A stretch of 64,000 nt of DNA from Clostridia bacterium (GTDB lineage Bacteria > Bacillota > Clostridia > Oscillospirales > Acutalibacteraceae), in the NCBI GenBank assembly GCA_017625095.1, contig JAGALQ010000041.1:1-64000 (forward strand). The letters run 5' to 3'. Numbering within the stretch: the stretch's first letter is position 1; each line of letters begins with the position of its first letter. The notes beneath the pieces are model-generated. The model did not search any database. It was not told where the DNA came from and saw only the letters and a program-made list of their open reading frames with translations. A program made the translations under genes and the position numbers. Of this stretch, positions 1 to 64,000 are shown piece by piece.

Positions 1-92
1 AAATCTTCCCACTGTTTTGCACGAAGATATTGGTCTGTTGATTTTCTGTATGCTTCTGCTTGGTCGAAATTAACCTTAAAACTGAAGTACAG
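1..92 (-). CDS. possible partial ORF leaving the window at the left edge
   Basis: A frame stays open on the minus strand from just after the ppdK stop to the window edge (about 30 codons), and its composition looks coding (Asp, Gln, Glu and Lys codons, no stops). There is no ATG, GTG or TTG start. A purine-rich stretch at the ppdK 3' end (GGGGAGG) lies 6 nt before a CTG at 92..90, so a rare CTG start, or a start in another frame, is conceivable. It may also be chance. No family is recognisable. Confidence 0.2.
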   Translation of the reverse strand, partial: MYFSFKVNFDQAEAYRKSTDQYLRAKQWED

Positions 93-93
93 A

Positions 94-2727
94 TTAGTCC
101 TCCCCATATTTGATAGCAGCCTGAGCTGCTGCGAGGCGAGCGATCGGAACACGGAAGGGTGAGCAGGATACATAGTCAAGGCCGATCTTGTGGCAGAACT
201 CAACAGATGAGGGATCGCCGCCGTGCTCGCCGCAGATACCGTAGTGGAGGTTCTTGCCGCTTGCCTTACCCTTAGCAACTGCCATCTCCATAAGAGCGCC
301 AACGCCTGTCTGGTCAAGCTTTGCGAAGGGATCGAACTCGAAGATCTTTGTATCGTAGTAAGCATTGAGGAACTTACCAGCGTCATCACGGCTGAAGCCG
401 AATGTCATCTGAGTAAGATCGTTTGTACCGAAGCAGAAGAACTCAGCTTCCTTAGCGATCTCGTCAGCTGTGATACAAGCTCTGGGGATCTCGATCATTG
501 TACCGACTTCGTACTTGAGCTCTACGCCTGCTGCTGCGATTTCAGCGTCAGCTGTCTTAACAACAACATCCTTAACGAACTTAAGCTCCTTAACTTCGCC
601 AACAAGGGGAATCATGATTTCGGGAACAAGGTTCCAGTCAGCATGTGCCTTCTTAACGTTGATAGCTGCACGGATAACAGCCTTTGTCTGCATTGCTGCG
701 ATTTCGGGGTAAGTTACTGCAAGACGGCAGCCACGGTGACCCATCATGGGGTTGAACTCGTGGAGGCCTGCGATGAGAGCCTTGATGTCCTCAACAGACT
801 TGCCCTGTGATGCTGCAAGAGATGCAATGTCTGCATCCTCTGTGGGAACGAACTCGTGGAGAGGCGGATCGAGGAAACGGATTGTTACGGGGTTACCCTC
901 GAGTGCCTCGTAGAGAGCCTCGAAGTCGCCCTGCTGGTAGGGAAGGATCTTCTCAAGAGCTGCCTCGCGCTCTGCAACTGTATCTGCACAGATCATCTCG
1001 CGGAATGCTGCGATTCTGTCTGCCTCAAAGAACATATGCTCTGTACGGCAGAGACCGATGCCTTCTGCGCCAAGCTCACGTGCCTTCTTTGCGTCTGCGG
1101 GTGTATCAGCGTTTGTACGAACCTTGAGAGTTCTGTACTTGTCAGCCCATGCCATGATGCGGCCGAACTCGCCTGCGATTTCAGCATCAACTGTGGGGAT
1201 GATGCCGTCATAGATGTTACCTGTTGAACCGTCGATGGAGATGAAGTCACCCTCGTTGTAGGTCTTGCCTGCAAGTGTGAACTTCTTGTTCTCCTCATCC
1301 ATTGCGATATCACCGCAACCGGATACGCAGCAAGTACCCATACCACGAGCAACAACAGCTGCGTGAGATGTCATACCGCCACGGACTGTAAGGATACCCT
1401 GAGCAGCCTTCATACCTGTGATATCTTCGGGAGATGTCTCAAGACGAACAAGGACAACCTTCTCGCCTCTCTCGTTCCACTCAACAGCGTCTTCAGCTGT
1501 GAATACAACCTTACCGCAAGCAGCACCGGGAGATGCACCGAGGCCCTTACCTGCGGGTGTGGATGCCTTGAGAACCTTAGCATCAAACTGGGGATGAAGA
1601 AGTGTATCAAGGTTTCTGGGATCGATCATTGCAACAGCCTTCTTCTCGTCGATCATGCCCTCGTCAACAAGGTCACAAGCGATCTTGAGAGCAGCCTTTG
1701 CAGTTCTCTTACCGTTTCTTGTCTGAAGCATATAGAGCTTGCCGTCTTCAACAGTGAACTCCATATCCTGCATATCTCTGTAGTGATCCTCGAGGATTGC
1801 GCAAACTTCGTTGAACTGCTTGAATGCCTCGGGGAACTTCTCAGCCATCTCTGCGATGGGCATGGGAGTACGAACACCGGCAACAACGTCCTCACCCTGT
1901 GCGTTTGTGAGGAACTCGCCCATAAGACCCTTTTCGCCTGTAGCGGGGTCACGTGTGAAAGCAACACCAGTACCGCAGTTGTCACCCATGTTACCGAAAG
2001 CCATCATCTGAACGTTGACAGCTGTACCCCATGAGTAGGGAATATCGTTGTCACGGCGGTAAACGTTTGCACGGGGGTTATCCCATGAACGGAAAACAGC
2101 CTCAACAGCACCCATAAGCTGCTCTTTGGGATCTGTGGGGAAGTCCTTGCCGATCTTGTTCTTGTACTCAGCCTTGAACTGACCTGCAAGTGTCTTGAGA
2201 TCGTCAGCTGTAAGCTCAACGTCCTGAGTTACACCCTTTGCTTCCTTCATCTCGTCGATGAGCTCTTCAAAGTATTTCTTACCGACTTCCATAACAACGT
2301 CGGAATACATCTGGATAAATCTTCTGTAGCAGTCCCAAGCCCAACGGGGGTTGCCGGACTTCTCTGAAATTGCCTCAACAACTTCTTCGTTGAGACCAAG
2401 GTTGAGGATTGTGTCCATCATACCGGGCATAGATGCGCGGGCACCTGAACGAACGGAAACGAGAAGGGGGTTTTCCTTATCGCCGAACTTCTTGCCTGTA
2501 ACGCCTTCCATCTTAACGATGTACTCCATGATCTGAGCCTGGATTTCATCGTTGATCTTCTTGCCGTCCTCATAGTACTTTGTGCAAGCTTCTGTTGAGA
2601 TTGTGAAGCCCTGGGGAACGGGGAGACCGATCTTTGTCATTTCTGCAAGGTTGGCACCTTTACCGCCGAGGGTGTTGCGCATTGAAGCGTCGCCTTCGGA
2701 GAAAAGGTATACATACTTGTAAGCCAT
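94..2727 (-). CDS. ppdK: pyruvate, phosphate dikinase
   Basis: This cytoplasmic enzyme reversibly converts pyruvate, ATP and Pi to PEP, AMP and PPi. In anaerobes it links PEP and pyruvate and saves energy through PPi. The protein has 877 residues, the normal length. An N-terminal ATP-grasp nucleotide-binding domain begins with GGKGANLAEM. The central phosphohistidine domain carries GGMTSHAAVVARGMG (the swivelling His), and the C-terminal TIM barrel carries FGTNDLTQMTFG and GICGEHGGDP with the catalytic Cys. The start is supported by a GGAGGT ribosome binding site. It is monocistronic as far as can be seen, with its own promoter at 2815-2844. Functionally it pairs with the oxaloacetate decarboxylase pump at 52.7-56.3 kb, since both act at the PEP/pyruvate/oxaloacetate node. 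Confidence 0.97.
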   Translation of the reverse strand: MAYKYVYLFSEGDASMRNTLGGKGANLAEMTKIGLPVPQGFTISTEACTKYYEDGKKINDEIQAQIMEYIVKMEGVTGKKFGDKENPLLVSVRSGARASMPGMMDTILNLGLNEEVVEAISEKSGNPRWAWDCYRRFIQMYSDVVMEVGKKYFEELIDEMKEAKGVTQDVELTADDLKTLAGQFKAEYKNKIGKDFPTDPKEQLMGAVEAVFRSWDNPRANVYRRDNDIPYSWGTAVNVQMMAFGNMGDNCGTGVAFTRDPATGEKGLMGEFLTNAQGEDVVAGVRTPMPIAEMAEKFPEAFKQFNEVCAILEDHYRDMQDMEFTVEDGKLYMLQTRNGKRTAKAALKIACDLVDEGMIDEKKAVAMIDPRNLDTLLHPQFDAKVLKASTPAGKGLGASPGAACGKVVFTAEDAVEWNERGEKVVLVRLETSPEDITGMKAAQGILTVRGGMTSHAAVVARGMGTCCVSGCGDIAMDEENKKFTLAGKTYNEGDFISIDGSTGNIYDGIIPTVDAEIAGEFGRIMAWADKYRTLKVRTNADTPADAKKARELGAEGIGLCRTEHMFFEADRIAAFREMICADTVAEREAALEKILPYQQGDFEALYEALEGNPVTIRFLDPPLHEFVPTEDADIASLAASQGKSVEDIKALIAGLHEFNPMMGHRGCRLAVTYPEIAAMQTKAVIRAAINVKKAHADWNLVPEIMIPLVGEVKELKFVKDVVVKTADAEIAAAGVELKYEVGTMIEIPRACITADEIAKEAEFFCFGTNDLTQMTFGFSRDDAGKFLNAYYDTKIFEFDPFAKLDQTGVGALMEMAVAKGKASGKNLHYGICGEHGGDPSSVEFCHKIGLDYVSCSPFRVPIARLAAAQAAIKYGED

Positions 2728-2814
2728 GATTAATATACCTCCAAATTTATAATAAACTATACTAATTAGTTACTGCAGGAAAGATTTCTCAATTCACGCA
2801 GTGTACCATCGGAT

Positions 2815-2844
2815 ATTATAGCACAGGGCAGAAAGAAATGTCCA
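2815..2844 (-). promoter_or_regulatory. sigma-A-type promoter of ppdK
   Basis: On the minus strand, TGGACA at 2844-2839 and TATAAT at 2820-2815 are separated by 18 bp. Transcription would start near 2808 and give a leader of about 80 nt before ppdK. One mismatch to TTGACA and a perfect -10. The rest of the 2728-2995 gap is AT-rich; an imperfect hairpin (GGTG-CTTTTTG pairing with CAAAAAG-CACC, about 2909-2949) is the only other structure seen. Confidence 0.55.
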
Positions 2845-2957
2845 TACATTTTTAATATAAATTACAATTGTCGCATAAAATATATTTTGGTTATATTACT
2901 TAAATTATGGTGCTTTTTGTCAGCAGATATACCAAAAAGCAGTTCACCAATAAAAAA

Positions 2958-2991
2958 CACAGCCATCGGCTTTTATTCACCGATGGCTGTG
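2958..2991 (-). terminator. rho-independent terminator
   Basis: A perfect 12-bp stem (CACAGCCATCGG with CCGATGGCTGTG) around a 10-nt loop is followed on the minus strand by a run of T. It lies 5 bp past the stop of the HAD phosphatase gene and ends the lipoprotein-phosphatase transcript. Confidence 0.85.
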
Positions 2992-2995
2992 CAAC

Positions 2996-3562
2996 TTACT
3001 TTATTCTTTTTATTTTTTGACCTTTGACGAAAAACACCTTATCGGAAATATCCATAAGCGGTTTATCGTTCATCGAATCGGTATAGAGTGAATCGATATG
3101 CGCGTTCGGATAAGCTTCGTTGAAAGCATCAATTTTGTTTTCGCGGAAGCACACCCTGCCAAGCTTACCGCTTTCAAGGTCAAAGTCTGTACCGATGTAG
3201 TTTTTGATACCGATGCGTTTGCATACCTCGGCAATAACTATATGCGGCGAAGCGGAAATAACTACATCGTCTTCGCTCCTGACACGATCATAAAACGGCT
3301 TGATTTTGTGCATATGCGTATCCCAGAATTCGTTTACCAATGCATGAATATCGGGAATAGTTACAACATAATCCTCAAACACCTTGGCATATTTTTCAAG
3401 AACACTTTCAAGCCTGAGTGTGCCCGCCTTATACTTGATGATACAAGCCACCATATCGGGCACGTTTTTAAGCAGCGACGGATCTTTTCTGAGAACCATC
3501 AGAAACAGATCAACAAAGCTTTCGCCATCATAAATTGTGTTATCAAAATCAAAAACATTCAT
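2996..3562 (-). CDS. HAD-superfamily phosphatase (HAD-IB-like)
   Basis: A 188-aa cytoplasmic hydrolase. The N-terminus FDFDNTIYDGES holds the DxDxT-type motif I (nucleophile Asp plus acid/base Asp). Motif II is the Ser in VVISASPHIV near residue 107, and motif III/IV is YTDSMNDKPLM near residue 160. The helical cap between motifs I and II and the SASP motif resemble phosphoserine-phosphatase-like HAD-IB enzymes. The substrate cannot be named. The gene sits 9 bp downstream of a lipoprotein gene and shares its transcript, ending at a strong terminator. Confidence 0.8.
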   Translation of the reverse strand: MNVFDFDNTIYDGESFVDLFLMVLRKDPSLLKNVPDMVACIIKYKAGTLRLESVLEKYAKVFEDYVVTIPDIHALVNEFWDTHMHKIKPFYDRVRSEDDVVISASPHIVIAEVCKRIGIKNYIGTDFDLESGKLGRVCFRENKIDAFNEAYPNAHIDSLYTDSMNDKPLMDISDKVFFVKGQKIKRIK

Positions 3563-3571
3563 AGGTCTTTA

Positions 3572-4237
3572 TCATTTGTTCAGACTTCCGATGATATCGT
3601 AGCTTGCAACGCTGATGAAAAGATCGCAGTTGCGGTAAGGATATTCGTCGGTATAGTAAGTCATTGTGATATACAGACCGTTTGCAACGGTGTAGTAAAC
3701 ATAGCTCTTGCCTGCCTGAGGCTTTTCGGGAATTACGGAGCCTTTATTATTCTGCTCGAAGCCCGACTTCTTACAGGTTTCAATATAGCTGAGATACTCC
3801 TCATAGCTGATATCGTTTATGTAGATAGTTGCAAGCTCACCGTTGTCATTCTTCTGATATGTGGCTTTGTCAACAGTGTCACTAAGCTTGGGAAGCTTTG
3901 ACAAAAAGCTCTGTGAAGGCCATGCCGTCTTCTCGCTCTTGATTGTGTTGCCGGGTGCCACGGTGGGTGATGTTGATTTGGGCGGAATTGTTTCGCCCTC
4001 TGCAGGCGGATATGTAACAATCTGCTTAACATAAGTTGTTACCGGTTTGCTGTTTTCATCAAGCTGAGGTTGGCCGTTTTCGTCAAGATCAAGGAAAGGT
4101 ATCTCAGTCATAACAACAGAACCGTTCTCATCCGTTACCCACTCGCCGGGTGTGCCTTCAAGCTTTTCTTTCTTTGTGCAAGCGGCAAATGCAAAAACAC
4201 AAGCAAAGCAAAGCAGTAATGCGATAAACTTTTTCAT
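3572..4237 (-). CDS. predicted lipoprotein of unknown function
   Basis: A 221-aa protein with a classic lipoprotein signal: Lys-rich start, hydrophobic stretch, and lipobox AFAAC with the lipidated Cys near residue 20. A Pro/Thr-rich, probably flexible stretch (about residues 60-110, with TYPPAEGETIPP) precedes a C-terminal domain (about 110-221) rich in Tyr and beta-prone sequence. No family is recognised. It was probably exported and anchored on the outer face of the membrane. It is the first gene of a two-gene unit with the HAD phosphatase; a functional link is not evident. Confidence 0.75.
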   Translation of the reverse strand: MKKFIALLLCFACVFAFAACTKKEKLEGTPGEWVTDENGSVVMTEIPFLDLDENGQPQLDENSKPVTTYVKQIVTYPPAEGETIPPKSTSPTVAPGNTIKSEKTAWPSQSFLSKLPKLSDTVDKATYQKNDNGELATIYINDISYEEYLSYIETCKKSGFEQNNKGSVIPEKPQAGKSYVYYTVANGLYITMTYYTDEYPYRNCDLFISVASYDIIGSLNK

Positions 4238-4297
4238 AAATTCTTCCTCCTTTTAATAGTTATGTGCACATTTTAACACAAACCTTTTTACAAGTCA

Positions 4298-4330
4298 ACA
4301 AGCGGCAGCACACAGTATGCCGCCGCTTGT
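4298..4330. terminator. hairpin, probable terminator after the ABC transporter operon
   Basis: A stem of ACAAGCGGC-x-GCA pairing with TGC-x-GCCGCTTGT around a 7-nt loop lies just after the ATPase gene stop. The T-tract is weak on the minus strand (TTGACTTG) and better on the plus strand (ATATTTTTATT). Its position suggests it ends the minus-strand operon. Confidence 0.5.
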
Positions 4331-4339
4331 ATATTTTTA

Positions 4340-5080
4340 TTAAAGAACTTTTGAAAGGAAATCCTTAAGTCTTTCGCACTGAGGATTTGCAAAGAATTCA
4401 ACAGGTGTATTTTCTTCTGCAATAACACCCTCATCAATAAATACAACACGGCTTGCAACCTCACGGGCAAAGCCCATTTCGTGGGTTACGACAACCATTG
4501 TCATACCCTCATCGGCAAGCTGTTTCATAACCTCAAGCACCTCGCCTACCATCTCGGGGTCGAGTGCACTTGTCGGCTCGTCAAAGAGGAGCACCTCGGG
4601 ATTCATTGCAAGAGCACGCACGATTGCAACGCGCTGCTTCTGACCGCCCGAAAGCTGGCTGGGATAAGCGTTTGCCTTGTCTTCAAGACCGACTCGTCTG
4701 AGAAGCTCCATCGCCTTTTCGTTTGCCTTGTCTTTAGACATAACACCGAGCTTTACGGGAGCAAGCGTGATATTTTTGAGAATTGTAAGGTTATTGAAAA
4801 GGTTGAACTGCTGGAAAACCATACCCATCTTCTGACGGTGAAGATTTATATTGACCTTGGGTGCGGTAATATCGGTGCCTTCAAAAAAGATTTTGCCGCC
4901 CGTAGGATTCTCAAGCAGATTAAGACAACGAAGAAATGTTGATTTACCTGAGCCCGATGCGCCGATAACAACAACCACTTCGCCTTTTTTAATTTCGGTA
5001 TCAATACCTCTGAGAACTTTATTGTCACCGAATGCTTTTTCAAGACCTTCAACTTTTATAAGCGTTTCATTAGTGATCAC
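4340..5080 (-). CDS. polar amino acid ABC transporter, ATP-binding protein
   Basis: A 246-aa ATPase that drives uptake of a polar amino acid (GlnQ/ArtP-type) at the inner face of the membrane. Walker [10 protein letters not shown] is at residues 40-48, the Q-loop region FQQFNLF near 90, the signature LSGGQKQR at 143-150, Walker B LLFDEPT near 165, and the switch His in VVTHEMGF. It is the last gene of a binding protein-permease-ATPase operon and overlaps the permease gene by 11 bp, which suggests translational coupling. The amino acid cannot be fixed from sequence alone. Confidence 0.93.
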
Positions 5081-5873
5081 TGTTACGCAGCCTCCTTTCG
5101 AGCTTTCCTACAAGTGCTGTGAAAATCATAACCACAACAAGGTAAATAAGCGCAACTGCAATAAGCGGCATAAAAGCCGAGAACGTTCTGCCTCGGATAA
5201 GGTCGCCTGCTTTTGTCAGGTCAACAATGCCTACGTAACCGGCAACCGATGTTTCCTTGAGGAGAACGATAAATTCGTTACAAAGAGTGGGAAGAACAAT
5301 TTTGAACATCTGCGGAATGATGATATGAATCATTGTCTGGATGTAATTGAGGCCAAGGCTTCTGCCTGCTTCAAACTGGCCTTTATCAACAGACATAATA
5401 CCGCTTCGGAAAATTTCGGCAACATAAGCGCCTGAATTGATGCCAAATGCAACAATTGCAACAGCTGTTCCGTTTGTTGAGGAAGCGAAGATTACGAAAT
5501 ACATAATCAGAAGCTGAACAACAACCGGTGTGCCACGGATAATGGTGAGATAAATATTGCATATCGCATTAAAAAATGCAAGCAGTCTATATCCGAAGCC
5601 GCCGCGTTTCTTCATATCGGCGCCTGTTTTGTCATAGGTTGAGCGCACGATTGCCACAATAACACCGAGTGCAATGCCGAGAAGGCACGAACATAATGTG
5701 ATAAGAAGAGTGTTCTTAAAACCGTCAAGGAGCCATTCCCAACGGTCACCCTCTATAAAGTTGAGCTTGAATTCATCCACGAAATCAACCCAACCGCTTT
5801 TCAGAAGCTCTGCCAGCCCCTGTGCTTTCACTTTCATGAAAGAAAAAAAATCGCTAACAATCCACGCGGTCAT
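5070..5873 (-). CDS. polar amino acid ABC transporter, permease
   Basis: A 267-aa membrane permease of the HisM/GlnP type (about five transmembrane helices from residue 50 onward). The EAA-like cytoplasmic loop reads [14 protein letters not shown], with downstream [11 protein letters not shown], which contacts the ATPase. An N-terminal stretch of about 40 residues ([20 protein letters not shown]) precedes the first helix and is longer than in minimal family members. It overlaps the ATPase gene by 11 bp. It lies behind an intergenic hairpin that separates it from the binding protein gene. Confidence 0.92.
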
Positions 5874-5898
5874 TACTTTACTCCTTTACCATAAAAAC

Positions 5899-5925
5899 AG
5901 CGGGCGAAGCTTAAGGCCGCCCGCC
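5899..5925 (-). terminator. intra-operon attenuating hairpin between binding protein and permease genes
   Basis: On the minus strand GCGGGCG pairs with CGCCCGC around a short loop and is followed by TGTTTTTAT. It sits in the 72-bp gap between the substrate-binding protein and the permease. A partial terminator or 3' stabiliser here is a common way to make more binding protein than membrane subunits. Confidence 0.65.
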
Positions 5926-5945
5926 GCTATTATGTTTAGTTAAAA

Positions 5946-6737
5946 TCAGGCACTGATATATTTGCCGATAATCTCCTTGATCTTGCCTTCTGCCTCGAGC
6001 TCTGCAAGAGCTGTATTGATCTTTGTGAGAAGGTCTGCGTTGTCTTTAGCTACGCAGATTGCATAGTCTTCAACCGCCCACTCAGCATCAAGGATTCTGA
6101 GGCCTTCGTTTGCTGCAACAAATGACTTTGCAGGCTCGTTATCGATGATAACTGCGCTGACCTTACCTGCCTTAAGAGCCTGAACAGCTTCTGCACCTGT
6201 CTTGTAGCGGATAACGTTGTCGTTGCCGTAGCCGCCGTTTTCAACTGTGTCGGAAGCATAGATATCGCCTGTTGTATCCTGCTGAACGCCGTACTTCATT
6301 GTGCCGTCAGCCTTGAGGTCATCAAGAGTCTTGATTGTTGAATCCTCAGCAACGATAACAACCTGAACACCTGTAGCGTATGTAGTGGAGAAGTTAACGC
6401 TTTCAAGACGCTCGGGAGTAACAGTCATACCTGCCATACCCATATCGAACTTGCCGCTCTGAACGCCGCCGATGATTGAGCCGAATTCAACATCTTCGAT
6501 TTTGAGTGTCATACCGAGCTTTTCTGCAATAAGACCTGCGATTTCAACGTCGATGCCTGCAAATGAGTCACCTTCTTTGAACTCATAGGGAGGGAAGGAA
6601 GCGTTTGTAGCCATAATGAGGACATTTTCTTCCTCTTTAACTTCCTCTTTCTCGCCGCCGCAAGCCCAGAGAGCTGTCATACCAAGCACAAGTGCAAGGA
6701 CAACAGAAGCAATTTTAATGAATGTTTTCTTGGACAT
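5946..6737 (-). CDS. polar amino acid ABC transporter, substrate-binding lipoprotein
   Basis: A 263-aa family 3 solute-binding protein anchored outside the membrane. The signal peptide ends at lipobox ALWAC (Cys near residue 26), followed by an acidic linker (GGEKEEVKEEE). The domain opens with LIMATNASFPPYEFKEG and GIDVEIAGLIAEKLG, typical of the family, and has the ligand-contact region GMTVTPERLESVNFS (Arg for the alpha-carboxylate). It is the first gene of the three-gene operon, with a good promoter at 6769-6797 and an AGGAGG ribosome binding site. The ligand is an amino acid of unknown identity; cystine, glutamine or arginine are all possible. Confidence 0.93.
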   Translation of the reverse strand: MSKKTFIKIASVVLALVLGMTALWACGGEKEEVKEEENVLIMATNASFPPYEFKEGDSFAGIDVEIAGLIAEKLGMTLKIEDVEFGSIIGGVQSGKFDMGMAGMTVTPERLESVNFSTTYATGVQVVIVAEDSTIKTLDDLKADGTMKYGVQQDTTGDIYASDTVENGGYGNDNVIRYKTGAEAVQALKAGKVSAVIIDNEPAKSFVAANEGLRILDAEWAVEDYAICVAKDNADLLTKINTALAELEAEGKIKEIIGKYISA

Positions 6738-6768
6738 AATAAATTACCTCCTATTTGTAGTTATGGTT

Positions 6769-6797
6769 ATTATATCATCTATGAATAATCAGTGCAA
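6769..6797 (-). promoter_or_regulatory. promoter of the amino acid ABC transporter operon
   Basis: TTGCAC (6797-6792) and TATAAT (6774-6769) on the minus strand with an exact 17-bp spacer. The predicted start near 6762 gives a short leader before the binding protein gene. Confidence 0.7.
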
Positions 6798-6830
6798 GTT
6801 TTTTCAGAAATTATTGAAAAATATGAAAAA

Positions 6831-8915
6831 TTATTCACCTATTACACCGTAATATCGGCCCATCCAGTAGGGCAGAAGATAGCTTGCACCCTCAATAAGT
6901 GAAAACTTTGACGGTGTAGAATCGGCAAGAAAGTGATTACGGGTGTATCGCACAACGGGCTTTTCATCATAGGGAAGCGGCTCAGCAAGCTGAGGCGGCT
7001 CTCCGAATTCCTGCGGTGAATAGTCCCAGACCATATCGTTACGAAGGCTGTTGAGCACCTTCATCTTCATATACACAAGCGGCATTTCCTTAAGGCTTGT
7101 GACCGCTTTATCGATATCCGCATTTTCACCCGTCATCGCCGCATAAACAACATTGAGAAACGGGTTACGCTCTACACGCTCATACTCCCAGTGCTCACGC
7201 ATACCTGTAAGATAGACATAGCGTAAATCGGGGTCAGTTTCGTAATTGAAAAGCGGAATTGAAATAAGGAAACAAAGATTATCGTCAATATGGCAGGTAT
7301 GTGCATCCTTCTCTTTGCAGTGCATAGCGTTGAGTGCATAATGCTCTTCTTTAATGAGCCTTACGTATTCTTCGTTATACTTTTCGTTGCCGCTCATACG
7401 GTAAGCTGTTTTTAAGAAAGAGAGCATCTCAAGAGCATTTGTACCGTGCTCACCCGACCAGTCGGGATTACGGTTGATATCATCAGGATTCCAGTTACCC
7501 CAGCGGGTATAATTGCCGTTTGCATCCCTGAGCCTGTAGTTATTCTCAAGTATATGGTCAACCACCGCACAAAGAGTCTTGCAGATTATTTGTTTTTCAG
7601 TCTCATCGGCACAGATATCATAATAAACCGAAAGACCTGAAAAATGTCCGACAACCTCATCGCTTGAAACGTCACCGAGCCACTCATATTCACCTGCATC
7701 ATACCATTTTTTATTCGGGTTGCCGCAATAAGCGGTGTCACCTTTACGGCGTATACAGCGTGCCATAAGACCCGGCACACCTGTAATATCAAAAAGCCTC
7801 ATCATGGCGTGGTAGCTTCTGCGGGCAAGACGCAGAGTTTCTGCGTCACCCGTGGCACCGTATTTGTAAGACATAGCCATTATGTAAGCGCCTAAACGAA
7901 GTCCGTCGTTGTCAGTAATCTGTACATAGCCCGAAGATAAATCTCTGTAATCGGTAACCACACGCTGAGCAACAAAGCCTATATCACGCACATTGTACTT
8001 TTCGTTGTAATCCTGATAAAACTCTGCTTTTTCTTCAAGAGTCATCATCACCGTTTCGATATGAGAGATGCCCTTGTGTGTAGCAACCCAGACCGAATTG
8101 CCGTCAGCCTCCGCAATTGCAGTGACTTCACCGTCGGGAAGCCAGTATTCCGCGCCGTAAAAATGGCGCTTTGCACCGTCATAAACAACAAGACCGATAT
8201 CGGTTCCCACATAGCGTTTGCCGCTTTTGCCGAAAAGAATTTTTTTGACATTATAGCTTGTAAGCGCATTCACCTTATCTTTTGTCACATAGTGATTGCC
8301 TGCATCATAAATTACAAGACCTCTGTCTGTACCTATCCAGGTAAGACCGAACTTATCACCTGCCACAGCCTGAATACGGCTGTCGGGGAATTTAGAAGTT
8401 TCGGGTGTGACGTTAAACCAGCGCAAGCGTTTGCCGAGCGCAGTTTTAAGGCTGTTTTCAGCCGCAACAAAAATCTCTCCGTCTGCAAAAGCACACATAT
8501 CAAGCACATTTGCATTTTCCGTCCAGTACCATTTGACAAACTCACCGTTTTCGTAGCGGTAAAGATGTTTTTTCGTGATAAGGCGGAGTCTGCCTGCGTG
8601 ATCCTGAGAAACAGCAACAACGTCACCCTCAAGCTGCTGCATATTCTCACCGTCACAGGTGCACACACAGCTGCCGCTTGCAAGCCAGACATTGCCGGAT
8701 AAATCTGCAAATGCCGCCTGCACAGGCGAATCAAACAAACCTGTGCTCACAAAACGCTCACCGTCAAAATATGCGGCACCCTTCTGCGTGCCTGCCCACA
8801 CCCTGCCGTCAGCACTGACAGCAAGACTGAGCACATCACACGACGGCAAACCGTCGAGGCAATCATAGTGGGTACGTTTATCCTGTTTGAATTTTTTGTA
8901 TTTTACAGTTGCCAA
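6831..8915 (-). CDS. beta-propeller plus alpha-helical domain protein, paralogue A
   Basis: A protein of about 694 aa with no signal peptide or membrane segment. Residues about 20-300 hold repeated blades of the two-component-regulator-propeller type, each with an SADGRVWAGTQKG-, DKFGLTWIGTDRG- or ADGNSVWVATHKG-like pattern ending in a WxGTxxG turn. The C-terminal 380 residues are alpha-helical with Trp, His and Asp clusters (TRWGNWNPDDINR, HTCHIDDNLCFL), resembling (alpha/alpha) toroid enzymes. A catalytic role is not proven. A TTG start at 8915 is chosen because ELATVKYK aligns with the MATVKYK start of paralogue B and GGAG lies 9 nt upstream. An ATG at 8945 would overlap paralogue B. It lies 26 bp downstream of paralogue B. 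Confidence 0.75.
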   Translation of the reverse strand: MATVKYKKFKQDKRTHYDCLDGLPSCDVLSLAVSADGRVWAGTQKGAAYFDGERFVSTGLFDSPVQAAFADLSGNVWLASGSCVCTCDGENMQQLEGDVVAVSQDHAGRLRLITKKHLYRYENGEFVKWYWTENANVLDMCAFADGEIFVAAENSLKTALGKRLRWFNVTPETSKFPDSRIQAVAGDKFGLTWIGTDRGLVIYDAGNHYVTKDKVNALTSYNVKKILFGKSGKRYVGTDIGLVVYDGAKRHFYGAEYWLPDGEVTAIAEADGNSVWVATHKGISHIETVMMTLEEKAEFYQDYNEKYNVRDIGFVAQRVVTDYRDLSSGYVQITDNDGLRLGAYIMAMSYKYGATGDAETLRLARRSYHAMMRLFDITGVPGLMARCIRRKGDTAYCGNPNKKWYDAGEYEWLGDVSSDEVVGHFSGLSVYYDICADETEKQIICKTLCAVVDHILENNYRLRDANGNYTRWGNWNPDDINRNPDWSGEHGTNALEMLSFLKTAYRMSGNEKYNEEYVRLIKEEHYALNAMHCKEKDAHTCHIDDNLCFLISIPLFNYETDPDLRYVYLTGMREHWEYERVERNPFLNVVYAAMTGENADIDKAVTSLKEMPLVYMKMKVLNSLRNDMVWDYSPQEFGEPPQLAEPLPYDEKPVVRYTRNHFLADSTPSKFSLIEGASYLLPYWMGRYYGVIGE

Positions 8916-8941
8916 TTCAATCAACTCCGTACAAATACATT

Positions 8942-11035
8942 TCACTCTTCAATCAAGCCGTAATAACGACCGAACCAATAAGGCATCAGAAACAGAGAAG
9001 CGTCCAAAAGAATCTTTCTTTCACTCAGACGGTCTGCAAGGAACTGGTTGCAGTCGTAGTTTGCAAGAGGCTTTTCATCATAAGGAAGCGACACTTTCAG
9101 CTGAGGTGCTTCACCGAATTTTTCAGGCGAATAATCCCACTCAAGATCGTTACGCACGCTGTTGATAAGCTTCATTTCCATAAGATCAAGCGGCATTTCT
9201 CGAAGCGAATTAACGCCCACGTCAAGCTCGCTGCATTCATCGGTGAATGCACCGTAGAGAATATTCCAGAAGGGATTGTGCTCATCTCTTTCATACTCCC
9301 AATGCTCACGCATACCGATAAGATAGCAGTTGAGAATATCAGGATCCTTCTCATAGCGCAGAAGCGGAATTGAAACAAGGAAGCAGAGGTTGTCATCAAT
9401 GTGACAGGTGTGAGCATCGTCAACCTTGCGGTACATCGAGTTTATTGCGTAATGCTCTTTTGCAACAAGGCGGAGATACTCCGCATTGTATTTCTCGTCG
9501 CCGCTCATATGGTGAGCAACCTTGAGGAAAGCGAGCATTTCAAAAGCATTTACGCCGTGCTCCCAATACCAACGGTCGTTTCTGTTCAGATCGTCAGGAT
9601 TCCAGTTTGCCCACGTTGTCGGCAGACCGTCAACATCGCAAAGACGGTAACCGTGAGAAAGAATGTGATCAACAATCGCGCAGATTGCTTCACAGATTTC
9701 CTTCTTCTCTGTTTCATCGGCACAGAAATCGAAATATGTTGCGGCAGCTGCAAAATGACCCACCATTTCGTCACTTGAGGTTTCACCTTTCCACTCAAGT
9801 TCGCTTACGTCATCCTTAGCTGCGTGCCATTCGGGGTTACCGTTGCCGTAGCCTTTTTCTCCGGGGCGGCGGATTGCACGCGCAGTGAAACCGGGAATGC
9901 CTGTGATCTTCATAAGAAGAAGCAGCGCTTTCATGGAACGGCGTGAAATATCAAGCGCTTCCTGCTCTCCGGTTACGGCATAGCGGTATGCCTGACCGAT
10001 AAGGTAGCTGCCTGTCCAGAGTCCGTCATTATCCGAAATTTCAACACCGCCGCTTGAAAAATCATAGAGATCATCAAGATCGCGGTTTGTGACAAAGCCG
10101 ATATCACGCACATTGTATTTTTCAGTCATATCGGAATAGTGCTTTGCCTTTTCTTCAAGTGTCATCGTAAGTGTTTCGATGCAGACCGCACCGCAGTTTG
10201 TACCGACCCATACAGTGTTGCCGTCAGCACTTTCGGCAATAGCGGTAACCTCGCCCGAAGGCAGCCAATAACCCTTGCCGTAGAAGTGACGCTTTGCACC
10301 GTCATAAATCATAATACCGATATCGGTGCCGACATAGCGCTTGCCAGTCTTACCGAAAAGAATCTTTTTGACGTTGTAGCTGCAAAGTGCGTTAACCTGC
10401 TTTTTCGATACCCAATGGTTACGGGAATCATAGACAAAAACGCCATCCTTTGTACCTACCCAGAGTATTCCGAACTTGTCACCTGCAACAGCCTGAACCT
10501 GAGTGTCGGGCATATCGGAGGTTTCACTGTTTATCGGGAACCAGCGAAGACGCTTACCGAACGCTGTCTTAAGGCAGTCACCTACAGCGGCATAAACCTC
10601 ACCGTCAGCCACAGCAGCCATATCGTAAGGCACAGCACCCTCATTCGAATGCCAGTTGATAAATTCACCGTCATATCTGTAAAGGCAGTCATGTGTTATC
10701 AGACGGAGATTGCCGGAATGATCCTGCGAAATTGCAACAATATCGCTGTCAAGCTCCTGTTTGTTTTCGCCGTCAGATGTGCTGACAGTATTGCCGCAGC
10801 CGACCCAGAGTCTGCCTTCAGCATCGGTGAAGAGCACCTGAACCTTGCCTTCAAATCCGTCAACCTTTCTGAAAGCACCGTTTTCAAAAACAGCAACTCC
10901 GTTATCCGTACCGATCCATGCTTTGCCGTCTTTATCAAATGCGGCAGAGAGAACATTGAGCGAGGGCAGACCGTCCTTAAGAAAATAAACTGTTCTTTTA
11001 TCCTGCTTGAAGGGCTTATATTTAACCGTTGCCAT
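8942..11035 (-). CDS. beta-propeller plus alpha-helical domain protein, paralogue B
   Basis: A 697-aa protein collinear with paralogue A over its whole length, so the pair arose by tandem duplication. Propeller blades (DKDGKAWIGTDNG, DAEGRLWVGCGN, DKFGILWVGTKDG, SADGNTVWVGTNCG) fill the first 300 residues. The C-terminal helical domain repeats the same landmarks (TTWANWNPDDLNR, HTCHIDDNLCFL, GMREHWEYERDEHNPF). Propellers of this kind usually form the periplasmic sensor of hybrid two-component systems in Bacteroidetes. Here there is no membrane span, kinase or DNA-binding domain, so the protein is presumably a soluble, cytoplasmic, carbohydrate- or ligand-binding protein or enzyme. Function unknown. 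Confidence 0.8.
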   Translation of the reverse strand: MATVKYKPFKQDKRTVYFLKDGLPSLNVLSAAFDKDGKAWIGTDNGVAVFENGAFRKVDGFEGKVQVLFTDAEGRLWVGCGNTVSTSDGENKQELDSDIVAISQDHSGNLRLITHDCLYRYDGEFINWHSNEGAVPYDMAAVADGEVYAAVGDCLKTAFGKRLRWFPINSETSDMPDTQVQAVAGDKFGILWVGTKDGVFVYDSRNHWVSKKQVNALCSYNVKKILFGKTGKRYVGTDIGIMIYDGAKRHFYGKGYWLPSGEVTAIAESADGNTVWVGTNCGAVCIETLTMTLEEKAKHYSDMTEKYNVRDIGFVTNRDLDDLYDFSSGGVEISDNDGLWTGSYLIGQAYRYAVTGEQEALDISRRSMKALLLLMKITGIPGFTARAIRRPGEKGYGNGNPEWHAAKDDVSELEWKGETSSDEMVGHFAAAATYFDFCADETEKKEICEAICAIVDHILSHGYRLCDVDGLPTTWANWNPDDLNRNDRWYWEHGVNAFEMLAFLKVAHHMSGDEKYNAEYLRLVAKEHYAINSMYRKVDDAHTCHIDDNLCFLVSIPLLRYEKDPDILNCYLIGMREHWEYERDEHNPFWNILYGAFTDECSELDVGVNSLREMPLDLMEMKLINSVRNDLEWDYSPEKFGEAPQLKVSLPYDEKPLANYDCNQFLADRLSERKILLDASLFLMPYWFGRYYGLIEE

Positions 11036-11066
11036 ATATACACTCCGTTCTTTTTATTATTTTTAA

Positions 11067-11099
11067 AAAAGGCAGGAACGAACTGCGCTCCTGCCTTTT
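11067..11099 (-). terminator. terminator of the cmk-plsC-ispH/rpsA operon
   Basis: AAAAGGCAGGA pairs with TCCTGCCTTTT around an 11-nt loop, with T/A tracts on both sides. It lies 14 bp after the ispH/rpsA stop and before the propeller gene pair. Confidence 0.8.
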
Positions 11100-11113
11100 G
11101 TTTTAAGGTTTAA

Positions 11114-13207
11114 TTATTCAGCAGCTTCCTCTGCAACTTCTTCAGCTGCTTCTTCAACTGCTTCTTCTGTTGCCTCTTCAACTGCTTCTTCAGCTGCGGG
11201 CTCGATAAGAGCACGGATTGAAAGGCTTACACGCTTCTTGTCGAAGTCGATCTCTGTGACCTTTACGTCAACAACATCACCGACGGAAAGAACATCCTCG
11301 GGCTTGTTGATGCGGCGATCAGCAATCTGAGAGATGTGGATAAGACCGTCGATGCCGGGGATAACGTTAGCGAAAGCACCGAATGTTGTCATACCGACAA
11401 CTGTTGCCTTGCAAACTGTATCTACGGGGTAATCGCGGCGCATGATCTCCCAGGGATTGTCCTCAACCTTCTTGTAGCCGAGAGAAATCTTCTTGTTCTC
11501 TGCGTCGAGCTTCTTGATGTAAACCTCAACAGTATCGCCAACGTTGACGATCTCTGAGGGATGCTTGATGCGCTTCCAGCTGAGCTCGGAAATGTGAACC
11601 ATACCGTCAACACCGCCGATATCAACGAATGCACCATAGCTTGTAAGGGACTTAACGGTACCTGTGTAAACGTTGCCCTCTGCAGCGTTATCCCAGAATG
11701 CCTTAGCCTGCTCCTTACGTGCCTCACGAAGAACAACACGGATTGAGCCGACTGCACGCTTGCGCTGCTTATTTACGTCGATGACCTTGAAAGAAACCTT
11801 CTGCTTGAGAAGATTCTCAAGAGGCTCGTCCTTTGAAAGACCTGTGTGTGAACCGGGGATGAATACACGGGAACCCTTGCAAGCAACAAGAACGCCGCCG
11901 TTGGGGATAACCTCGAATACTGTACCCTCGAGAACTTCACCGCTCTCGTTTGCTTCACAGATGTCGTTCCAAGCCTTGGATGCATCAAGACGGCGCTTTG
12001 AAAGCATCATTGTGCCCTCTGCGTCATTTGTCTTCATGATGATGAGCTCGATCTCGTCACCGATCTTAAGTTCCTTAGACGGGTCAGCCGTAGGATCGTT
12101 GCTGTACTCGTCAATCGGAACGTAGCCTGTCTGCTTGCGGCCGATGTCCACCTGGATTTCACTGGGGGAAATGCCAACAACGATACCACGAACCTTCTGG
12201 TCGGTGCTCATGCTCTTGAGTGACTCCTCCATAAGTGCCTCGAAGGACTCCTCTGCAGCTTCTGCGGCATTTGCCGACTCCTGACCAGCTGCCTGAGCAG
12301 TTACCTGCTCCTTCTCAGCCTCAAGAGCGTCAATCTCAGGCTGAACTTTTGCTTCATTTACGTTTTCAGACATGGTTTGTAGTACCTCCTTTATTATACC
12401 GGCAGGAGTAGATGCTCCTGCAGTAACGCCAACACGGGTGCAGCCGCTCAGGTCAAGCTGCCTTACCTCATCTGCCGTTTCGACAAGATAGGTCGGGCAA
12501 TTCGGTTCGCATACCGCTTTAAGCTTTGCGGTGTTTGAACTCTGGCGACCGCCGATAATAATCATTGCGTCATTCACAAGTGACAGCTCATAGGCTTCCT
12601 GCTGTCTTTCTTGCGTCGCACAGCATATTGTATCAAAAATTTTTGCGTTTGTATAGAGTTTTTTTATCTTTTTTTCGCATAAATTCCATTCTTTTGTGCT
12701 GAAAGTTGTCTGAGCGACAACCAATATTTCTTTTTCAGACAAATCCGGAGTTTCTTCGGCAATTTTTTCAAGCTCATCGCTGTTGCAGAACACAATACAG
12801 TCCGTCTTACAGTGGCCGACTATGCCCTGCACCTCAGGATGACTGGCATCGCCTGCGACAAGCACAACCGTATTATCATTCACCTTTTCGGAAACAATCC
12901 TGTGAATTTTTTTGACAAAAGGACAGGTTGCATTACAGCAGTCAATGCCCATTGCGGCAATCTGCTCTTCAACGGCCGAGGTAACACCGTGAGCTCGCAC
13001 AACAAGAGTTTCACCTTCAAGTGCCTGTACAGGCTCGTCTATTATACGTGTACCCTTTGATTCAAGGTCTGCAATAACCTGAGGATTATGGATAAGCGGA
13101 CCTAACGTACAGACACGCTTGCCCTCACCGAGCATTGAGTAAACAAGATCAACCGCTCTGTTGACACCGAAGCAGAAGCCTGCCGTTTTTGCAAGAGTTA
13201 TTCGCAA
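11114..13207 (-). CDS. ispH: IspH (HMBPP reductase) fused to ribosomal protein S1-like domains
   Basis: A 697-aa fusion. Residues 1 to about 278 are 4-hydroxy-3-methylbut-2-enyl diphosphate reductase, the last step of the MEP isoprenoid pathway. The [4Fe-4S] cysteines are C12 (GFCFGVNRAV), C95 (NATCPFV) and C195/C196, with VRAHGV and TAGASTP motifs. After an Ala/Glu-rich linker (about 280-330) come four S1 RNA-binding domains; the clearest hold YTGTVKSLTSYGAFVDIGGVDG and TTFGAFANVIPGIDG. The tail is a run of EEA repeats. This fusion is known in Clostridia. It overlaps plsC by 10 bp and belongs to the FAD oxidoreductase-cmk-plsC-ispH/rpsA run. A possible internal start at M279 would make free S1. 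Confidence 0.95.
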   Translation of the reverse strand: MRITLAKTAGFCFGVNRAVDLVYSMLGEGKRVCTLGPLIHNPQVIADLESKGTRIIDEPVQALEGETLVVRAHGVTSAVEEQIAAMGIDCCNATCPFVKKIHRIVSEKVNDNTVVLVAGDASHPEVQGIVGHCKTDCIVFCNSDELEKIAEETPDLSEKEILVVAQTTFSTKEWNLCEKKIKKLYTNAKIFDTICCATQERQQEAYELSLVNDAMIIIGGRQSSNTAKLKAVCEPNCPTYLVETADEVRQLDLSGCTRVGVTAGASTPAGIIKEVLQTMSENVNEAKVQPEIDALEAEKEQVTAQAAGQESANAAEAAEESFEALMEESLKSMSTDQKVRGIVVGISPSEIQVDIGRKQTGYVPIDEYSNDPTADPSKELKIGDEIELIIMKTNDAEGTMMLSKRRLDASKAWNDICEANESGEVLEGTVFEVIPNGGVLVACKGSRVFIPGSHTGLSKDEPLENLLKQKVSFKVIDVNKQRKRAVGSIRVVLREARKEQAKAFWDNAAEGNVYTGTVKSLTSYGAFVDIGGVDGMVHISELSWKRIKHPSEIVNVGDTVEVYIKKLDAENKKISLGYKKVEDNPWEIMRRDYPVDTVCKATVVGMTTFGAFANVIPGIDGLIHISQIADRRINKPEDVLSVGDVVDVKVTEIDFDKKRVSLSIRALIEPAAEEAVEEATEEAVEEAAEEVAEEAAE
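12373..12398 (-). promoter_or_regulatory. possible internal ribosome binding site for a free S1 protein
   Basis: Inside the fusion gene, AAGGAGG (12391-12385) precedes an in-frame ATG (12373-12371; M279, reading MSENVNEAK) by 11 nt. M279 sits right at the IspH/S1 boundary, and initiation there would yield a 419-aa S1-like protein. A TATAAT sequence at 12398-12393 is too close to the ribosome binding site to be a useful promoter. The AAG-GAG-GTA codons also encode a conserved IspH stretch (IIKEVL), so the match could be incidental. Confidence 0.4.
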
Positions 13208-13833
13208 TGTCCTTCCTCCCAGAGGCTGACAATTCTTGCCATAATCTTTTCGGCAGCCTCACGACGCTCACGTGATGAGGTTTCATCGTTAAATCCGAGC
13301 TCTTCATACTTGATAGGCTTGCCGAAGCGTACTGTAATCTTACGGAACAAAAGTCTGTTTTGTTCACAGTATAAAGCTACGGGAAGAATATCAGCTTTTG
13401 TCTGCTTTGCAATAAGAGCTACGCCTGACTTGGGCTTATGGGGCTTGAGGTCCTTTGAACGTGTGCCCTCGGGGAAAATGCCGAGAACGTGACCGTTTTC
13501 AACAAGCTTTATTGCATAATCAACAGATGCCTTGTCGTTTCTGCCTCTGTTAACGGGAAAAACGTTGAGATGTGTAAGGAACCAGGCACCGATCTTATTC
13601 TTGAAAGCCTCTGATTTTGCCATAAAGTGAATGGGTCTTCTGCATTCACTGGAGAGTATGACGGGATCAAGAATATTGATGTGGTTGCAGGCAACGATAT
13701 AAGAACCGCTCTGAGGAATGTTTTCCTTGCCTACACACTTTATTTTCAGAATGAGCTTTATAGCGGGTCTGAGGGGAATCGAAACAATATCATAGAATTT
13801 TCTGTCGCGCACAGTAGAAAAATCAAAAGCCAT
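13198..13833 (-). CDS. plsC: 1-acyl-sn-glycerol-3-phosphate acyltransferase
   Basis: A 211-aa membrane-associated acyltransferase of phospholipid synthesis that converts lysophosphatidate to phosphatidate. The HX4D catalytic motif is NHINILD near residue 51. The second motif lies around RPIHFMAKSE, and the third, FPEGTRS, near residue 119. The length is normal. The start is 1 bp from the cmk stop and the end overlaps ispH/rpsA by 10 bp, so it is translated in a tightly coupled operon. cmk-plsC-ispH/S1 is a recurrent order in Firmicutes. Confidence 0.93.
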   Translation of the reverse strand: MAFDFSTVRDRKFYDIVSIPLRPAIKLILKIKCVGKENIPQSGSYIVACNHINILDPVILSSECRRPIHFMAKSEAFKNKIGAWFLTHLNVFPVNRGRNDKASVDYAIKLVENGHVLGIFPEGTRSKDLKPHKPKSGVALIAKQTKADILPVALYCEQNRLLFRKITVRFGKPIKYEELGFNDETSSRERREAAEKIMARIVSLWEEGHCE

Positions 13834-13834
13834 T

Positions 13835-14497
13835 TTACATTTTCTCCTTCACTATTTTATTGAGTGTATTGAGCACCTGCTCAAGATTCATATCTGATGT
13901 ATCGACAAGAACGGCATCGTCAGCCTGCTTGAGAGGAGCAATTGCGCGGTGCGAATCCTGATAGTCGCGCTGCACCATTTCATCAAGCACCTGCTTGTAA
14001 TCCGCCTGCATACCCTTGGCAAGAAGCTCATCGTATCTGCGCTTTGCACGAACCTCTGCGGAAGCTGTCAGGAAGATTTTAACCTGAGCATTCGGGAGGA
14101 CAACCGTGCCGATATCTCTGCCGTCCATAATACAGTTGTTTTTAGCGGCAATATCACGCTGAAGGTCGAAAAGAAACTCCCTTACAGCAGGAATTGCAGA
14201 AACGTTTGAAGCAGCCATCGAAGCTTCGGGCGTGCGGATTGCAAGCGAAACATCTTCATCGCCGAGGAAAACACGCTGTTCACCGTCAACGAAACGAAGG
14301 CTTACATCTGCGCTGCCGAGTGTTCCGGTAACCTGCTGAACATCTTTTGTGTCAGCACCCTTGCGCATTGCATTGACACCAACGGCACGGTAGAGCGCAC
14401 CTGTATCAACATAAATATAACCGAGTCCTGCCGCAAGCTGCCTTGCGATTGTGCTTTTGCCTGCGCCTGCAGGCCCGTCAATTGCAATATTAATCAT
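13835..14497 (-). CDS. cmk: cytidylate kinase
   Basis: A 220-aa enzyme that phosphorylates CMP and dCMP with ATP. Walker A GPAGAGKSTIAR is at the N-terminus, followed by YVDTGALYRAVG (CMP site). MDGRDIGTVVLPNA and KIFLTASAEVRAKRRYDE (lid region) are typical of the family, with RDYQDSHRAIAPL toward the C-terminus. The length matches bacterial Cmk. It follows the FAD oxidoreductase gene by 17 bp and is coupled to plsC. Confidence 0.96.
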   Translation of the reverse strand: MINIAIDGPAGAGKSTIARQLAAGLGYIYVDTGALYRAVGVNAMRKGADTKDVQQVTGTLGSADVSLRFVDGEQRVFLGDEDVSLAIRTPEASMAASNVSAIPAVREFLFDLQRDIAAKNNCIMDGRDIGTVVLPNAQVKIFLTASAEVRAKRRYDELLAKGMQADYKQVLDEMVQRDYQDSHRAIAPLKQADDAVLVDTSDMNLEQVLNTLNKIVKEKM

Positions 14498-14514
14498 AAA
14501 ACCCCACCCGTTAT

Positions 14515-15747
14515 TCAGATATTATTACCTGCCGCATAGCCTGTTGAAAAGGCTATCTGCAGATTAAAGCCGCCTGTATACGCATCAACATCGAGCACCT
14601 CACCTGCAAAAGCAAGATTAGGCACAAGCTTTGATTTCATTGTCTTCGGGTCAACCTCACTGACCTTGACACCGCCGGAGGTGACTATCGCCTCCTCTAT
14701 CGGACGGAAACCCGTAACGGTGACCTTAAAATCCTTGAGCAAATCAACAAGACCCGCACGCTGCTCACGTGTTATCTGGTTGGTTTTGGTCGATGTCCTG
14801 ATTCCCGAAAGCTTTGCTATAACAGGAATCAGCTTACGCGGAAGCAGCAGACCGAGAGAATTGACATAATCCTTGTTTGCATTTTCCGTAAAATCCTTTA
14901 TGACACGTTTATCGAGCTGCTCGTGGCTCAACGCCGGCTTGAGATCGATATGTATGACGTATTTTTCACTCTTCATATCGCGCATATGTGAGCTTGCGCT
15001 GAGAATCATCGGACCCGACACACCGAAGTGTGTGAACAGCATTTCGCCGAAATCCTCATAAACCGTGCGGCACTTTTCCGTATCTTCAACGCGGATTGCC
15101 ACATTACGCAATGACAGACCCATAAGCTGTGAACAGAATCCCTCGTGCGCTTCAAGCGGCACAAGTGAAGGCTTTAGTTCAGTTACGGTATGGCCTGCCT
15201 GAGCAGCAAGGCTGTATCCGTCGCCCGTAGAGCCTGTGCCGGGATACGATTTGCCGCCCGTTGCAACAACAACGCCGCCGCATTCAATCGTATCGCCTTC
15301 TTCGGTTTTTACCGCGGTAACAAAACCGTCGTTTATAACAAGCTCAACTGCTCTGCCTTTGCGGAATTTTACGCCTGCTTTTTTGGCGGCACCGTAAAGT
15401 GCATCGACAATGTCAAGCGAAGAATCCGAAACGGGGAACACGCGGTTACCGCGCTCAATCTTGAGAGACACACCCTGCTCCTCAAAAAAGTCCATTGTAT
15501 CCTGCGGCATAAACGCCGAAAATGCGCTGTAGAGGAACCTGCCGTTGACAGGCACAGCCGCAATCAGATCGTTGAGGAGGTTTGCCGCATTTGTGACGTT
15601 GCACCGACCCTTGCCGGTAATAACTATTTTTCTGCCGGGGCGATCGTTACGCTCAAGCAGCGTGACGTTTTTGCCGCCGCGTGCCGCCTGAATTGCCGCC
15701 ATCATACCTGCGGCACCCGCACCGATAATTATAATCTCATCTGTCAT
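14515..15747 (-). CDS. FAD-dependent oxidoreductase, HI0933/YhiN family
   Basis: A 410-aa cytoplasmic flavoprotein. The N-terminal dinucleotide-binding motif is GAGAAGMMAAIQAARGG, followed by ERNDRPGRKIVITGKGRCN, the signature of the HI0933-like (aminoacetone-oxidase-annotated) family. VVATGGKSYPGTGSTGDGY and a C-terminal GGFNLQIAFSTGYAAG complete the FAD fold. The physiological substrate of this family is not well established. The start MTDEIIIIG is chosen over a longer ORF because the extra 40 residues lie antiparallel in the RpiR gene and are not family-like. It overlaps the RpiR gene by 11 bp and leads into cmk. Confidence 0.85.
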   Translation of the reverse strand: MTDEIIIIGAGAAGMMAAIQAARGGKNVTLLERNDRPGRKIVITGKGRCNVTNAANLLNDLIAAVPVNGRFLYSAFSAFMPQDTMDFFEEQGVSLKIERGNRVFPVSDSSLDIVDALYGAAKKAGVKFRKGRAVELVINDGFVTAVKTEEGDTIECGGVVVATGGKSYPGTGSTGDGYSLAAQAGHTVTELKPSLVPLEAHEGFCSQLMGLSLRNVAIRVEDTEKCRTVYEDFGEMLFTHFGVSGPMILSASSHMRDMKSEKYVIHIDLKPALSHEQLDKRVIKDFTENANKDYVNSLGLLLPRKLIPVIAKLSGIRTSTKTNQITREQRAGLVDLLKDFKVTVTGFRPIEEAIVTSGGVKVSEVDPKTMKSKLVPNLAFAGEVLDVDAYTGGFNLQIAFSTGYAAGNNI

Positions 15748-16618
15748 CTTCAGGTCTTGCCTCCTGCTTGTCGTAGACGTTATATTCATCCCAGATTTTT
15801 TCAAGCTCGCTGAGGTTATCGTAAACCTCACTGCGACGGTTGAAGGTTGCGGCAACGATGAGCGCATTGATAAGGCTCAGCGGTGCAACAAGAGAATCGA
15901 CAAACGAAGCCATTGTGCTGCGTGCAAGCAGAAGATAATCCGCAAACTGAGCAATCGGAGAAAGCTCACTGTCGGTAACGGAAATTATCTTGGCTTTTTT
16001 ATCGCGCATAAAGCGCAGAGCACTTATTGTCTGGTTGGAATAGCGAGGGAAGCTGATCGCAATACAGATATCTCTCTCGTCTATACGGAATATCTGCTCA
16101 AACACCTCGCTGGCACGCGCACTGTCAACAAGAATGACGTTTTCGTAAACAGGTCTGAAGTAGAATGCGAGGAAATTAGCCAGTGTAGCGGCACTGCGCA
16201 CACCTAAAATGTAGATATTCCTTGCCTTGTTTATAGCCTCAACCGCACCGTTGAAGCTCTCCTTCGAGGTCTGCTCGAGAGTAGCCTTTATCATTGAAGC
16301 ATCGGCAGTGAGAACGGTTTCGAGTATTTCGTCCTGACCGATGCGTACACTTGCGCTTTCCATTCGCTGAACGCTTGTCAGCTTGCTGCGGATAAGCTCC
16401 TGCAGATCATTCTGAAAAGCAGGATAGCCCTCAAAACCAAGCTCAGTTGCAAAACGGACAACCGTGCTTTCGCTTACACCTACGGTTTCGCCCAGGCGTG
16501 CCGCAGTCATAAAAGCTGCTTTATCGTAGTTTTCCATTATATAGTTGGCAATCTTCTTCTGCCCTTTGGAAAGCTTTGCATAAAGCGCATCTATTTTATT
16601 CAGAATCGACTTGGTCAT
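15737..16618 (-). CDS. MurR/RpiR family transcriptional regulator
   Basis: A 293-aa regulator. Residues 1-75 form the RpiR helix-turn-helix (KGQKKIANYIMENYDKAAFMTA, then VGVSESTVVRFATELG). Residues about 120-250 are a SIS sugar-phosphate-binding domain (ARNIYILGVRSAATLANFLA, DICIAISFPRYSNQTI). Family members respond to phosphosugars. The ATG at 16618 (MTKSILNK) is preferred over 16633 because GGAG sits 9 nt before it, while the upstream ATG has no ribosome binding site. Its own promoter lies at 16651-16679. It overlaps the FAD oxidoreductase, so it may head the whole housekeeping operon. No sugar genes are adjacent, so the target is unclear. Confidence 0.88.
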   Translation of the reverse strand: MTKSILNKIDALYAKLSKGQKKIANYIMENYDKAAFMTAARLGETVGVSESTVVRFATELGFEGYPAFQNDLQELIRSKLTSVQRMESASVRIGQDEILETVLTADASMIKATLEQTSKESFNGAVEAINKARNIYILGVRSAATLANFLAFYFRPVYENVILVDSARASEVFEQIFRIDERDICIAISFPRYSNQTISALRFMRDKKAKIISVTDSELSPIAQFADYLLLARSTMASFVDSLVAPLSLINALIVAATFNRRSEVYDNLSELEKIWDEYNVYDKQEARPEDDR

Positions 16619-16650
16619 AATATGTCGCTCCATACTAAATAATTATTTAT

Positions 16651-16679
16651 ATAATACTATTTTTTTATGAAAGATGCAA
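16651..16679 (-). promoter_or_regulatory. promoter of the RpiR-led operon
   Basis: TTGCAT (16679-16674) and TATTAT (16656-16651) on the minus strand, spacer 17 bp. Transcription would start near 16644, leaving a leader of about 26 nt before the MTKS start. Confidence 0.6.
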
Positions 16680-16727
16680 CTGTTTTGCAAGATTTATTTC
16701 ATAATCCGCCGGATGAACACAAAAGGC

Positions 16728-16764
16728 AACCGCAGCCGACACAAAATTTTGCCGAACTGCGGTT
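16728..16764 (-). terminator. terminator of the secreted membrane-anchored protein gene
   Basis: AACCGCAG pairs with CTGCGGTT, continued inward by partially paired TCGGC/GTCGG around an A/T loop. It lies 15 bp after the stop of the 16779-18005 gene. The T-tract (GCCTTTTGTG) is modest. Confidence 0.6.
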
Positions 16765-16778
16765 TATATCATAGACTG

Positions 16779-18005
16779 TTATTTTTTATTCTTGTTTTTC
16801 TTTGCCTGCTTTGCTTTATCGTATGCTTTACGCTCTTCCTCAAGCTTGCGCTTTTTTTCCGCCTCTTCGGCAGCCTTCTTTTTCTTTATCTTGTCCAGAT
16901 ACATTTTCAACGGCACCGCAACAATAACAATTACAAGAAGCAATATGCCGCCCAGTACGAACATACACTGACCGAATAACGGATGACAAATTGCGCAGAT
17001 TTTACATCTTGCGTGAACAATTCCCTTGCCCTCTGACCAACGGGGAACTTCGAACTCAAGTTCTTCACTGTAATCGGAGTAGAGAGGCACAGTACCCTCA
17101 TCCGTTTCGAGGTATGCCAGATATCTTACACGAAGTCGCATTTCAGAAACATCATCGACATCTGCAGGAAAAAGATTCACAGTCTTTGTTTCGTTTGAAT
17201 AATGGCTGGAGGTTGCAGACAGATCCGCTGCCTCCCATGAACCGTCGCCCTTATCAATATCCACTTGTAGCTGAATATAAGTAGGCATCTGGGTTGAAAG
17301 CCATGCTTCCGCTTCTTTTATGCTTTCGGGAGTTTTAATATCAAAAGCAAGGTAAGGCATTTCATCCTCAAGATATTCAACACGCGGATTATATGCTTTT
17401 GGTGCTTCAAGTTCTGCAGGAGCTTTGCCGAAATCGACATCACGCTCAACCTTAACGGTATCCGTCCAATCAGAAGTCATAACCATTTCAGCATTGTTCC
17501 TGATGTAAAGCATTGAAACTCTCATACGGAACTCAAGCGTATGATTTTCAAGATCAAACACATACTGACCTTTGTCATTTGTACGGACAATATCACCAAG
17601 AGCTTTTCTTGTACTCTCATTTGTAAGATAAAGTAAATCAAACGTTCTGACAGTGTCGCCTTTTGGTATCGGGCCTCCGTATCCGGATGCCATAGGCGTT
17701 GTGTCCCAACTGTCATCGAATTGCCAGTTACCGCCATCAATACGGTAGTCAATCTGAACATAGGTGTTCACATCGGAAATGCCGTATTTCTTCATTGTTT
17801 TTTCATTTGACATACCGGAAATTTCGGCACAGCTATCCGTGAAAAGACAGCTTATGCTTACGCGTTCGGCAACTGTGTCATTATATACTCTGTAAACAAT
17901 TCCGTAAGGTGCTTCAACCTTTGTCAGTTCATCAACCGCACCTGCAGGCAAAACCGACACAGCAAGCAAAAATATTAAAAGCAAAAAAGACAGTGCTCTT
18001 TTCAT
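16779..18005 (-). CDS. secreted, C-terminally membrane-anchored protein of unknown function
   Basis: A 408-aa protein. Residues 1-23 are a signal peptide (MKRALSFLLLIFLLAVSVLPAGA). The extracellular region (about 25-335) has two similar segments with EAPYGIVYRVYNDTVAERVSI and ELEAPKAYNPRVEYLEDEMP, each followed by QIDYRIDGGNWQ or QLQVDIDKGDGSWE, suggesting duplicated beta-rich domains. Four cysteines (ARCKICAICHPLFGQC) precede a transmembrane helix (about 350-370) and a highly charged Lys/Glu tail of about 35 residues inside the cell. The start is set by GGAGG 7 nt upstream; the promoter lies inside the longer possible ORF. No family recognised. Confidence 0.75.
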   Translation of the reverse strand: MKRALSFLLLIFLLAVSVLPAGAVDELTKVEAPYGIVYRVYNDTVAERVSISCLFTDSCAEISGMSNEKTMKKYGISDVNTYVQIDYRIDGGNWQFDDSWDTTPMASGYGGPIPKGDTVRTFDLLYLTNESTRKALGDIVRTNDKGQYVFDLENHTLEFRMRVSMLYIRNNAEMVMTSDWTDTVKVERDVDFGKAPAELEAPKAYNPRVEYLEDEMPYLAFDIKTPESIKEAEAWLSTQMPTYIQLQVDIDKGDGSWEAADLSATSSHYSNETKTVNLFPADVDDVSEMRLRVRYLAYLETDEGTVPLYSDYSEELEFEVPRWSEGKGIVHARCKICAICHPLFGQCMFVLGGILLLVIVIVAVPLKMYLDKIKKKKAAEEAEKKRKLEEERKAYDKAKQAKKNKNKK

Positions 18006-18033
18006 CTTATTTCCTCCAAAGCGATATATGAGT

Positions 18034-18062
18034 ATAATAACCTCTTTTGTTATTAATTTCAA
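18034..18062 (-). promoter_or_regulatory. promoter of the 16779-18005 gene
   Basis: TTGAAA (18062-18057) and TATTAT (18039-18034) on the minus strand with a 17-bp spacer. It is divergent from the rlmA promoter 24 bp away. Confidence 0.65.
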
Positions 18063-18085
18063 GTGGCAAATAAAGCTGTTTGTAT

Positions 18086-18114
18086 TTGACTATACAATAT
18101 TTGTGATATATAAT
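18086..18114 (+). promoter_or_regulatory. promoter of the rlmA-MATE operon
   Basis: TTGACT at 18086-18091 and TATAAT at 18109-18114, spacer 17 bp. The predicted start near 18121 lies about 26 nt before the rlmA ATG. Confidence 0.7.
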
Positions 18115-18146
18115 ATTCTTTATATTACTTCGGAACGGTGAAAAAT

Positions 18147-18944
18147 ATGAAATCATTGCTTTGCCCTGTATGCAAAAACGAACTATCAAAAAACGTAAAC
18201 GCAATGAGATGCGAGAACTCACACAGCTTTGACATTGCAAAAGAGGGCTATGTCAACCTCCTCACAGGCAGCAAAAGCGGCAACCTGATAGGTGACAACC
18301 GCGATATGGCACGCTCACGGAAAAATTTCCTTGACAAGGGATATTTTGAGACTGCCGCGCAGGCTGTATGCCTTGAGCTTTCGTCTTTCAACCCTTCAAG
18401 CGTGCTCGATATATGCTGCGGAGAAGGATATTACACGCAGCTGATAACTCAGGTCTGCGATGCTGAAGTTTACGGATTTGATATCTCGAAAGAGATGGTG
18501 CGACTTGCAGCAAAGAGAAAGTGCGATGCAACTTTTTTCGTTGCCAATATGTCCGACATTCCACTTGCAGACAGCAGCATTGACTGTGCAGTTCATCTTT
18601 TTGCACCTTTTTGCGAAAAGGAATTCCTGCGTGTTATCAAGCCTGGCGGTTGCCTTATAAGTGTGTGCCCCGGCGCAGACCATCTTTGGGAAATGAAATC
18701 CGCACTTTACGAAAAGCCATATAAAAACGAGGAAATCTGCCCCGACATTGAAGGTTTCACGCTCACCAAAGCATTCAACAGCACACATACCGCTAATCTG
18801 ACAAGCGGAGAGGATATTGATGCGCTGTTCAAAATGACACCATATTATTATCACACCTCACCGAAGGATAAAGAAAAATTATTCTCCCTTGATTCACTTG
18901 AAACAACAATAGATTTTTATATAAGGATATACCTCAAGGACTGA
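18147..18944 (+). CDS. rlmA: 23S rRNA (guanine-N1)-methyltransferase, RlmA family
   Basis: A 265-aa SAM-dependent methyltransferase. The N-terminal zinc finger CPVCKNEL...MRCENSHSFD (residues 5-28) followed by AKEGYVNLL is diagnostic for RlmA(I)/(II), which methylates G745 or G748 of 23S rRNA. The SAM motif I is SVLDICCGEGYYT near residue 88. RlmA(II) enzymes can give resistance to some macrolides; whether this one does is unknown. ATG at 18147 is preferred over GTG at 18138 because GGAACGG lies upstream at usable spacing. It is 5 bp from the MATE gene. Confidence 0.88.
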   Translation: MKSLLCPVCKNELSKNVNAMRCENSHSFDIAKEGYVNLLTGSKSGNLIGDNRDMARSRKNFLDKGYFETAAQAVCLELSSFNPSSVLDICCGEGYYTQLITQVCDAEVYGFDISKEMVRLAAKRKCDATFFVANMSDIPLADSSIDCAVHLFAPFCEKEFLRVIKPGGCLISVCPGADHLWEMKSALYEKPYKNEEICPDIEGFTLTKAFNSTHTANLTSGEDIDALFKMTPYYYHTSPKDKEKLFSLDSLETTIDFYIRIYLKD

Positions 18945-18949
18945 CTGAT

Positions 18950-20323
18950 ATGAAAAAGACAAAACACGAAATTGATATGTGCAACGGCCCATTGCTTGGC
19001 AAGGTGCTTGTTTTTTCGTTGCCGCTGATGCTTTCCGGCATACTACAGCTGTTATATAATGCCGCTGACATTGCCGTTGTCGGCAGATTTGCGGGAAGCG
19101 CATCACTGGCAGCAGTCGGCTCGACAACGTCGCTGATACATCTGATAATCAATCTGTTTATCGGCCTGAGCGTAGGTGCCAGTGTTGTGGTTGCGCAGCA
19201 TATAGGCGCTCACGATTTCCGTAAAGCTCACGATGCCGTACACACTGCCGTTGCATTAAGCCTTGTAGCAGGAACAGCAACGCTTATAATCGGCATCGCC
19301 CTGTCAAAATTCTCTCTCACGCTTATGGATACACCCGAAGACGTAATTGACCTTGCCACACTGTATGTAAGGATCTATTTCCTCGGTATGCCGGGTATGA
19401 TGGTTTATAACTTCGGTGCAGCAATACTCAGAGCAATGGGCGATACTATGCGTCCGCTCTGGTTTCTTACATTTTCCGGCATCGTCAACGTACTGCTGAA
19501 CCTGCTGTTTGTATGTGTATTTCATATGGATGTTGCAGGTGTTGCTCTTGCAACAATTATTTCGCAATATATTTCCGCGGTGCTTGTTATCATTTGCCTT
19601 ATAAAGCTTGATAACTGCTGCCATCTTAACACAAAAGAAATCCGATTCCATAAATCAGAAGTTGCCAAGATGATGAAAGTAGGTTTGCCCGCCGGCATAC
19701 AAAGCTCTCTGTTCTCTGTTTCGAATGTTCTTATTCAGTCTTCAATCAATTCCTTCGGTTCAACAGTCATGGCAGGAAACGCCGCGGCAGCCAATATTGA
19801 AGGTTTCACATACACAGCTATGAACTCGGTTTATCAGGCGGCAGTCACCTTTGTCAGCCAGAATGTCGGCGCAAAAAAACCGGAGCGAATATCCCGCGTT
19901 GCTGTTGTAACGCTGATGACGGTAACGGCAGTCGGACTTATTATGGGCGGTGCCTCTTACCTGAGCGGTGAAACGTTGCTCAGGATTTATTCAACAGATG
20001 CGGCAATCATCCCCTACGGAATGATAAGACTAAGGATGATTTGTCTACCGTATTTTCTATGTGGAGTAATGGAAGTTTTTGTCGGTCTGCTCAGAGGAAT
20101 GAACTGTTCAACACTGCCGATGATTGTTTCCGTTTTCGGCTCCTGTGTTTTCAGAGTTATATGGGTCTACACGGCATTCCGTGCAAACCCTACACAGGAA
20201 ACGCTCTATATCGCATACACGGTATCATGGATATTGTGCGCAAGCATTCATTTCATCTGCTACCTTATAATCAAAAGCAGACTGAAGAAAAAGATCAGCT
20301 CAGAAAAAATCCAGACAGCGTAA
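18950..20323 (+). CDS. MATE family efflux transporter
   Basis: A 457-aa integral membrane protein with 12 predicted helices in two homologous halves. The N-terminus MCNGPLLGKVLVFSLPLMLSG and RFAGSASLAAVGSTTSLI are typical of the NorM/DinF-like MATE exporters of Clostridia. The second half begins near residue 235 (KVGLPAGIQSSLFSVSN). It would export cationic drugs or metabolites in exchange for Na+ or H+. It is co-transcribed with rlmA and ends at a strong terminator. The pairing with a ribosome methyltransferase is compatible with a drug-tolerance unit, but this is inference. Confidence 0.92.
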   Translation: MKKTKHEIDMCNGPLLGKVLVFSLPLMLSGILQLLYNAADIAVVGRFAGSASLAAVGSTTSLIHLIINLFIGLSVGASVVVAQHIGAHDFRKAHDAVHTAVALSLVAGTATLIIGIALSKFSLTLMDTPEDVIDLATLYVRIYFLGMPGMMVYNFGAAILRAMGDTMRPLWFLTFSGIVNVLLNLLFVCVFHMDVAGVALATIISQYISAVLVIICLIKLDNCCHLNTKEIRFHKSEVAKMMKVGLPAGIQSSLFSVSNVLIQSSINSFGSTVMAGNAAAANIEGFTYTAMNSVYQAAVTFVSQNVGAKKPERISRVAVVTLMTVTAVGLIMGGASYLSGETLLRIYSTDAAIIPYGMIRLRMICLPYFLCGVMEVFVGLLRGMNCSTLPMIVSVFGSCVFRVIWVYTAFRANPTQETLYIAYTVSWILCASIHFICYLIIKSRLKKKISSEKIQTA

Positions 20324-20325
20324 AA

Positions 20326-20356
20326 ACAGCGGATAGTTTTAAAAACTATCCGCTGT
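20326..20356. terminator. bidirectional terminator
   Basis: ACAGCGGATAGTTT pairs perfectly with AAACTATCCGCTGT. A/T tracts flank both sides, so it can end both the rlmA-MATE transcript (plus) and the exopolysaccharide transcript (minus). Confidence 0.85.
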
Positions 20357-20380
20357 TGATTTTTCTGCTTTTCAGCTTAA

Positions 20381-21886
20381 TCAGTGTGTATTTTTCGAAC
20401 CGTCCGAAGACCCGGAGTCTTCGCCATAACCATAACCGTAGCCGTACCCGCCGTAACCGTAACCGTAACGGCGACCGTAGCCATAGCCATAACCGTACTT
20501 ATATTTACTGTAAGCACCTCTCACGCCATCTGAAGCAACAGTGTTGAATACACAACCGATAAGTTCAGCCTTGAATGAAGTGATATCCTCGATAACGCTG
20601 CGTATACGTGCACAAGCTGAGAAGTTCTCACGTACAACAAGAATAGCAGCATCAGCAAAGTTGGAAAGGATATTTGCATCTGTAACAACCGCAGCAGGTG
20701 CAGTATCTATGATAACGTAATCAAACTCCTCGCGCGCTGCTTTGATAACCTTATGCATCTGCTGTGATGAAAGAATCTCTGTAGGCTCATCGTTTGAGTG
20801 AGCAGTCGTAAGAATAAAGATCTTATATTTTCCAACATACTTGATTGCGTCACTCAGCTCTGTTTTGCCGCTGATAACAGACGCCAGATCATATTCCGGA
20901 CTGACATTAATATTGAGGAACTTGCTGACAGCCGGTTTACGAAGGTCAGCATCAATAACAAGCACTGATTTTCCGTTTTGCGCAAGGCTGAGCGCGAGGT
21001 TCATAGAGAAGGTAGTTTTACCTTCATTTTCACCGGCACTTGTAACAAGAATAACCTTGTGATCTTTTCTTGCACAGAAAGTTTCGACTTTTGTTCGTAT
21101 CGCTTTATATGATTCTATAAATGAGAAACCTAACGTACGGTCGGTAAGAAGCAATCGGTATCCCTTGTTCTTCTTTTTGCCCTTAATACGCACATTTCCG
21201 ACTGTACCGATAATGTTAGATTCAAGCTTGACCTGAATATCTTCAACAGTCTGAACAGTGTCACGCACAGCATTTGTAACAATAACGGCAATAAATGCAA
21301 TTGCAAAACCGACTATTGCACCGATTACCGAGAAGCGCATTGCTGACTTGCTGACGTCCGGCTCATTGGGCAGAAGAGGTGTTTCGCAAAGCTGGAGCGT
21401 TGCGTTCGGATAAGCGTAATTGACAACTTCCGCATAGCACTTTTCAAAACCGCTTGCAATTCTGTAAGAAAGATTGGGATCTGTCGTTGTGATACGGATA
21501 ATAATGATATTTGTATCAGGCTCAGTTGTAACCTTCATACTTCCTTCAATCTGACCAATGCTGGTATTACCGCCACAGCTTTGAGCAACCTTCTCGAGCA
21601 TCGTACGGCTCTTAAGAATATATTTGAAGGTGTTTGCCATCTGAACAGAGCTGTTTATGTCACCTGATGAAACAACATTACTTGCCTCCTGATTGTAGGT
21701 TGTGAAGCTCATATCAGATGTATAAGTCGGCGTTGTTGTTACAACACCGAGACCAAGGCCGAATGTCGCCATAACAATTGCCGATACAACAAGCAGCCAC
21801 CATTTTTTAAGCACAGTTTCAAGCAGAAAAACAATATTGATTTCTATACCCTTTGGTGCCGTTGTGCTGTTGTTATTAGAATTCAA
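20381..21886 (-). CDS. Wzz-type chain length regulator fused to BY-kinase
   Basis: A 501-aa polysaccharide-assembly tyrosine autokinase. The N-terminal Wzz domain has transmembrane helices at about 30-50 and 187-207. The kinase domain has Walker A SAGENEGKTT (283-292), Walker A' VLVIDADLRKP (308-318) and Walker B DYVIIDTAP (389-397). The C-terminal tail (459-488) holds 13 tyrosines in GYGYGYG repeats, the autophosphorylation cluster. Bacillus and streptococci split this into two proteins (CpsC/CpsD or YveK/YveL); here adaptor and kinase are one chain, as in Proteobacteria. It controls chain length and export of the exopolysaccharide made with the two upstream genes. Confidence 0.93.
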   Translation of the reverse strand: MNSNNNSTTAPKGIEINIVFLLETVLKKWWLLVVSAIVMATFGLGLGVVTTTPTYTSDMSFTTYNQEASNVVSSGDINSSVQMANTFKYILKSRTMLEKVAQSCGGNTSIGQIEGSMKVTTEPDTNIIIIRITTTDPNLSYRIASGFEKCYAEVVNYAYPNATLQLCETPLLPNEPDVSKSAMRFSVIGAIVGFAIAFIAVIVTNAVRDTVQTVEDIQVKLESNIIGTVGNVRIKGKKKNKGYRLLLTDRTLGFSFIESYKAIRTKVETFCARKDHKVILVTSAGENEGKTTFSMNLALSLAQNGKSVLVIDADLRKPAVSKFLNINVSPEYDLASVISGKTELSDAIKYVGKYKIFILTTAHSNDEPTEILSSQQMHKVIKAAREEFDYVIIDTAPAAVVTDANILSNFADAAILVVRENFSACARIRSVIEDITSFKAELIGCVFNTVASDGVRGAYSKYKYGYGYGYGRRYGYGYGGYGYGYGYGEDSGSSDGSKNTH

Positions 21887-21924
21887 GGTAATCTTCCTTT
21901 CTTTCAGAATGTATTACGGCCACA

Positions 21925-23205
21925 TCAACCGTATACGCTGTAATTATATTTCATATATCCGGGAATTCCGTTCGAGTAATCATCAGAACCGTTAATCGCA
22001 CAGATAAACAAATACATGCAGCATAGTGCCATTTGCATATATATTGAATAATAACTTACCAGACCATACTCGCAAAACATTATAACAGCGAGCAGCGTCA
22101 ACATCATTTTTGCCAATGAACTGTTGGTTTTCAGCCATGTTTTTACCAAGCTTGCCAAAAGATAAAAATAATAGCCGTAGAATACCGCGAAGCCGACTAT
22201 GCCGAGGTCTGCAAGGATTTCGTAATAGTTGTTGTGCGCATACGTCCACACGTTTATACGGCGACCGATCTGTACGGTGAAGTTATTTATACCGTAGCCG
22301 AGAAGCGGCCTTTCAAATAACATATCCGTCGCATTTTCTATGAACTTCTGCCGAAGAGAAAGGCTGTAGTCACCGTCTTCACCTGTCAGATACCCGAACA
22401 TAGACTCTAAGCGGATACCGATTGCTTTGTACAGTTCAGGCACAGACATTATCAGGTAATACAGCGCCACAAGCAGACCGAAGGTCATAATAATTCTCGT
22501 AACAAAATTGCGACGTTGTACCTTCATCAAGCCCATCATAACTATAGCGCCCACCGAAGCCAGCAAAGATTTTCTTGAGCTTGTGAGAATTACGATAAAC
22601 AAATTCAGCAAAGTGATGACGTAATACCGCTTCTCATCGCAGTATAACGCGAAGTAAAGGGACACCACCAGGCAGATTGCAAAAATCATACCGACCGTAT
22701 TGGGATTAAGCTCTACGGCAGAGAAGCCGAAGAAGCCTTTGAACCAATCGTCAAACGGCGTGCTTGCCAGCATATACACCGCTACTAAGGTACCTGCCCA
22801 CGAAAACATCCTTAGACACCTGAACAATCCTGCCCGTGTAGCATAATTCTGTGACATACAAAACGTAATAACAAGACTCTGTATAAGTCTTGACATTACT
22901 TTCAGACAGGTTTGCGGGTTGGTTGCCCACAGCGCCGACATCAGCGACAGCAACACAAAGCTGCCGTACCATACGGTAAATGACGGCACAATCAAACTGC
23001 CCTGTGATTTCAAGGACATCAGCAGCTTAATAAAAGTCAGACCGAAAAACAGGAAAAATGAAATGTAGTAAAAATAACTTTCGCCCTTTGCGCCACCGTT
23101 TGTAAACACCGAACAAAGCAGTAAAAGAAAAGATATATCTACAAATAAATCCAAACCCGGCCTGTCTTTTCTTATCCTTAATATTCCGTTACTGAAAATA
23201 AACAT
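21925..23205 (-). CDS. O-antigen ligase/polymerase (Wzy-like) membrane protein
   Basis: A 426-aa protein with about 10-12 hydrophobic helices. The Wzy_C/O-antigen-ligase region has LGYGINNFTVQIGRRINVWTYAHNNYYEILADLGIVG, where the large extracellular loop residues RPLLGYG and AHNxY are typical. It would polymerise or ligate repeat units outside the membrane. It lies between the glycosyltransferase and BY-kinase genes in a three-gene locus. No flippase or further glycosyltransferases are next to it, so the unit is probably short or completed elsewhere. Confidence 0.85.
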   Translation of the reverse strand: MFIFSNGILRIRKDRPGLDLFVDISFLLLLCSVFTNGGAKGESYFYYISFFLFFGLTFIKLLMSLKSQGSLIVPSFTVWYGSFVLLSLMSALWATNPQTCLKVMSRLIQSLVITFCMSQNYATRAGLFRCLRMFSWAGTLVAVYMLASTPFDDWFKGFFGFSAVELNPNTVGMIFAICLVVSLYFALYCDEKRYYVITLLNLFIVILTSSRKSLLASVGAIVMMGLMKVQRRNFVTRIIMTFGLLVALYYLIMSVPELYKAIGIRLESMFGYLTGEDGDYSLSLRQKFIENATDMLFERPLLGYGINNFTVQIGRRINVWTYAHNNYYEILADLGIVGFAVFYGYYFYLLASLVKTWLKTNSSLAKMMLTLLAVIMFCEYGLVSYYSIYMQMALCCMYLFICAINGSDDYSNGIPGYMKYNYSVYG

Positions 23206-23214
23206 AAGAACCTC

Positions 23215-24141
23215 TTACTTGCCGGCATTAATTGTTTGTTTAGCCATTCTGCGGTTAATCAATAACTGATTGAACTCTTTAATAACACTCGCAGGTGAAG
23301 CAACAACAGTTCTGATGCCGTAGTATATAGCATTTAAAGGCTTTCCGCTACGCTTATATGCAACAGTCAAAACTGCGTAATGCCTGAAACGGACGTACCT
23401 GCGCTCTTTGGCGGTGAGAAGATCAAGCTTTGTCTTCTTCAACTCATAAAGAGCTTTTTCTCCGTTAACCTTATTCTTACCGAGAGATATCCTTCCCTCG
23501 TTGTGAATATACTGTATGATATATGAAACGGGGAAATATCCTGTTTTTGCATTGTGCTCAAGCATGTCCCACATAAGCCAGAAATCCTGACCCATAGGCA
23601 CAGCACGGAAACCGTCCGTTGAGAGAATAAAGCTGCGCTTTATCATATAAGTTGACGTAGGACAAAGCGAATGGAGAATATGCTGGCGGAAAAGTGCTTC
23701 GTTTGAACAGTCGTTGACATAATTATGTCTGCGGTATTCGATAAGCTTGCCGTCTGCTTTATGAATAAAAACATCGGTAAAGCTCATATCAAGATCATTC
23801 TTGAGCATAAATGAAAGCTGAGTTTCAACTTTTTCGGGAAGATAAACGTCGTCATCATCAAGGAATGTGACATAATCACCCGTTGCTGCTTTTATTCCCT
23901 CATTTCTTGAAGGTCCGCCGCCCAGAGGCTTTTCGTTCTGTATATATATAACATTATCGTATTTTTCGTATTCTTTCATAAGAGCCTGCGTATCGGCTCT
24001 TGAAGGACTGTCGGGAGCGTTGTCATCAACAACAACAATTTCAGTATCGCGGTATGTCTGTGCCAACAGAGAATCTATAGTGCGGCCAAGAAAATGCGGC
24101 CTGTTATGCGTCGGCACTATAACGCTTACTTTTATTGACAC
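23215..24141 (-). CDS. family 2 glycosyltransferase
   Basis: A 308-aa GT-A fold glycosyltransferase. KVSVIVPTHNRPHFLGRTIDSLLAQ is the nucleotide-sugar site, EIVVVDDNAPD follows, and the DXD-type metal site is FLDDDDVYLPE near residue 105. GPSRNEGIKAATGDYV is typical of GT2. GTG at 24141 (MSIKVSV) is preferred to the longer TTG start because a GGGGGTGG run sits directly before it. It is the first gene of the exopolysaccharide locus; a TATAAT at 24178-24173 lies upstream, without a convincing -35. Confidence 0.9.
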   Translation of the reverse strand: MSIKVSVIVPTHNRPHFLGRTIDSLLAQTYRDTEIVVVDDNAPDSPSRADTQALMKEYEKYDNVIYIQNEKPLGGGPSRNEGIKAATGDYVTFLDDDDVYLPEKVETQLSFMLKNDLDMSFTDVFIHKADGKLIEYRRHNYVNDCSNEALFRQHILHSLCPTSTYMIKRSFILSTDGFRAVPMGQDFWLMWDMLEHNAKTGYFPVSYIIQYIHNEGRISLGKNKVNGEKALYELKKTKLDLLTAKERRYVRFRHYAVLTVAYKRSGKPLNAIYYGIRTVVASPASVIKEFNQLLINRRMAKQTINAGK

Positions 24142-24276
24142 CCATACCACCCCCAATTTAACATTCTTTTGTATTATATCATAAAAAAAACAATTTGTAT
24201 ACCTTTTTATTTTATTTTCTGTGACAATTACCTACAGTTTACCTGACAATTTTTGTGCAAGCAAACAAACGAAAGC

Positions 24277-24304
24277 CCCCGAAGAGTTTTTTGCTCTTCA
24301 GGGG
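24277..24304 (-). terminator. terminator of the Cys-rich micro-ORF
   Basis: CCCCTGAAGAG pairs with CTCTTCGGGG (one bulged A) around a poly-A loop, followed by CTTTCGTTTGTTT on the minus strand. It lies 33 bp after the micro-ORF stop. Confidence 0.75.
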
Positions 24305-24337
24305 TTTCTTCAGGTTCGGATATTACGAGAAATCAGA

Positions 24338-24481
24338 TCAGCAGCCGCAGCCGCAACCGGAATCTCTGCCGCAATTGCAGTTGCAGTTACAACCGCAGTT
24401 GTCGCCACCGCCGCAGCAGCACAGGAGAAGGATAAGAATGATAATCCAAGAGCAGTTGCCGTTAGAGAAGTTGCATCCCAT
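24338..24481 (-). CDS. 47-aa Cys-rich micro-protein
   Basis: The protein starts MGCNFSNGNCSW, continues with a short hydrophobic core IIILILLL (residues 13-20), then CCCGGG, and ends in alternating Cys (CGCNCNCNCG and GCGCGC). It has 13 cysteines in 47 residues. A perfect AGGAGG ribosome binding site lies 8 nt before the ATG, and a terminator follows, so it is very likely expressed. The hydrophobic segment is too short for a standard membrane helix unless it includes the Cys run. Metal binding or an anchored Cys-rich tail is possible; small Cys-rich proteins with an aliphatic core exist in Clostridia, but no family is named here. It was probably missed by length cut-offs. Confidence 0.8.
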   Translation of the reverse strand: MGCNFSNGNCSWIIILILLLCCCGGGDNCGCNCNCNCGRDSGCGCGC

Positions 24482-24541
24482 GTTCGTTTCCTCCTTTCTT
24501 CTTACACCACATACTATGGCAGAAGGAGAAAAAGTGTTACA

Positions 24542-25729
24542 TCATTTCTCATTTTTCTTTTCGCGTCTTATCCAGACAAGCGAAAGAATAAGCATCACCA
24601 CCGGGAATACCGCGGCAAACGCAAAGCCCGCCTTAATATCGGAACCGAGTGCATCGGCAATTCTGCCGGTAAGCGACGGACCTGATGTGCAGCCCATATC
24701 GCCCGCAAAAGCGAGCATGGCAAACATTGCCGTGCCGCCCATAGGCATTGCATTGCTTGCCAGACTGAACGTACCCGGCCACATAATGCCGACCGAAAGT
24801 CCGCACAGCGCACAGCCAGCAAGAGATAAAAGCGGATAAGGTGAAACAACGGTTATAAGGTAGGCAATTATACACAGCGCACTGCTGCCTGCCATAAATC
24901 TGCTCAGCGCAATTTTTTCACCGAATTTGCCGTAAAACACACGGGCAATGCCCATAAACACGGCAAACATACACGGTCCGAGCAGGTCACCCATAGCTTT
25001 TGAAACATTAAGTCCTTTTTCGGCAAAAGCAGATGCCCACTGGCTCATCGAAAGCTCACTTGCACCTGCACAGAGCATCATAAGAAACGCGATAACAAAG
25101 GTCTTCTTTTTAAAAAGAGAGAACAAACCCGAATGACCGTCTTCTGACGGGAGCGCATTTATCGGCACAAACATATAAAGGAACGCGTTGACAAACGGAA
25201 TGAGCGCCCAGACACACGCCATAACACGCCACGCGCCTATACCCGCAAAACGGAAGGCAAGTGTTGAAAAAAGCACAACCGTCATCTGACCCCAGCAGTA
25301 AAACGAGTGGAGCAGACTCATGGCAGAGGCCTTGTTATCACTCGGGCAAGCTTCGATTATCGGGCTGACTATAACCTCGATAAGTCCACCGCCGACCGCG
25401 CTGAAAACAGTCGAAATCAGAAGACCGATATATGGCGGCATTATATAAGGCAATACACTCATCAAAGACAGACCTGCCGCACAAAGAAAATGAGCCGCAA
25501 CCACAAACGGTCTGTATCCCACCCTATCGACAAGACGCGCCGCAACAAAATCAGTCAGCAGCTGCACACCGAAATTGATGGCAATCATAAGGCTGAGTTG
25601 AGTCAGGCTGATGTCAAACTGTGTGCTGAACATAACAAAAAGCAAAGGCGAAAAGTTATTCACTATCGCCTGAGATATGTAACCTATATAACAACTTACA
25701 GTTGTACTTTTATATCCGAGTTTTTTCAT
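24542..25729 (-). CDS. MFS transporter
   Basis: A 395-aa protein with 12 predicted transmembrane helices. The loop 2-3 motif is DFVAARLVDRVGYRPFVV (an MFS motif A variant), and a central cytoplasmic loop (FSLFKKKTF, near 205) separates the halves. FYCWGQMTVVLFS and GVQLLTDFVA resemble the fucose permease/YbfB-like group of MFS. The substrate cannot be deduced. It is monocistronic, with a promoter at 25767-25795, and lies upstream of the Cys-rich micro-ORF in the same direction. Confidence 0.88.
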   Translation of the reverse strand: MKKLGYKSTTVSCYIGYISQAIVNNFSPLLFVMFSTQFDISLTQLSLMIAINFGVQLLTDFVAARLVDRVGYRPFVVAAHFLCAAGLSLMSVLPYIMPPYIGLLISTVFSAVGGGLIEVIVSPIIEACPSDNKASAMSLLHSFYCWGQMTVVLFSTLAFRFAGIGAWRVMACVWALIPFVNAFLYMFVPINALPSEDGHSGLFSLFKKKTFVIAFLMMLCAGASELSMSQWASAFAEKGLNVSKAMGDLLGPCMFAVFMGIARVFYGKFGEKIALSRFMAGSSALCIIAYLITVVSPYPLLSLAGCALCGLSVGIMWPGTFSLASNAMPMGGTAMFAMLAFAGDMGCTSGPSLTGRIADALGSDIKAGFAFAAVFPVVMLILSLVWIRREKKNEK

Positions 25730-25766
25730 ACGTCAACTCCATCGAAAACATATAAACTTAAAGAAC

Positions 25767-25795
25767 ATTATATTTATATCACATCAAAAAATCAA
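25767..25795 (-). promoter_or_regulatory. promoter of the MFS transporter
   Basis: TTGATT (25795-25790) and TATAAT (25772-25767) on the minus strand with a 17-bp spacer. Confidence 0.6.
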
Positions 25796-25823
25796 GACAA
25801 AACCGACATTATCCAAAATAAAA

Positions 25824-25854
25824 CCCCGAATCATACCTCAGGTACAATTCAGGG
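25824..25854 (-). terminator. terminator of the aminotransferase gene
   Basis: CCCTGAAT pairs with ATTCGGGG (one G-U) on the minus strand around a 15-nt loop and is followed by TTTTATTTT. It lies 25 bp after the aminotransferase stop. Confidence 0.7.
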
Positions 25855-25878
25855 TGTGAAAATTATAAAAGAAACAGA

Positions 25879-27162
25879 TCACTCTTCATCCATCAGCTTT
25901 TCGAGTGCTGCAAGCTTGACAGCAATGCAAAGCAGCTTCATTGCATCACGAAGTTCATCAAGTGACGGGAATGAGGGTGCAATACGGATATTTGTATCCT
26001 TGGGATCAAGACCGTAGGGATAAGTTGCACCGGCATTTGTGAGCACAACGCCTGCACGGCGGCACAGCTCAACAACACGCTTTGCACAGCCCTCCATAAC
26101 ATCAAGGCTTACAAAGTAACCGCCCTTGGGATTTGTCCAGGTAGCTATACCGCAACCCTCAAGATCACGGTCAAGTGAACGGAGCACGATATCGAACTTG
26201 GGTCTGAGTACTGCTGCGTGACGCTTCATATACTCGCGAAGACCGTTGACATCCCTGAGCACTCTTGCGTGACGGAGCTGATTTATCTTGTCGTGACCGA
26301 TAATCTGAGTTGCCATACGTTGCTTTATCATGCGAACGTTGTTTTCGCTTGCAGAAACAACAGCAATACCTGCACCGGGGAAACTGATCTTTGAAGTTGA
26401 AGCAACCTCAATAATCATATCTTCCTTGCCGTTTTTCTCAGCTTCGGGGAAGATGTTGAGGAGCGTATCACCGTTCTCATAAACATCGTGAACAAAATAA
26501 GCGTTATCCCAGATGATTCTGAAATCGTCTGCCGCAGGCTTGAGTGCTGCAATACGGCGTACGGTTTCATCAGAGAATGTATAGCCCTGAGGGTTGGAAT
26601 ATTTCGGAACACAGAACATACCCTTGACGGAGCTGTCCTTAACAATCTCTTCAAGTACGTCCATATCGGGACCTGTCTCGAGCATAGGAACGTTGACCAT
26701 TTCGATTCCGAAATGCTCACAGATTGAGAAGTGTCTGTCATAGCCCGGTACGGGACAAGCAAACTTTATCTTACCCTGAAGAAGCCAGGGAGTTGCACCT
26801 TCGTAAGCACCGTGTGTCATACACTGCGAGATATAGTCGAACATTATATTAAGGCTTGAGTTACCGCAGACAATGATGTTGCTGTTCTGCACACCGAGTG
26901 CCTGTGCAAAAATTGTTTTGCATTCCTCAAGACCTGTAAGGTTACCGTAGTTGCGGCAATCCGTGCCATCCTCAGCATTGTAGCCGTTGAGAGCATTGAC
27001 ACTGTCGAAAATATCCATAGACATATCGAGCTGTGCCGGGCTGGGCTTGCCTCGTGCCATATTGAGTTCAAGACCTCTTGCCTTGAATTCGTCATATTGC
27101 TGCTTTACTTCGTCATATGTTGAACGAAGCTGTTCGCAGGAAAGTTCACTGTAAAGAGCCAT
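25879..27162 (-). CDS. aspartate aminotransferase, subgroup Ic type
   Basis: A 427-aa PLP enzyme. The N-terminus LNMARGKPSPAQLDMS and the cofactor-Lys region VASTSKISFPGAGIAV fit the compact class Ic aspartate aminotransferase family known from actinobacteria and Firmicutes rather than the Ia or Ib types. It moves amino groups between aspartate or a similar amino acid and 2-oxoglutarate in the cytoplasm. CGNSSLNIMFDYI contacts the cofactor phosphate, and YSNPQGYTFSDETVRRIA is a usual fold I stretch. It is monocistronic, with a promoter at 27207-27235 and a terminator at 25824. Confidence 0.85.
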   Translation of the reverse strand: MALYSELSCEQLRSTYDEVKQQYDEFKARGLELNMARGKPSPAQLDMSMDIFDSVNALNGYNAEDGTDCRNYGNLTGLEECKTIFAQALGVQNSNIIVCGNSSLNIMFDYISQCMTHGAYEGATPWLLQGKIKFACPVPGYDRHFSICEHFGIEMVNVPMLETGPDMDVLEEIVKDSSVKGMFCVPKYSNPQGYTFSDETVRRIAALKPAADDFRIIWDNAYFVHDVYENGDTLLNIFPEAEKNGKEDMIIEVASTSKISFPGAGIAVVSASENNVRMIKQRMATQIIGHDKINQLRHARVLRDVNGLREYMKRHAAVLRPKFDIVLRSLDRDLEGCGIATWTNPKGGYFVSLDVMEGCAKRVVELCRRAGVVLTNAGATYPYGLDPKDTNIRIAPSFPSLDELRDAMKLLCIAVKLAALEKLMDEE

Positions 27163-27206
27163 TTAATCACCTGAATATATTATTACATTTTACATATCGG
27201 TTATTT

Positions 27207-27235
27207 ATTCTACTATAACGGGATTAATTTTGCAA
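27207..27235 (-). promoter_or_regulatory. promoter of the aminotransferase gene
   Basis: TTGCAA (27235-27230) and TAGAAT (27212-27207) on the minus strand, spacer 17 bp. Confidence 0.5.
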
Positions 27236-27262
27236 GTTTATTTTCATTTTCCTTCACTTTTG

Positions 27263-27291
27263 TTGCAAGTTTGGGTCTTTTGTGGTATTTT
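27263..27291 (+). promoter_or_regulatory. promoter of the 27359 gene
   Basis: TTGCAA at 27263-27268 and TATTTT at 27286-27291, spacer 17 bp. It is divergent from the aminotransferase promoter. Transcription from here would start inside the longer ORF seen in this frame, supporting the downstream TTG start. Confidence 0.5.
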
Positions 27292-27358
27292 AATGGTAGC
27301 TGTCGAACAAATTTATGCAAGACGGACAAACAATCCATTCATTTTGGGAGTAGCTGCA

Positions 27359-27694
27359 TTGAAAAACACATTAAAATCGCAGGAAAGTCTGAGAATTTCC
27401 GTTGCCGGATGGTTACTCAGAAACGATAAACAGAATATTTGCTGCGAGGGCAACGAGCTCGGCGACGAATTTCTTGAGAATTACGAGCTGCCCGAACTTG
27501 AAGAAGAGCTGTTTGAAACACTTGTAAGTGAAAGTGGCGAAATCACCCTTGTTTTTCAGAGCAAAATCAGCCTGACTGCGCGGCAGACGGTAAACGGCAA
27601 GCCTGCCTCATTCATTATTGTACGCTATGTCAGAGCCCTTTATGACGATTTCGGCAACATATACCGCTATGTGACACTCGGCTACAACTTCTGA
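27359..27694 (+). CDS. hypothetical protein, 111 aa
   Basis: A TTG start at 27359 is chosen: GGGAG lies 8 nt upstream and the promoter at 27263-27291 leaves no room for the longer frame. The protein begins MKNTLKSQESLRISVAGWLLRN, has an acidic middle (ENYELPELEEELFETL), and ends in a beta-rich stretch rich in aromatic residues (SFIIVRYVRALYDDFGNIYRYV). No signal peptide or membrane helix. No family recognised. It converges on the 5S rRNA genes and shares their bidirectional terminator. Confidence 0.6.
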   Translation: MKNTLKSQESLRISVAGWLLRNDKQNICCEGNELGDEFLENYELPELEEELFETLVSESGEITLVFQSKISLTARQTVNGKPASFIIVRYVRALYDDFGNIYRYVTLGYNF

Positions 27695-27701
27695 CACGCA
27701 A

Positions 27702-27733
27702 AAAAACAGCCACCCTATTGGGTGGCTGTTTTT
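27702..27733. terminator. bidirectional terminator between the 27359 gene and the 5S rRNA genes
   Basis: AAAAACAGCCACCC pairs with GGGTGGCTGTTTTT around a 4-nt loop, with A and T tracts on both sides. It ends the hypothetical gene transcript (plus) and the tandem 5S transcript (minus). Confidence 0.9.
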
Positions 27734-27737
27734 AAAT

Positions 27738-27853
<116 letters not shown>

Positions 27854-27858
27854 TGCGT

Positions 27859-27974
<116 letters not shown>

Positions 27975-28008
27975 TGTTCTGCAAGTTTGTCTCGCAGAGT
28001 GCTTTGCT

Positions 28009-28037
28009 ATAATACCAAAATGAAATCAACTTGTCAA
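28009..28037 (-). promoter_or_regulatory. strong promoter of the tandem 5S rRNA genes
   Basis: TTGACA (28037-28032) and TATTAT (28014-28009) on the minus strand, spacer 17 bp. The -35 overlaps the stop codon of the glycerate kinase gene (28034-28036), so the rRNA promoter is embedded in the end of the upstream gene. Confidence 0.8.
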
Positions 28038-29152
28038 GAGTTTTTTTCAAATTTTTTCAAAAATCCGGCAACACCGTCAAAAACCGCTGTATAGAGCGAT
28101 TCTTTACACCCGGGCAGAACCTCTTCAAAAGGAAGGTGCGACGGATTTGTTTCAAAAACCGCGGCAACAGACTGCACCTGAGTCATATCGCTGACACCGC
28201 AGAGCACAAGCACGGGTTTATCCCCTGCCCTTTTTATAACTTCGGCAGGCACTTTGCCCATAAGGCTCTGTCTGTCAAACTTGCCCTCACCGGTAATTAT
28301 TACGTCAGCAGCCTTTGCTCTCGAATCAAAATCACAGATATCAAAGACAGCTTGCGCCCCTGCACGAAGCTGAGCATCGAGCACGGCACGAAGGCCGTAA
28401 CCCATACCGCCTGCAGCTCCTGAGCCTGATAAGCCTGCGCAGTCAACACCGATGCTTGCGATAAGAGCTTTTTCATAGTTGCGCAGTGCAGAATCAAGGA
28501 ACAGCACAGTTTCTTTGTCGGCACCCTTTTGCGGAGAATAGATATAAGCCGCACCGTTTTCACCGTATAACGGATTGTTGACGTCACACAGCACGGTAAA
28601 ACTGCACCGTGATATACGAGGATCAATACCGCTCAAATCTATGCGTTCAACCTCCGACATACCCTGACCGTCGGGAGAAACCGTTTCACCGACAGCACTG
28701 TAAAAGCGCACGCCCAGAGCAGAAAGACAGCCGATACCTCCGTCGGTTGTGGCACTGCCGCCTATACCGAGCACAATGTTTCTGCAGCCCTCATCAACAG
28801 CGGCAAGTATCAGTTCACCCGTACCGTAAGACGTTGCACGCACGGGGTCGTTCTTATCACCCGTCAGCGGCAGACCGCTTGCCTGAGCCATCTCAATTAT
28901 TGCAGTGTCACCCATAACAGCAAACTTTGCATCAATCTGTCTGTAATCTGGAGCTGTTACCTTTGCACTGAAAAGTGTTGCACCGCAGGCAAAAACGAAG
29001 CTGTCAAGTGTGCCCTCACCGCCATCGGCAACGGGAATACAATCCACCTGACATTCATCAAGCGAAGCCTCCAACGCCCTGCGCGTGATATCACAGACCT
29101 CAACGGCAGACATCGAGCCCTTGAACGAATCGGGCGCAACAAGCACTCTCAC
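28034..29152 (-). CDS. glycerate kinase
   Basis: A 372-aa enzyme of the GarK/GlxK (class II) family that phosphorylates D-glycerate, giving 2- or 3-phosphoglycerate. The N-terminus MRVLVAPDSFKGSMSAVEVCD, then PVADGGEGTLDSFV, GLPLTGDKNDPVRATSYGTGELI and the glycine-rich IVLGIGGSATTDGGIGCLSALG are family hallmarks. VIITGEGKFDRQSLMGKVP lies near the C-terminus. Normal length. It overlaps the small Cys protein gene by 4 bp. Confidence 0.95.
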   Translation of the reverse strand: MRVLVAPDSFKGSMSAVEVCDITRRALEASLDECQVDCIPVADGGEGTLDSFVFACGATLFSAKVTAPDYRQIDAKFAVMGDTAIIEMAQASGLPLTGDKNDPVRATSYGTGELILAAVDEGCRNIVLGIGGSATTDGGIGCLSALGVRFYSAVGETVSPDGQGMSEVERIDLSGIDPRISRCSFTVLCDVNNPLYGENGAAYIYSPQKGADKETVLFLDSALRNYEKALIASIGVDCAGLSGSGAAGGMGYGLRAVLDAQLRAGAQAVFDICDFDSRAKAADVIITGEGKFDRQSLMGKVPAEVIKRAGDKPVLVLCGVSDMTQVQSVAAVFETNPSHLPFEEVLPGCKESLYTAVFDGVAGFLKKFEKNS

Positions 29153-29367
29153 AGCTCAAACTCCTCTGCCGAATAGTTGCCCAATGACAAAGGGCGTGCG
29201 GGAATTCTGTTGAGGGGATCGTATTTGAAGCTCTTGCAGCTTGAGGTTTTGAGCATAACGCCCTTTTTCTCGCAGAGCACACCGTCTTCATCCGGTGTAT
29301 GTCTTCCGTACGCACAGTTTGCGCATATCTTTTCAATTGATTTGAGATTCATAAGTTTTTTCTTCAC
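29149..29367 (-). CDS. small Cys-containing protein, 72 aa
   Basis: A GTG start is supported by GGAGG 8 nt upstream (MKKKLMNLKSI). Four Cys appear as CANCAYG (CxxC), then VLCEKK and SSCKSFKYDP, a spacing that could bind one zinc or an Fe-S cluster. The C-terminus is RIPARPLSLGNYSAEEFEL. It precedes the glycerate kinase gene with a 4-bp ATGA-type overlap, so the two are translationally coupled. No family is recognised. It could be a small zinc-ribbon protein. Confidence 0.7.
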   Translation of the reverse strand: MKKKLMNLKSIEKICANCAYGRHTPDEDGVLCEKKGVMLKTSSCKSFKYDPLNRIPARPLSLGNYSAEEFEL

Positions 29368-29391
29368 TTTTCTCGCCTCCGGATATTTATA

Positions 29392-30447
29392 TTAACACAA
29401 TTTTCTGCTTCTATCAAGGTCAATGACAAAAACGGCACAAAGACACATCAGTGCAACAGCCGCAGGCGCTGATGAAGAAAAGAATTCCGCTCCGACGTTA
29501 CCGTCAAGTGACAGATAAACCGAGGTTTCAACAGGGAAGAAATAAAGTATCAGACGGCAGATAACGGCAGTCATAGCCGCAATTACGGCACGGAAAGCCA
29601 GAAACAGCTTCAGCGGAGTACCAACCTTCTGAACAAAGCCTGTAACCTGACATATAACGCAGAGCCCTGACCAGCCGAGTGTTGCCGCAACGGCATAAAT
29701 GTTTCCGTTTTGTGCGGCAATGCCGCATCCGCACGTAACCTCACATAAACATTTTATAACAGATAAAGTGCGCTCGCTCAGACCGACTGCACCCAGCAAT
29801 GAAAAAAGGCACGAAAAAGCCGTCACCCAGGCACATATTCCGAGCATCGTATAAGCACTGCGTTCGACAGAACCGACAAGCACTGCCGATATCGGCTTCA
29901 CCTCTTCAATGATCGCTTTTTCCTTCTGCGGCACAGGCGACATAAATCCGAGAAACACGGCAGTCAACAGTGAGGCCGCGCAAGCCGAAGCAAACAGCAC
30001 AGCACCCATACGCGCACTGCCGAGCATAACCGTACCTACTGCAGCCACAGTGAAGGCAGGTCCTGCATTCACGCAGAAAAGCGTAAGCCTTTGCGCGTGC
30101 TCACGCTCAATTTTCCCCTGCAAGTAAAGCTCTGCCGCTACAGAGCAGCCGACAGGGAATCCGCCGATAAAACCGAAAACCAGTGCAGGAAAAGCAGCGG
30201 CAGGAAGACGAAAAACGTAACGCATAACAGGAGACAATACCCTTGTGATTTTTTCGGAAGCAGGAAGACCCGAAACAAAAGAGCTGACAACCATAAACGG
30301 AAAAAGCGACGGCACAACAACACCGACGCAGGTTTCAAGTCCCGCCCCGACACCGCTGACAACCGCCGAAGGATACACCACCGCAAGCACACCCAATCCG
30401 ATCGCAGCGGCGGCAGCTGACACCTTTCTGATATTTTTTCTCTTCAT
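29392..30447 (-). CDS. ylbJ: sporulation integral membrane protein YlbJ-like
   Basis: A 351-aa polytopic membrane protein with about 8 helices and nucleoside-recognition (Gate) domains. SLFPFMVVSSFVSGL, FGFIGGFPVGCSVAAELY and FCVNAGPAFTVAAVG are typical of YlbJ, a mother-cell protein needed for spore cortex formation in Bacillus. An AAGAGGTG ribosome binding site lies 5 nt upstream. The gene is divergent from yqfC-yqfD (72-bp gap), also sporulation genes, and this linkage strengthens the call. It is somewhat shorter than the Bacillus protein. Confidence 0.85.
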   Translation of the reverse strand: MKRKNIRKVSAAAAAIGLGVLAVVYPSAVVSGVGAGLETCVGVVVPSLFPFMVVSSFVSGLPASEKITRVLSPVMRYVFRLPAAAFPALVFGFIGGFPVGCSVAAELYLQGKIEREHAQRLTLFCVNAGPAFTVAAVGTVMLGSARMGAVLFASACAASLLTAVFLGFMSPVPQKEKAIIEEVKPISAVLVGSVERSAYTMLGICAWVTAFSCLFSLLGAVGLSERTLSVIKCLCEVTCGCGIAAQNGNIYAVAATLGWSGLCVICQVTGFVQKVGTPLKLFLAFRAVIAAMTAVICRLILYFFPVETSVYLSLDGNVGAEFFSSSAPAAVALMCLCAVFVIDLDRSRKLC

Positions 30448-30469
30448 AAAAACACCTCTTCATCCAAAG

Positions 30470-30499
30470 TAATTTTATTGAAAAGCGGATGCATATATT
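30470..30499 (+). promoter_or_regulatory. possible sigma-E promoter of yqfC
   Basis: TAATTTT (30470-30476; consensus KMATATT, 6 of 7) and CATATATT (30492-30499; consensus CATACANT, 7 of 8) are separated by 15 bp. yqfC and yqfD belong to the sigma-E regulon in Bacillus subtilis. The predicted start near 30506 would leave a very short leader that only just keeps the GAGGTG ribosome binding site, which weakens the call. Confidence 0.35.
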
Positions 30500-30519
30500 A
30501 CACAGAGGTGATAACACAA

Positions 30520-30789
30520 ATGAAAAAAGAACAGCTCATATCAGAGCTGATCAGAGGCACAGGGCTGCCGCAAAGTGCCTTTGACGGCTATGCACAGATA
30601 GACCTGATATCAAACACCAGAGCAATAATTGACGGATGCAAAGGAATAATTGAATACAGCGGAGAAAAAATTTCACTCAACCTCGGAAACGTCTGTGCCG
30701 AATTCTGCGGAACAGAACTCAATATGAACGCTTTTGAAGACGAGCAGGTTGTTCTCAACGGCAGATTCAGCACAATCAACTTCACATAA
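30520..30789 (+). CDS. yqfC: sporulation protein YqfC
   Basis: An 89-aa protein. The pattern LIRGTGLPQSAFDGYAQIDLISNTRAIIDGCKGIIEYSGEKISLNLG followed by GTELNMNAFEDEQVVLNGRFSTINF is the beta-rich YqfC/YabP fold of Firmicutes spore formers. The ATG at 30520 has AGAGGTG 9 nt upstream. In most relatives yqfD follows at once, but here a MITE-like element separates them. The first A of that element completes the TAA stop. Confidence 0.9.
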   Translation: MKKEQLISELIRGTGLPQSAFDGYAQIDLISNTRAIIDGCKGIIEYSGEKISLNLGNVCAEFCGTELNMNAFEDEQVVLNGRFSTINFT

Positions 30790-31063
30790 GGTGAATTGAA
30801 CAATCCGAACCTGCCCAAAAGCGGGACTTTTCGCCGCTTTTCGGCGTTTCGGCTTTGAAAGGCGCCAGCCTTCCTGCAACCTCAACCGCCAAAAATCGTC
30901 TGAAATTTCTCAGCTTTTGGGTCGGAGAATTTTCACAGAGCGGATTTTTGGTCAACCAAGGCACAAAACGCAGCAAATCCTGACGGATTTGCGAGTATTT
31001 TAACGATGGGTGAACGGAAATCAGCCCGTGAAAATCACGGTTCGTATTATTCCATTCACCTTA
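30787..31063. mobile_element. MITE-like element with inverted repeats between yqfC and yqfD
   Basis: A 277-bp element with 25-nt terminal inverted repeats, left at 30787-30811 (TAAGGTGAATTGAAC...) and right at 31039-31063 (reverse complement TAAGGTGAATGGAAT...), matching at 22 of 25 positions. TA dinucleotides border both ends, fitting a TA target duplication as in Tc1/mariner/IS630-type elements. It has no coding capacity; the interior holds short palindromes such as GCGGGACTTTTCGCCGCTTTTCGGCG (shown by position about 30822-30848) and AAATCC/GGATTT near 30975. It sits exactly on the yqfC stop, and the yqfD ribosome binding site follows directly. Confidence 0.8.
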
Positions 31064-31075
31064 AGGAGGCCTACA

Positions 31076-32239
31076 TTGTTTACCCGTTTTTACAGATTCT
31101 TGTGCGGCTACGTATGCTTTTCGGCAACTCAAGGCTTTGCAGAGCGCTTTCTCAACCTTTGCAGCCGCAACGGTATATTCCTGTGGAATCTGCACCGTGA
31201 CTCAAACGGAATACGCGCCGCAACCTCAATCCGACACTACAAAAAAATCAGAACAGCCGCAAGCCGCTCAGGTATGCTGACAAAAATCGAATCCAGACAA
31301 GGTCTGCCCTTTATTATTTCAAAGCACAAGAAAAGAATAGGTCTGTTTTACGGTGCGGTGCTTGCCGCAGCTTTTCTCAGCATGATGTCAACAATGATAT
31401 GGAGCATCAATATAAGCGGCAACAACGTTGTAACCGACGAACAGATTTTGAAAGCACTTGAGGAAACAGGAGTAAGCCACGGCACATTCAGAAAAGATAT
31501 CAATGCCGCAACGGTAAGGTTTGACGTGATGAGCGAAATACCCGAACTCTCGTATCTGACGGTAAACGTTCTCGGCTCGTGCCTCGAGGTAGAGGTGGCC
31601 GAGCAGACAGCCGAGCCGCACGTAGCTGATAAATCCTTGCCATGCGATGTAGCCAGCACAATTGACGGACAGATAGCTGCTCTTGAGGTTTACAACGGCA
31701 CTGCATTGCACAAGCAAGGCGAAGCAATACGCGCAGGCGAGATTCTTGCCGCAGGTTTCATTGAGCTGACCGACGGATCGGTCAAGCTTTGTCACGCCGA
31801 GGCTTACGCACTGATACGAACGGATATAGCGTTTGAATGCACAGCACTCCGCAATACAGAAACGCTATGTAAAACAAAAGAAAAGTCATACATTACTCTT
31901 CATATTATGGGGCTTGACATTCCGCTTCACAAAAAGAATGACACGCCGCCCGACATTATCCGCACCAAGACAATGTGCATCAACGGTGTTCCGCTGCCGT
32001 TTTCCGTCACGAGAGAAATCCGCCGCACGTATTCACCGCAAGAAATCGAAAGAAACGATAAAACGCTTATTCTTTCCGCTGCAGAAGAATATCTCGCAAC
32101 AAAAACGGAATTGCTCGGCAACGCACACATCTGCTCAGGTGAAATCGCACTCGAGCAGACATCCGATTCCGTAGCAGTCAGAGGCAATTATCTGGCAGAA
32201 ATCAGCGCAGGCAAAGTAAAAGAAATTCTCACGGAATAA
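31076..32239 (+). CDS. yqfD: sporulation protein YqfD
   Basis: A 387-aa membrane protein of the mother cell. A TTG start (31076) with AGGAGG 6 nt upstream is chosen; a longer frame from 31010 lies inside the MITE-like element. The protein begins LFTRFYRFLCGYVCF, has SRNGIFLWNLHRD near the N-terminus as in YqfD, a transmembrane helix at about 95-115 (GAVLAAAFLSMMSTMIW), then an extracytoplasmic domain starting INISGNNVVTDEQILKALEETGV (POTRA-like). It is the last gene before a bidirectional terminator. PhoH, which often follows yqfD, is absent. Confidence 0.9.
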   Translation: MFTRFYRFLCGYVCFSATQGFAERFLNLCSRNGIFLWNLHRDSNGIRAATSIRHYKKIRTAASRSGMLTKIESRQGLPFIISKHKKRIGLFYGAVLAAAFLSMMSTMIWSINISGNNVVTDEQILKALEETGVSHGTFRKDINAATVRFDVMSEIPELSYLTVNVLGSCLEVEVAEQTAEPHVADKSLPCDVASTIDGQIAALEVYNGTALHKQGEAIRAGEILAAGFIELTDGSVKLCHAEAYALIRTDIAFECTALRNTETLCKTKEKSYITLHIMGLDIPLHKKNDTPPDIIRTKTMCINGVPLPFSVTREIRRTYSPQEIERNDKTLILSAAEEYLATKTELLGNAHICSGEIALEQTSDSVAVRGNYLAEISAGKVKEILTE

Positions 32240-32243
32240 AAAA

Positions 32244-32272
32244 ACATCGGAGCCTTATCAAAGCTCCGATGT
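32244..32272. terminator. bidirectional terminator
   Basis: ACATCGGAGC pairs perfectly with GCTCCGATGT around a 9-nt loop, with A-runs before and T-runs after. It ends both yqfD (plus) and the zinc-ribbon gene (minus). Confidence 0.9.
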
Positions 32273-32278
32273 GAATTT

Positions 32279-33157
32279 TTATTTTTTGTGGAGTCGTGCT
32301 GTGTAATAAATTGCTTCGTACAGTAAAAGTGCGCCGACAATGATAACAGCTATAATAAGTGAGCCGCGAAGGCTGATTTCAGATTTGAAATTCAGGTCAA
32401 AAAGAACTTCCGTTGCAACTATAAGCATTGCAATCTGAGCACCGATAGCGGTAACCACGTGACCGTCTTTGATAATTTTGTATGAAATAAGTACTGTCAT
32501 TATTGCGGACGATATTATAACCATAAGGCTGACAGGAAGAACAAACTTGTCATACCAGCTTACGTTATCGTTAATGTAGGACAGCAAGAGCATATAAACC
32601 GAAACAACGCTCAGACAAATGCAGACCGTTACGGCAGGACGTTTGGGACGAAGAATCGGAAGAACAACAATCATCCACACGCACATAAAGAAGCCTATCA
32701 TATATGCAGACCAGAACATATTGCCTGTCTGAAGAAACTCCGGAACAAGATCGGGAAACCATTTCTGAATAAATTCGGGAGCTCCGAGATAGTCTATCAG
32801 AAGACAAAGAATTGCGGGGAAAACTATCAGCGCGGAAGCAATTGCCGCATATCCCTTCGACTTCTTGTTGCCCTCTGCCTTTTTCTTTCCGAAGCGGTTT
32901 TCGGGCGCAGATGCATACACAGGAGGTGTTTTAACCGGAGCCGGAGCACTGTACTGCGTATCAGCAGCATAAGGCTGCTGAGGAACATTTATCGGAGCCG
33001 TATCAAACTGCTGTGCCGACTGAGTTTCCGTTACGGGAATCTCCTCAACCTGCTGTGCAACCTGAACACGTTCAACATTCTGTAAAACCTTTGATTTGCA
33101 ATTCGGACAGATAACCGTGTTATCAGCTAACTGCGTTCCGCAATTACTACAAAACAT
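32279..33157 (-). CDS. zinc-ribbon membrane protein
   Basis: A 292-aa protein. The N-terminal zinc ribbon MFCSNCGTQLADNTVICPNCKSK has two CxxC pairs (residues 3-6 and 17-20). A Gln/Pro-rich low-complexity linker (about 30-90) follows, then about six transmembrane helices (about 105-290) separated by short loops. Such zinc_ribbon_2 membrane proteins are common in Clostridia and not functionally defined. It follows the XRE regulator gene by 31 bp on the same strand. Confidence 0.8.
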   Translation of the reverse strand: MFCSNCGTQLADNTVICPNCKSKVLQNVERVQVAQQVEEIPVTETQSAQQFDTAPINVPQQPYAADTQYSAPAPVKTPPVYASAPENRFGKKKAEGNKKSKGYAAIASALIVFPAILCLLIDYLGAPEFIQKWFPDLVPEFLQTGNMFWSAYMIGFFMCVWMIVVLPILRPKRPAVTVCICLSVVSVYMLLLSYINDNVSWYDKFVLPVSLMVIISSAIMTVLISYKIIKDGHVVTAIGAQIAMLIVATEVLFDLNFKSEISLRGSLIIAVIIVGALLLYEAIYYTARLHKK

Positions 33158-33188
33158 ATTTATTCTCCTCTCTCACAAACTTATCTGC

Positions 33189-33569
33189 TTATCCGAGCTC
33201 GGATTCATACAGCTTACTTACGGCATCCATAAAAGCTTTCTTATCTTCCGAAGCGCGGTAACAGGCAATCAGATATCTTTCATCAGCGTTACACTTACCG
33301 AGATTTTCCTCGTTGACAATGCCTGCGGCTGAATAGGTGAACGATTCACTGTTGAATTCCGACGTAATTTCGGGAGCTTCACAGCCGATAAGAATATTCA
33401 TATCAACGCCGAAAGCCTTGGCAATCTTCTTAAGGTTTGCAATGCTTGGTTCCGTCTTGCCGCTTTCATAATATGCGTATGCCGAACGGTCAAGACCTAT
33501 TATTCTTGCAACATCGTCCTGTCTGAGACCTGCAAGCTTTCTGAATTTTTTTAAATTTTCTGCAAACAT
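33189..33569 (-). CDS. XRE family helix-turn-helix regulator
   Basis: A 126-aa DNA-binding protein. Residues 1-60 form the Cro/C1-type HTH (LKKFRKLAGLRQDDVARIIGLDRSAYAYYESGKTEPS), then LKKIAKAFGVDMNILIG. The C-terminal half is not a recognised sensor domain. It probably forms a unit with the downstream zinc-ribbon membrane protein gene. Confidence 0.88.
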   Translation of the reverse strand: MFAENLKKFRKLAGLRQDDVARIIGLDRSAYAYYESGKTEPSIANLKKIAKAFGVDMNILIGCEAPEITSEFNSESFTYSAAGIVNEENLGKCNADERYLIACYRASEDKKAFMDAVSKLYESELG

Positions 33570-33598
33570 TTTAATACCCCTTTTCGGAAAATTTAAAA

Positions 33599-34384
33599 TC
33601 AGAGGTAGTCAGCAAGTGACGCAAGGTCTTCAACCACAACGCTTGCCGGAATTCCTGCCGTTGCATATTCTTCTTCGGTTGTAACACCGCTGAGGACAAG
33701 CGCACAGGGAATATTATGATCGGCACCTATCGCAATGTCAGTCGCAAGCCTGTCGCCGATAAACGCAATCTCATCACGCTCGCAACCGAGCATAGACGTG
33801 ATATAGTCAACCGTCTGTGTCATGGGTTTACCCATAACGAGAGGACGCTTGCCTGTAGAAGCGGCAAACATCTCGATCATCGAGCCTGTGTCGGGCATAA
33901 AGCCGTTTGCCATCGGGCAGTTGAAATCGGGATGGGTAGCAATATAGACCGCACCCTGTGCAATATAGTTAGCCGCCTTGTTTATCTTCTCATAGGTGAG
34001 AGTCGTATCAAAGCCGAGAACAACAACATCAGGTGATTCATCTACAAGGTTTATGCCTGCGTTTGCAAAATCGTTTGTAAGTCTTTCGTTACCAAGCAGA
34101 TAAATTCTTTCACCTGCGTGATTCTTTTTAAGGTAATCAATAGTAACGTGTGATGAAATAACAATCTTATCTTCAGATACCGGATAGCCCATCTTCTTCA
34201 GCTTTTCACAGCATACCTCAACGTTATTCGAAGAATTGTTTGTGAAAAAGCGGAAATCTCTGCCGGAAGCCAGAGCTTTATCAATAAAGCTGTCTGCGCC
34301 GGGAATTATCTCGCCGCCGAGATAAAACGTGCCGTCCATATCAATTATAAAATATTTGGTTTTTTCAAAAACTTTTTTATCCAT
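33599..34384 (-). CDS. HAD-IIA family phosphatase (NagD-like)
   Basis: A 261-aa cytoplasmic phosphatase. Motif I YFIIDMDGTFYLGGEIIPGA is the HAD-IIA signature. Motif II is RFFTNNSSNNVE, and motif IV IAFIGDRLATDIAIG lies near the C-terminus. This family has a C2 cap and includes NagD, p-nitrophenyl phosphatases and phosphoglycolate phosphatases; the substrate here is not determined. It follows htrA by 52 bp in the same direction. Confidence 0.9.
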   Translation of the reverse strand: MDKKVFEKTKYFIIDMDGTFYLGGEIIPGADSFIDKALASGRDFRFFTNNSSNNVEVCCEKLKKMGYPVSEDKIVISSHVTIDYLKKNHAGERIYLLGNERLTNDFANAGINLVDESPDVVVLGFDTTLTYEKINKAANYIAQGAVYIATHPDFNCPMANGFMPDTGSMIEMFAASTGKRPLVMGKPMTQTVDYITSMLGCERDEIAFIGDRLATDIAIGADHNIPCALVLSGVTTEEEYATAGIPASVVVEDLASLADYL

Positions 34385-34436
34385 ATAAATCAGAATATCC
34401 TTTTCTTAACGAAAAACGTTTACACCCGTTTTGTTA

Positions 34437-36017
34437 TCAGAAACCGAAATCAAAATCAAAGCCGTAGCCATAGTCGTCGTTACCGTAAACACCGTGGGTA
34501 GTAGTTTCTTCTTTACCTGTGTTTTTCTCTTCGATAAGTTTTACCTTTACCTTGAACTCGGATGTGGCATATCTGCCGCCCGTACGTTCAATTCTGAACA
34601 GTGAAAGCTCCAACTCATCGCCTACCGATGATTTTTCGATAGTTTCAAGAAGAACGTCTGCGGTGTCGAGATCTTTGCCGTTAACAGCAGTTATCATATC
34701 GCCGGGCTGAGCTTCTGTGCCGGCAAGTGAGCTGTTGGAATCAATTGAATAAATAACGAGCGAACCGCTGGGAAGATTCATCATCTGAACAGCCATAGCA
34801 TACATACCATTGATTGCGGATGAATCATTCTCGACGTAAGAAATGCCGAGCTTTGCTCTGCCGGGAACATAACCGTGAGCTATAACTTTATCTATAACAT
34901 CTTTTGCCTGAGTTATCGGAATCGAGAAAGAAATTCCCTCAAATTCCGTTGCGGCAATTTTAGAAGAATTAATACCGATTACCTGACCGAATTCGTTTAC
35001 AAGAGCGCCGCCCGAGTTACCGGGGCTTATAGCCGCATTATGCTGAATGCAGACCATATCGTAACCGATGCTGCTTGTAATATTTCTGCCGATTGCAGAA
35101 ACCTTACCGTCGGTAAAAGTGCCGAAAAGTGCCGAGCCGCCGGGATTACCGATTGCGTATACGGTGCTGCCGACCTTGAGTTTATCGGAGTTGCCGAATT
35201 CTGCAACGCTGAAGCCTGTCTTCTCAACGCGAAGCACGCCGATATCTGTACGTGCATCGTAGCCTACAACCTTAGCATCGTGACGTTCGCCGTCTTCAAG
35301 CTGAATTACAATCTCCGTATTGGAATCGGAAATAACGTGTGCGCAGGTGAGAATGTAGGTGCATTTTGCCTTTGCATCCTCCATCATAACTATGCCTGTG
35401 CCTTCGGTATAAATCGCATTGTTTCTGTAAACGATAACCGCAACATTGCTTTCGGCAATCTTTTCGTAAACCTGCTCAGGGGTGAGCACACCTTTTGCCT
35501 GTGATGAACCGCCGGATTCAGGTGTTTCATTGACAGAGAAAGAAGGTGCGTTTTCGTTTACTGTAGGTGCATCACTTTCCGGTGCACCGAGTCCGCTTTT
35601 TCTCTTTGCTAAAGAAACAGGGAGCACTATTGCAGTTATTGCAATAACGGCAGCAAGAACAATGAAAAATGCCTTGCGACCTTTTTTGTTTGACTTTGTG
35701 TTTTTTTCTATCTGCTCGGAAGTCATCGGATTATATGCTCCGTACTGCGGCTGATAGCTGTATGCGGTGTTCGGATTCTGATATGATCCATGCACATTTG
35801 TATAAGGAGTGTAGCCTGCATTTGCGGTTGTCGGCTCCTGTGTAACTGCAGGCTCTTCAGCCGTAACCGTCTGCTCAGGTTCCTGTGTTACAGAAGACTC
35901 TTCGACTGAAGCTGTCTGCTCAGACTCCTGTGCTGCGGCAGGTTCATCAGGTGTCGGTTCTGCAGCCGGTCGAGCGTTTTCTGTATCAACATTTTCTTTG
36001 TTTAAAAATTCATCCAT
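34437..36017 (-). CDS. HtrA/DegP-type membrane-anchored serine protease
   Basis: A 526-aa protein. Residues 1-115 are a cytoplasmic acidic, then Tyr/Asn/Gln-rich tail; one transmembrane helix spans about 116-137. The trypsin-like domain (about 175-370) has the catalytic triad His227 (TCAHVIS), Asp258 (RTDIGVL) and Ser335 (SPGNSGGALV). A PDZ domain follows (about 385-485). The end is unusual: GVYGNDDYGYGFDFDFGF, an aromatic-acidic tail. HtrA proteases degrade misfolded exported proteins. It lies directly after a sensor kinase and response regulator on the same strand, as in CssRS-type control of htrA in Bacillus. Confidence 0.93.
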   Translation of the reverse strand: MDEFLNKENVDTENARPAAEPTPDEPAAAQESEQTASVEESSVTQEPEQTVTAEEPAVTQEPTTANAGYTPYTNVHGSYQNPNTAYSYQPQYGAYNPMTSEQIEKNTKSNKKGRKAFFIVLAAVIAITAIVLPVSLAKRKSGLGAPESDAPTVNENAPSFSVNETPESGGSSQAKGVLTPEQVYEKIAESNVAVIVYRNNAIYTEGTGIVMMEDAKAKCTYILTCAHVISDSNTEIVIQLEDGERHDAKVVGYDARTDIGVLRVEKTGFSVAEFGNSDKLKVGSTVYAIGNPGGSALFGTFTDGKVSAIGRNITSSIGYDMVCIQHNAAISPGNSGGALVNEFGQVIGINSSKIAATEFEGISFSIPITQAKDVIDKVIAHGYVPGRAKLGISYVENDSSAINGMYAMAVQMMNLPSGSLVIYSIDSNSSLAGTEAQPGDMITAVNGKDLDTADVLLETIEKSSVGDELELSLFRIERTGGRYATSEFKVKVKLIEEKNTGKEETTTHGVYGNDDYGYGFDFDFGF

Positions 36018-36077
36018 TTGTTTCTCTCCTTTCGGTTTGCAACATATATACTAAAGTGCGCGTGTTAGATTCATATT

Positions 36078-37646
36078 TCATTGGTTTGAAATGTTTTTTA
36101 ACACATTGTGGCTTTTTTGTTGCGAACCGTCGTTTACTTTAGGTAAAGTAAACACAAACTCCGTGTAGATTCCTTCTTTGCTTTCAGCGTATATTTTTCC
36201 GCCGTGAAGCTCCAATATACTTTTTACAATATACAATCCGAGTCCCGTGCTCTTTGCATGGGCACTGCGCGACTTATCGACCTTATAAAAACGTTCAAAA
36301 ATACGGTCTATCTCATCAGGCGAAATTCCCGCACCGCTGTTAAGGATGTGCGTTTCCGTATATTCTGCCGTTTCTATTATGTTAACACCTATATATCCGC
36401 CTTCGGGAGTGAACTTGACAGCGTTATCCACAAGGTTATAAACAACCTGACTGAGCAGGTCCGCATCAGCTCTTACCGTATGCCGACCGAGCATATCAAG
36501 TCCTCTGATTTCGATTTTTGAATCGCTGATCTTTTTCTCAAGCGTGAGGAAAGTGCTGAATATCATTGAAGGCAGATCAACATCGGTAAAGTTAAGGTCC
36601 AGCTGACCCGCTTCAATCTTCGAAAGATTGAGCATTGAAACAACAATACGCGACAGGCGCTTTACCTCCTGCGAAACTATCCTGAGGTAATGTTCATGCT
36701 GTTGCGGAGGAATTGTCTGATCAAGCATACCGTCTATAAAACCGCTTATGGTTGTCATCGGTGTTTTAAGCTCGTGAGAAACGTTGGCAACAAAGCTGCG
36801 GCGCGAGGATTCGAGTTGGGCAAGGCTGCTTGCCATTACATTGAAAGATGACGCAAGCTGACCGATTTCATCATTTCTTTTTTTGTCCAGATTCACTCTC
36901 GGAGTAAAGTCGCCCTCTGCGTAATGCTTTGTTACATCCGCCATCTGTTTAATCGGCTTTGTGATTGTGTGGGAAGCTAAGTAAACCGCAATAACGGCAA
37001 ACAGCATAACCATACACATTGAGAAGAAAAGAAGCTGTGCGATCGGGAAAACAAAGTTAACAATCGCATCGGTAACGGGTGCAACAGCGCAAACAAGCGC
37101 AACCGTATGACCCGCAACATGAACAGGTTCACCGACGATAAACTGCAGCTCATCGAACTGACCGTTAAGATCACTTACCGTTGAATACGACTCAACCAAC
37201 GCTGCATTCAGAACAGAAGGAGTTATGGTAATACTGTTGTGATAGTCGCAGGCATCAAAAATTGCCGAATCATCAGCAAGAAAATCGCGGCACATCATTA
37301 CGCGACCTGTTATGTCACAAAGAAAAACATCAGCTTCGATTGATGTCGAAATAAGTGACAGTGACGAGCCGAGAGCGGCAATTGAGTCACCTTGACCGAA
37401 CATTGAAATATATCCGCTTGAAAGCAGATCCGATGCAGACTGTGCAACATTGCGTGCATTTTCGGTCAACAGCTCTGCTTTCTGCCTATACCAATAATTA
37501 CCTGAAAAGACTATAAGAGAAGCACTCAACAATAAGAAGCAGGCGGTAAGGATAGCAATCATCATAAATGAATATCGCCTGCGGAGCGACACTGACGTCA
37601 CTCTTCTTTTAAATCTTTTTATTCTTTTTATCGTTTTTGGCTTCAA
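36078..37646 (-). CDS. sensor histidine kinase
   Basis: A 522-aa membrane kinase. Transmembrane helices at about 26-48 and 200-224 bracket an extracellular domain of about 150 residues (double-Cache or PAS-like by size). HAMP spans about 225-280, then HisKA with FVANVSHELKTPM, phosphoacceptor His291. The HATPase domain has N-box VVYNLVDNAVKFTPEG, GAGISPDEIDRIFERFYKVD and GLGLYIVKSILELHGG. It partners with the response regulator 38 bp upstream and lies 60 bp upstream of htrA, so exported-protein stress is the likely signal (inference). Confidence 0.93.
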   Translation of the reverse strand: MKPKTIKRIKRFKRRVTSVSLRRRYSFMMIAILTACFLLLSASLIVFSGNYWYRQKAELLTENARNVAQSASDLLSSGYISMFGQGDSIAALGSSLSLISTSIEADVFLCDITGRVMMCRDFLADDSAIFDACDYHNSITITPSVLNAALVESYSTVSDLNGQFDELQFIVGEPVHVAGHTVALVCAVAPVTDAIVNFVFPIAQLLFFSMCMVMLFAVIAVYLASHTITKPIKQMADVTKHYAEGDFTPRVNLDKKRNDEIGQLASSFNVMASSLAQLESSRRSFVANVSHELKTPMTTISGFIDGMLDQTIPPQQHEHYLRIVSQEVKRLSRIVVSMLNLSKIEAGQLDLNFTDVDLPSMIFSTFLTLEKKISDSKIEIRGLDMLGRHTVRADADLLSQVVYNLVDNAVKFTPEGGYIGVNIIETAEYTETHILNSGAGISPDEIDRIFERFYKVDKSRSAHAKSTGLGLYIVKSILELHGGKIYAESKEGIYTEFVFTLPKVNDGSQQKSHNVLKNISNQ

Positions 37647-37684
37647 GAGCGATATTCACCTCCGGACAACGAAATTGCGCAGGG

Positions 37685-38377
37685 TTATTCCTTGGTTTCG
37701 AATTTGTAGCCTACGCCCCATACGGTGCGGAGCTCCCATTTATCGGAAATACCCTCAAGCTTTTCGCGAAGACGCTTTACATGAACGTCAACGGTACGTG
37801 AATCGCCGTAATAATCGAAGCCCCAAACTTCGTCAAGAAGCTGGTCGCGTGTATAAACTCTGTTGGGGTTGCTTGCAAGGTGATAGATAAGCTCCATCTC
37901 TTTGGGCGGAGTGTCAACCTGAATGCCGTTGACACGCAGCTCATAATTTGTGAGGTTGATCAGAAGCTTGTCATACTGCACCTCCTGCACCGCAGTTACT
38001 GGCGTAACCGTACTGGAGCGGCGGAGAACAGCCTTGATTCTCGCAACAACCTCCTTTGTGTCGAAGGGCTTGACGATATAATCGTCAGCACCAAGCTCAA
38101 GACCGAGAACCTTATCGAAGGTCTCGCCCTTTGCAGTGAGCATGATTATCGGCTTATCGGATGTCTTGCGGATTTCTCGGCAGACCTGCCAACCGTCGAG
38201 CTTGGGCAGCATTATGTCAAGCAACATAAGATCGGGTTGCTGCTCACGGAACAATTTGACAGCCGTAGCTCCGTCGTTTGCAATGACTACATTGAAGCCC
38301 TCTTTTTCGATATAGAGTCTGAGAAGTTCGCAGATGTTGATATCGTCATCAACAATAAGAATTTTTTCAAGTGCCAT
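37685..38377 (-). CDS. OmpR-family response regulator
   Basis: A 230-aa regulator. Receiver domain 1-120 with acidic pocket D10-D12, phosphoacceptor Asp54 (LMLLDIMLPKLDGW), Thr in IIMLTAKGE and Lys in YIVKPFD. The C-terminal winged helix (about 130-228) contains VYTRDQLLDEVWGFDYYGDSRTVDVHVKRLREKL. It is the first gene of the regulator-kinase-HtrA run and shares a divergent intergenic region with the MFS transporter. Confidence 0.95.
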   Translation of the reverse strand: MALEKILIVDDDINICELLRLYIEKEGFNVVIANDGATAVKLFREQQPDLMLLDIMLPKLDGWQVCREIRKTSDKPIIMLTAKGETFDKVLGLELGADDYIVKPFDTKEVVARIKAVLRRSSTVTPVTAVQEVQYDKLLINLTNYELRVNGIQVDTPPKEMELIYHLASNPNRVYTRDQLLDEVWGFDYYGDSRTVDVHVKRLREKLEGISDKWELRTVWGVGYKFETKE

Positions 38378-38421
38378 TTCATTTACTCTCCCTGATCAAT
38401 GAATTTTGCGTACACAGTGTA

Positions 38422-38449
38422 ATTATAACACATTTTTTGAAAATGTGAA
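38422..38449 (-). promoter_or_regulatory. promoter of the two-component system-htrA operon
   Basis: TATAAT at 38427-38422 on the minus strand with TTCACA at 38449-38444, spacer 16 bp. The -10 is perfect and the -35 weak, as often in activated promoters. Confidence 0.45.
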
Positions 38450-38488
38450 GATATGTTTAAAAAAATATTTAATGTTTTTTAAACTTGG

Positions 38489-38517
38489 TTGACGAACTTA
38501 ATTTTATTTGATATTAT
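38489..38517 (+). promoter_or_regulatory. promoter of the MFS-lipase-GDPD operon
   Basis: TTGACG at 38489-38494 and TATTAT at 38512-38517, spacer 17 bp, in an AT-rich region. A leader of about 60 nt precedes the MFS gene. Confidence 0.65.
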
Positions 38518-38586
38518 ATATAATAATTATTTATTAGTCAGAGTATGCCCAAAAGCATACCGGCAATGAAAGGCGGAATTAAAACC

Positions 38587-39921
38587 ATGAGCAAACCTAA
38601 CAAGCTTCCTCTCAGCATCTGGCTCAACCTTGTTCTTTTCGGATTTATGGGTCAGGTTGCGTGGGCAGTAGAAAACAACTTCTTCAACCTCTACCTATTT
38701 AACGAAGTAGGCGGCACGATGGAGCACACCTCCATGATGGTTACTGCAAGCTCCGTTGTAGCTGTTCTGACAACACTCTTTATGGGCAGCCTGAGCGACA
38801 AGATAAACAAACGTAAAATCTTCATCTGCGCAGGTTATATCATCTGGGGATTCACGGTTATGGTTTTCGCCCTGCTCCACCCCGATTACATTTCAAAGCT
38901 TATGGGCACAACGCCTGCCGGTGCAATCACCGCAACCGTTATACTCGTTATTATTATGGACTGTATTATGACCTTCATGGGCTCAACAAGTAACGACGCA
39001 GCCTTCAACGCGTGGATAACCGACGTTACTTCAGTTTCAAACAGAGCAAAAACCGAAACCGTGCTCGCCATTCTTCCCGTTGTTGCACTCGTTGCCGTTA
39101 CCGGCGCATTCGGTGCTCTCTCCGGCAAGTTCGGTTACCCCGTTTGCTTTATCGGCCTCGGTCTCATCGTTACTCTTTGCGGTATCGTCGGCATCTTCTC
39201 AATCAAAGAATCCAGAACAGGTGTCAAAACAACCGCAGGCTTTGTCGAAACAATGACCTACGGCTTCAGACCCTCCGTTATAAAGGGAAACAAGAGCCTT
39301 TACCTTTCACTCGTATCAATGGGCATCTTCTCTGTTGCCAGCCAGGTATTCTTCCCCTACCTCTTCATCTACGTTGACCACTGCATAGATATGAGCACTC
39401 TTTCTTCAACACTCACAGTTCCCGTAATCATTCTTGCGGTTGCGGTAGTTATTGCAGTTATTGCAGTGCTTGTTTCATCAATTATTCTCAGCGACAAAAA
39501 GGGAAAGGCACCCTTCCTCTTCCCCTCCGCAATTATGTTTATCGTAGGTCTTGTTCTCGTATTCTTCGCAGGCAAAAACGTCGTCTGGTTTGCACTTTCG
39601 GCGCTTATTGCAATGGGCGGCTACGGCCTTCTTATGATTATGCTCGGCGCAGCAATCCGCGACTTTACACCCGAAGATAAAGCAGGTCAGCTTCAGGGTA
39701 TCCGTATGATATTCTCCGTTCTCCTGCCTATGACAATCGGCCCCGCAGTTGCTGTTGCCGTAACAAACAGATACGCTGTTGACACTTACCTCAACGAGTA
39801 CGGTGAGGCTGTAAACGTACCCGTGCCGCACATCTATCTTGCATCTGCAGCAATCGGCGCACTTATCTTCATTCCGCTTATCCTCCTTGCAAAGACACTC
39901 AAGAAAAAGAACGAGGGCTAA
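38587..39921 (+). CDS. MFS transporter (SLC45/GPH-like)
   Basis: A 444-aa transporter with 12 helices. The N-terminal NLVLFGFMGQVAWAVENNFFNLYLFNEVGG and GSLSDKINKRKIFICAGYIIWG resemble the SLC45/sugar-cation MFS group seen in Clostridia. ATG at 38587 (MSKPNKL) is preferred since AAAGGCGG lies 10 nt upstream, and the longer start at 38545 has none. It is the first gene of a run with two secreted lipase-like proteins and a glycerophosphodiesterase, so a lipid breakdown product is a possible substrate, by context only. Confidence 0.85.
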   Translation: MSKPNKLPLSIWLNLVLFGFMGQVAWAVENNFFNLYLFNEVGGTMEHTSMMVTASSVVAVLTTLFMGSLSDKINKRKIFICAGYIIWGFTVMVFALLHPDYISKLMGTTPAGAITATVILVIIMDCIMTFMGSTSNDAAFNAWITDVTSVSNRAKTETVLAILPVVALVAVTGAFGALSGKFGYPVCFIGLGLIVTLCGIVGIFSIKESRTGVKTTAGFVETMTYGFRPSVIKGNKSLYLSLVSMGIFSVASQVFFPYLFIYVDHCIDMSTLSSTLTVPVIILAVAVVIAVIAVLVSSIILSDKKGKAPFLFPSAIMFIVGLVLVFFAGKNVVWFALSALIAMGGYGLLMIMLGAAIRDFTPEDKAGQLQGIRMIFSVLLPMTIGPAVAVAVTNRYAVDTYLNEYGEAVNVPVPHIYLASAAIGALIFIPLILLAKTLKKKNEG

Positions 39922-39952
39922 AACCCGACTCAACCGAAACGGAGGCGCTTTT

Positions 39953-41689
39953 ATGAAAAAGCTTATCAGTATCATTCTCTGTCTTGCAATGCTTTGCGGT
40001 ATTGCAGCAATTCCGTCTAATGCAAGCTCCGACAAACCCGAATGGGACGGCGACCCTGTCGTATTCATTCAGGGCTTCACAGGCTCACCGCTTATCAAGG
40101 ACAAAGGTCTTGAAACCGAAGAAACAATCCTCGGACCCAATGCAGAGCTTGATATCGGCAAAATAATTGCCGCTCTTCCGCCCATCATTTTCGGCATTGC
40201 AGTTTTTGCCCTCACAGGCAACAGCGATATAATTTCATCGGGCTTCGGTGACCTTGCAAGCGACAAGCTTGATAAGCTCTCCTGTCTTGCAGACGGCTCA
40301 TCAAAATACAATATCTCAACCTTCCCCCATTTTGCAGAGGAAGCGTCCGCAGCTTCACTCATCGCAAACGGCAAGGAAGCATACATCCCCGAAGCCGCTA
40401 TCACCGATGAAATCAGAAAAGCCGTTCCCGACGAATACTTTTTCGTATTCAACTCTGACTGGAGAATGGGACAGATTGACAACTCAGAGCGTCTTGACTG
40501 GTTTATAGGCGAAGTGCTCCGTATAACAGGCAAGGACAAGGTTGACATCTATGCACTCAGCCACGGCGGACAGACAGCCGCAACCTACCTCTACTACCAC
40601 GGTACAGAAAACGAGGTTGACAACGTCGTGCTCAACGTGCCCGCAATCTGCGGCACAAGCATTGTCAGCGGACTTCTCGGTGAAGGTCCGACCAACTTTG
40701 ATATGAACGAACTCAGCCGTTTCCTTTCCGTAATGCTCCGCACAGAAACCGACCTGAGAGTTGTCGGCAAAATTCTGCCGGGCGAATTCCTCAACAGACT
40801 TCTCAAAACAGTTTTTCTCGAAGTGTTCCAGTCATATGCTCTCGGCTTCGGAAGCATATGGGACTTTATGGACATTGAAACCTACACCGAATGCAGAGCA
40901 AAATACCTCGACGAAACAAAAAACGCAGGTATGATTGAAAAAGCAGATAAGATGCACTATGACTGCATGGCAAACATCGGCAAAGGTCTGCGCACTGCAC
41001 GAGAGAGCGGTGTCAACGTAAGTATCATGGCCAACCACGGCACACGTCTTGGCACAGGCGCTGCAGTTGACACAGACTTTGTCATCGACACAAAGAGCAC
41101 TTCGGGTGCTTACTGTCCTGAATTCGGCAAACAGTTTGCCGATAACTATACTCCCGTCGGCACAGTTTGCAACAATCCTTCTCACAACCATATTTCACCC
41201 GACCGCACTGTTGATGCATCCTGCTCATATCTGCCCGAAAACACCTGGTTTGTAAAGGGACAGTATCACGGTCAGGCAGCATACGACAGCTACACGTTTG
41301 ATCTTCTCATCAAGCTTCTTCTCACAGATGAACTTGATGACATCTATACTGACCCCGACTATCCGCAGTTTGAAATCGCACAGTGCCCTGTTGACGCAAT
41401 CTACGCAAAATTCACAAACGAAATTTCCGGCAGATTCAACAGCAAAAGCGATAAACTCCTCGTACGCAACCTTTCAAACGAATACTCAATTGTAATACGT
41501 GAGATCAACGCAGACGGCTGCAACGTAAAATGCGACGGCAAAACAGTAATCGAGCCCGGCGCAACAGTTGAAATCCCCTGCGAAAAGGTTGGCGAAAACG
41601 ATTATATCCGCATAGAGTTTACATACGCACGTCAGGGCAAACCCTTCACACCCGAATATACAAAGGCGGTTTATTTCAGTGCCGCATAA
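39953..41689 (+). CDS. secreted alpha/beta hydrolase, lipase-like, paralogue 1
   Basis: A 578-aa exported protein: signal peptide at 1-24 (KKLISIILCLAMLCGIAAIPSNAS), then an alpha/beta hydrolase fold. PVVFIQGFTGSPL (35-47) forms the oxyanion-hole region and Ser203 in IYALSHGGQ (GxSxGG nucleophile elbow) is the likely nucleophile. VVLNVPAICGTS follows. The family resembles triacylglycerol lipase/PGAP1-like hydrolases; the substrate is probably a lipid or acyl ester. A C-terminal beta-rich domain begins around 480. The start has GGAGG 7 nt upstream. It lies 31 bp after the MFS gene and is duplicated in the next gene. Confidence 0.82.
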   Translation: MKKLISIILCLAMLCGIAAIPSNASSDKPEWDGDPVVFIQGFTGSPLIKDKGLETEETILGPNAELDIGKIIAALPPIIFGIAVFALTGNSDIISSGFGDLASDKLDKLSCLADGSSKYNISTFPHFAEEASAASLIANGKEAYIPEAAITDEIRKAVPDEYFFVFNSDWRMGQIDNSERLDWFIGEVLRITGKDKVDIYALSHGGQTAATYLYYHGTENEVDNVVLNVPAICGTSIVSGLLGEGPTNFDMNELSRFLSVMLRTETDLRVVGKILPGEFLNRLLKTVFLEVFQSYALGFGSIWDFMDIETYTECRAKYLDETKNAGMIEKADKMHYDCMANIGKGLRTARESGVNVSIMANHGTRLGTGAAVDTDFVIDTKSTSGAYCPEFGKQFADNYTPVGTVCNNPSHNHISPDRTVDASCSYLPENTWFVKGQYHGQAAYDSYTFDLLIKLLLTDELDDIYTDPDYPQFEIAQCPVDAIYAKFTNEISGRFNSKSDKLLVRNLSNEYSIVIREINADGCNVKCDGKTVIEPGATVEIPCEKVGENDYIRIEFTYARQGKPFTPEYTKAVYFSAA

Positions 41690-41722
41690 CAACCGCGCAA
41701 CCCTTAAGGAGAAATAGAGTAA

Positions 41723-43474
41723 ATGAAAAAGTTTTTAAGCATATTCCTATGTGCTGTCATAATATTCAGTACGACAGCCGTTACTATAAATGCCGAGGAA
41801 GAGCAGCGCTCCCCTTCCTTTGAATGGGACGGTCATCCGCTCGTATTCATCCAGGGCTATTCGGGGCCCGCACTTATCCGTGACAGAGATCTTGAAACCC
41901 AGGAGCAGGTATGGCCGCTCAGACCCGGCAATGTTGTCAAAATGATAGCACCACATATTCCCGACATTATTTCAAGTGTTATCGACTATGCCAAAGGTGA
42001 CACTCAGCCGTTCATCGACTGCTTCAGAGAAGTTACGGCAGAGCTGCTTGACAATATATCAATGAATCCTGACGGAACAACAAAATACAGCATAACGTCA
42101 TATCCGCACTATGTAACCGAAGCATCCGTTGAGTATATCAACACAGAAAAAGACGGCGACTATCTTCCACTTACCGAAGGTGAATTTATTGAGGACCTCA
42201 GCCTTACAATTCCTGCAGACCGCATTTTTATCTTCAACACAGACTGGAGAAGAAGTCAGCTTGTAAACTGTGAACACCTCGACAGCTTTATCGACGAGGT
42301 TCTTGAATATACCGGCAGTGATAAGGTTGACCTTTACGGTATGAGTCACGGCGGTCAGCTTACAGCAACTTACCTCTACTACCACGGTACAGAGGGCAAG
42401 GTTGACAACGCCGTTATGAACTCCCCTGCCATTGGCGGCACAAGCCTTGTAATGGAGCTGCTCGGAAGTGAACCGGTCGAGTTCAACCTTTCGGAGCTCG
42501 CACGCTTCGGCTCAATTATGCTTCATATGGAAATTGACCTGCGCTGGCTTGCAGAAAAGCTTCCGGCAGATCTGCTCAACAGCCTTCTTAAATCCGCATT
42601 CAACGAAGTTCTTCTCCCCTATGCCGTCAACTTCGGCAGCATCTGGGATCTTATGGATACGCAATCTTATAAAGAGCTGCGCGACGTTTACCTTGACCCC
42701 GTAGAAAATGCCGACATCATTGCAAGAGCAGACAAAATGCACTTTGAATGTATGCCGAATATGAGCGAAGGGCTCAAACGCGCACAGGATGCAGGTGTCA
42801 ACATCGGTATTCTTGCAAACTACGGCACACACCTCGGCACAGGCGAAAAAATCGATTCAGATTTCATTATAGACACAGTCAACACTTCGGGTGCTACAGT
42901 AGCTCCGTTCGGTCAGCGTTTCCCCGAAAACTACGAGCAGCTAAACACAACCTGCACAGACCCGACGCACAACCACGTTTCACCCACACGCACGCTCGAC
43001 GCATCAACCTGCTTCCTGCCCGAAAACACGTGGTTCAACTATGAACAATACCACACGCAGACATGGTGGGATAAATACACAAGAAATCTTCTGCTCGAGC
43101 TTGTGCTCACCGATAATATAAAAGATATCTATTCCGACGAGCGATTCCCACAGTTTGAAATTGCGCAGGCTCCGCCCGACGGTGTATACGTCAAATTCAC
43201 AAACGAAAGCTCCGGTTACTACAACGAGGAAAGTAACAGTCTGCTGCTGCGCAACCTTGCAGGCAGCTCAATTGAAATTCAATCCGTAACCGTCAACGGC
43301 AAAATCCTCCGTGACCTGAGTGAAGAAGTCAGGCTCAAAGAAGGTGAAGAGCTCGTAATCGACTTTGATCCCGATGACGGACTTGTAACCGTTGAAACCG
43401 AATACGTAGTCAAAGGAATCATAGACTCCGGCGTTTACAAGAGAACACTTTATTTCTCTCCCGTAGGTAAATAA
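41723..43474 (+). CDS. secreted alpha/beta hydrolase, lipase-like, paralogue 2
   Basis: A 583-aa exported protein collinear with paralogue 1: signal peptide 1-24, PLVFIQGYSGPALI (oxyanion region), and the elbow LYGMSHGGQLTATYLYYHG with its nucleophile Ser. ILANYGTHLGTGEKI and NHVSPTRTLDAS correspond to NHGTRLGTGAAV and NHISPDRTVDAS in paralogue 1 and may include the catalytic His. The C-terminal domain (about 485 on) is beta-rich. The pair arose by tandem duplication and diverged considerably, so the two may prefer different lipids. Confidence 0.82.
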   Translation: MKKFLSIFLCAVIIFSTTAVTINAEEEQRSPSFEWDGHPLVFIQGYSGPALIRDRDLETQEQVWPLRPGNVVKMIAPHIPDIISSVIDYAKGDTQPFIDCFREVTAELLDNISMNPDGTTKYSITSYPHYVTEASVEYINTEKDGDYLPLTEGEFIEDLSLTIPADRIFIFNTDWRRSQLVNCEHLDSFIDEVLEYTGSDKVDLYGMSHGGQLTATYLYYHGTEGKVDNAVMNSPAIGGTSLVMELLGSEPVEFNLSELARFGSIMLHMEIDLRWLAEKLPADLLNSLLKSAFNEVLLPYAVNFGSIWDLMDTQSYKELRDVYLDPVENADIIARADKMHFECMPNMSEGLKRAQDAGVNIGILANYGTHLGTGEKIDSDFIIDTVNTSGATVAPFGQRFPENYEQLNTTCTDPTHNHVSPTRTLDASTCFLPENTWFNYEQYHTQTWWDKYTRNLLLELVLTDNIKDIYSDERFPQFEIAQAPPDGVYVKFTNESSGYYNEESNSLLLRNLAGSSIEIQSVTVNGKILRDLSEEVRLKEGEELVIDFDPDDGLVTVETEYVVKGIIDSGVYKRTLYFSPVGK

Positions 43475-43501
43475 TCAATCAGATAAGCTGGTGAAATTAA
43501 A

Positions 43502-44395
43502 ATGGCCGTTACTTCCAACAAAAAACGAATAATAATTGCCGCTGTCTGCATTGCTGTCGCGCTTGCAGTTGCGATACCGCTGCTCGTCAGACATCTTACG
43601 GGCAGTGATATAACACTGCTTTCCGACGCGGGAATAACAGACGCTGAGCAGGTAACGCTCATATCTCATCGCGGAATGAACGTCTACGCACCCGAGAACA
43701 CACTTGAAGCAGCCGACAAAGCTGCAGAGTTCGGCTATACTCACGTCGAATTTGATATCCGTCAGACCAAAGACGGTGTATGGGTACTGATGCACGATGA
43801 GGATATAAAGCGTACGACAAACGGCAAAGGAAAGATAAGCGACCTTAAACACAAACAGCTTTTTGATTACCGCATCAACGTCAACGCCAAAACAAAAGAT
43901 AACATTGTAATCCCCACACTCGATGAAATGATTATCCGTTGCAACGGGCTGGGACTTCATCCCGTAATTGAAATCAAGCAGGACGGAACGGAATTTATCG
44001 AGTCGCTCATTCGCAGCACGGGACACCTGACCTATTCGTGCACGATAATCTCTTTCAGCCGCGAGCAGGTTGAAGCAATACACACGATTCTCTCTTCAGG
44101 CAACTACGTTCTCACCAACTCAAACACTGACCTTTATTGGCTTGTAAGCGACCTGAGCGACGAAACGCTTACCAAAGCAAAGGGCAACACAAATATCGGA
44201 GTTTCATTCAACGGAAACAAGGCCGGAACAGCAGAAGAAATCAAAAAATTCACTGATTCGGAAATAGAGCTTGCAACGTGGACAATCGACGAGCCTGAAA
44301 GGCTTGCCGAGCTCTATGCACTTGGTATAAGGACATTCACAACAAACAGCATCACACCTTACGGATTTTTCGCTAATGAAATCAGCAGCAAATAA
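43502..44395 (+). CDS. membrane-anchored glycerophosphodiester phosphodiesterase
   Basis: A 297-aa enzyme that cleaves glycerophosphodiesters to glycerol-3-phosphate and an alcohol. An N-terminal transmembrane anchor (about 9-30) places the TIM barrel outside the cell. Catalytic motifs are HRGMNVYAPENT (His56 with the downstream Glu), HVEFDIRQTKDGVWVLMHDE and VIEIKQDG, followed by ATWTIDEPERLAELYALGIRTFTTNS. Extracellular location next to two secreted lipase-like genes suggests stepwise phospholipid degradation. Confidence 0.92.
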   Translation: MAVTSNKKRIIIAAVCIAVALAVAIPLLVRHLTGSDITLLSDAGITDAEQVTLISHRGMNVYAPENTLEAADKAAEFGYTHVEFDIRQTKDGVWVLMHDEDIKRTTNGKGKISDLKHKQLFDYRINVNAKTKDNIVIPTLDEMIIRCNGLGLHPVIEIKQDGTEFIESLIRSTGHLTYSCTIISFSREQVEAIHTILSSGNYVLTNSNTDLYWLVSDLSDETLTKAKGNTNIGVSFNGNKAGTAEEIKKFTDSEIELATWTIDEPERLAELYALGIRTFTTNSITPYGFFANEISSK

Positions 44396-44471
44396 AAAAC
44401 GAATTGCTCAGCTGCAAATATCGCAACTGCGGCATTGAGATGATAACACACTTTGAAAGGTAAACATAAAT

Positions 44472-46133
44472 ATGACTAACAACGAAAAACTTGCACAACT
44501 CTTATTCCCGAACATCACGAAAACACCTGAGGATTATGAGGCTATCTATCCGCCAAGAAATCTTCCCGAAGGTGCGAGGGTAACACGTTTTGCCCCCAGC
44601 CCCACAGGCTACCTTCATATGGGCGGATTCTTCGGCGCTCTTGTCGATATACTCACCGCTCAGACTACAGGCGGCGCATCATTCCTCAGAATTGAAGATA
44701 CTGACAAAAAGCGTGAGGTTGAAGACGGCGTTTCAGCCATCATCAAGGGCTTTGAATACTTCGGTGTTGAATTCACCGAGGGTGTAACAGGCTTCGGCAC
44801 AGAAAAAGGTGCCTACGGCCCCTACACACAGAGCCGGCGTGCCGAGATATACCAGACCATCGCCAAGAGTCTTGTCGCAAAGGGCTGCGCATATCCCTGC
44901 TTCTGCACTGCGGACGAGCTTACTGCGCTTCGCGAAAAGCAGGAAGGTGACGGTGCACTTATCAAAGGCTATTTCGGCAAATACGCAAAGTGCCGCGATA
45001 TGAGCTTTGAGGAGCAGGAAAGACGAATCAAAGCAGGCGAAAGCTACGTTATCCGTCTTCGTTCTTCGGGCGATGAAAACAAGCGTATTGCTTTTGACGA
45101 CGTTATCAAGGGCAAAATTGAAATGCCCGAAAATATAATTGATGAGGTTCTCCTCAAATCAGACGGAATCCCCACCTACCACTTTGCACACGTATGTGAC
45201 GATCACTTTATGAGAACAACTCACGTAATCCGTGGCGAAGAGTGGATTTCTTCCGTACCCAAGCACATAGAGCTGTTCAGAGTCTGCGGCTACAAGCTGC
45301 CCAAGTTTGCACACACACCGCAGGTTCTTAAAATAGACGAAGAAACAGGCGACAAGCGCAAGCTTTCAAAGCGCAAGGACCCCGAGGCTGCAGTCGGCTA
45401 CTTTGTTGAAGAAGGCTTTCCGAAGGAAAGTGTGCTCGAATATCTGCTCACCCTCATAAACTCAAACTTTGAGGATTGGCGCAGAGCTAATCCGAAGGAA
45501 GATATTTCAAAGTTCCCGTTCAACCTTAAGAAGATGAGCATCAGCGGCTGCCTGTTTGACCTCATCAAGCTCAACGATGTCAGCAAGAACGTCATATCTG
45601 TTATGAGTGCCGCTCAGGTTTACGAAAACGTTGCCGCGTGGTCAGCAGAGTTTGACCCGCAGTTCAACACAATCTTCACGGCTGACCCCGTATTCTCAAC
45701 GGCAGTGCTCAACATTGACCGTGAGGGTCCCAAGCCCAGAAAAGACATCGCAAAATGGAGCGAGGTCAAGGCATTTGTCAGCTACTTCTATAACGAGCTT
45801 TATACAGCCGACGTCAAATTTGACGAAAAGCTTTCGGCTGACGATATAAAGGCAATACTTACCACATACCTCACAGTCTATGACCCGGCAGACGATAAGG
45901 ACACATGGTTTGCAAAGATAAAGGAGATGTGCGAGCCGCTCGGCTTCACACCCAACGTCAAAGAATACAAAAAGAACCCCGAAGCATATAAAGGTCACGT
46001 CGGTGACGTTTCGGGTGTAATACGTATGGCAGTAACCTCTCGTTCAAACACACCCGACCTTTGCGCAATTATGCAGCTGCTCGGCAAGGATGAGGTAACA
46101 GCCAGAATCAACAACGCAATTTCAACGCTTTAA
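44472..46133 (+). CDS. gltX: glutamyl-tRNA synthetase
   Basis: A 553-aa class I synthetase that attaches Glu to tRNA. HIGH-type motif FAPSPTGYLHMGGFFGAL (HMGG in place of the usual HIGG), acceptor region SFLRIEDTDKKREVEDG, and KMSKS-type motif KLSKRKDPEA. GAYGPYTQSRRAEIYQ and HVCDDHFMRTTHVIRGEEWISS are conserved. At 553 aa it is longer than the usual 470-490 aa. The extra length lies in the C-terminal anticodon-binding half. Directly followed by a glutaminyl-tRNA synthetase gene. Confidence 0.95.
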   Translation: MTNNEKLAQLLFPNITKTPEDYEAIYPPRNLPEGARVTRFAPSPTGYLHMGGFFGALVDILTAQTTGGASFLRIEDTDKKREVEDGVSAIIKGFEYFGVEFTEGVTGFGTEKGAYGPYTQSRRAEIYQTIAKSLVAKGCAYPCFCTADELTALREKQEGDGALIKGYFGKYAKCRDMSFEEQERRIKAGESYVIRLRSSGDENKRIAFDDVIKGKIEMPENIIDEVLLKSDGIPTYHFAHVCDDHFMRTTHVIRGEEWISSVPKHIELFRVCGYKLPKFAHTPQVLKIDEETGDKRKLSKRKDPEAAVGYFVEEGFPKESVLEYLLTLINSNFEDWRRANPKEDISKFPFNLKKMSISGCLFDLIKLNDVSKNVISVMSAAQVYENVAAWSAEFDPQFNTIFTADPVFSTAVLNIDREGPKPRKDIAKWSEVKAFVSYFYNELYTADVKFDEKLSADDIKAILTTYLTVYDPADDKDTWFAKIKEMCEPLGFTPNVKEYKKNPEAYKGHVGDVSGVIRMAVTSRSNTPDLCAIMQLLGKDEVTARINNAISTL

Positions 46134-46152
46134 TTTACGGAGGTAAACTACA

Positions 46153-47793
46153 ATGGAAGAAGAAAAAGTATCAGTATCAAATTTTATTCACGATTTTATC
46201 GATGAAGACTTAGCCGCAGGTGTCAACACCAGAGTTCAGACCCGTTTCCCACCCGAACCCAACGGCTATCTGCATATCGGCCACGCAAAGGCAATCTGCA
46301 TTGACTTCAGCACAGCTGAAAAATACGGCGGCGTATGCAACCTTCGTCTTGACGATACAAACCCCTCAAAAGAGGATGTTGAATACGTAGACGCAATCAA
46401 GGAAGACATCGAGTGGCTCGGTTTCAAGTGGAACGAGTGTCTTTATGCTTCAAGCTACTTTGATTTCATTTATGAATGTGCAATCAAGCTCATCAAGGAC
46501 GGCAAGGCATACGTATGCGACCTCACCGCTGATGAGATCAGAGAATACCGCGGCACACTCACAGAGCCCGGCAAAAACAGCCCCTACCGTGACCGTTCGG
46601 TTGAAGAAAACCTCGACCTTTTCGAGCGTATGACAAAGGGCGAATTTGCAAACGGTGAGCGTGTGCTCAGAGCAAAGATTGATATGGCTTCGCCCAACAT
46701 CAATATGCGTGACCCCGTTATCTACCGTATTGCCCACGTCAGCCACCACCAGACAGGTGACAAGTGGTGTGTATACCCGATGTATGACTTTGCTCATCCC
46801 CTTTCCGATGCAAAGGAGAAGGTAACATATTCCCTCTGCTCACTTGAGTTTGAAAACCACAGACCGCTCTACAACTGGGTGCTCGAGCAGATCGGCTTTG
46901 AAGAGCCGCCCAGACAGATTGAGTTTGCACGTCTTAACGTAAACTACTGCCAGACAAGCAAGCGCAAGTGCCTTGAGCTTGTTGAAAAAGGCATTGTCAG
47001 CGGCTGGGATGACCCAAGAATGGTCACACTTTGCGGTATGCGCCGCAGAGGCTATCCCGCAACGGCAGTCCGCGAATTTATAAACAGAGTCGGTGTATCA
47101 AAGGCTTACAGCGTTGTTGACTACGGTCTGCTTGAAGCCTGCGTACGTGACGACCTCAACGCAAACGCACCCCGTGCAATGGCTGTGCTCGATCCGCTCA
47201 AGGTAGTTATCGACAACTATCCCGAGGGTCAGACAGAAACAATAGAGGTTGAAGTCAACCCCGATAAGCCCGAGCTCGGCAAGCGCGAAGTAACATTCTC
47301 ACGCAACCTCTTTGTTGAGCGTGACGACTTTATGGTTGAGCCTGTCAAGAAGTATTTCCGCCTCTTCCCCGGCAACGAGGTAAGACTCAAGGGTGCATAC
47401 TTCGTAACCTGCACAGGCTATGAGGCAGACGATGACGGCAACGTCACCTGCCTGCACTGCACATATGACCCTGCAAGCAAGGGCGGCAACTCACCCGACG
47501 GCCGCAAGGTCAAGGGCACACTTCACTGGGTAAGCGCAGACGACTGCATCGAAGCTGAAGTACGCCTTTATGACAGACTTTATAACGCTGAAACGCCCGA
47601 AAGTGATGCCGACCTCAACCCCGATTCACTCAAGGTTCTTACAGGCTGCAAGATTGAAGGCGGCCTTAAGGGTATAAAACCCGGTGACACTTTCCAGTTT
47701 ATGCGCCAGGGTTACTACTGCGTTGATAAGGATTCAACAGAAGATAACCTTATCATCAACCGCACTGTTGCACTCAACTCATCCTGGAAATAA
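46153..47793 (+). CDS. glnS: glutaminyl-tRNA synthetase
   Basis: A 546-aa class I synthetase. HIGH motif [21 protein letters not shown], with [21 protein letters not shown], is the GlnRS signature. The KMSKS region is [14 protein letters not shown]. The C-terminal anticodon domain ends near [13 protein letters not shown]. Many Firmicutes lack GlnRS and make Gln-tRNA with GatCAB, so its presence directly behind GluRS shows a direct route for Gln here. It follows gltX by 19 bp, likely co-transcribed. Confidence 0.96.
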
Positions 47794-47813
47794 TCGAAAG
47801 CAGGTAATCAGCT

Positions 47814-48500
47814 ATGAAAATTCTTTACAGAATCGTCGCTGCGCTCGCAGCATTTCTCACCATCCCTGCGCTTTTCTTTATCAAACTGTTTCAGATTACG
47901 GTTCACCTCGGATTCACAGACGGATATTTTCACGATTCATTCGCCCTTTATGATTTTTACGAGATTATACAAGACCGAGGCATTAATCTCTCAGAGGATT
48001 TTGCGTTAACCGGAAACTTTGCCAAAACACTGGCACCGCTCAAGGTTCCCGCTATTTTCACGCTTGTCTTCCTTTGTCTGATGATCGTTATGATTCTTGC
48101 GGTCTTCTTCTGCTCTGCGCTGACAAACGCACGCAAAGTAAACATCGTGTTGGCCGTATTAGGTGCAATATCTGTAATAGGTCTTATGGTGTCTTTTGAA
48201 CAGATGACAAAAGTTATAGTCAACGGCACAGTCGGACTTGACGCAATCATAAACTCACTCTTCGCCGATTCACAAACCACTCTCGGTACACTTGCAGCCT
48301 TGCTCGGAGTCGGCAGCCTTGTCAGCGTCATAGGTGAGCTTGAGGCTCTCCGCCTGACATCTGCAACAATAATCGTGCTCTTCCTGTTTGTCTTTGTTGC
48401 AATATGGGCTGCTGCATTTGTGCTCATAGATATGGACGAACAAAGTCTTCCTAAAGAAAAGAAGCAGCAACATAAGAAAAAGAAACAAAATAAGAGGTGA
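47814..48500 (+). CDS. integral membrane protein, unknown
   Basis: A 228-aa protein with about four or five hydrophobic helices (near 5-25, 75-97, 103-122, 145-165 and 185-207) and a strongly basic cytoplasmic tail ([15 protein letters not shown]). No family recognised. It lies between glnS and lepA, 20 bp after glnS and abutting lepA (the GTG at 48497 would overlap its stop by 4 bp). Confidence 0.7.
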
Positions 48501-48505
48501 CATCC

Positions 48506-50320
48506 TTGTCAGTACCCAAGGAAAATATACGAAATTTTTCAATCATTGCCCATATTGACCACGGCAAGTCCACACTTGCCGACAGACTGCTTGAGCTGAC
48601 AGACTCCGTTGCAAAACGTGATATGACAGCTCAGCTGCTGGATAATATGGACCTTGAGCGTGAGCGCGGAATCACAATCAAGGCTCACGCAGTAAAGCTT
48701 AACTACACCGCAAACGACGGTCAGGAGTATGAGCTCAACCTGATTGACACACCCGGTCACGTTGACTTCAACTACGAGGTTTCACGCTCACTTGCAGCGT
48801 GTGACGGCGCAATTCTTATCGTTGACGCCTCACAGGGCATTGAGGCACAGACACTTGCCAACACCTACCTTGCCCTCGACCACGATCTTGAGCTCGTGCC
48901 CGTAATCAACAAAATCGACCTGCCTGCCGCAGACCCCGACAGAGTTGCCGGTGAGGTAGAGGAGATTATCGGACTTGACTGCACAAACGCACCGAGAGTT
49001 TCCGCAAAGACAGGTGAAAACGTTGAGCAGGTGCTTGAACGCATTGTCCAGGATATTCCTGCACCTACAGCTGACGAAAATCTGCCTCTTCGTGCACTTA
49101 TCTTCGACTCCATCTATGACAGCTACCGCGGCGTTATCGTTTATGTGCGAATTATGGACGGTAAAATCAAAGCGGGCGACACAATGCGTATGATGGCAAC
49201 GGGCGCACAGTTTACCGTTGTCGAGGTAGGCTATATGCGCGCTACCTCACTTGAGCCGACAGACGAGCTCACTGCAGGCGAAGTAGGCTACATCACAGCA
49301 TCCATCAAAACCGTCGGCGATGCACGTGTCGGTGACACGGTTACAACTGCGGAAAATCCCGCCGCAGAGCCTCTGCCCGGCTACCGCAAGGTTAACCCGA
49401 TGGTATTCTGCGGTATCTACCCTGCAGACGGTGCGGATTACGAATCACTTCGTGACGCACTTCAGAAGCTTCAGCTCAACGATGCAGCTCTTTCTTATGA
49501 GCCCGAAACGTCGGGTGCTCTCGGCTTCGGTTTCCGTTGCGGCTTTCTCGGTCTGCTCCACCTTGAAATTATTCAGGAGCGACTTGAGCGTGAATACAAC
49601 CTCGACCTCGTCACAACCGTGCCGAGCGTTATCTACAAGATTCACACATCGGATGGCTCTATTCTCGAAATTGACAACCCGACCAACTATCCCGACCCTG
49701 CAATCATAACCGACTGCGAGGAGCCGATGACAAACGCCCACATCTACGCACCCAGCGACTATGTCGGCGCAATTATGGAGCTTTGTCAGGACAGACGCGG
49801 CACATTCAAGGATATGTCATACATCACAAAGGACCGTGTCGATATCCACTATGAGCTGCCCCTCAACGAAATTATCTACGATTTCTTTGATACGCTCAAA
49901 TCACGCACAAGAGGCTATGCATCATTCGATTACGAGATTTCTCAGTATCAGCCCTCAAAGCTTGTCAAACTTGACGTGCTTCTCAACGGTGACGTAATTG
50001 ATGCGCTTTCGTTCATTATTCACTCAGACAAGGCTTACGGCAGAGCACGTAAGATTGCGGAAAAGCTCAAGGATAACATTCCGCGTCAGATGTTTGAGAT
50101 TCCGATTCAGATTGCAATCGGCGGCAAGGTTATCGCCCGTGAAACCGTAAAAGCAATGCGCAAGGACGTTCTTGCAAAGTGTTACGGCGGCGATATAACA
50201 CGAAAGAAAAAGCTGCTTGAAAAGCAGAAGGAAGGTAAGAAGCGTATGCGCCAGTTCGGTACGGTTGAAGTGCCGCAAGAGGCGTTTATGGCTGTTCTCA
50301 AGCTTGATGATGACAACTGA
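48506..50320 (+). CDS. lepA: elongation factor 4 (LepA)
   Basis: A translational GTPase of about 604 aa that binds ribosomes and aids translation under stress. It begins [29 protein letters not shown] (G1 loop). G3 is DTPGHVDF and G4 [10 protein letters not shown]. The LepA-specific C-terminal domain has [26 protein letters not shown]. Two starts are possible: GTG 48497, with no ribosome binding site, or TTG 48506 with AGGTGA 6 nt upstream; the latter is chosen because homologues begin at this residue. It is followed by hemW with overlap, a common lepA-hemW order. Confidence 0.96.
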
Positions 50321-51419
50321 TTCTCCGGGGCTGTATATCCATATCCCCTTCTGTGCTTCAAAATGCCCTTACTGCGATTTTTATTCGCTGAAGGCAGATG
50401 AAGAAACCAAGGACAGATATACACACGCTATTATTAAAAACATTATATTAAAGCAGGAGCAACACGGCATCAGCTTCCCGACGGTTTATTTCGGCGGCGG
50501 CACACCGTCGCTGCTCGGCAGCAAAAGGCTTGTTGAGATTCTGCGCAAAATAAACAAATCAACCGATTGCGAGGTTACCGTAGAATGTAACCCATCTGAC
50601 CTTTGCGAAAACTGGACACCCGATGATATGCTCGCCCTTGCCGATGCAGGTGCAAACCGCATATCGATGGGTATGCAGTCTGCCATAGACAACGAGCGCA
50701 AAAAGCTCGGCAGACGCGCAGGAAAGAAAGAGGTTGCAAAAGCGGTTGAGCTTGTAAAAAATGCAGGCATTGACAACTTTTCGCTCGACCTTATGCTCGG
50801 CATACCGTTCCAGACAACGGACACAATCCGCGAAAGCATTGAATTCTGTGCTGAAAGCGGCGCAAAGCACGTCAGCAGCTACCTGCTAAAAATCGAACAG
50901 GGCACACCGTTTGAAAAGGTGGAAAAGCTGCTTGACCTGCCCGATGAGGACGAATGCTGCGATATGTACCTTGCGGCTTGCGAATGCCTTGAAGAGCACG
51001 GCTACAAGCAGTATGAGATATCCAACTTTTCCGTACCTGGATACGAAAGCAGGCATAATCTGATTTATTGGGATTGTCGGGAATACCTCGGAATCGGTGC
51101 TTCCGCTCACTCGTTTTTTGATGGAAAAAGGTTCTTTTACGAGCGTGATATCAACGCTTTTATTGACGGTGCAAAGCCGATTGATGACGGTGAAGGCGGC
51201 AGCTTTGAGGAGTATGCCATGCTCCGTTTAAGACTTGCCGACGGCTTGAAAAACGACAGCGTAAAAGCGCGCTTCGGCTTTGAAATCCCTGCAGAAATGC
51301 TTGAAAAATCAAGGCTTTTTGAAAAGAACGGTCTTACCGTAACCGACGGCAAAAACATTTCATTAACACCTAAAGGATTCCTCGTTTCCAACTCAATCAC
51401 AGCAAGTTTATTAAGCTGA
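50307..51419 (+). CDS. hemW: radical SAM heme chaperone HemW
   Basis: A 370-aa enzyme related to coproporphyrinogen oxidase HemN and now seen as a heme-insertion chaperone. The radical SAM cysteine motif is [16 protein letters not shown] (CxxxCxxC, near residues 14-21), followed by [11 protein letters not shown] and [15 protein letters not shown]. The C-terminal HemN-like region has [39 protein letters not shown] at 50307 is chosen because upstream residues are not family-like. The gene overlaps lepA by 14 bp and ends before a strong terminator. Confidence 0.93.
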
Positions 51420-51497
51420 TGAACTTTAGTTTTAATTTAAAGTATCCAAGACATATCTCTAACCAGATACAATCGAACAGACTTTTTCAAAAGACAT

Positions 51498-51572
51498 AAA
51501 ACCCCTGAGGGGCACTGAACAGGTTGCATTACGCATAATCTTTTCAGTCACCTCTCAAGGGGTTTGTTTTTT
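51498..51572 (+). terminator. terminator of the hemW-ended operon
   Basis: A long hairpin pairs AAACCCCT and further inner bases with AGGGGTTT around a loop (51498-51565), followed by TTTTTT-rich sequence. It lies about 80 bp after hemW and ends the long plus-strand run from the MFS gene. Confidence 0.75.
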
Positions 51573-51597
51573 CATGTTGTTAGTTTACGTTTTTCAA

Positions 51598-51741
51598 CCC
51601 TCAGTCACCTGCGGCGACAGCTCCTTTTGAAAGGAGGTGGATTTTGCGAAGCAAAAGACGGAGGGAGAGAACATATCGTTTATATTGGTTATTTTCTCTC
51701 TCCCTCAGTCACTTCGTGACAGCTCCCTCATCAGAGGGAGC
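51598..51741. repeat. intergenic composite repeat: two copies of a CCCTCAGTCAC-type unit
   Basis: Two related units (CCCTCAGTCAC-x-GACAGCTCC), at 51598-51624 and 51702-51726, enclose a stretch in which GAGGGAGAGA at 51661-51670 pairs with TCTCTCCCTC at 51697-51706. The second unit ends with GCTCCCTC-ATCA-GAGGGAGC (51722-51741). This motif type occurs repeatedly in Ruminococcaceae intergenic regions as short palindromic repeats. No coding function. Confidence 0.6.
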
Positions 51742-51808
51742 TTATAAACATATATATTACAACCTGCCGCCCGTGTTGATATTTTTACCTTGGCTCTGCG
51801 TTAATGCG

Positions 51809-51826
51809 GCAGGGGCAAGCCCCTGC
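51809..51826. repeat. short palindrome
   Basis: GCAGGGGC-AA-GCCCCTGC is a perfect palindrome, the second repeat type in the 51420-52164 gap. The gap has no credible gene. A 303-bp frame at 51644-51946 runs across repeats only. Confidence 0.55.
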
Positions 51827-51960
51827 CCTACGGCTGACGTATTAAACTCCGCTCGGATAATAATCAAGGCATATCACCGTCACCCTGCTCCGTTCAAAGT
51901 CACAGCATTTTTCGTTTATTGTGAGATATTGATTTTACGTTTTTGATCAATAAAAAATAT

Positions 51961-52038
51961 TGTCATTCTGAGCGACAGCGAAAAATCTTTTCAGGTAGCA
52001 TATTGCTTTTTTCGGACGACCAATGGTCGCCCCTACGG
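51961..52038. repeat. two further intergenic repeat units
   Basis: TGTCATTCTGAGCGACAGCG at 51961-51980 resembles a dispersed CATTCTGAGCG-type repeat of many Firmicutes. 52013-52038 holds CGACC-AAT-GGTCG followed by CCCCTACGG, another common palindromic type. Together with the units above, at least four unrelated repeat types are packed into about 450 bp. Confidence 0.5.
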
Positions 52039-52094
52039 TTTTCAGGATATCACGACAAAATATTACCGTTTTCGCTCATATAAAGGCAAAAAAC

Positions 52095-52141
52095 AAGGCT
52101 ACGCCAAGCACACCCCTTATGGGTCTGCCAAACGTAGCCTT
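52095..52141 (-). terminator. terminator of the PC4-like gene
   Basis: AAGGCTACG pairs with CGTAGCCTT at the ends of a longer hairpin with further inner pairing (ACCC/GGGGT), followed on the minus strand by GTTTTTTG. It lies 24 bp after the PC4-like stop. Confidence 0.8.
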
Positions 52142-52164
52142 AAGCTTTTTAGATTTTTAAAGAA

Positions 52165-52386
52165 TCAGGAGTAACGCTGAGCGAGGATCTTGAGGATTTC
52201 CTTAGCCTCTTCCTCTGTAAGGGTAACGCCCTTGCCCATCTTCTCGTGCTCGGGTGCCCACTCACGTACGTCGAGCTTGGGCTCTCTGCCATTCCAGCTG
52301 ATGAGGTTGAGCTCTTTTGTCCAGCCCTTTGCTGTTTCGGAAAGGACACCAAGTGTTTCTACGATGTTATAGGTAAATTCCGGCAT
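52165..52386 (-). CDS. PC4/YdbC-like single-stranded nucleic acid-binding protein
   Basis: A 73-aa protein. Its pattern EFTYNIVETLGVLSETAKGWTKELNLISWNGREPKLDVREWAPEH fits the bacterial YdbC family, the prokaryotic version of the transcription coactivator PC4 fold that binds single-stranded DNA or RNA. The second half TLTEEEAKEILKILAQ forms the C-terminal helix. AAGGAGCG lies 9 nt before the ATG. It is monocistronic, with its own terminator. Its precise role in Clostridia is not known. Confidence 0.85.
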   Translation of the reverse strand: MPEFTYNIVETLGVLSETAKGWTKELNLISWNGREPKLDVREWAPEHEKMGKGVTLTEEEAKEILKILAQRYS

Positions 52387-52692
52387 TTTTAAATTCGCTC
52401 CTTATGTATATTTATGGAATTCAGCTCAAGTTTAAGCTATAAAGCTTAATTTTTATTATAATTAAAATAAAATAAATATCAATATTATAATTAAAATTTA
52501 ATAAATATTTTACAATTTCAGTCCGAGTTTCAGCCGAATATCCGTCATAACGCAGATTATTATCTATATATGATAAAATTATATAAAACCGCTTGCAATT
52601 TAACGTTAAAAAGACTAAAATAGTAGAGATTAAATGTAATTATAATGGGTAAAAATTTGTATATACAATTAACCCTTATGAAAGGAAACGAT
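52387..52692. other. AT-rich intergenic region with divergent promoters
   Basis: A gap of about 300 bp between the PC4-like gene (minus) and oadA (plus). It is strongly AT-rich with AATAAATA-like tracts. The only clear element is the plus-strand promoter at 52593-52621. No ORF with a ribosome binding site and no stable RNA structure were seen. Confidence 0.6.
52593..52621 (+). promoter_or_regulatory. promoter of the oxaloacetate decarboxylase operon
   Basis: TTGCAA at 52593-52598 and TAAAAT at 52616-52621, spacer 17 bp. The start near 52628 leaves a leader of about 65 nt before oadA. Confidence 0.55.
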
Positions 52693-54087
52693 ATGGCAAA
52701 GATGAAAACTGTTCAATTCACAGAAACCGTACTTCGCGACGCCAATCAGTCACTCATCGCAACGAGAATGCCTATCTCCGACTTCAAAGAGGTTCTCGGA
52801 GAGCTTGACAAAGCAGGCTACTACTCGCTCGAATGCTGGGGCGGCGCAACCTTTGACTCATGTCTTCGTTACCTCAATGAAGACCCGTGGGAGAGACTCC
52901 GCACAATTAAGGCTGCTTGTCCCAACACAAAGCTTCAGATGCTCCTCAGAGGACAGAATCTTCTCGGATACAAGCATTATCCCGATGACGTAGTGCGTAA
53001 GTTTGTTTCAAAGAGCGTTGAAAACGGTATCGACATTATCCGTATCTTCGATGCGCTCAACGACCTTCGCAACGTTGAGGTTGCAGTTGATGAAACACTT
53101 AAGAGCGGTGCTATCGCATCCGGTACAATCTGCTACACAACAAGCCCCATTCACAACATTGAAAACTATGTCAAGGTTGCTGAAGGCTTTGCAAAAATGG
53201 GCGTGCAGACACTCTGTATCAAGGATATGGCAGGTATCCTCGCACCTCAGGAGGCATACGACCTCGTAAAGGCTATCAAAGAGGCAGTTAAGCTTCCCGT
53301 TGTTGTTCACACACACTCAACAACAGGTCTCGGTCTTGTAACTCTCCAGAAAGCTGTTGAAGCAGGTGCAGATGTTATTGACACCGCAATCTCCAGCCTT
53401 TCGGGCGGCACATCACAGCCCCCGACGGAAACTCTCGTCTACGCTCTCAAAAACCAGGGATACAACGTTGATCTTGATCAGAAAACACTTTCAAAGATAA
53501 ATTCTTTCTTCAAGCCGCTTCGTGCAAAGTATCTTGCAGACGGTGTTCTCAACCCCGTTGTTATGGCAACAGAGACAGATGCACTCGACTATCAGATTCC
53601 CGGCGGTATGCTCTCAAACCTCGTCGCTCAGCTCACAGCTCAGAACAAGCTTGACAAGCTCGACGAAGTTCTTGCAGAAACGCCCAGAGTCCGTGAGGAC
53701 CTCGGTTATCCGCCCCTTGTCACTCCCATGAGCCAGATGGTTGGTGTTCAGGCAACATTCAACGTGCTTCTCGGTGAGCGTTACAAGAACATCTCTAAGG
53801 AAGTCAAGGCATATATCAAGGGTGAATACGGCAAGGCTCCCGGCAAGGTAAGCGAAGACCTTCAGAAGCTTGTTCTCGGCGACGAGAAGCCCTTCACCGG
53901 CAGATTCGCAGACACTCTTGAGCCCGGCTTTGAGGCAGCAAAAGAGGAAATAGGCGACCTCGCTCACAGCGATGAAGACGTTCTTTCTTATATCGCCTTC
54001 CCGCAGCAGGCTAAGGCATTCCTCGAAGAAAGAGCCGAAAGAGAAAAACGCACATTCAAATATACCATCCAGGAAATCAAGGAGTGA
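52693..54087 (+). CDS. oadA: oxaloacetate decarboxylase, alpha subunit (carboxyltransferase)
   Basis: A 464-aa cytoplasmic subunit that moves CO2 from oxaloacetate to biotin. FTETVLRDANQSLIATRMP (metal-binding start of the HMGL-like barrel), CWGGATFDSCLRYLNEDPWERL, LLRGQNLLGYKHYPDD, IKDMAGIL and VHTHSTTGLG (metal His) are hallmarks. The PYC_OADA domain follows (about 300-460), with GGMLSNLVAQL. There is no C-terminal biotinyl domain; a separate carrier gene supplies it. ATG at 52693 with AAAGGA upstream is chosen over the longer 52645 start. Pyruvate carboxylase B subunits look similar, but the adjoining gamma, carrier and beta genes settle the call. Confidence 0.95.
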   Translation: MAKMKTVQFTETVLRDANQSLIATRMPISDFKEVLGELDKAGYYSLECWGGATFDSCLRYLNEDPWERLRTIKAACPNTKLQMLLRGQNLLGYKHYPDDVVRKFVSKSVENGIDIIRIFDALNDLRNVEVAVDETLKSGAIASGTICYTTSPIHNIENYVKVAEGFAKMGVQTLCIKDMAGILAPQEAYDLVKAIKEAVKLPVVVHTHSTTGLGLVTLQKAVEAGADVIDTAISSLSGGTSQPPTETLVYALKNQGYNVDLDQKTLSKINSFFKPLRAKYLADGVLNPVVMATETDALDYQIPGGMLSNLVAQLTAQNKLDKLDEVLAETPRVREDLGYPPLVTPMSQMVGVQATFNVLLGERYKNISKEVKAYIKGEYGKAPGKVSEDLQKLVLGDEKPFTGRFADTLEPGFEAAKEEIGDLAHSDEDVLSYIAFPQQAKAFLEERAEREKRTFKYTIQEIKE

Positions 54088-54094
54088 TTAAAAA

Positions 54095-54682
54095 ATGTTA
54101 GCAGGAAAGGCACTCGGCCTTACCGATGCTCTTATGGTTTCAGGTGTCGGTATAGTTGTAGTTATGGCAGAGCTTGCTCTGCTCGCTGTTCTGGTGTTTT
54201 TGCTCTCACGCCTTGTAAGCGCCCTCGTTAACAAAAAGAACGAGGATATAGACGATGCAGAGGTTTTTAATGATGGCACAGACAAGCCCGTTGCCGTAAA
54301 AAAAGCTCCTGCACAGGCAACCGGCACAAGCTGTGTAGAGCTTTACGGTGTTGACGAGCAGACAGCAGCCACAATAATGGCAACAGTAAGCCATCAGACA
54401 GGCGTTGACCTCAAGCACCTCGATTTCAAATCAATCAAGCTGCTTGACACACCGCTTGAGCTTATCGGTGTTGACGAGCCGACAGCCGCAATGGTAATGG
54501 CAGTTGTCAGCCACCAGACAGGTATTCCGCTTGAGAAGCTGGATTTCAGAAGAATCCGTTCACTTGAGTGGAACGGCATTGACGAGCCGACAGTCGCAAT
54601 CATAATGGCACTCGTCAGCAATCAGACAGGAATTCCGCTCGAAAGACTCGAGTTCAAATCAATCAAACCCATAGAGGAATAA
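54095..54682 (+). CDS. oadG: sodium pump decarboxylase, gamma subunit (OadG) with triple repeat extension
   Basis: A 195-aa protein. Residues 10-45 hold the single N-terminal transmembrane helix (DALMVSGVGIVVVMAELALLAVLVF) of OadG. A short charged linker leads to three tandem repeats at about 85-115, 125-155 and 161-191. Each contains DExT, then MA-x-VS-[HN]-QTG and L-x-x-L-[DE]-F. Most OadG subunits are about 80-120 aa, so the C-terminal repeat block is an unusual addition. OadG ties alpha to beta and helps assemble the pump; the repeats may add contacts. It is 7 bp after oadA. Confidence 0.85.
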   Translation: MLAGKALGLTDALMVSGVGIVVVMAELALLAVLVFLLSRLVSALVNKKNEDIDDAEVFNDGTDKPVAVKKAPAQATGTSCVELYGVDEQTAATIMATVSHQTGVDLKHLDFKSIKLLDTPLELIGVDEPTAAMVMAVVSHQTGIPLEKLDFRRIRSLEWNGIDEPTVAIIMALVSNQTGIPLERLEFKSIKPIEE

Positions 54683-54703
54683 AAGAAAGGCAAGGTAAAA
54701 ATC

Positions 54704-55138
54704 ATGAAATATATCGTATCACTTAACGGCAAAAGCTATGAAGTAGAGGTCAACGAGACCGACGCAGTTATCACAAACGTTACAACAGCTGCCGGCGCAG
54801 CTCCCGCTCCCGTTGCAGCTCCTGTAGCAGCTCCTGTAGCAGCTCCCGTTGCAGCTCCCGCTCCTGCAGCAGCACCTGCACCCGAGGCAGCACCCGCTCC
54901 CGCACCCGTTGCAGCTCCCTCAGCTGACGGCACAAAGGTTCTCGCTCCCATGCCCGGCACAGTGCTCAAGGTTCTCTGCAGCGTAGGCCAGGCTGTCAAG
55001 GCAGGCGACACACTCTTCATCCTTGAGGCTATGAAGATGGAAAACGAAATCACAGCAGAATGTGACGGTGTTGTAAAGCAGATTCTTGTCGGCAACAGCA
55101 CAGTTGTCAACACAGACGACGTTCTTGCAATTATCTGA
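54704..55138 (+). CDS. biotin carboxyl carrier protein of the decarboxylase
   Basis: A 144-aa carrier. An N-terminal segment of about 27 residues ([19 protein letters not shown]) is followed by a long Ala-Pro swivelling linker (about 30-72), then a biotinyl domain ([37 protein letters not shown]) with the biotinylated Lys in EAMKMEN. It carries CO2 from the alpha to the beta subunit. It lies between gamma and beta genes, with a good ribosome binding site. Confidence 0.95.
54815..54862 (+). repeat. 12-bp tandem repeat in the Ala-Pro linker of the biotin carrier
   Basis: Four 12-bp units (GCAGCTCCTGTA and variants with CCCGTT or CCCGCT) encode the AAPV/AAPA repeats. Such low-complexity coding repeats can expand or contract by slippage without frameshift. 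It is coding, not a CRISPR. Confidence 0.7.
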
Positions 55139-55155
55139 TTAAGGCGGTTAAATTA

Positions 55156-56331
55156 ATGTCTTTTCTTGGTGTACTTCAGGGACTTTGGGAAAGTTCAGGC
55201 ATAGCAGCCATCGGTTGGCAGCAGGGCGTTATGCTTCTCGTTTCCTTCGGTCTTCTTTATCTGGCAATAGTAAAAAAATTCGAACCGATGCTTCTTCTTC
55301 CGATTGCATTCGGTATGATGCTTGCAAACCTTCCCGAAACAGGTCTTATGGCAGACCCTGCAGGTCTGATGGATGCAACCCAGAAGGTTGAAGGTGCGCA
55401 TTGGTATGACGACGGTGTACTGAGGCTGATATACGTAGGCGTTAAGAGCAGTATTTTCCCCTGCCTTATCTTCATGGGTGTCGGCGCAATGACCGATTTC
55501 GGTCCGCTTCTCGCCAACCCCTCAAGCCTTCTGCTCGGTGCAGCAGCACAGCTCGGCATTTACATCGCATTTATCATCGCTATTCTCTTCGGCTTCAAAC
55601 CCGAAGAAGCAGCATCAATCGCAATCATCGGCGGTGCAGACGGCCCGACAGCTATCTTTACCGCATCAAAGCTTGCAGCTCACCTGCTCGCTCCCATTTC
55701 TGTTGCGGCTTATTCCTATATGGCTCTTATTCCGCTCATTCAGCCGCCCATTATGCGCCTGCTCACAACAAAAAAAGAGCGTGAGGTAAAGATGGGTCAG
55801 CTGCGTAAAGTAAGCAAGACAGAAAAGATTATCTTCCCGATTGTCGTTACTGTGCTTTGTGCGCTTATCATCCCCTCAACAGCTCCCCTTATCGGTATGC
55901 TTATGATAGGCAACCTCTTCCGTGAGTGCGGCGTTGTTGAAAGACTCAGCGACGTTTCGCAGAATGCCCTTTGCAACATCATAACAATACTTCTTGGTGT
56001 AACAGTCGGTGCAACGGCAAACGGCGAGCAGTTCCTTCAGATGAAGACACTCGGCATCATCGTTATCGGTCTTGTTTCTTTCTCCTTCTCAACCGCAGGC
56101 GGTGTTTTACTCGGCAAGCTGATGTATATCGTCACCAAAGGCAAGGTAAACCCCCTCATCGGTGCGGCAGGTGTTTCCGCAGTACCGATGGCTGCACGCG
56201 TTGCACAGGTTGAAGGCAAGAAGGCTAACCCCACAAACTTCCTTCTTATGCACGCTATGGGTCCCAACGTCGCAGGCGTTATCGGCTCAGCAGTTGCGGC
56301 AGGCTTTATGATGCTCCTCTTCCAGAGCTGA
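55156..56331 (+). CDS. oadB: sodium ion-translocating decarboxylase, beta subunit
   Basis: A 391-aa membrane protein (about 9-11 helices) that decarboxylates biotin-CO2 and pumps Na+ outward. Key motifs are FEPMLLLPIAFGMMLANLP, IGGADGPTAIFTASKLA (with the Asp essential in known OadB) and VTVGATANGEQFLQ. GVSAVPMAARVAQVEGKKANPTNFLLMHAMGPNVAG is conserved near the end. Last gene of the oad operon; its 3' end overlaps the convergent mecA-like gene by 26 bp. Confidence 0.96.
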   Translation: MSFLGVLQGLWESSGIAAIGWQQGVMLLVSFGLLYLAIVKKFEPMLLLPIAFGMMLANLPETGLMADPAGLMDATQKVEGAHWYDDGVLRLIYVGVKSSIFPCLIFMGVGAMTDFGPLLANPSSLLLGAAAQLGIYIAFIIAILFGFKPEEAASIAIIGGADGPTAIFTASKLAAHLLAPISVAAYSYMALIPLIQPPIMRLLTTKKEREVKMGQLRKVSKTEKIIFPIVVTVLCALIIPSTAPLIGMLMIGNLFRECGVVERLSDVSQNALCNIITILLGVTVGATANGEQFLQMKTLGIIVIGLVSFSFSTAGGVLLGKLMYIVTKGKVNPLIGAAGVSAVPMAARVAQVEGKKANPTNFLLMHAMGPNVAGVIGSAVAAGFMMLLFQS

Positions 56332-56884
56332 GCAGACCGACCGCATTTTCTTCGGCGATGCAGTGCCAATGCTCCGCAGTATGTGCCGCAAAAACCGCAC
56401 CCTCGCCAACGATTTTACCGAACTCGGCAAGGCAGGGCTTCAACAGCCCTGTCCCCGTTGTGCGGCTGCGCACAACAAGGCGGTATCTGCCGTCTGAACG
56501 ATAGAGCTTGCTTTCAACAATTAACCCGGAAAGGTTCAGTCTCTCCGCACAGCAAAAAAGCACATCAGCGTTTTCAAAATCACACGCTATGTAATCCGAC
56601 TTTTTCAGCAGATATTTTCTGTTTCTGTTTGCTACGCCGTGCTCAACGGAAAAGAACAGCAGGCAGCCGCCCGTCTCTCTCTGCATCGCTTCAACGAGCA
56701 GTCTGCCGGACGTGTTTATCTCCCGACCGATGCTTTTACCCGCACGCGAAAGCACAGTCCATATAACCCTTTTGGTTTCAACCTTTGAGTAATCCATCTC
56801 CTCATACGTAATATTGAGATTTTTCATATCATCCGCGGTCAGTTCAACGACAATCGCATCATCCGTAAGAACCTCCACTCTCAT
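56306..56884 (-). CDS. mecA: adaptor protein MecA
   Basis: A 192-aa adaptor that delivers proteins to the ClpC unfoldase. The N-terminal region MRVEVLTDDAIVVELTADDMKNLNITYEEMDY matches the MecA substrate-binding domain, followed by a longer hydrophilic middle and a C-terminal region (about 110-190) that would bind ClpC. The ATG at 56884 (MRVEVL) is chosen over the longer frame because a GGGGG run lies 7 nt upstream. It converges on oadB with a 26-bp overlap and is divergent from the Rnf-like operon. Confidence 0.85.
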   Translation of the reverse strand: MRVEVLTDDAIVVELTADDMKNLNITYEEMDYSKVETKRVIWTVLSRAGKSIGREINTSGRLLVEAMQRETGGCLLFFSVEHGVANRNRKYLLKKSDYIACDFENADVLFCCAERLNLSGLIVESKLYRSDGRYRLVVRSRTTGTGLLKPCLAEFGKIVGEGAVFAAHTAEHWHCIAEENAVGLLSSGRGAS

Positions 56885-56989
56885 CCGACAACCCCCTGTT
56901 ACATAAATTTGATCATAACTATCGTACAACCGATATCGACATAAAATCAAGGAACAAATAATGGTATTCACAGAAAGGAGACAATAAAA

Positions 56990-57934
56990 ATGGCAAAAAA
57001 AAGCTCGATTACAGCACAGCGCTCATTAAGCCTTGATCTGCTTGCAATGCTTATTCTGCCCATAGTCAGCTCTTGGTATTTTTATGGCACCGGAGCACTC
57101 AGACTTATTTTTATCAGTGTTATTGTCTGCGTATTATGTGAATTGCTCGGGCGCAGAATTCTCAAGCAGTCGTCCACCGTAACTGACCTGAGTGCGGTTA
57201 CAACCGGCATTATCCTTGCGCTTATGCTTCCTGCAAATGCTCCGCTGTGGATTCCCGTAATCGGCGGTATCTTTGCTATAGCAGCTGCAAAGCTCCCCTT
57301 CGGCTCTGTCGGAAAGCTCCCCTTCTCACCGGCAGCTGCAAGCTTTTCTTTTTTAACTATATGCTTCCCTGACATAATATTTAACTATCCGAGAATTTCT
57401 GCTTTCAGTGCCGCACTTTCCAGCACAAGCAGTTCTTCACTTACATCATTACTTGCAAGAAACGCATCAATCAGTCTCGGCTCCGTCAAGACAATTGACA
57501 TTATCATCGGCAACTTTCCCGGTCCGATGGGTGCCGGCTGCATAATGATACTTGCAGGCAGCGCAATATATATGCTTATCCGCCGCCCGAAGCTTTTCAT
57601 TACGGTTGCAGGCTTTATTCCGGGCGCCGCTCTTGCCGCAATATGCTTCCCGAGAACAGGCAGCCTCTTAACCTCTCTCGTTCTTGAGCTTTGCGCAGGA
57701 TATATAATTTTCGCTGCACTTTTCCTCATAACTGAAGCAGGCACTCAGCCTGAAAAAAATCTCAGCCGCCTTCTCTACGGCTTTACTGCAGGTCTTGCCT
57801 GTATGCTTATGAGACGTTTCGGAGCATTTGAGGAATGCTCATGTTTTGCCGTGCTGATTGTAAATGCAGCATGGCCCGTTGCTGACAAAGCAATCAACAA
57901 ACTTTCAAAGAAAGGAGAAAAGAAAGTAAAATGA
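56990..57934 (+). CDS. RnfD-like membrane protein lacking the flavin attachment motif
   Basis: A 314-aa membrane protein clearly related to RnfD/NqrB: SSTVTDLSAVTTGIILALMLPANAPLWIPVIGG, then TIDIIIGNFPGPMGAG and GAFEECSCFAVLIVNA correspond to conserved RnfD regions. In true RnfD a Thr in a GAT-type motif binds FMN covalently. Here the matching region (about 145-160) reads STSSSSLTSLL without GAT. NPALAAR is replaced by SPAAASF. The protein therefore probably lacks flavin. The first gene of a five-gene operon; AAAGGAG lies 9 nt upstream. It overlaps the CAP lipoprotein gene by 4 bp. Confidence 0.85.
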   Translation: MAKKSSITAQRSLSLDLLAMLILPIVSSWYFYGTGALRLIFISVIVCVLCELLGRRILKQSSTVTDLSAVTTGIILALMLPANAPLWIPVIGGIFAIAAAKLPFGSVGKLPFSPAAASFSFLTICFPDIIFNYPRISAFSAALSSTSSSSLTSLLARNASISLGSVKTIDIIIGNFPGPMGAGCIMILAGSAIYMLIRRPKLFITVAGFIPGAALAAICFPRTGSLLTSLVLELCAGYIIFAALFLITEAGTQPEKNLSRLLYGFTAGLACMLMRRFGAFEECSCFAVLIVNAAWPVADKAINKLSKKGEKKVK

Positions 57935-58731
57935 AAAAGATGAAAATACTTACAGCACTCTTACTCACAGCCATTCTATGCATTGGCCTTGCTTCATGTA
58001 GCCTTACCTTTATGAAAAAGAACAAAAATGATGAGACTACAACCGGCGAAAGGGTTGAATATCCGACAATATACTATAATCCGTTTGATAATTATTACAC
58101 CTATAGTTCGGATAACACAGAAGCTCCTGAACCCGTACCCGTTATCACAACCTCAGATTTCACCACAGCCAACGGTGTGATAACACAGCCGACTCAGCCC
58201 GCTACAACAAAGCCCGGTGTAACGGCAACAACTGCATCTGCCACCACAGCAACGGCACCTGCCACCACAACAACAGCGCCGACAACTGCAGCACCGACAA
58301 CAGCCGCAGCACCGACAACAACCGCAGCACCGACAACAACGGCACCTGCACCACTACCCGACGTTGAAGACAGTAACTTTGAAATTGCCGTTACCAAAGC
58401 GCTCAATGCTGAGCGTGAAGCAAACGGATTACAGCCGCTCACCCGTTCAAAAGAACTTTCGAGCGCAGCTAAGATAAGAGCAAAAGAAATTGCTACAAGC
58501 TTCGCACACATAAGACCCGACGGCAGCTTCTGGTATACTGTCAGCCCTGATGCAAGAGGAGAAAATCTCGCAAAGGACTATTCCACACCTGAAGAGGTAA
58601 TGGCCGGCTGGATGGAAAGTAATGATCACAAAGAAAACATACTTACTGACGATTATAAGACTGTAGGCACAGGCTGTTATTACGATTCGGCCACAGATAC
58701 ATATTATTGGGTGCAGCTTTTCGGCACCTGA
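57931..58731 (+). CDS. CAP-domain lipoprotein inside the Rnf-like operon
   Basis: A 266-aa exported protein. The signal peptide ends at lipobox GLASC (Cys23). A Thr/Ala/Pro-rich linker (about 70-140) leads to a CAP/SCP domain (about 145-266) with FEIAVTKALNAEREANGLQPLTRSKEL, FAHIRPDGSFW and GENLAKDYSTPEEVMAGWMESNDHKENIL, as in YkwD/SafA-type extracellular proteins. It occupies the RnfG position between the D-like and E-like genes but shows no RnfG FMN domain. It is coupled to the RnfD-like gene by a 4-bp ATGA overlap. CAP proteins often act in cell wall or extracellular binding; the role here is unknown. Confidence 0.9.
   Translation: MKKMKILTALLLTAILCIGLASCSLTFMKKNKNDETTTGERVEYPTIYYNPFDNYYTYSSDNTEAPEPVPVITTSDFTTANGVITQPTQPATTKPGVTATTASATTATAPATTTTAPTTAAPTTAAAPTTTAAPTTTAPAPLPDVEDSNFEIAVTKALNAEREANGLQPLTRSKELSSAAKIRAKEIATSFAHIRPDGSFWYTVSPDARGENLAKDYSTPEEVMAGWMESNDHKENILTDDYKTVGTGCYYDSATDTYYWVQLFGT
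58276..58344 (+). repeat. tandem repeat in the Thr/Pro-rich linker
   Basis: One 15-bp and three 18-bp units (GCACCGACAACAACCGCA and close variants) at 58276-58290, 58291-58308, 58309-58326 and 58327-58344 encode the AAPTTT repeats of the CAP lipoprotein linker. It is coding, not a CRISPR. Confidence 0.7.
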
Positions 58732-58771
58732 CAGTTGAGAAACATATTCTGATATAAGGAGGAAAAGATTA

Positions 58772-59941
58772 ATGGCATCAAATAACAAGGCACCCGGTCT
58801 GCTTATGAAAAATGCAGGCATATTCAATCCCGTTCTTGTTCAGGCGGTCGGACTTTGCCCTGTTGTAGCAATGGCGACCTCTGTCAAAAGCGCTGCCCTT
58901 CTTGCAGGCATTTCTGCTGTTATCATCACACTTAGCGAATTTTTTGCCTCGCTTTTCCTCAAGGCCGTTCCCCGTTGGATAAGAATCGGCATATACATCA
59001 TACTCGGCGGTGCAATTGTTGTTCCGTTTATGATTTTTATCGAACGCACAAACGCATCTCTTTTCGGCTCATTCGGCATATATCTGCCTATTATGGCGGT
59101 CAACTCACTCAACGTACTGCGTTGCGAAAGATTTGCCGTTAAAATCTCTCCGCTTGCCGCTCTGGCAGACGGCGTAACCGCTTCTCTGGGTTATTCAGCC
59201 GTTCTTATATTTGTTGGATTTTTCAGAGAAATTCTCGGAAGCGGAAGCCTTTTCGGTGTACAGATATTCAGAGGCTTCTCTATGCCGGGTCTGCTCCTCC
59301 CCTTCGGAGGTTTCCTGATGCTTGGCTTTGCAGGCGCATTGCTCAGAACACTTATTTCAAAATTCTGGCCCAAGTATCTTGATAAAAAACAACCCAAACC
59401 CATAAGCAGCAAGAGCAGGAAAAAGCCCGGTAAAAAGCAAAATGCGCAAACCTTTACAGAGGTTCCCGAATTTGATGCGGACGAATCACTGTTCAGCCTT
59501 GAAGACATCTCACAGTACGAAGAAACCGAGGAATATGATGATTCTGCACGGGCAGAGTACAACCCATCTGTTATTCCGGAACAGCCGACAGCAAAGGTTG
59601 CACACGAAAGCACCGAAAAAGTTATTCCGCCTATTTCATCTGTTAAGGAAAAAGCCGAAACACGTGCTACAGAGCGACCCAAGGCAACTGTTATGCCAAA
59701 GCCTACCGTTACGCATAAACCTCAGCCACCCGTTATAAAGAAGCCTCAACCACCAGCTATTAAACAAACAACAGCCAAAAAGCCTGATATCGGACTTAAA
59801 GAGCTGTCACTTGACGATATTTCTGCAGACACATCCAAGACTTCATCATCGGGTACCAATGCAGAAGACGAACTTGAACTGCTTATGAACCGTTCAATCG
59901 GAGACATCCTTTCAGCGCAAAAGAAGGAGGATGACAAATGA
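58772..59941 (+). CDS. RnfE-like membrane protein with long C-terminal extension
   Basis: A 389-aa protein. Residues about 10-205 align with RnfE/NqrD: GIFNPVLVQAVGLCPVVAMATSV keeps the first Fe-S Cys (Cys29). At the second site the usual VNC is AVNSLNVLRCERFA, Ser112 in place of the Cys, with a shifted Cys118. About six helices. From about 210 on, an unusual hydrophilic tail (about 180 residues) is rich in Lys, Pro, Glu and Ser (QPPVIKKPQPPAIK) and ends with ELELLMNRSIGDILSAQKK, possibly a short amphipathic helix. Standard RnfE proteins (about 200-230 aa) lack this. It overlaps the RnfA-like gene by 4 bp. Confidence 0.85.
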   Translation: MASNNKAPGLLMKNAGIFNPVLVQAVGLCPVVAMATSVKSAALLAGISAVIITLSEFFASLFLKAVPRWIRIGIYIILGGAIVVPFMIFIERTNASLFGSFGIYLPIMAVNSLNVLRCERFAVKISPLAALADGVTASLGYSAVLIFVGFFREILGSGSLFGVQIFRGFSMPGLLLPFGGFLMLGFAGALLRTLISKFWPKYLDKKQPKPISSKSRKKPGKKQNAQTFTEVPEFDADESLFSLEDISQYEETEEYDDSARAEYNPSVIPEQPTAKVAHESTEKVIPPISSVKEKAETRATERPKATVMPKPTVTHKPQPPVIKKPQPPAIKQTTAKKPDIGLKELSLDDISADTSKTSSSGTNAEDELELLMNRSIGDILSAQKKEDDK

Positions 59942-60525
59942 TTTTTGCATTTTTAAACGCCTCTGTTTTCGCCCTGATATTACAGAACTTTGTATTCAAC
60001 GGCGGCTTCGGTATGAGTGAAGCAATACGAATCGCAACAAAGCCGAAGGATTTCTTCCCGATTGCTGTGCTTGTTGCATTTTTCACAAGTGCCACTGCCG
60101 CAGTTTGCAGCTTGCTTGACCTTATAGCCGCAATCAATGCTCTTTCAACCGCAGAACACCTTGGCATATACTGTCTTGTTCTTGCACTTATTTATTTGGT
60201 TTTCACTGGAATCAACCTGCTGATTTACCCCAAAAACAAACAGAACATTCACCGAATCGGTATGGCAGCCGTAAACACACTTGTTCTCGCCGTTCCGATT
60301 ATAAACCGCCGTGCCGCTTTCAACACTGCCGAATCAATCGGTCTCGGTCTCGGTGCAGGCATTGCGTTTATTATCGCTGTTCTGCTTATCTCCGCTGCCG
60401 AAGAGCGCATCAGAGAAAACGACACAATGAGCAACGCTTTCAAGGGCAAGCCTGCTCTCTTTATTTACATCGCACTGATTTCGCTTGGCTTTGCCGGTCT
60501 TTCGGGTCAGTCACTCTTTGTCTGA
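59938..60525 (+). CDS. RnfA-like membrane protein lacking Fe-S cysteines
   Basis: A 195-aa protein of RnfA/NqrE size, with about six helices. The N-terminal stretch ILQNFVFNGGFGMSEAI aligns with RnfA NNFVLSRFLGICPFLG, with Ser27 instead of the Fe-S Cys. The second conserved TNCAVLG is AVNTLVLAV (Thr114 instead of Cys). AESIGLGLGAGIAFIIAVLLISAAEERI and PFRGTPI-like AFKGKPALFI are clearly RnfA-like. Loss of both Cys indicates no shared [2Fe-2S] cluster of the normal type. It follows the RnfE-like gene with a 4-bp overlap and is 9 bp from the next gene. Confidence 0.85.
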   Translation: MIFAFLNASVFALILQNFVFNGGFGMSEAIRIATKPKDFFPIAVLVAFFTSATAAVCSLLDLIAAINALSTAEHLGIYCLVLALIYLVFTGINLLIYPKNKQNIHRIGMAAVNTLVLAVPIINRRAAFNTAESIGLGLGAGIAFIIAVLLISAAEERIRENDTMSNAFKGKPALFIYIALISLGFAGLSGQSLFV

Positions 60526-60534
60526 GGTGATATT

Positions 60535-60915
60535 ATGGCAGATAATGAGTTTGACAAAAAAACTGACGGCGAGCTTCCCGAAGATTTCCGCCCTGTTATA
60601 CCTGAACCTGAAATGCACCGCAGACCCATAATCGGATTCTATAAGAACTATCCCGTTCAGGAAAATCCGACCTCCACCCATACACAAAGCTTTGCCCAGC
60701 AGGAACATAACCGCAAAATAAGAAACGGTATTCTTTACGGCATTGCACTTTTAGCGATTTTTATCATCACCTTCATCATCACCGACACCTGTATTAAAAT
60801 ATCAAAAGAGCCTATCCCCCCGACAACTGCAGCTGTCACACAGGCTCCGACACAGGAAGCCTCACAGGTTACGGAAGAAACATCTGAAGCTGTTGAAGAA
60901 ACATCTGAAAACTGA
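60535..60915 (+). CDS. single-pass membrane protein in the Rnf-like operon
   Basis: A 126-aa protein. The N-terminal 60 residues are hydrophilic (FRPVIPEPEMHRRPIIGFYKNYP), one transmembrane helix spans about 65-85 (ILYGIALLAIFIITFIITD), and the C-terminal 40 residues are Thr/Glu/Ala-rich (TEETSEAVEETSEN) and probably outside the cell. No family recognised. As the last gene of the operon, 9 bp after the RnfA-like gene, it may be an accessory subunit of the same complex. Confidence 0.75.
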   Translation: MADNEFDKKTDGELPEDFRPVIPEPEMHRRPIIGFYKNYPVQENPTSTHTQSFAQQEHNRKIRNGILYGIALLAIFIITFIITDTCIKISKEPIPPTTAAVTQAPTQEASQVTEETSEAVEETSEN

Positions 60916-60917
60916 GC

Positions 60918-60949
60918 AAAAGAACTGTCGCGCAGACAGTTCTTTTTTG
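60918..60949 (+). terminator. terminator of the Rnf-like operon
   Basis: AAAGAACTGTC pairs with GACAGTTCTTT around a 5-nt loop, followed by a T-run. It lies 3 bp after the stop of the single-pass protein gene. Confidence 0.85.
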
Positions 60950-60980
60950 TTGTTTTTCAGTATCTTTTATTCAAAAATAT

Positions 60981-61009
60981 TTGACAAATGAGTAAAACAC
61001 ATATATTAT
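60981..61009 (+). promoter_or_regulatory. consensus promoter of rhaA
   Basis: TTGACA at 60981-60986 and TATTAT at 61004-61009, spacer 17 bp, the same hexamers as the 5S promoter at 28009-28037. No operator-like inverted repeat was seen between it and rhaA. Confidence 0.8.
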
Positions 61010-61050
61010 AAACTATATATACCTAACTTTAAAATAAGGTGGCATAAATT

Positions 61051-62298
61051 ATGACCGAGCGCTATGAATCAGCAAAAAAAATCTACGCTTCAATCGGCAT
61101 TGATACCGATGCCGTAATCGAAAAGCTTGACAGCGTGCGTATATCCCTGCACTGCTGGCAGGGTGACGACGTAAGCGGCTTTGAAAGCAGCGGTGAGCTT
61201 TCCGGCGGTATTCAGGCAACAGGCAATTACCCTGGCAAGGCACGCAATGCGCAGGAGCTTATGGCAGACCTCGACAAGGCACTCAGCCTTATCCCCGGCG
61301 CACACAAGATAAATCTCCACGCAACCTATGCAATCCTCGGCGACGAAAAGGTCAGCCGCGATAAACTCCGCCCCGAGCATTTTGCTCCCTGGGTTGAGTT
61401 TGCAAAGCAGAGAGGTCTCGGCCTCGATATCAATCCGACCCTCTTTTCACATCCCCTCGCAGCAGACGGTCTCACACTTTCTCACCCCGATGAGAAAATC
61501 CGCCGTTTCTGGATTGACCACTGCAAGGCAATGAGAAAAATCGGTGAGTATTTCGGCAGAGAGCTCGGCATCACCTGCGTAAACAATATCTGGATTCCCG
61601 ACGGATACAAAGACGTACCCGCAGACCGTATAGGTCCGAGAAAGCGTCTTATGGATGCACTCGATGAAATCCTTTCAGAGCAGATTGACCCGAAATATCT
61701 TGTAGACACCGTTGAATCCAAGGTCTTCGGTATCGGTGTTGAATCCTATACGGTAGGCTCGCACGAATTCTATATGAACTATGCTGCAACAAGAGGCTGT
61801 ATCTGCCTGCTTGACAACGGCCACTACCACCCGACAGAGGTTGTATCAGACAAGATTCCCTCAATGCTTCTCTTCAGTGACAAGGTTGCTCTACACGTCA
61901 CAAGAGGTGTACGTTGGGACAGCGACCACGTTGTAACATTTGACGATGAGCTTAAAGAAATCGCAAAGGAAATTGTCCGCTGCGATGCACTTGACAGAGT
62001 GCTTATCGGTCTTGATTACTTCGATGCCAGCATCAACCGCGTTGCCGCCTGGATAATCGGCGCACGCAATATGCGCAAAGCACTGCTCAACGCAATGCTC
62101 ATTCCCCACGCACAGCTTAAAGCTATGCAGGACAGCGCCGACTTCACATCACTTCTCGCAATGACGGAAGAACTCAAGCTCTATCCCTTCGGCGACGTAT
62201 GGGAAGAGTACTGTGCACGCAAGGGTGTCCCCGCAAGAGAAGGCTGGCTTACAGACATCAAAAAATACGAAGCTGACGAGCTTTCAAAGAGGGTGTAA
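61051..62298 (+). CDS. rhaA: L-rhamnose isomerase
   Basis: A 415-aa cytoplasmic enzyme that converts L-rhamnose to L-rhamnulose. It has the RhaA pattern [16 protein letters not shown] near the start, [30 protein letters not shown] and [12 protein letters not shown]. Metal-binding regions include [25 protein letters not shown] and DNGHYHPTE. The length is close to the normal 419. AAGGTGG lies 8 nt before the ATG. It is not near other rhamnose genes (rhaB, rhaD, transporter), but followed by a Nif3-family gene and serS, so the rest of the pathway must be elsewhere. Confidence 0.95.
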
Positions 62299-62301
62299 AC
62301 A

Positions 62302-63060
62302 ATGCCCACCGTCAGAGAGATTTTTGACTATATAAACTCGCTCGCACCGTTTGCAACACAGGAGAGCTGGGACAACAGCGGTCTGCTGCTCGGCGATCCC
62401 GACAAAAAGGTAAGCCGTGTTTCTCTCGCCCTTGATACAACAACCAAAACCGTCAGAGCTGCAAAAGAAAACGGCGCAGAGCTTATGATTACACACCACC
62501 CCGTTATCTTTTCACCTGCAAAAAAGATTCTCGCAGGCAGCGTACCGTATGAGCTTCTCACAAACGGTATAAGCGCAATCAGCGCACACACCTGCCTTGA
62601 CTCTGCCGAGGGCGGTGTTAACGACACGCTTGCTGCAATACTTGAGCTTGAGGATATTTATCCGCTCGAGCTTGACGGCACTGATACTCCGCTTGTAAGA
62701 GTCGGCAGATTAAAAGCTCCGATGAGCGGTGACGAATTTGCAAAGCACGTTAAGGCAAAGCTCGGCTGCAGCTTAAGGCTTGCCAATGCAGGCAACACAA
62801 TAAGTACGGTTGCAGTGTGCGGCGGCTCACTCAGTTCGCTCACCTATGAGCTTATAGGCAAGGTCGATGCATTTGTAACGGGCGATCTCACCCACCACTA
62901 CTTTATCGATGCTGCCGACAGCGGCCTTACAGCAGTTGCCGCAGGTCACTTTGAAACGGAGAATCCCGTTATCACAGTGCTCGCGGATAAGCTGAGCCGA
63001 CAGTTCCCCGATGTTGAATTCACAGTAATAAACCAGGAAAACCCTGTAGTATACTATTGA
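62302..63060 (+). CDS. Nif3-like dinuclear metal protein
   Basis: A 252-aa cytoplasmic protein of the Nif3/YbgI family (also called GTP cyclohydrolase I type 2). [29 protein letters not shown] (metal His pair), ISAHTCLDS and GHFETE near the C-terminus match the metal-binding residues. YqfO-type inserts are absent, so this is the short form. The function of the family is unsettled. It follows rhaA by 3 bp and precedes serS. Confidence 0.92.
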
Positions 63061-63076
63061 AAGGATATGGCAAACA

Positions 63077-64000
63077 ATGCTTGATATTAAAATTATCCGT
63101 GAAAATCCCCAGCTCGTAAAAGATGCTATGAAAAAGCGCAACAAGGATATGGATGCCCTTGTTGACGAAGTACTTGCAATAGATGCTGAGCGCCGCGAGC
63201 TCACACTCAAACTCGACCAGCTCAAGCAGGAGCAGAATGCCGCAAGCCGTGAGATCCCCAAGATCAAAAAAGAGGGCGGCGACATTTCCGCCATTATGGC
63301 ACGTATGAATGAAATCAAAGAAACAGTAAAAGGCGGCGATGCACAGCTTTCAGAGCTTGAAGCAAAGCAGCAGAAGATAATGTATGAGTTCCCCAACATC
63401 CCCAACCCCACAATTCCCGTAGGTAAGGATGACAGCGACAACGAAGAAATCCGCCGCTGGGGCGAACCCACAACATTTGACTTTGAGCCTAAGGCACACT
63501 GGGATGTCGGTGCAGACCTCGGCATTCTCGACCCCGAAACAGCTGCAAAGGTTACAGGCGCACGCTTTCATTTCTACAAGGCAGCAGGCGCAAGACTTGA
63601 GAGAGCGGTCATCAACTTCTTCCTCAACACTCACACAGAGCACGGCTATACAGAGGTATTCCCGCCCTTTATGGTAAACCGTGCATCAATGACAGGTACA
63701 GGTCAGCTTCCCAAATTTGAGGAGGATGCTTTCAGACTTGAGCGTGAGGACTACTTCCTTATTCCCACAGCAGAAGTTCCTGTTACAAATATGCACCGCA
63801 ACGATATCCTCGACGGTGCACAACTTCCCATCAGCTACTGTGCTTATTCAGCTTGCTTCCGTGCAGAGGCCGGCAGCGCAGGCCGTGACACAAGAGGTCT
63901 TATCCGCCAGCACCAGTTCAACAAGGTTGAGCTTGTCAAGTTTGCCGATCCCGAAACATCATACGACGAACTCGAAAAGCTCACAAACGATGCTGAGCGT
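63077..64000 (+). CDS. serS: seryl-tRNA synthetase (partial at window end)
   Basis: The first 308 codons of a class II synthetase, running off the window. It begins [18 protein letters not shown], with the family's N-terminal coiled coil (about 30-105, Arg/Glu/Lys-rich). The catalytic core includes [27 protein letters not shown] (motif 1) and [36 protein letters not shown] (motif 2). The length to the window edge is an intact frame. AAGGA lies 11 nt upstream of the ATG. It is co-directional with rhaA and nif3, only 16 bp after nif3. Confidence 0.95.

Follow-up and report, generated by a model that had tools for sequence, protein, structure and literature searches.

The window, as the whole 64,000-nucleotide stretch analysed here is termed, derives from a Clostridia bacterium of the family Acutalibacteraceae and carries five genes, all of them open frames, between positions 56990 and 60915. 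Three encode homologues of the Rnf membrane subunits RnfD, RnfE and RnfA (D', E' and A'), the remaining two a CAP-domain lipoprotein and a small single-pass protein. Pfam scores given below for D', E', A' and the lipoprotein are above the cut-off.

56306..56884, minus strand: mecA-like gene, divergent to D' (PF05389, 51.3 bits)
56990..57934, plus strand: D', RnfD/NqrB homologue (PF03116, 199.1 bits)
57931..58731, plus strand: CAP-domain lipoprotein (PF00188, 70.5 bits; lipobox-like LASC read off the sequence)
58772..59941, plus strand: E', RnfE/NqrD homologue with a long tail (PF02508, 108.6 bits; RnfE alignment)
59938..60525, plus strand: A', RnfA/NqrE homologue (PF02508, 63.3 bits; RnfA alignment)
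60535..60915, plus strand: small single-pass protein (profile and blastp similarity to a DUF4015-protein anchor; TM scan)
60918..60946, plus strand: terminator-like stem at the operon end, 12 pairs (match to a consensus only; 5.2 sites of this kind expected in the region, 12 found)

The mecA-like gene likely starts at the ATG at 56884 (the longest ORF runs from 56971), about 105 bp from D', and a MecA homologue lies near D' in 33 of the 50 loci fetched. A search of positions 50000–64000 of the window against Rfam gave nothing at gathering score. The NCBIfam models rnfD, rnfE and rnfA match D', E' and A' far under their cut-offs (139.9 vs 207.05, 89.8 vs 213.4 and 42.5 vs 229.3, respectively). 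Neither RnfB nor RnfG was found among the proteins of the operon by ORF and Pfam analysis, or by single-sequence profiles in the 71 named loci; the initial annotation, which had described homologues of RnfD, RnfE and RnfA in a cluster lacking RnfB, RnfC and RnfG, agrees with both the ORFs and Pfam.

The CAP lipoprotein between D' and E' is present in 9 of the 71 named loci (L122–L127 and L129–L131), all near relatives of the window. The small protein has a basic N-terminus and a transmembrane segment at residues 65–83, matches the first quarter (positions 11–97 of 419) of the DUF4015-protein profile with 37 bits and resembles the 390-aa protein of L042 (blastp, 32.7 bits); by these similarities it is a homologue of the N-terminal anchor of a membrane-bound DUF4015 protein encoded at the same place elsewhere. 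PF13200 was found in all three full-length anchor proteins scanned, and across the 71 loci the anchor protein is anchor-only in 28 (one of them doubtful) and full-length in 34. Homology of E' to RnfE spans residues 1 to about 195, and the tail of about 190 residues beyond, which is probably cytosolic, closes with an LMNRSxxDIL-like motif common to near relatives.

Distribution, forms and selection

At least 50 of the 150 genomes examined from the family carry the cluster, as do members of two further families of the order. Gene order is preserved over the three, and rpe and a mecA-like gene usually adjoin the cluster. A second form has the order C'-D'-E'-A', in which C' is an RnfC homologue that the window form lacks; the window genome has no C', its sole RnfC-like match being the canonical RnfC. 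Two 4Fe-4S motifs (CxxCxxCxxxC) are present in C' of all 29 loci, and the RnfC flavin/NADH motif GGAG[FY]P in none of the 29. An antisense 'C' ORF of L066 was judged spurious and excluded from these counts, and L082 was counted as lacking C'. The named loci were found with window-clade patterns, so that their 0/71 with C' is no frequency estimate. E' has a median length of 351 aa in the window clade vs 230 aa in loci with C', and short motifs at the ends of its tails recur among relatives.

Selection was evaluated against eight relatives as pN/pS instead of dN/dS because dS is close to saturation. The values are 0.17–0.32 for A', 0.24–0.40 for D' and 0.22–0.36 for the E' core; those of the E' tail (0.54–0.70) and the CAP lipoprotein (0.47–0.54) are higher. 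Purifying selection acts on A', D' and the core of E'.

Former cofactor sites

Site counts exclude L069, L074 and L077 (upstream part truncated or unclear), fragments below 180 aa, and L039–L060, whose clade is represented by named loci; the canonical comparison row comprises only five operons.

Alignment to solved chains places A' S27 and T114 at the positions of RnfA C25 and C113, and E' C29 and S112 at those of RnfE C25 and C108, so that Ser27 and Thr114 do stand where Fe-S cysteines belong, as had been proposed. One of the four [2Fe-2S] cluster cysteines is thus left in the A'/E' pair of the window. Among the 111 divergent loci that encode A' as well as E', 38 retain none of the four, 72 retain one and a single locus two, vs 4/4 in all five canonical operons. 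The statement that E' keeps only one cysteine of two (Cys29) holds by homologous position and fails by count, since an extra cysteine, C118, lies six residues past S112; it is found in 67/70 rows of the window clade, 2/29 with C', 0/13 of family f26 and 0/5 canonical RnfE. C29 is present in 54/70 of the window clade and A' C57 in 70/72. These leftover and clade-specific cysteines make a metal or thiol site of unrecognised kind possible. A three-cysteine site formed by E' C29, E' C118 and A' C57 was considered and set aside, as the predicted topology puts C118 near the cytosolic side and C57 near the outer side.

In the window clade, charged residues are strongly conserved around the lost site. 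A' E28 (72/72) and R31 (71/72 in the window clade) adjoin it together with S27 and T114. Position 28 is Glu throughout the window clade, Arg in 15/27 loci with C', and Val, Thr, Arg or Ile in f26; this variation among clades argues against one conserved transport site. E' R71 and E119, the equivalents of RnfE R67 and E115, are kept in 69/70 rows each, the remaining row being a gap; according to PMC11889175, R67 and E115 are Na+-entry residues, tested by mutation in A. woodii. The Na+ residues T110 and T111 of RnfA are missing from A'.

In D', S150 aligns with RnfD T156, the FMN-threonine position, and the GAT attachment motif is absent, as first noted. The full flavinylation motif occurs in 0/113 D' and a looser ending, [GAST]A[ST], in 8/113; the five canonical RnfD controls have two full and three looser motifs. 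Serine at the FMN position is kept in 64/70 of the window clade and 26/29 loci with C', a conservation which indicates that the change is not random loss; the canonical RnfD of L081 likewise carries Ser at this position. Ala immediately precedes the acceptor Ser in 6/70 (window clade) and 4/29 (with C') vs 5/5 in canonical RnfD. That alternative alignments might restore the attachment threonine or the Fe-S cysteines had been a concern, and the solved chains and more than 100 relatives bring back neither.

The riboflavin ligands N123 and D249 of RnfD correspond to S113 and E249 in D' of the window; the Asn is present in 2/70 and the Asp in 23/70 of the window clade. D' encoded beside C' has the Asn in 23/29, the Asp in 25/29 and Ser or Thr at the FMN site in 28/29. 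Raw counts link both ligands to C' (19/25 tree rows with C' vs 8/56 without), although C' presence changes four times on the tree, with just two independent pairs on supported branches, which leaves the association statistically unsupported; the tree was built by a quick method with SH-aLRT only and has three long end branches. Each ligand is kept in 9/13 D' of f26, which lacks C', so that ligand loss is not simply tied to loss of C'. The charges R222, E233 and E281 of D' are common to the divergent forms (65, 65 and 66 of 70 in the window clade; 27, 27 and 24 of 29 with C'; 6, 8 and 10 of 13 in f26) and absent from the five canonical RnfD.

Canonical Rnf and related systems

A complete canonical rnfCDGEAB operon, which the initial annotation had advised seeking, is present on another contig of the window genome (87% complete). 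Beyond it the genome has no RnfC- or RnfG-like match, and the only FMN_bind match is the canonical RnfG. The rnfB, rnfC and rnfG genes found elsewhere are members of that operon and do not make the cluster a normal Rnf. A canonical RnfC match is present in 25 of 27 selected cluster-bearing genomes, and 3 of 10 genomes checked, several of them chosen as suspects, carry the cluster without a canonical PF02508 pair (G103, G077 and G051). G077 has no match to FMN_bind or to the C' profile, which does find canonical RnfC elsewhere. ApbE is encoded in G103 and G077, both without an FMN_bind match or canonical Rnf, in apbE neighbourhoods that hold nothing telling; ApbE also occurs in 10/20 genomes without an RnfA-profile match (4/13 of those of high quality), and its presence is therefore weak evidence.

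Among known systems, Rnf (RnfABCDGE, solved in C. tetanomorphum, A. woodii and A. vinelandii) shares homologous D, E and A subunits with the cluster, and C' in its other form, as well as the order C-D-E-A of the canonical operon of this genome and, in E' of the window clade, the R67/E115 equivalents. The cluster differs in lacking RnfB and RnfG, the A/E [2Fe-2S] ligands and, in D' of the window, the flavinylation motif; C' is absent or devoid of the flavin/NADH motif, and an anchor protein and the E' tail are added. The B/D/E membrane core of Na+-NQR is likewise homologous (D' and A' match it more weakly than Rnf, E' about equally), but the operon has no NqrF, NqrA or NqrC homologues and the ligands are lost. 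According to PMC8238504 and PMC11334425, two-subunit NQR/RNF-like systems pair an FMN_bind protein with an RnfD-like part fused to PF00175. They resemble the cluster in having an NqrB/RnfD homologue outside a full Rnf with the flavinylation Thr missing (PMC11334425), whereas D' is PF03116 only, the operon has no FMN_bind protein, and the RnfE and RnfA homologues E' and A' are present. No description of such a cluster was found in the open-licence literature, a scope outside which most subscription papers lie.

Possible roles of the module

Judged from sequence, the cluster is no isolated oddity and stands at one end of a series, the other form of which has the 4Fe-4S motifs of C' and mostly intact riboflavin ligands. 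We lean slightly towards an Rnf-derived membrane module whose cofactors were lost in steps and which, in the lineage of the window, is redox-silent. The missing cofactor sites, the purifying selection, the kept E28/R31 and R71/E119, the three genomes lacking canonical Rnf and the persistence of the anchor without its DUF4015 domain count for this reading. The FMN-site Ser of D', conserved beyond the demands of pure redox silence, the leftover and clade-specific cysteines, the variation of A' position 28 among clades, the riboflavin ligands of f26 and the absence of RnfA T110/T111 from A' count against it. The earlier proposal of a membrane scaffold reused for a role other than electron transfer stands as regards the loss of redox sites, which is genuine, extends across the clade and is subject to purifying selection; the positive roles it offered (channel, sensor or organiser) are conjectural. 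Many clostridial gut bacteria carry the module, and its protein core probably serves there for something other than carrying electrons.

Electron transfer might persist as a one-way path from reduced ferredoxin or another donor through the 4Fe-4S motifs of C', riboflavin and an FMN bound to D' non-covalently or via Ser, to an outside acceptor, with a different donor where C' is missing. The intact motifs of C', the Asn, Asp and FMN-site Ser/Thr mostly retained beside it, the ability of ApbE to act on serine (PMC12052999), ApbE in G103 and G077 and the Ser in the RnfD of L081 agree with such a path; the missing GGAG[FY]P, the rarity of Ala before the acceptor Ser, the limited weight of ApbE and the loss of C' and most riboflavin ligands in the window clade make it unlikely. 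An equally improbable role is that of a purely structural scaffold, without transport, for extracellular GH-like/CAP proteins and a cytosolic partner bound through the E' tail. Retention of the anchor with or without its outer domain, the longer E' of the window clade with its recurrent end motifs and the D' charges fit a scaffold, and the near-invariant E28/R31 at the kink that once carried the cluster, along with the retained R71/E119, exceed what it would need. Hybrid complexes completed by canonical subunits, suggested by the frequent co-occurrence of canonical RnfC, are very improbable: the canonical operon has its own D, E and A, the A/E site would still be short of cluster ligands, and hybrids are ruled out in the three genomes without a canonical pair. 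Decay into pseudogenes could account for the lost catalytic residues and subunits, yet is extremely improbable given frames open throughout and gene order kept across three families, and was rejected on the pN/pS of the membrane cores, which lies clearly under 1.

Under the preferred non-redox reading, an Rnf paralogue of this order would have shed cofactors in steps, in a presumed order. The C'-D'-E'-A' form, presumably standing for an earlier stage, has neither RnfB nor RnfG, lacks the [2Fe-2S] site of A/E and the flavin/NADH motif of RnfC, and retains both 4Fe-4S motifs in C' and most RnfD riboflavin ligands; C' is missing from the window clade too, as for the most part are these ligands. 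The remainder is D', E', A' and, as a putative partner, an anchor protein that crosses the membrane once and has a part outside, a set for which a complete electron path is not known. The inverted E'/A' pair may keep the Rnf fold switching between inward- and outward-facing states, its cluster site now occupied by residues with hydroxyl groups or charges (A' S27, E28, R31 and T114; E' C29 and S112), and may pass an ion, a small solute or a conformational signal, the last as a relay linking GH-like/CAP proteins outside the cell to the E' tail in the cytosol. That the core of an electron-driven ion pump became, as its known cofactor sites were lost in steps, an alternating-access carrier or a signal relay independent of redox chemistry, coupling a glycoside-hydrolase-like or CAP protein outside the cell to a tail inside, is put forward tentatively and is itself doubtful; in this view the intermediate (ferredoxin-domain C' and flavin-ligand D') would still live on in sister lineages.

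The series, graded from loci with C' through those lacking it to those that lack the flavin ligands too, would show how a redox pump can be dismantled into something else. The coupling of electrons to ion movement in Rnf and Nqr is disputed, and an A/E/D core under selection without known cofactor sites would be a ready test of the bare core. PMC11889175 places the ion path in A/E, and work cited there places it in D/NqrB.

Operon structure and distribution

The divergent operon at 56990-60915 of the window comprises five open frames which, judged by their spacing, form a single transcription unit: the D'/CAP and the E'/A' frames each overlap by 4 bases, the remaining gaps are 40 and 9 bases, and a terminator-like stem of 12 pairs at 60918-60946 ends the operon. 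The products (primes denote homologues of the Rnf subunits) are:

D' (first frame): PF03116 match
Second frame: CAP lipoprotein
E': PF02508 match
A': PF02508 match
Fifth frame: single TM segment

The initial annotation identified homologues of RnfD, RnfE and RnfA, which is borne out by these families and by comparison with solved chains, where the E-values are 4.8e-30 for D' against RnfD, 7.8e-22/4.3e-21 for E' against NqrD/RnfE and 5.3e-08 for A' against RnfA. The NCBI rnfA/D/E models match the three proteins with scores far under the model cut-offs.

Directly upstream of a mecA-like gene lies a Na+-transporting decarboxylase cluster (OadA-like, biotin carrier, OadB; 52645-56331), which occupies the same place in two loci of the window's genus (L040 and L041); most other loci have rpe there. 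It includes a 195-aa protein (54095-54682) with no Pfam match at 1e-4, and in this segment a unit of 102 bases occurs in three direct copies; identity to the reference copy is 73% and 77% for the other two.

A search with A' gave matches in 109 of 150 genomes of the window's family, canonical RnfA included. Among 54 loci inspected from 54 genomes, 50 hold the divergent cluster (partial at contig ends) and 4 the canonical operon; the divergent cluster is present in at least 50 of the 150 genomes, the window's own excluded. Ribulose-phosphate epimerase (Rpe) and a MecA homologue are close by in 42 and 33 of the 50 loci, respectively, and the usual order where both neighbours are visible is Rpe > MecA < [C'] D' E' A' [GHx], GHx being the protein after A'. 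The D-E-A gene order is found in other Clostridia. In 24/50 loci an RnfC homologue, C', stands upstream of D'; in 4 of the 26 loci without a visible C' (L039, L060, L069, L074) that side is cut off by the contig end. A profile search matched 242 of 295 genomes of the order, most at canonical strength, and its strong matches fall in the window's family and two further families, f26 and f5, the latter represented by one genome (55% complete). The same gene order recurs in 18 further regions, 5 of them with C', and 391 genomes of the class gave 9 matches at 1e-33 or better, all in the window's family and f26. The 71 named loci, which were picked with window-clade patterns and include C' in 0/71, are recorded under titles that name uncultured bacteria or metagenome-assembled ones, for the most part as Clostridia, Oscillospiraceae or Ruminococcaceae, and many come from animal guts. 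The divergent cluster is an old, conserved locus.

Cofactor sites and relation to canonical Rnf

Known sites were numbered as in A. woodii (PMC11889175) and transferred via alignments to solved chains.

Table. Residues at known Rnf sites. Window clade, loci grouping with the window's cluster, without C'; canonical, Rnf operons of the canonical type. L082, a single additional locus without C', was counted separately.
Site; window clade; with C'; f26 without C'; canonical
Cys at RnfA C25; 0/72; 0/27; 0/13; 5/5
Cys at RnfA C113; 0/72; 5/27; 5/13; 5/5
Cys at RnfE C25; 54/70; 12/29; 0/13; 5/5
Cys at RnfE C108; 0/70; 0/29; 0/13; 5/5
Ser/Thr at RnfD T156; 64/70; 28/29; 5/13; 5/5
Riboflavin Asn; 2/70; 23/29; 9/13; 5/5
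Riboflavin Asp; 23/70; 25/29; 9/13; 5/5
RnfE R67 equivalent; 69/70; 24/29; 13/13; 5/5
RnfE E115 equivalent; 69/70; 3/29; 10/13; 5/5

What had been read from the window operon extends to its clade: A' is devoid of both [2Fe-2S] Cys, and E' mostly keeps one of the two homologous Cys. Over all 113 divergent D', the flavinylation motif has its full form in 0/113 and the looser ending in 8/113 (full in 2 and looser in 3 of five canonical RnfD). Non-canonical residues are near-invariant in the window clade (A' E28, 72/72; A' R31, 71/72; A' C57, 70/72; E' C118, 67/70), and R222, E233 and E281 are frequent in divergent D' and not in canonical RnfD. A canonical-type RnfD (L081, 9073-10182) has Ser instead of Thr at the FMN attachment position. 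Canonical RnfE proteins sampled (n=5) have 6-7 Cys each, and the canonical RnfE encoded in the window's genome (L005, 7336-8052) carries a Cys-rich C-terminal extension.

The initial annotation also considered a normal Rnf completed by rnfB, rnfC and rnfG encoded elsewhere. A complete rnfC-D-G-E-A-B, with apbE close by, does occur on contig C11 of the window's genome, where whole-genome searches found two PF03116 proteins (one per Rnf-type cluster), four PF02508 proteins (two per cluster), one FMN_bind protein (canonical RnfG), and one RnfC_N protein and one C'-profile match, both canonical RnfC; no C' itself was found, an absence that is not absolute in a genome 87% complete. As to INDEPENDENCE from Rnf, genomes G103 (99% complete, 2 contigs), G051 (97%) and G077 (93%) each encode just two PF02508 proteins, both inside the divergent cluster, and genome searches of G077 at this completeness gave no C', no C'-profile match and no FMN_bind. 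These represent 3 of 10 genomes checked, several of which were chosen after hints from earlier searches. The divergent module is therefore not dependent on canonical Rnf, at least in these three genomes. In G051 (contig C5, 41993-43229) a short FMN_bind protein adjoins apbE and is perhaps another flavin-based system.

The divergent cluster is classed as an Rnf-derived variant rather than an Rnf member, because defining Rnf features were tested and not found. Among partial systems already described, the NQR/RNF-like two-subunit complexes are the closest that were found; they pair a PF00175 fusion with an FMN_bind partner and, unlike the divergent cluster, do not have E and A homologues among the parts described (PMC8238504, PMC11334425). 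The open-access literature searched yielded no account of an Rnf relative that has the order C-D-E-A or D-E-A and lacks redox sites.

Possible functions and evolution

The Rnf cluster cysteines lie at kinks in the helices, where an hourglass shape is narrowest (PMC9588780); around this cluster, next to which Na+ binds, the two A/E halves alternate between inward- and outward-facing states (PMC11889175). At that kink the window form has hydroxyls and a Glu/Arg pair in place of the cluster ligands, and E' retains the cytosolic Na+-entry Arg and Glu; the module is probably redox-silent and would serve as a gate, a carrier or a signal relay. A single transport site is disfavoured by kink residues that vary between clades and by RnfA T110/T111, which are not retained in A'. 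Electron transfer may persist in the C'D'E'A' form: both CxxCxxCxxxC (4Fe-4S) motifs are present in 29/29 C', and the D' Ser and riboflavin ligands are mostly conserved. Serine modification is described as within reach of ApbE (PMC12052999), but the flavinylation motif is absent from most D' sites and the distribution of ApbE among genomes says little. GGAG[FY]P occurs in 0/29 C' (one spurious ORF set aside); both it and the CxxCxxCxxxC motifs occur in 5/5 canonical RnfC.

After A', 34/71 named loci encode a protein of at least 300 aa that starts with a TM anchor at its N-terminus; all three of the long proteins scanned, from these and other loci, carry the putative glycosyl hydrolase domain DUF4015. 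The remaining named loci have an anchor-sized protein alone (28, one doubtful), none found (8) or a contig end (1). The fifth protein of the window is of the anchor-only kind, scoring 37 bits to the first quarter of the long-protein profile. RnfG is built in a similar way, from a single TM helix and an outside domain (PMC11889175), so the anchor protein may occupy RnfG's place. The median length of E' is 351 aa in the window clade vs 230 aa with C'; its tails end in short motifs recurrent among relatives and would lie on the cytosolic side, judging from RnfE R67/E115 near that side.

A tree built by a quick method from 86 rows of concatenated D'E'A' sequence separates divergent from canonical rows and unites the window clade in one group (100* in both cases). 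Presence of C' changes four times; the simplest reading is one C'-bearing divergent ancestor followed by several losses, but change counts do not distinguish gains from losses. In comparisons with eight relatives, pN/pS was 0.17-0.32 for A', 0.24-0.40 for D', 0.22-0.36 for the E' core, 0.54-0.70 for the E' tail, 0.29-0.46 for the small fifth protein and 0.47-0.54 for CAP.
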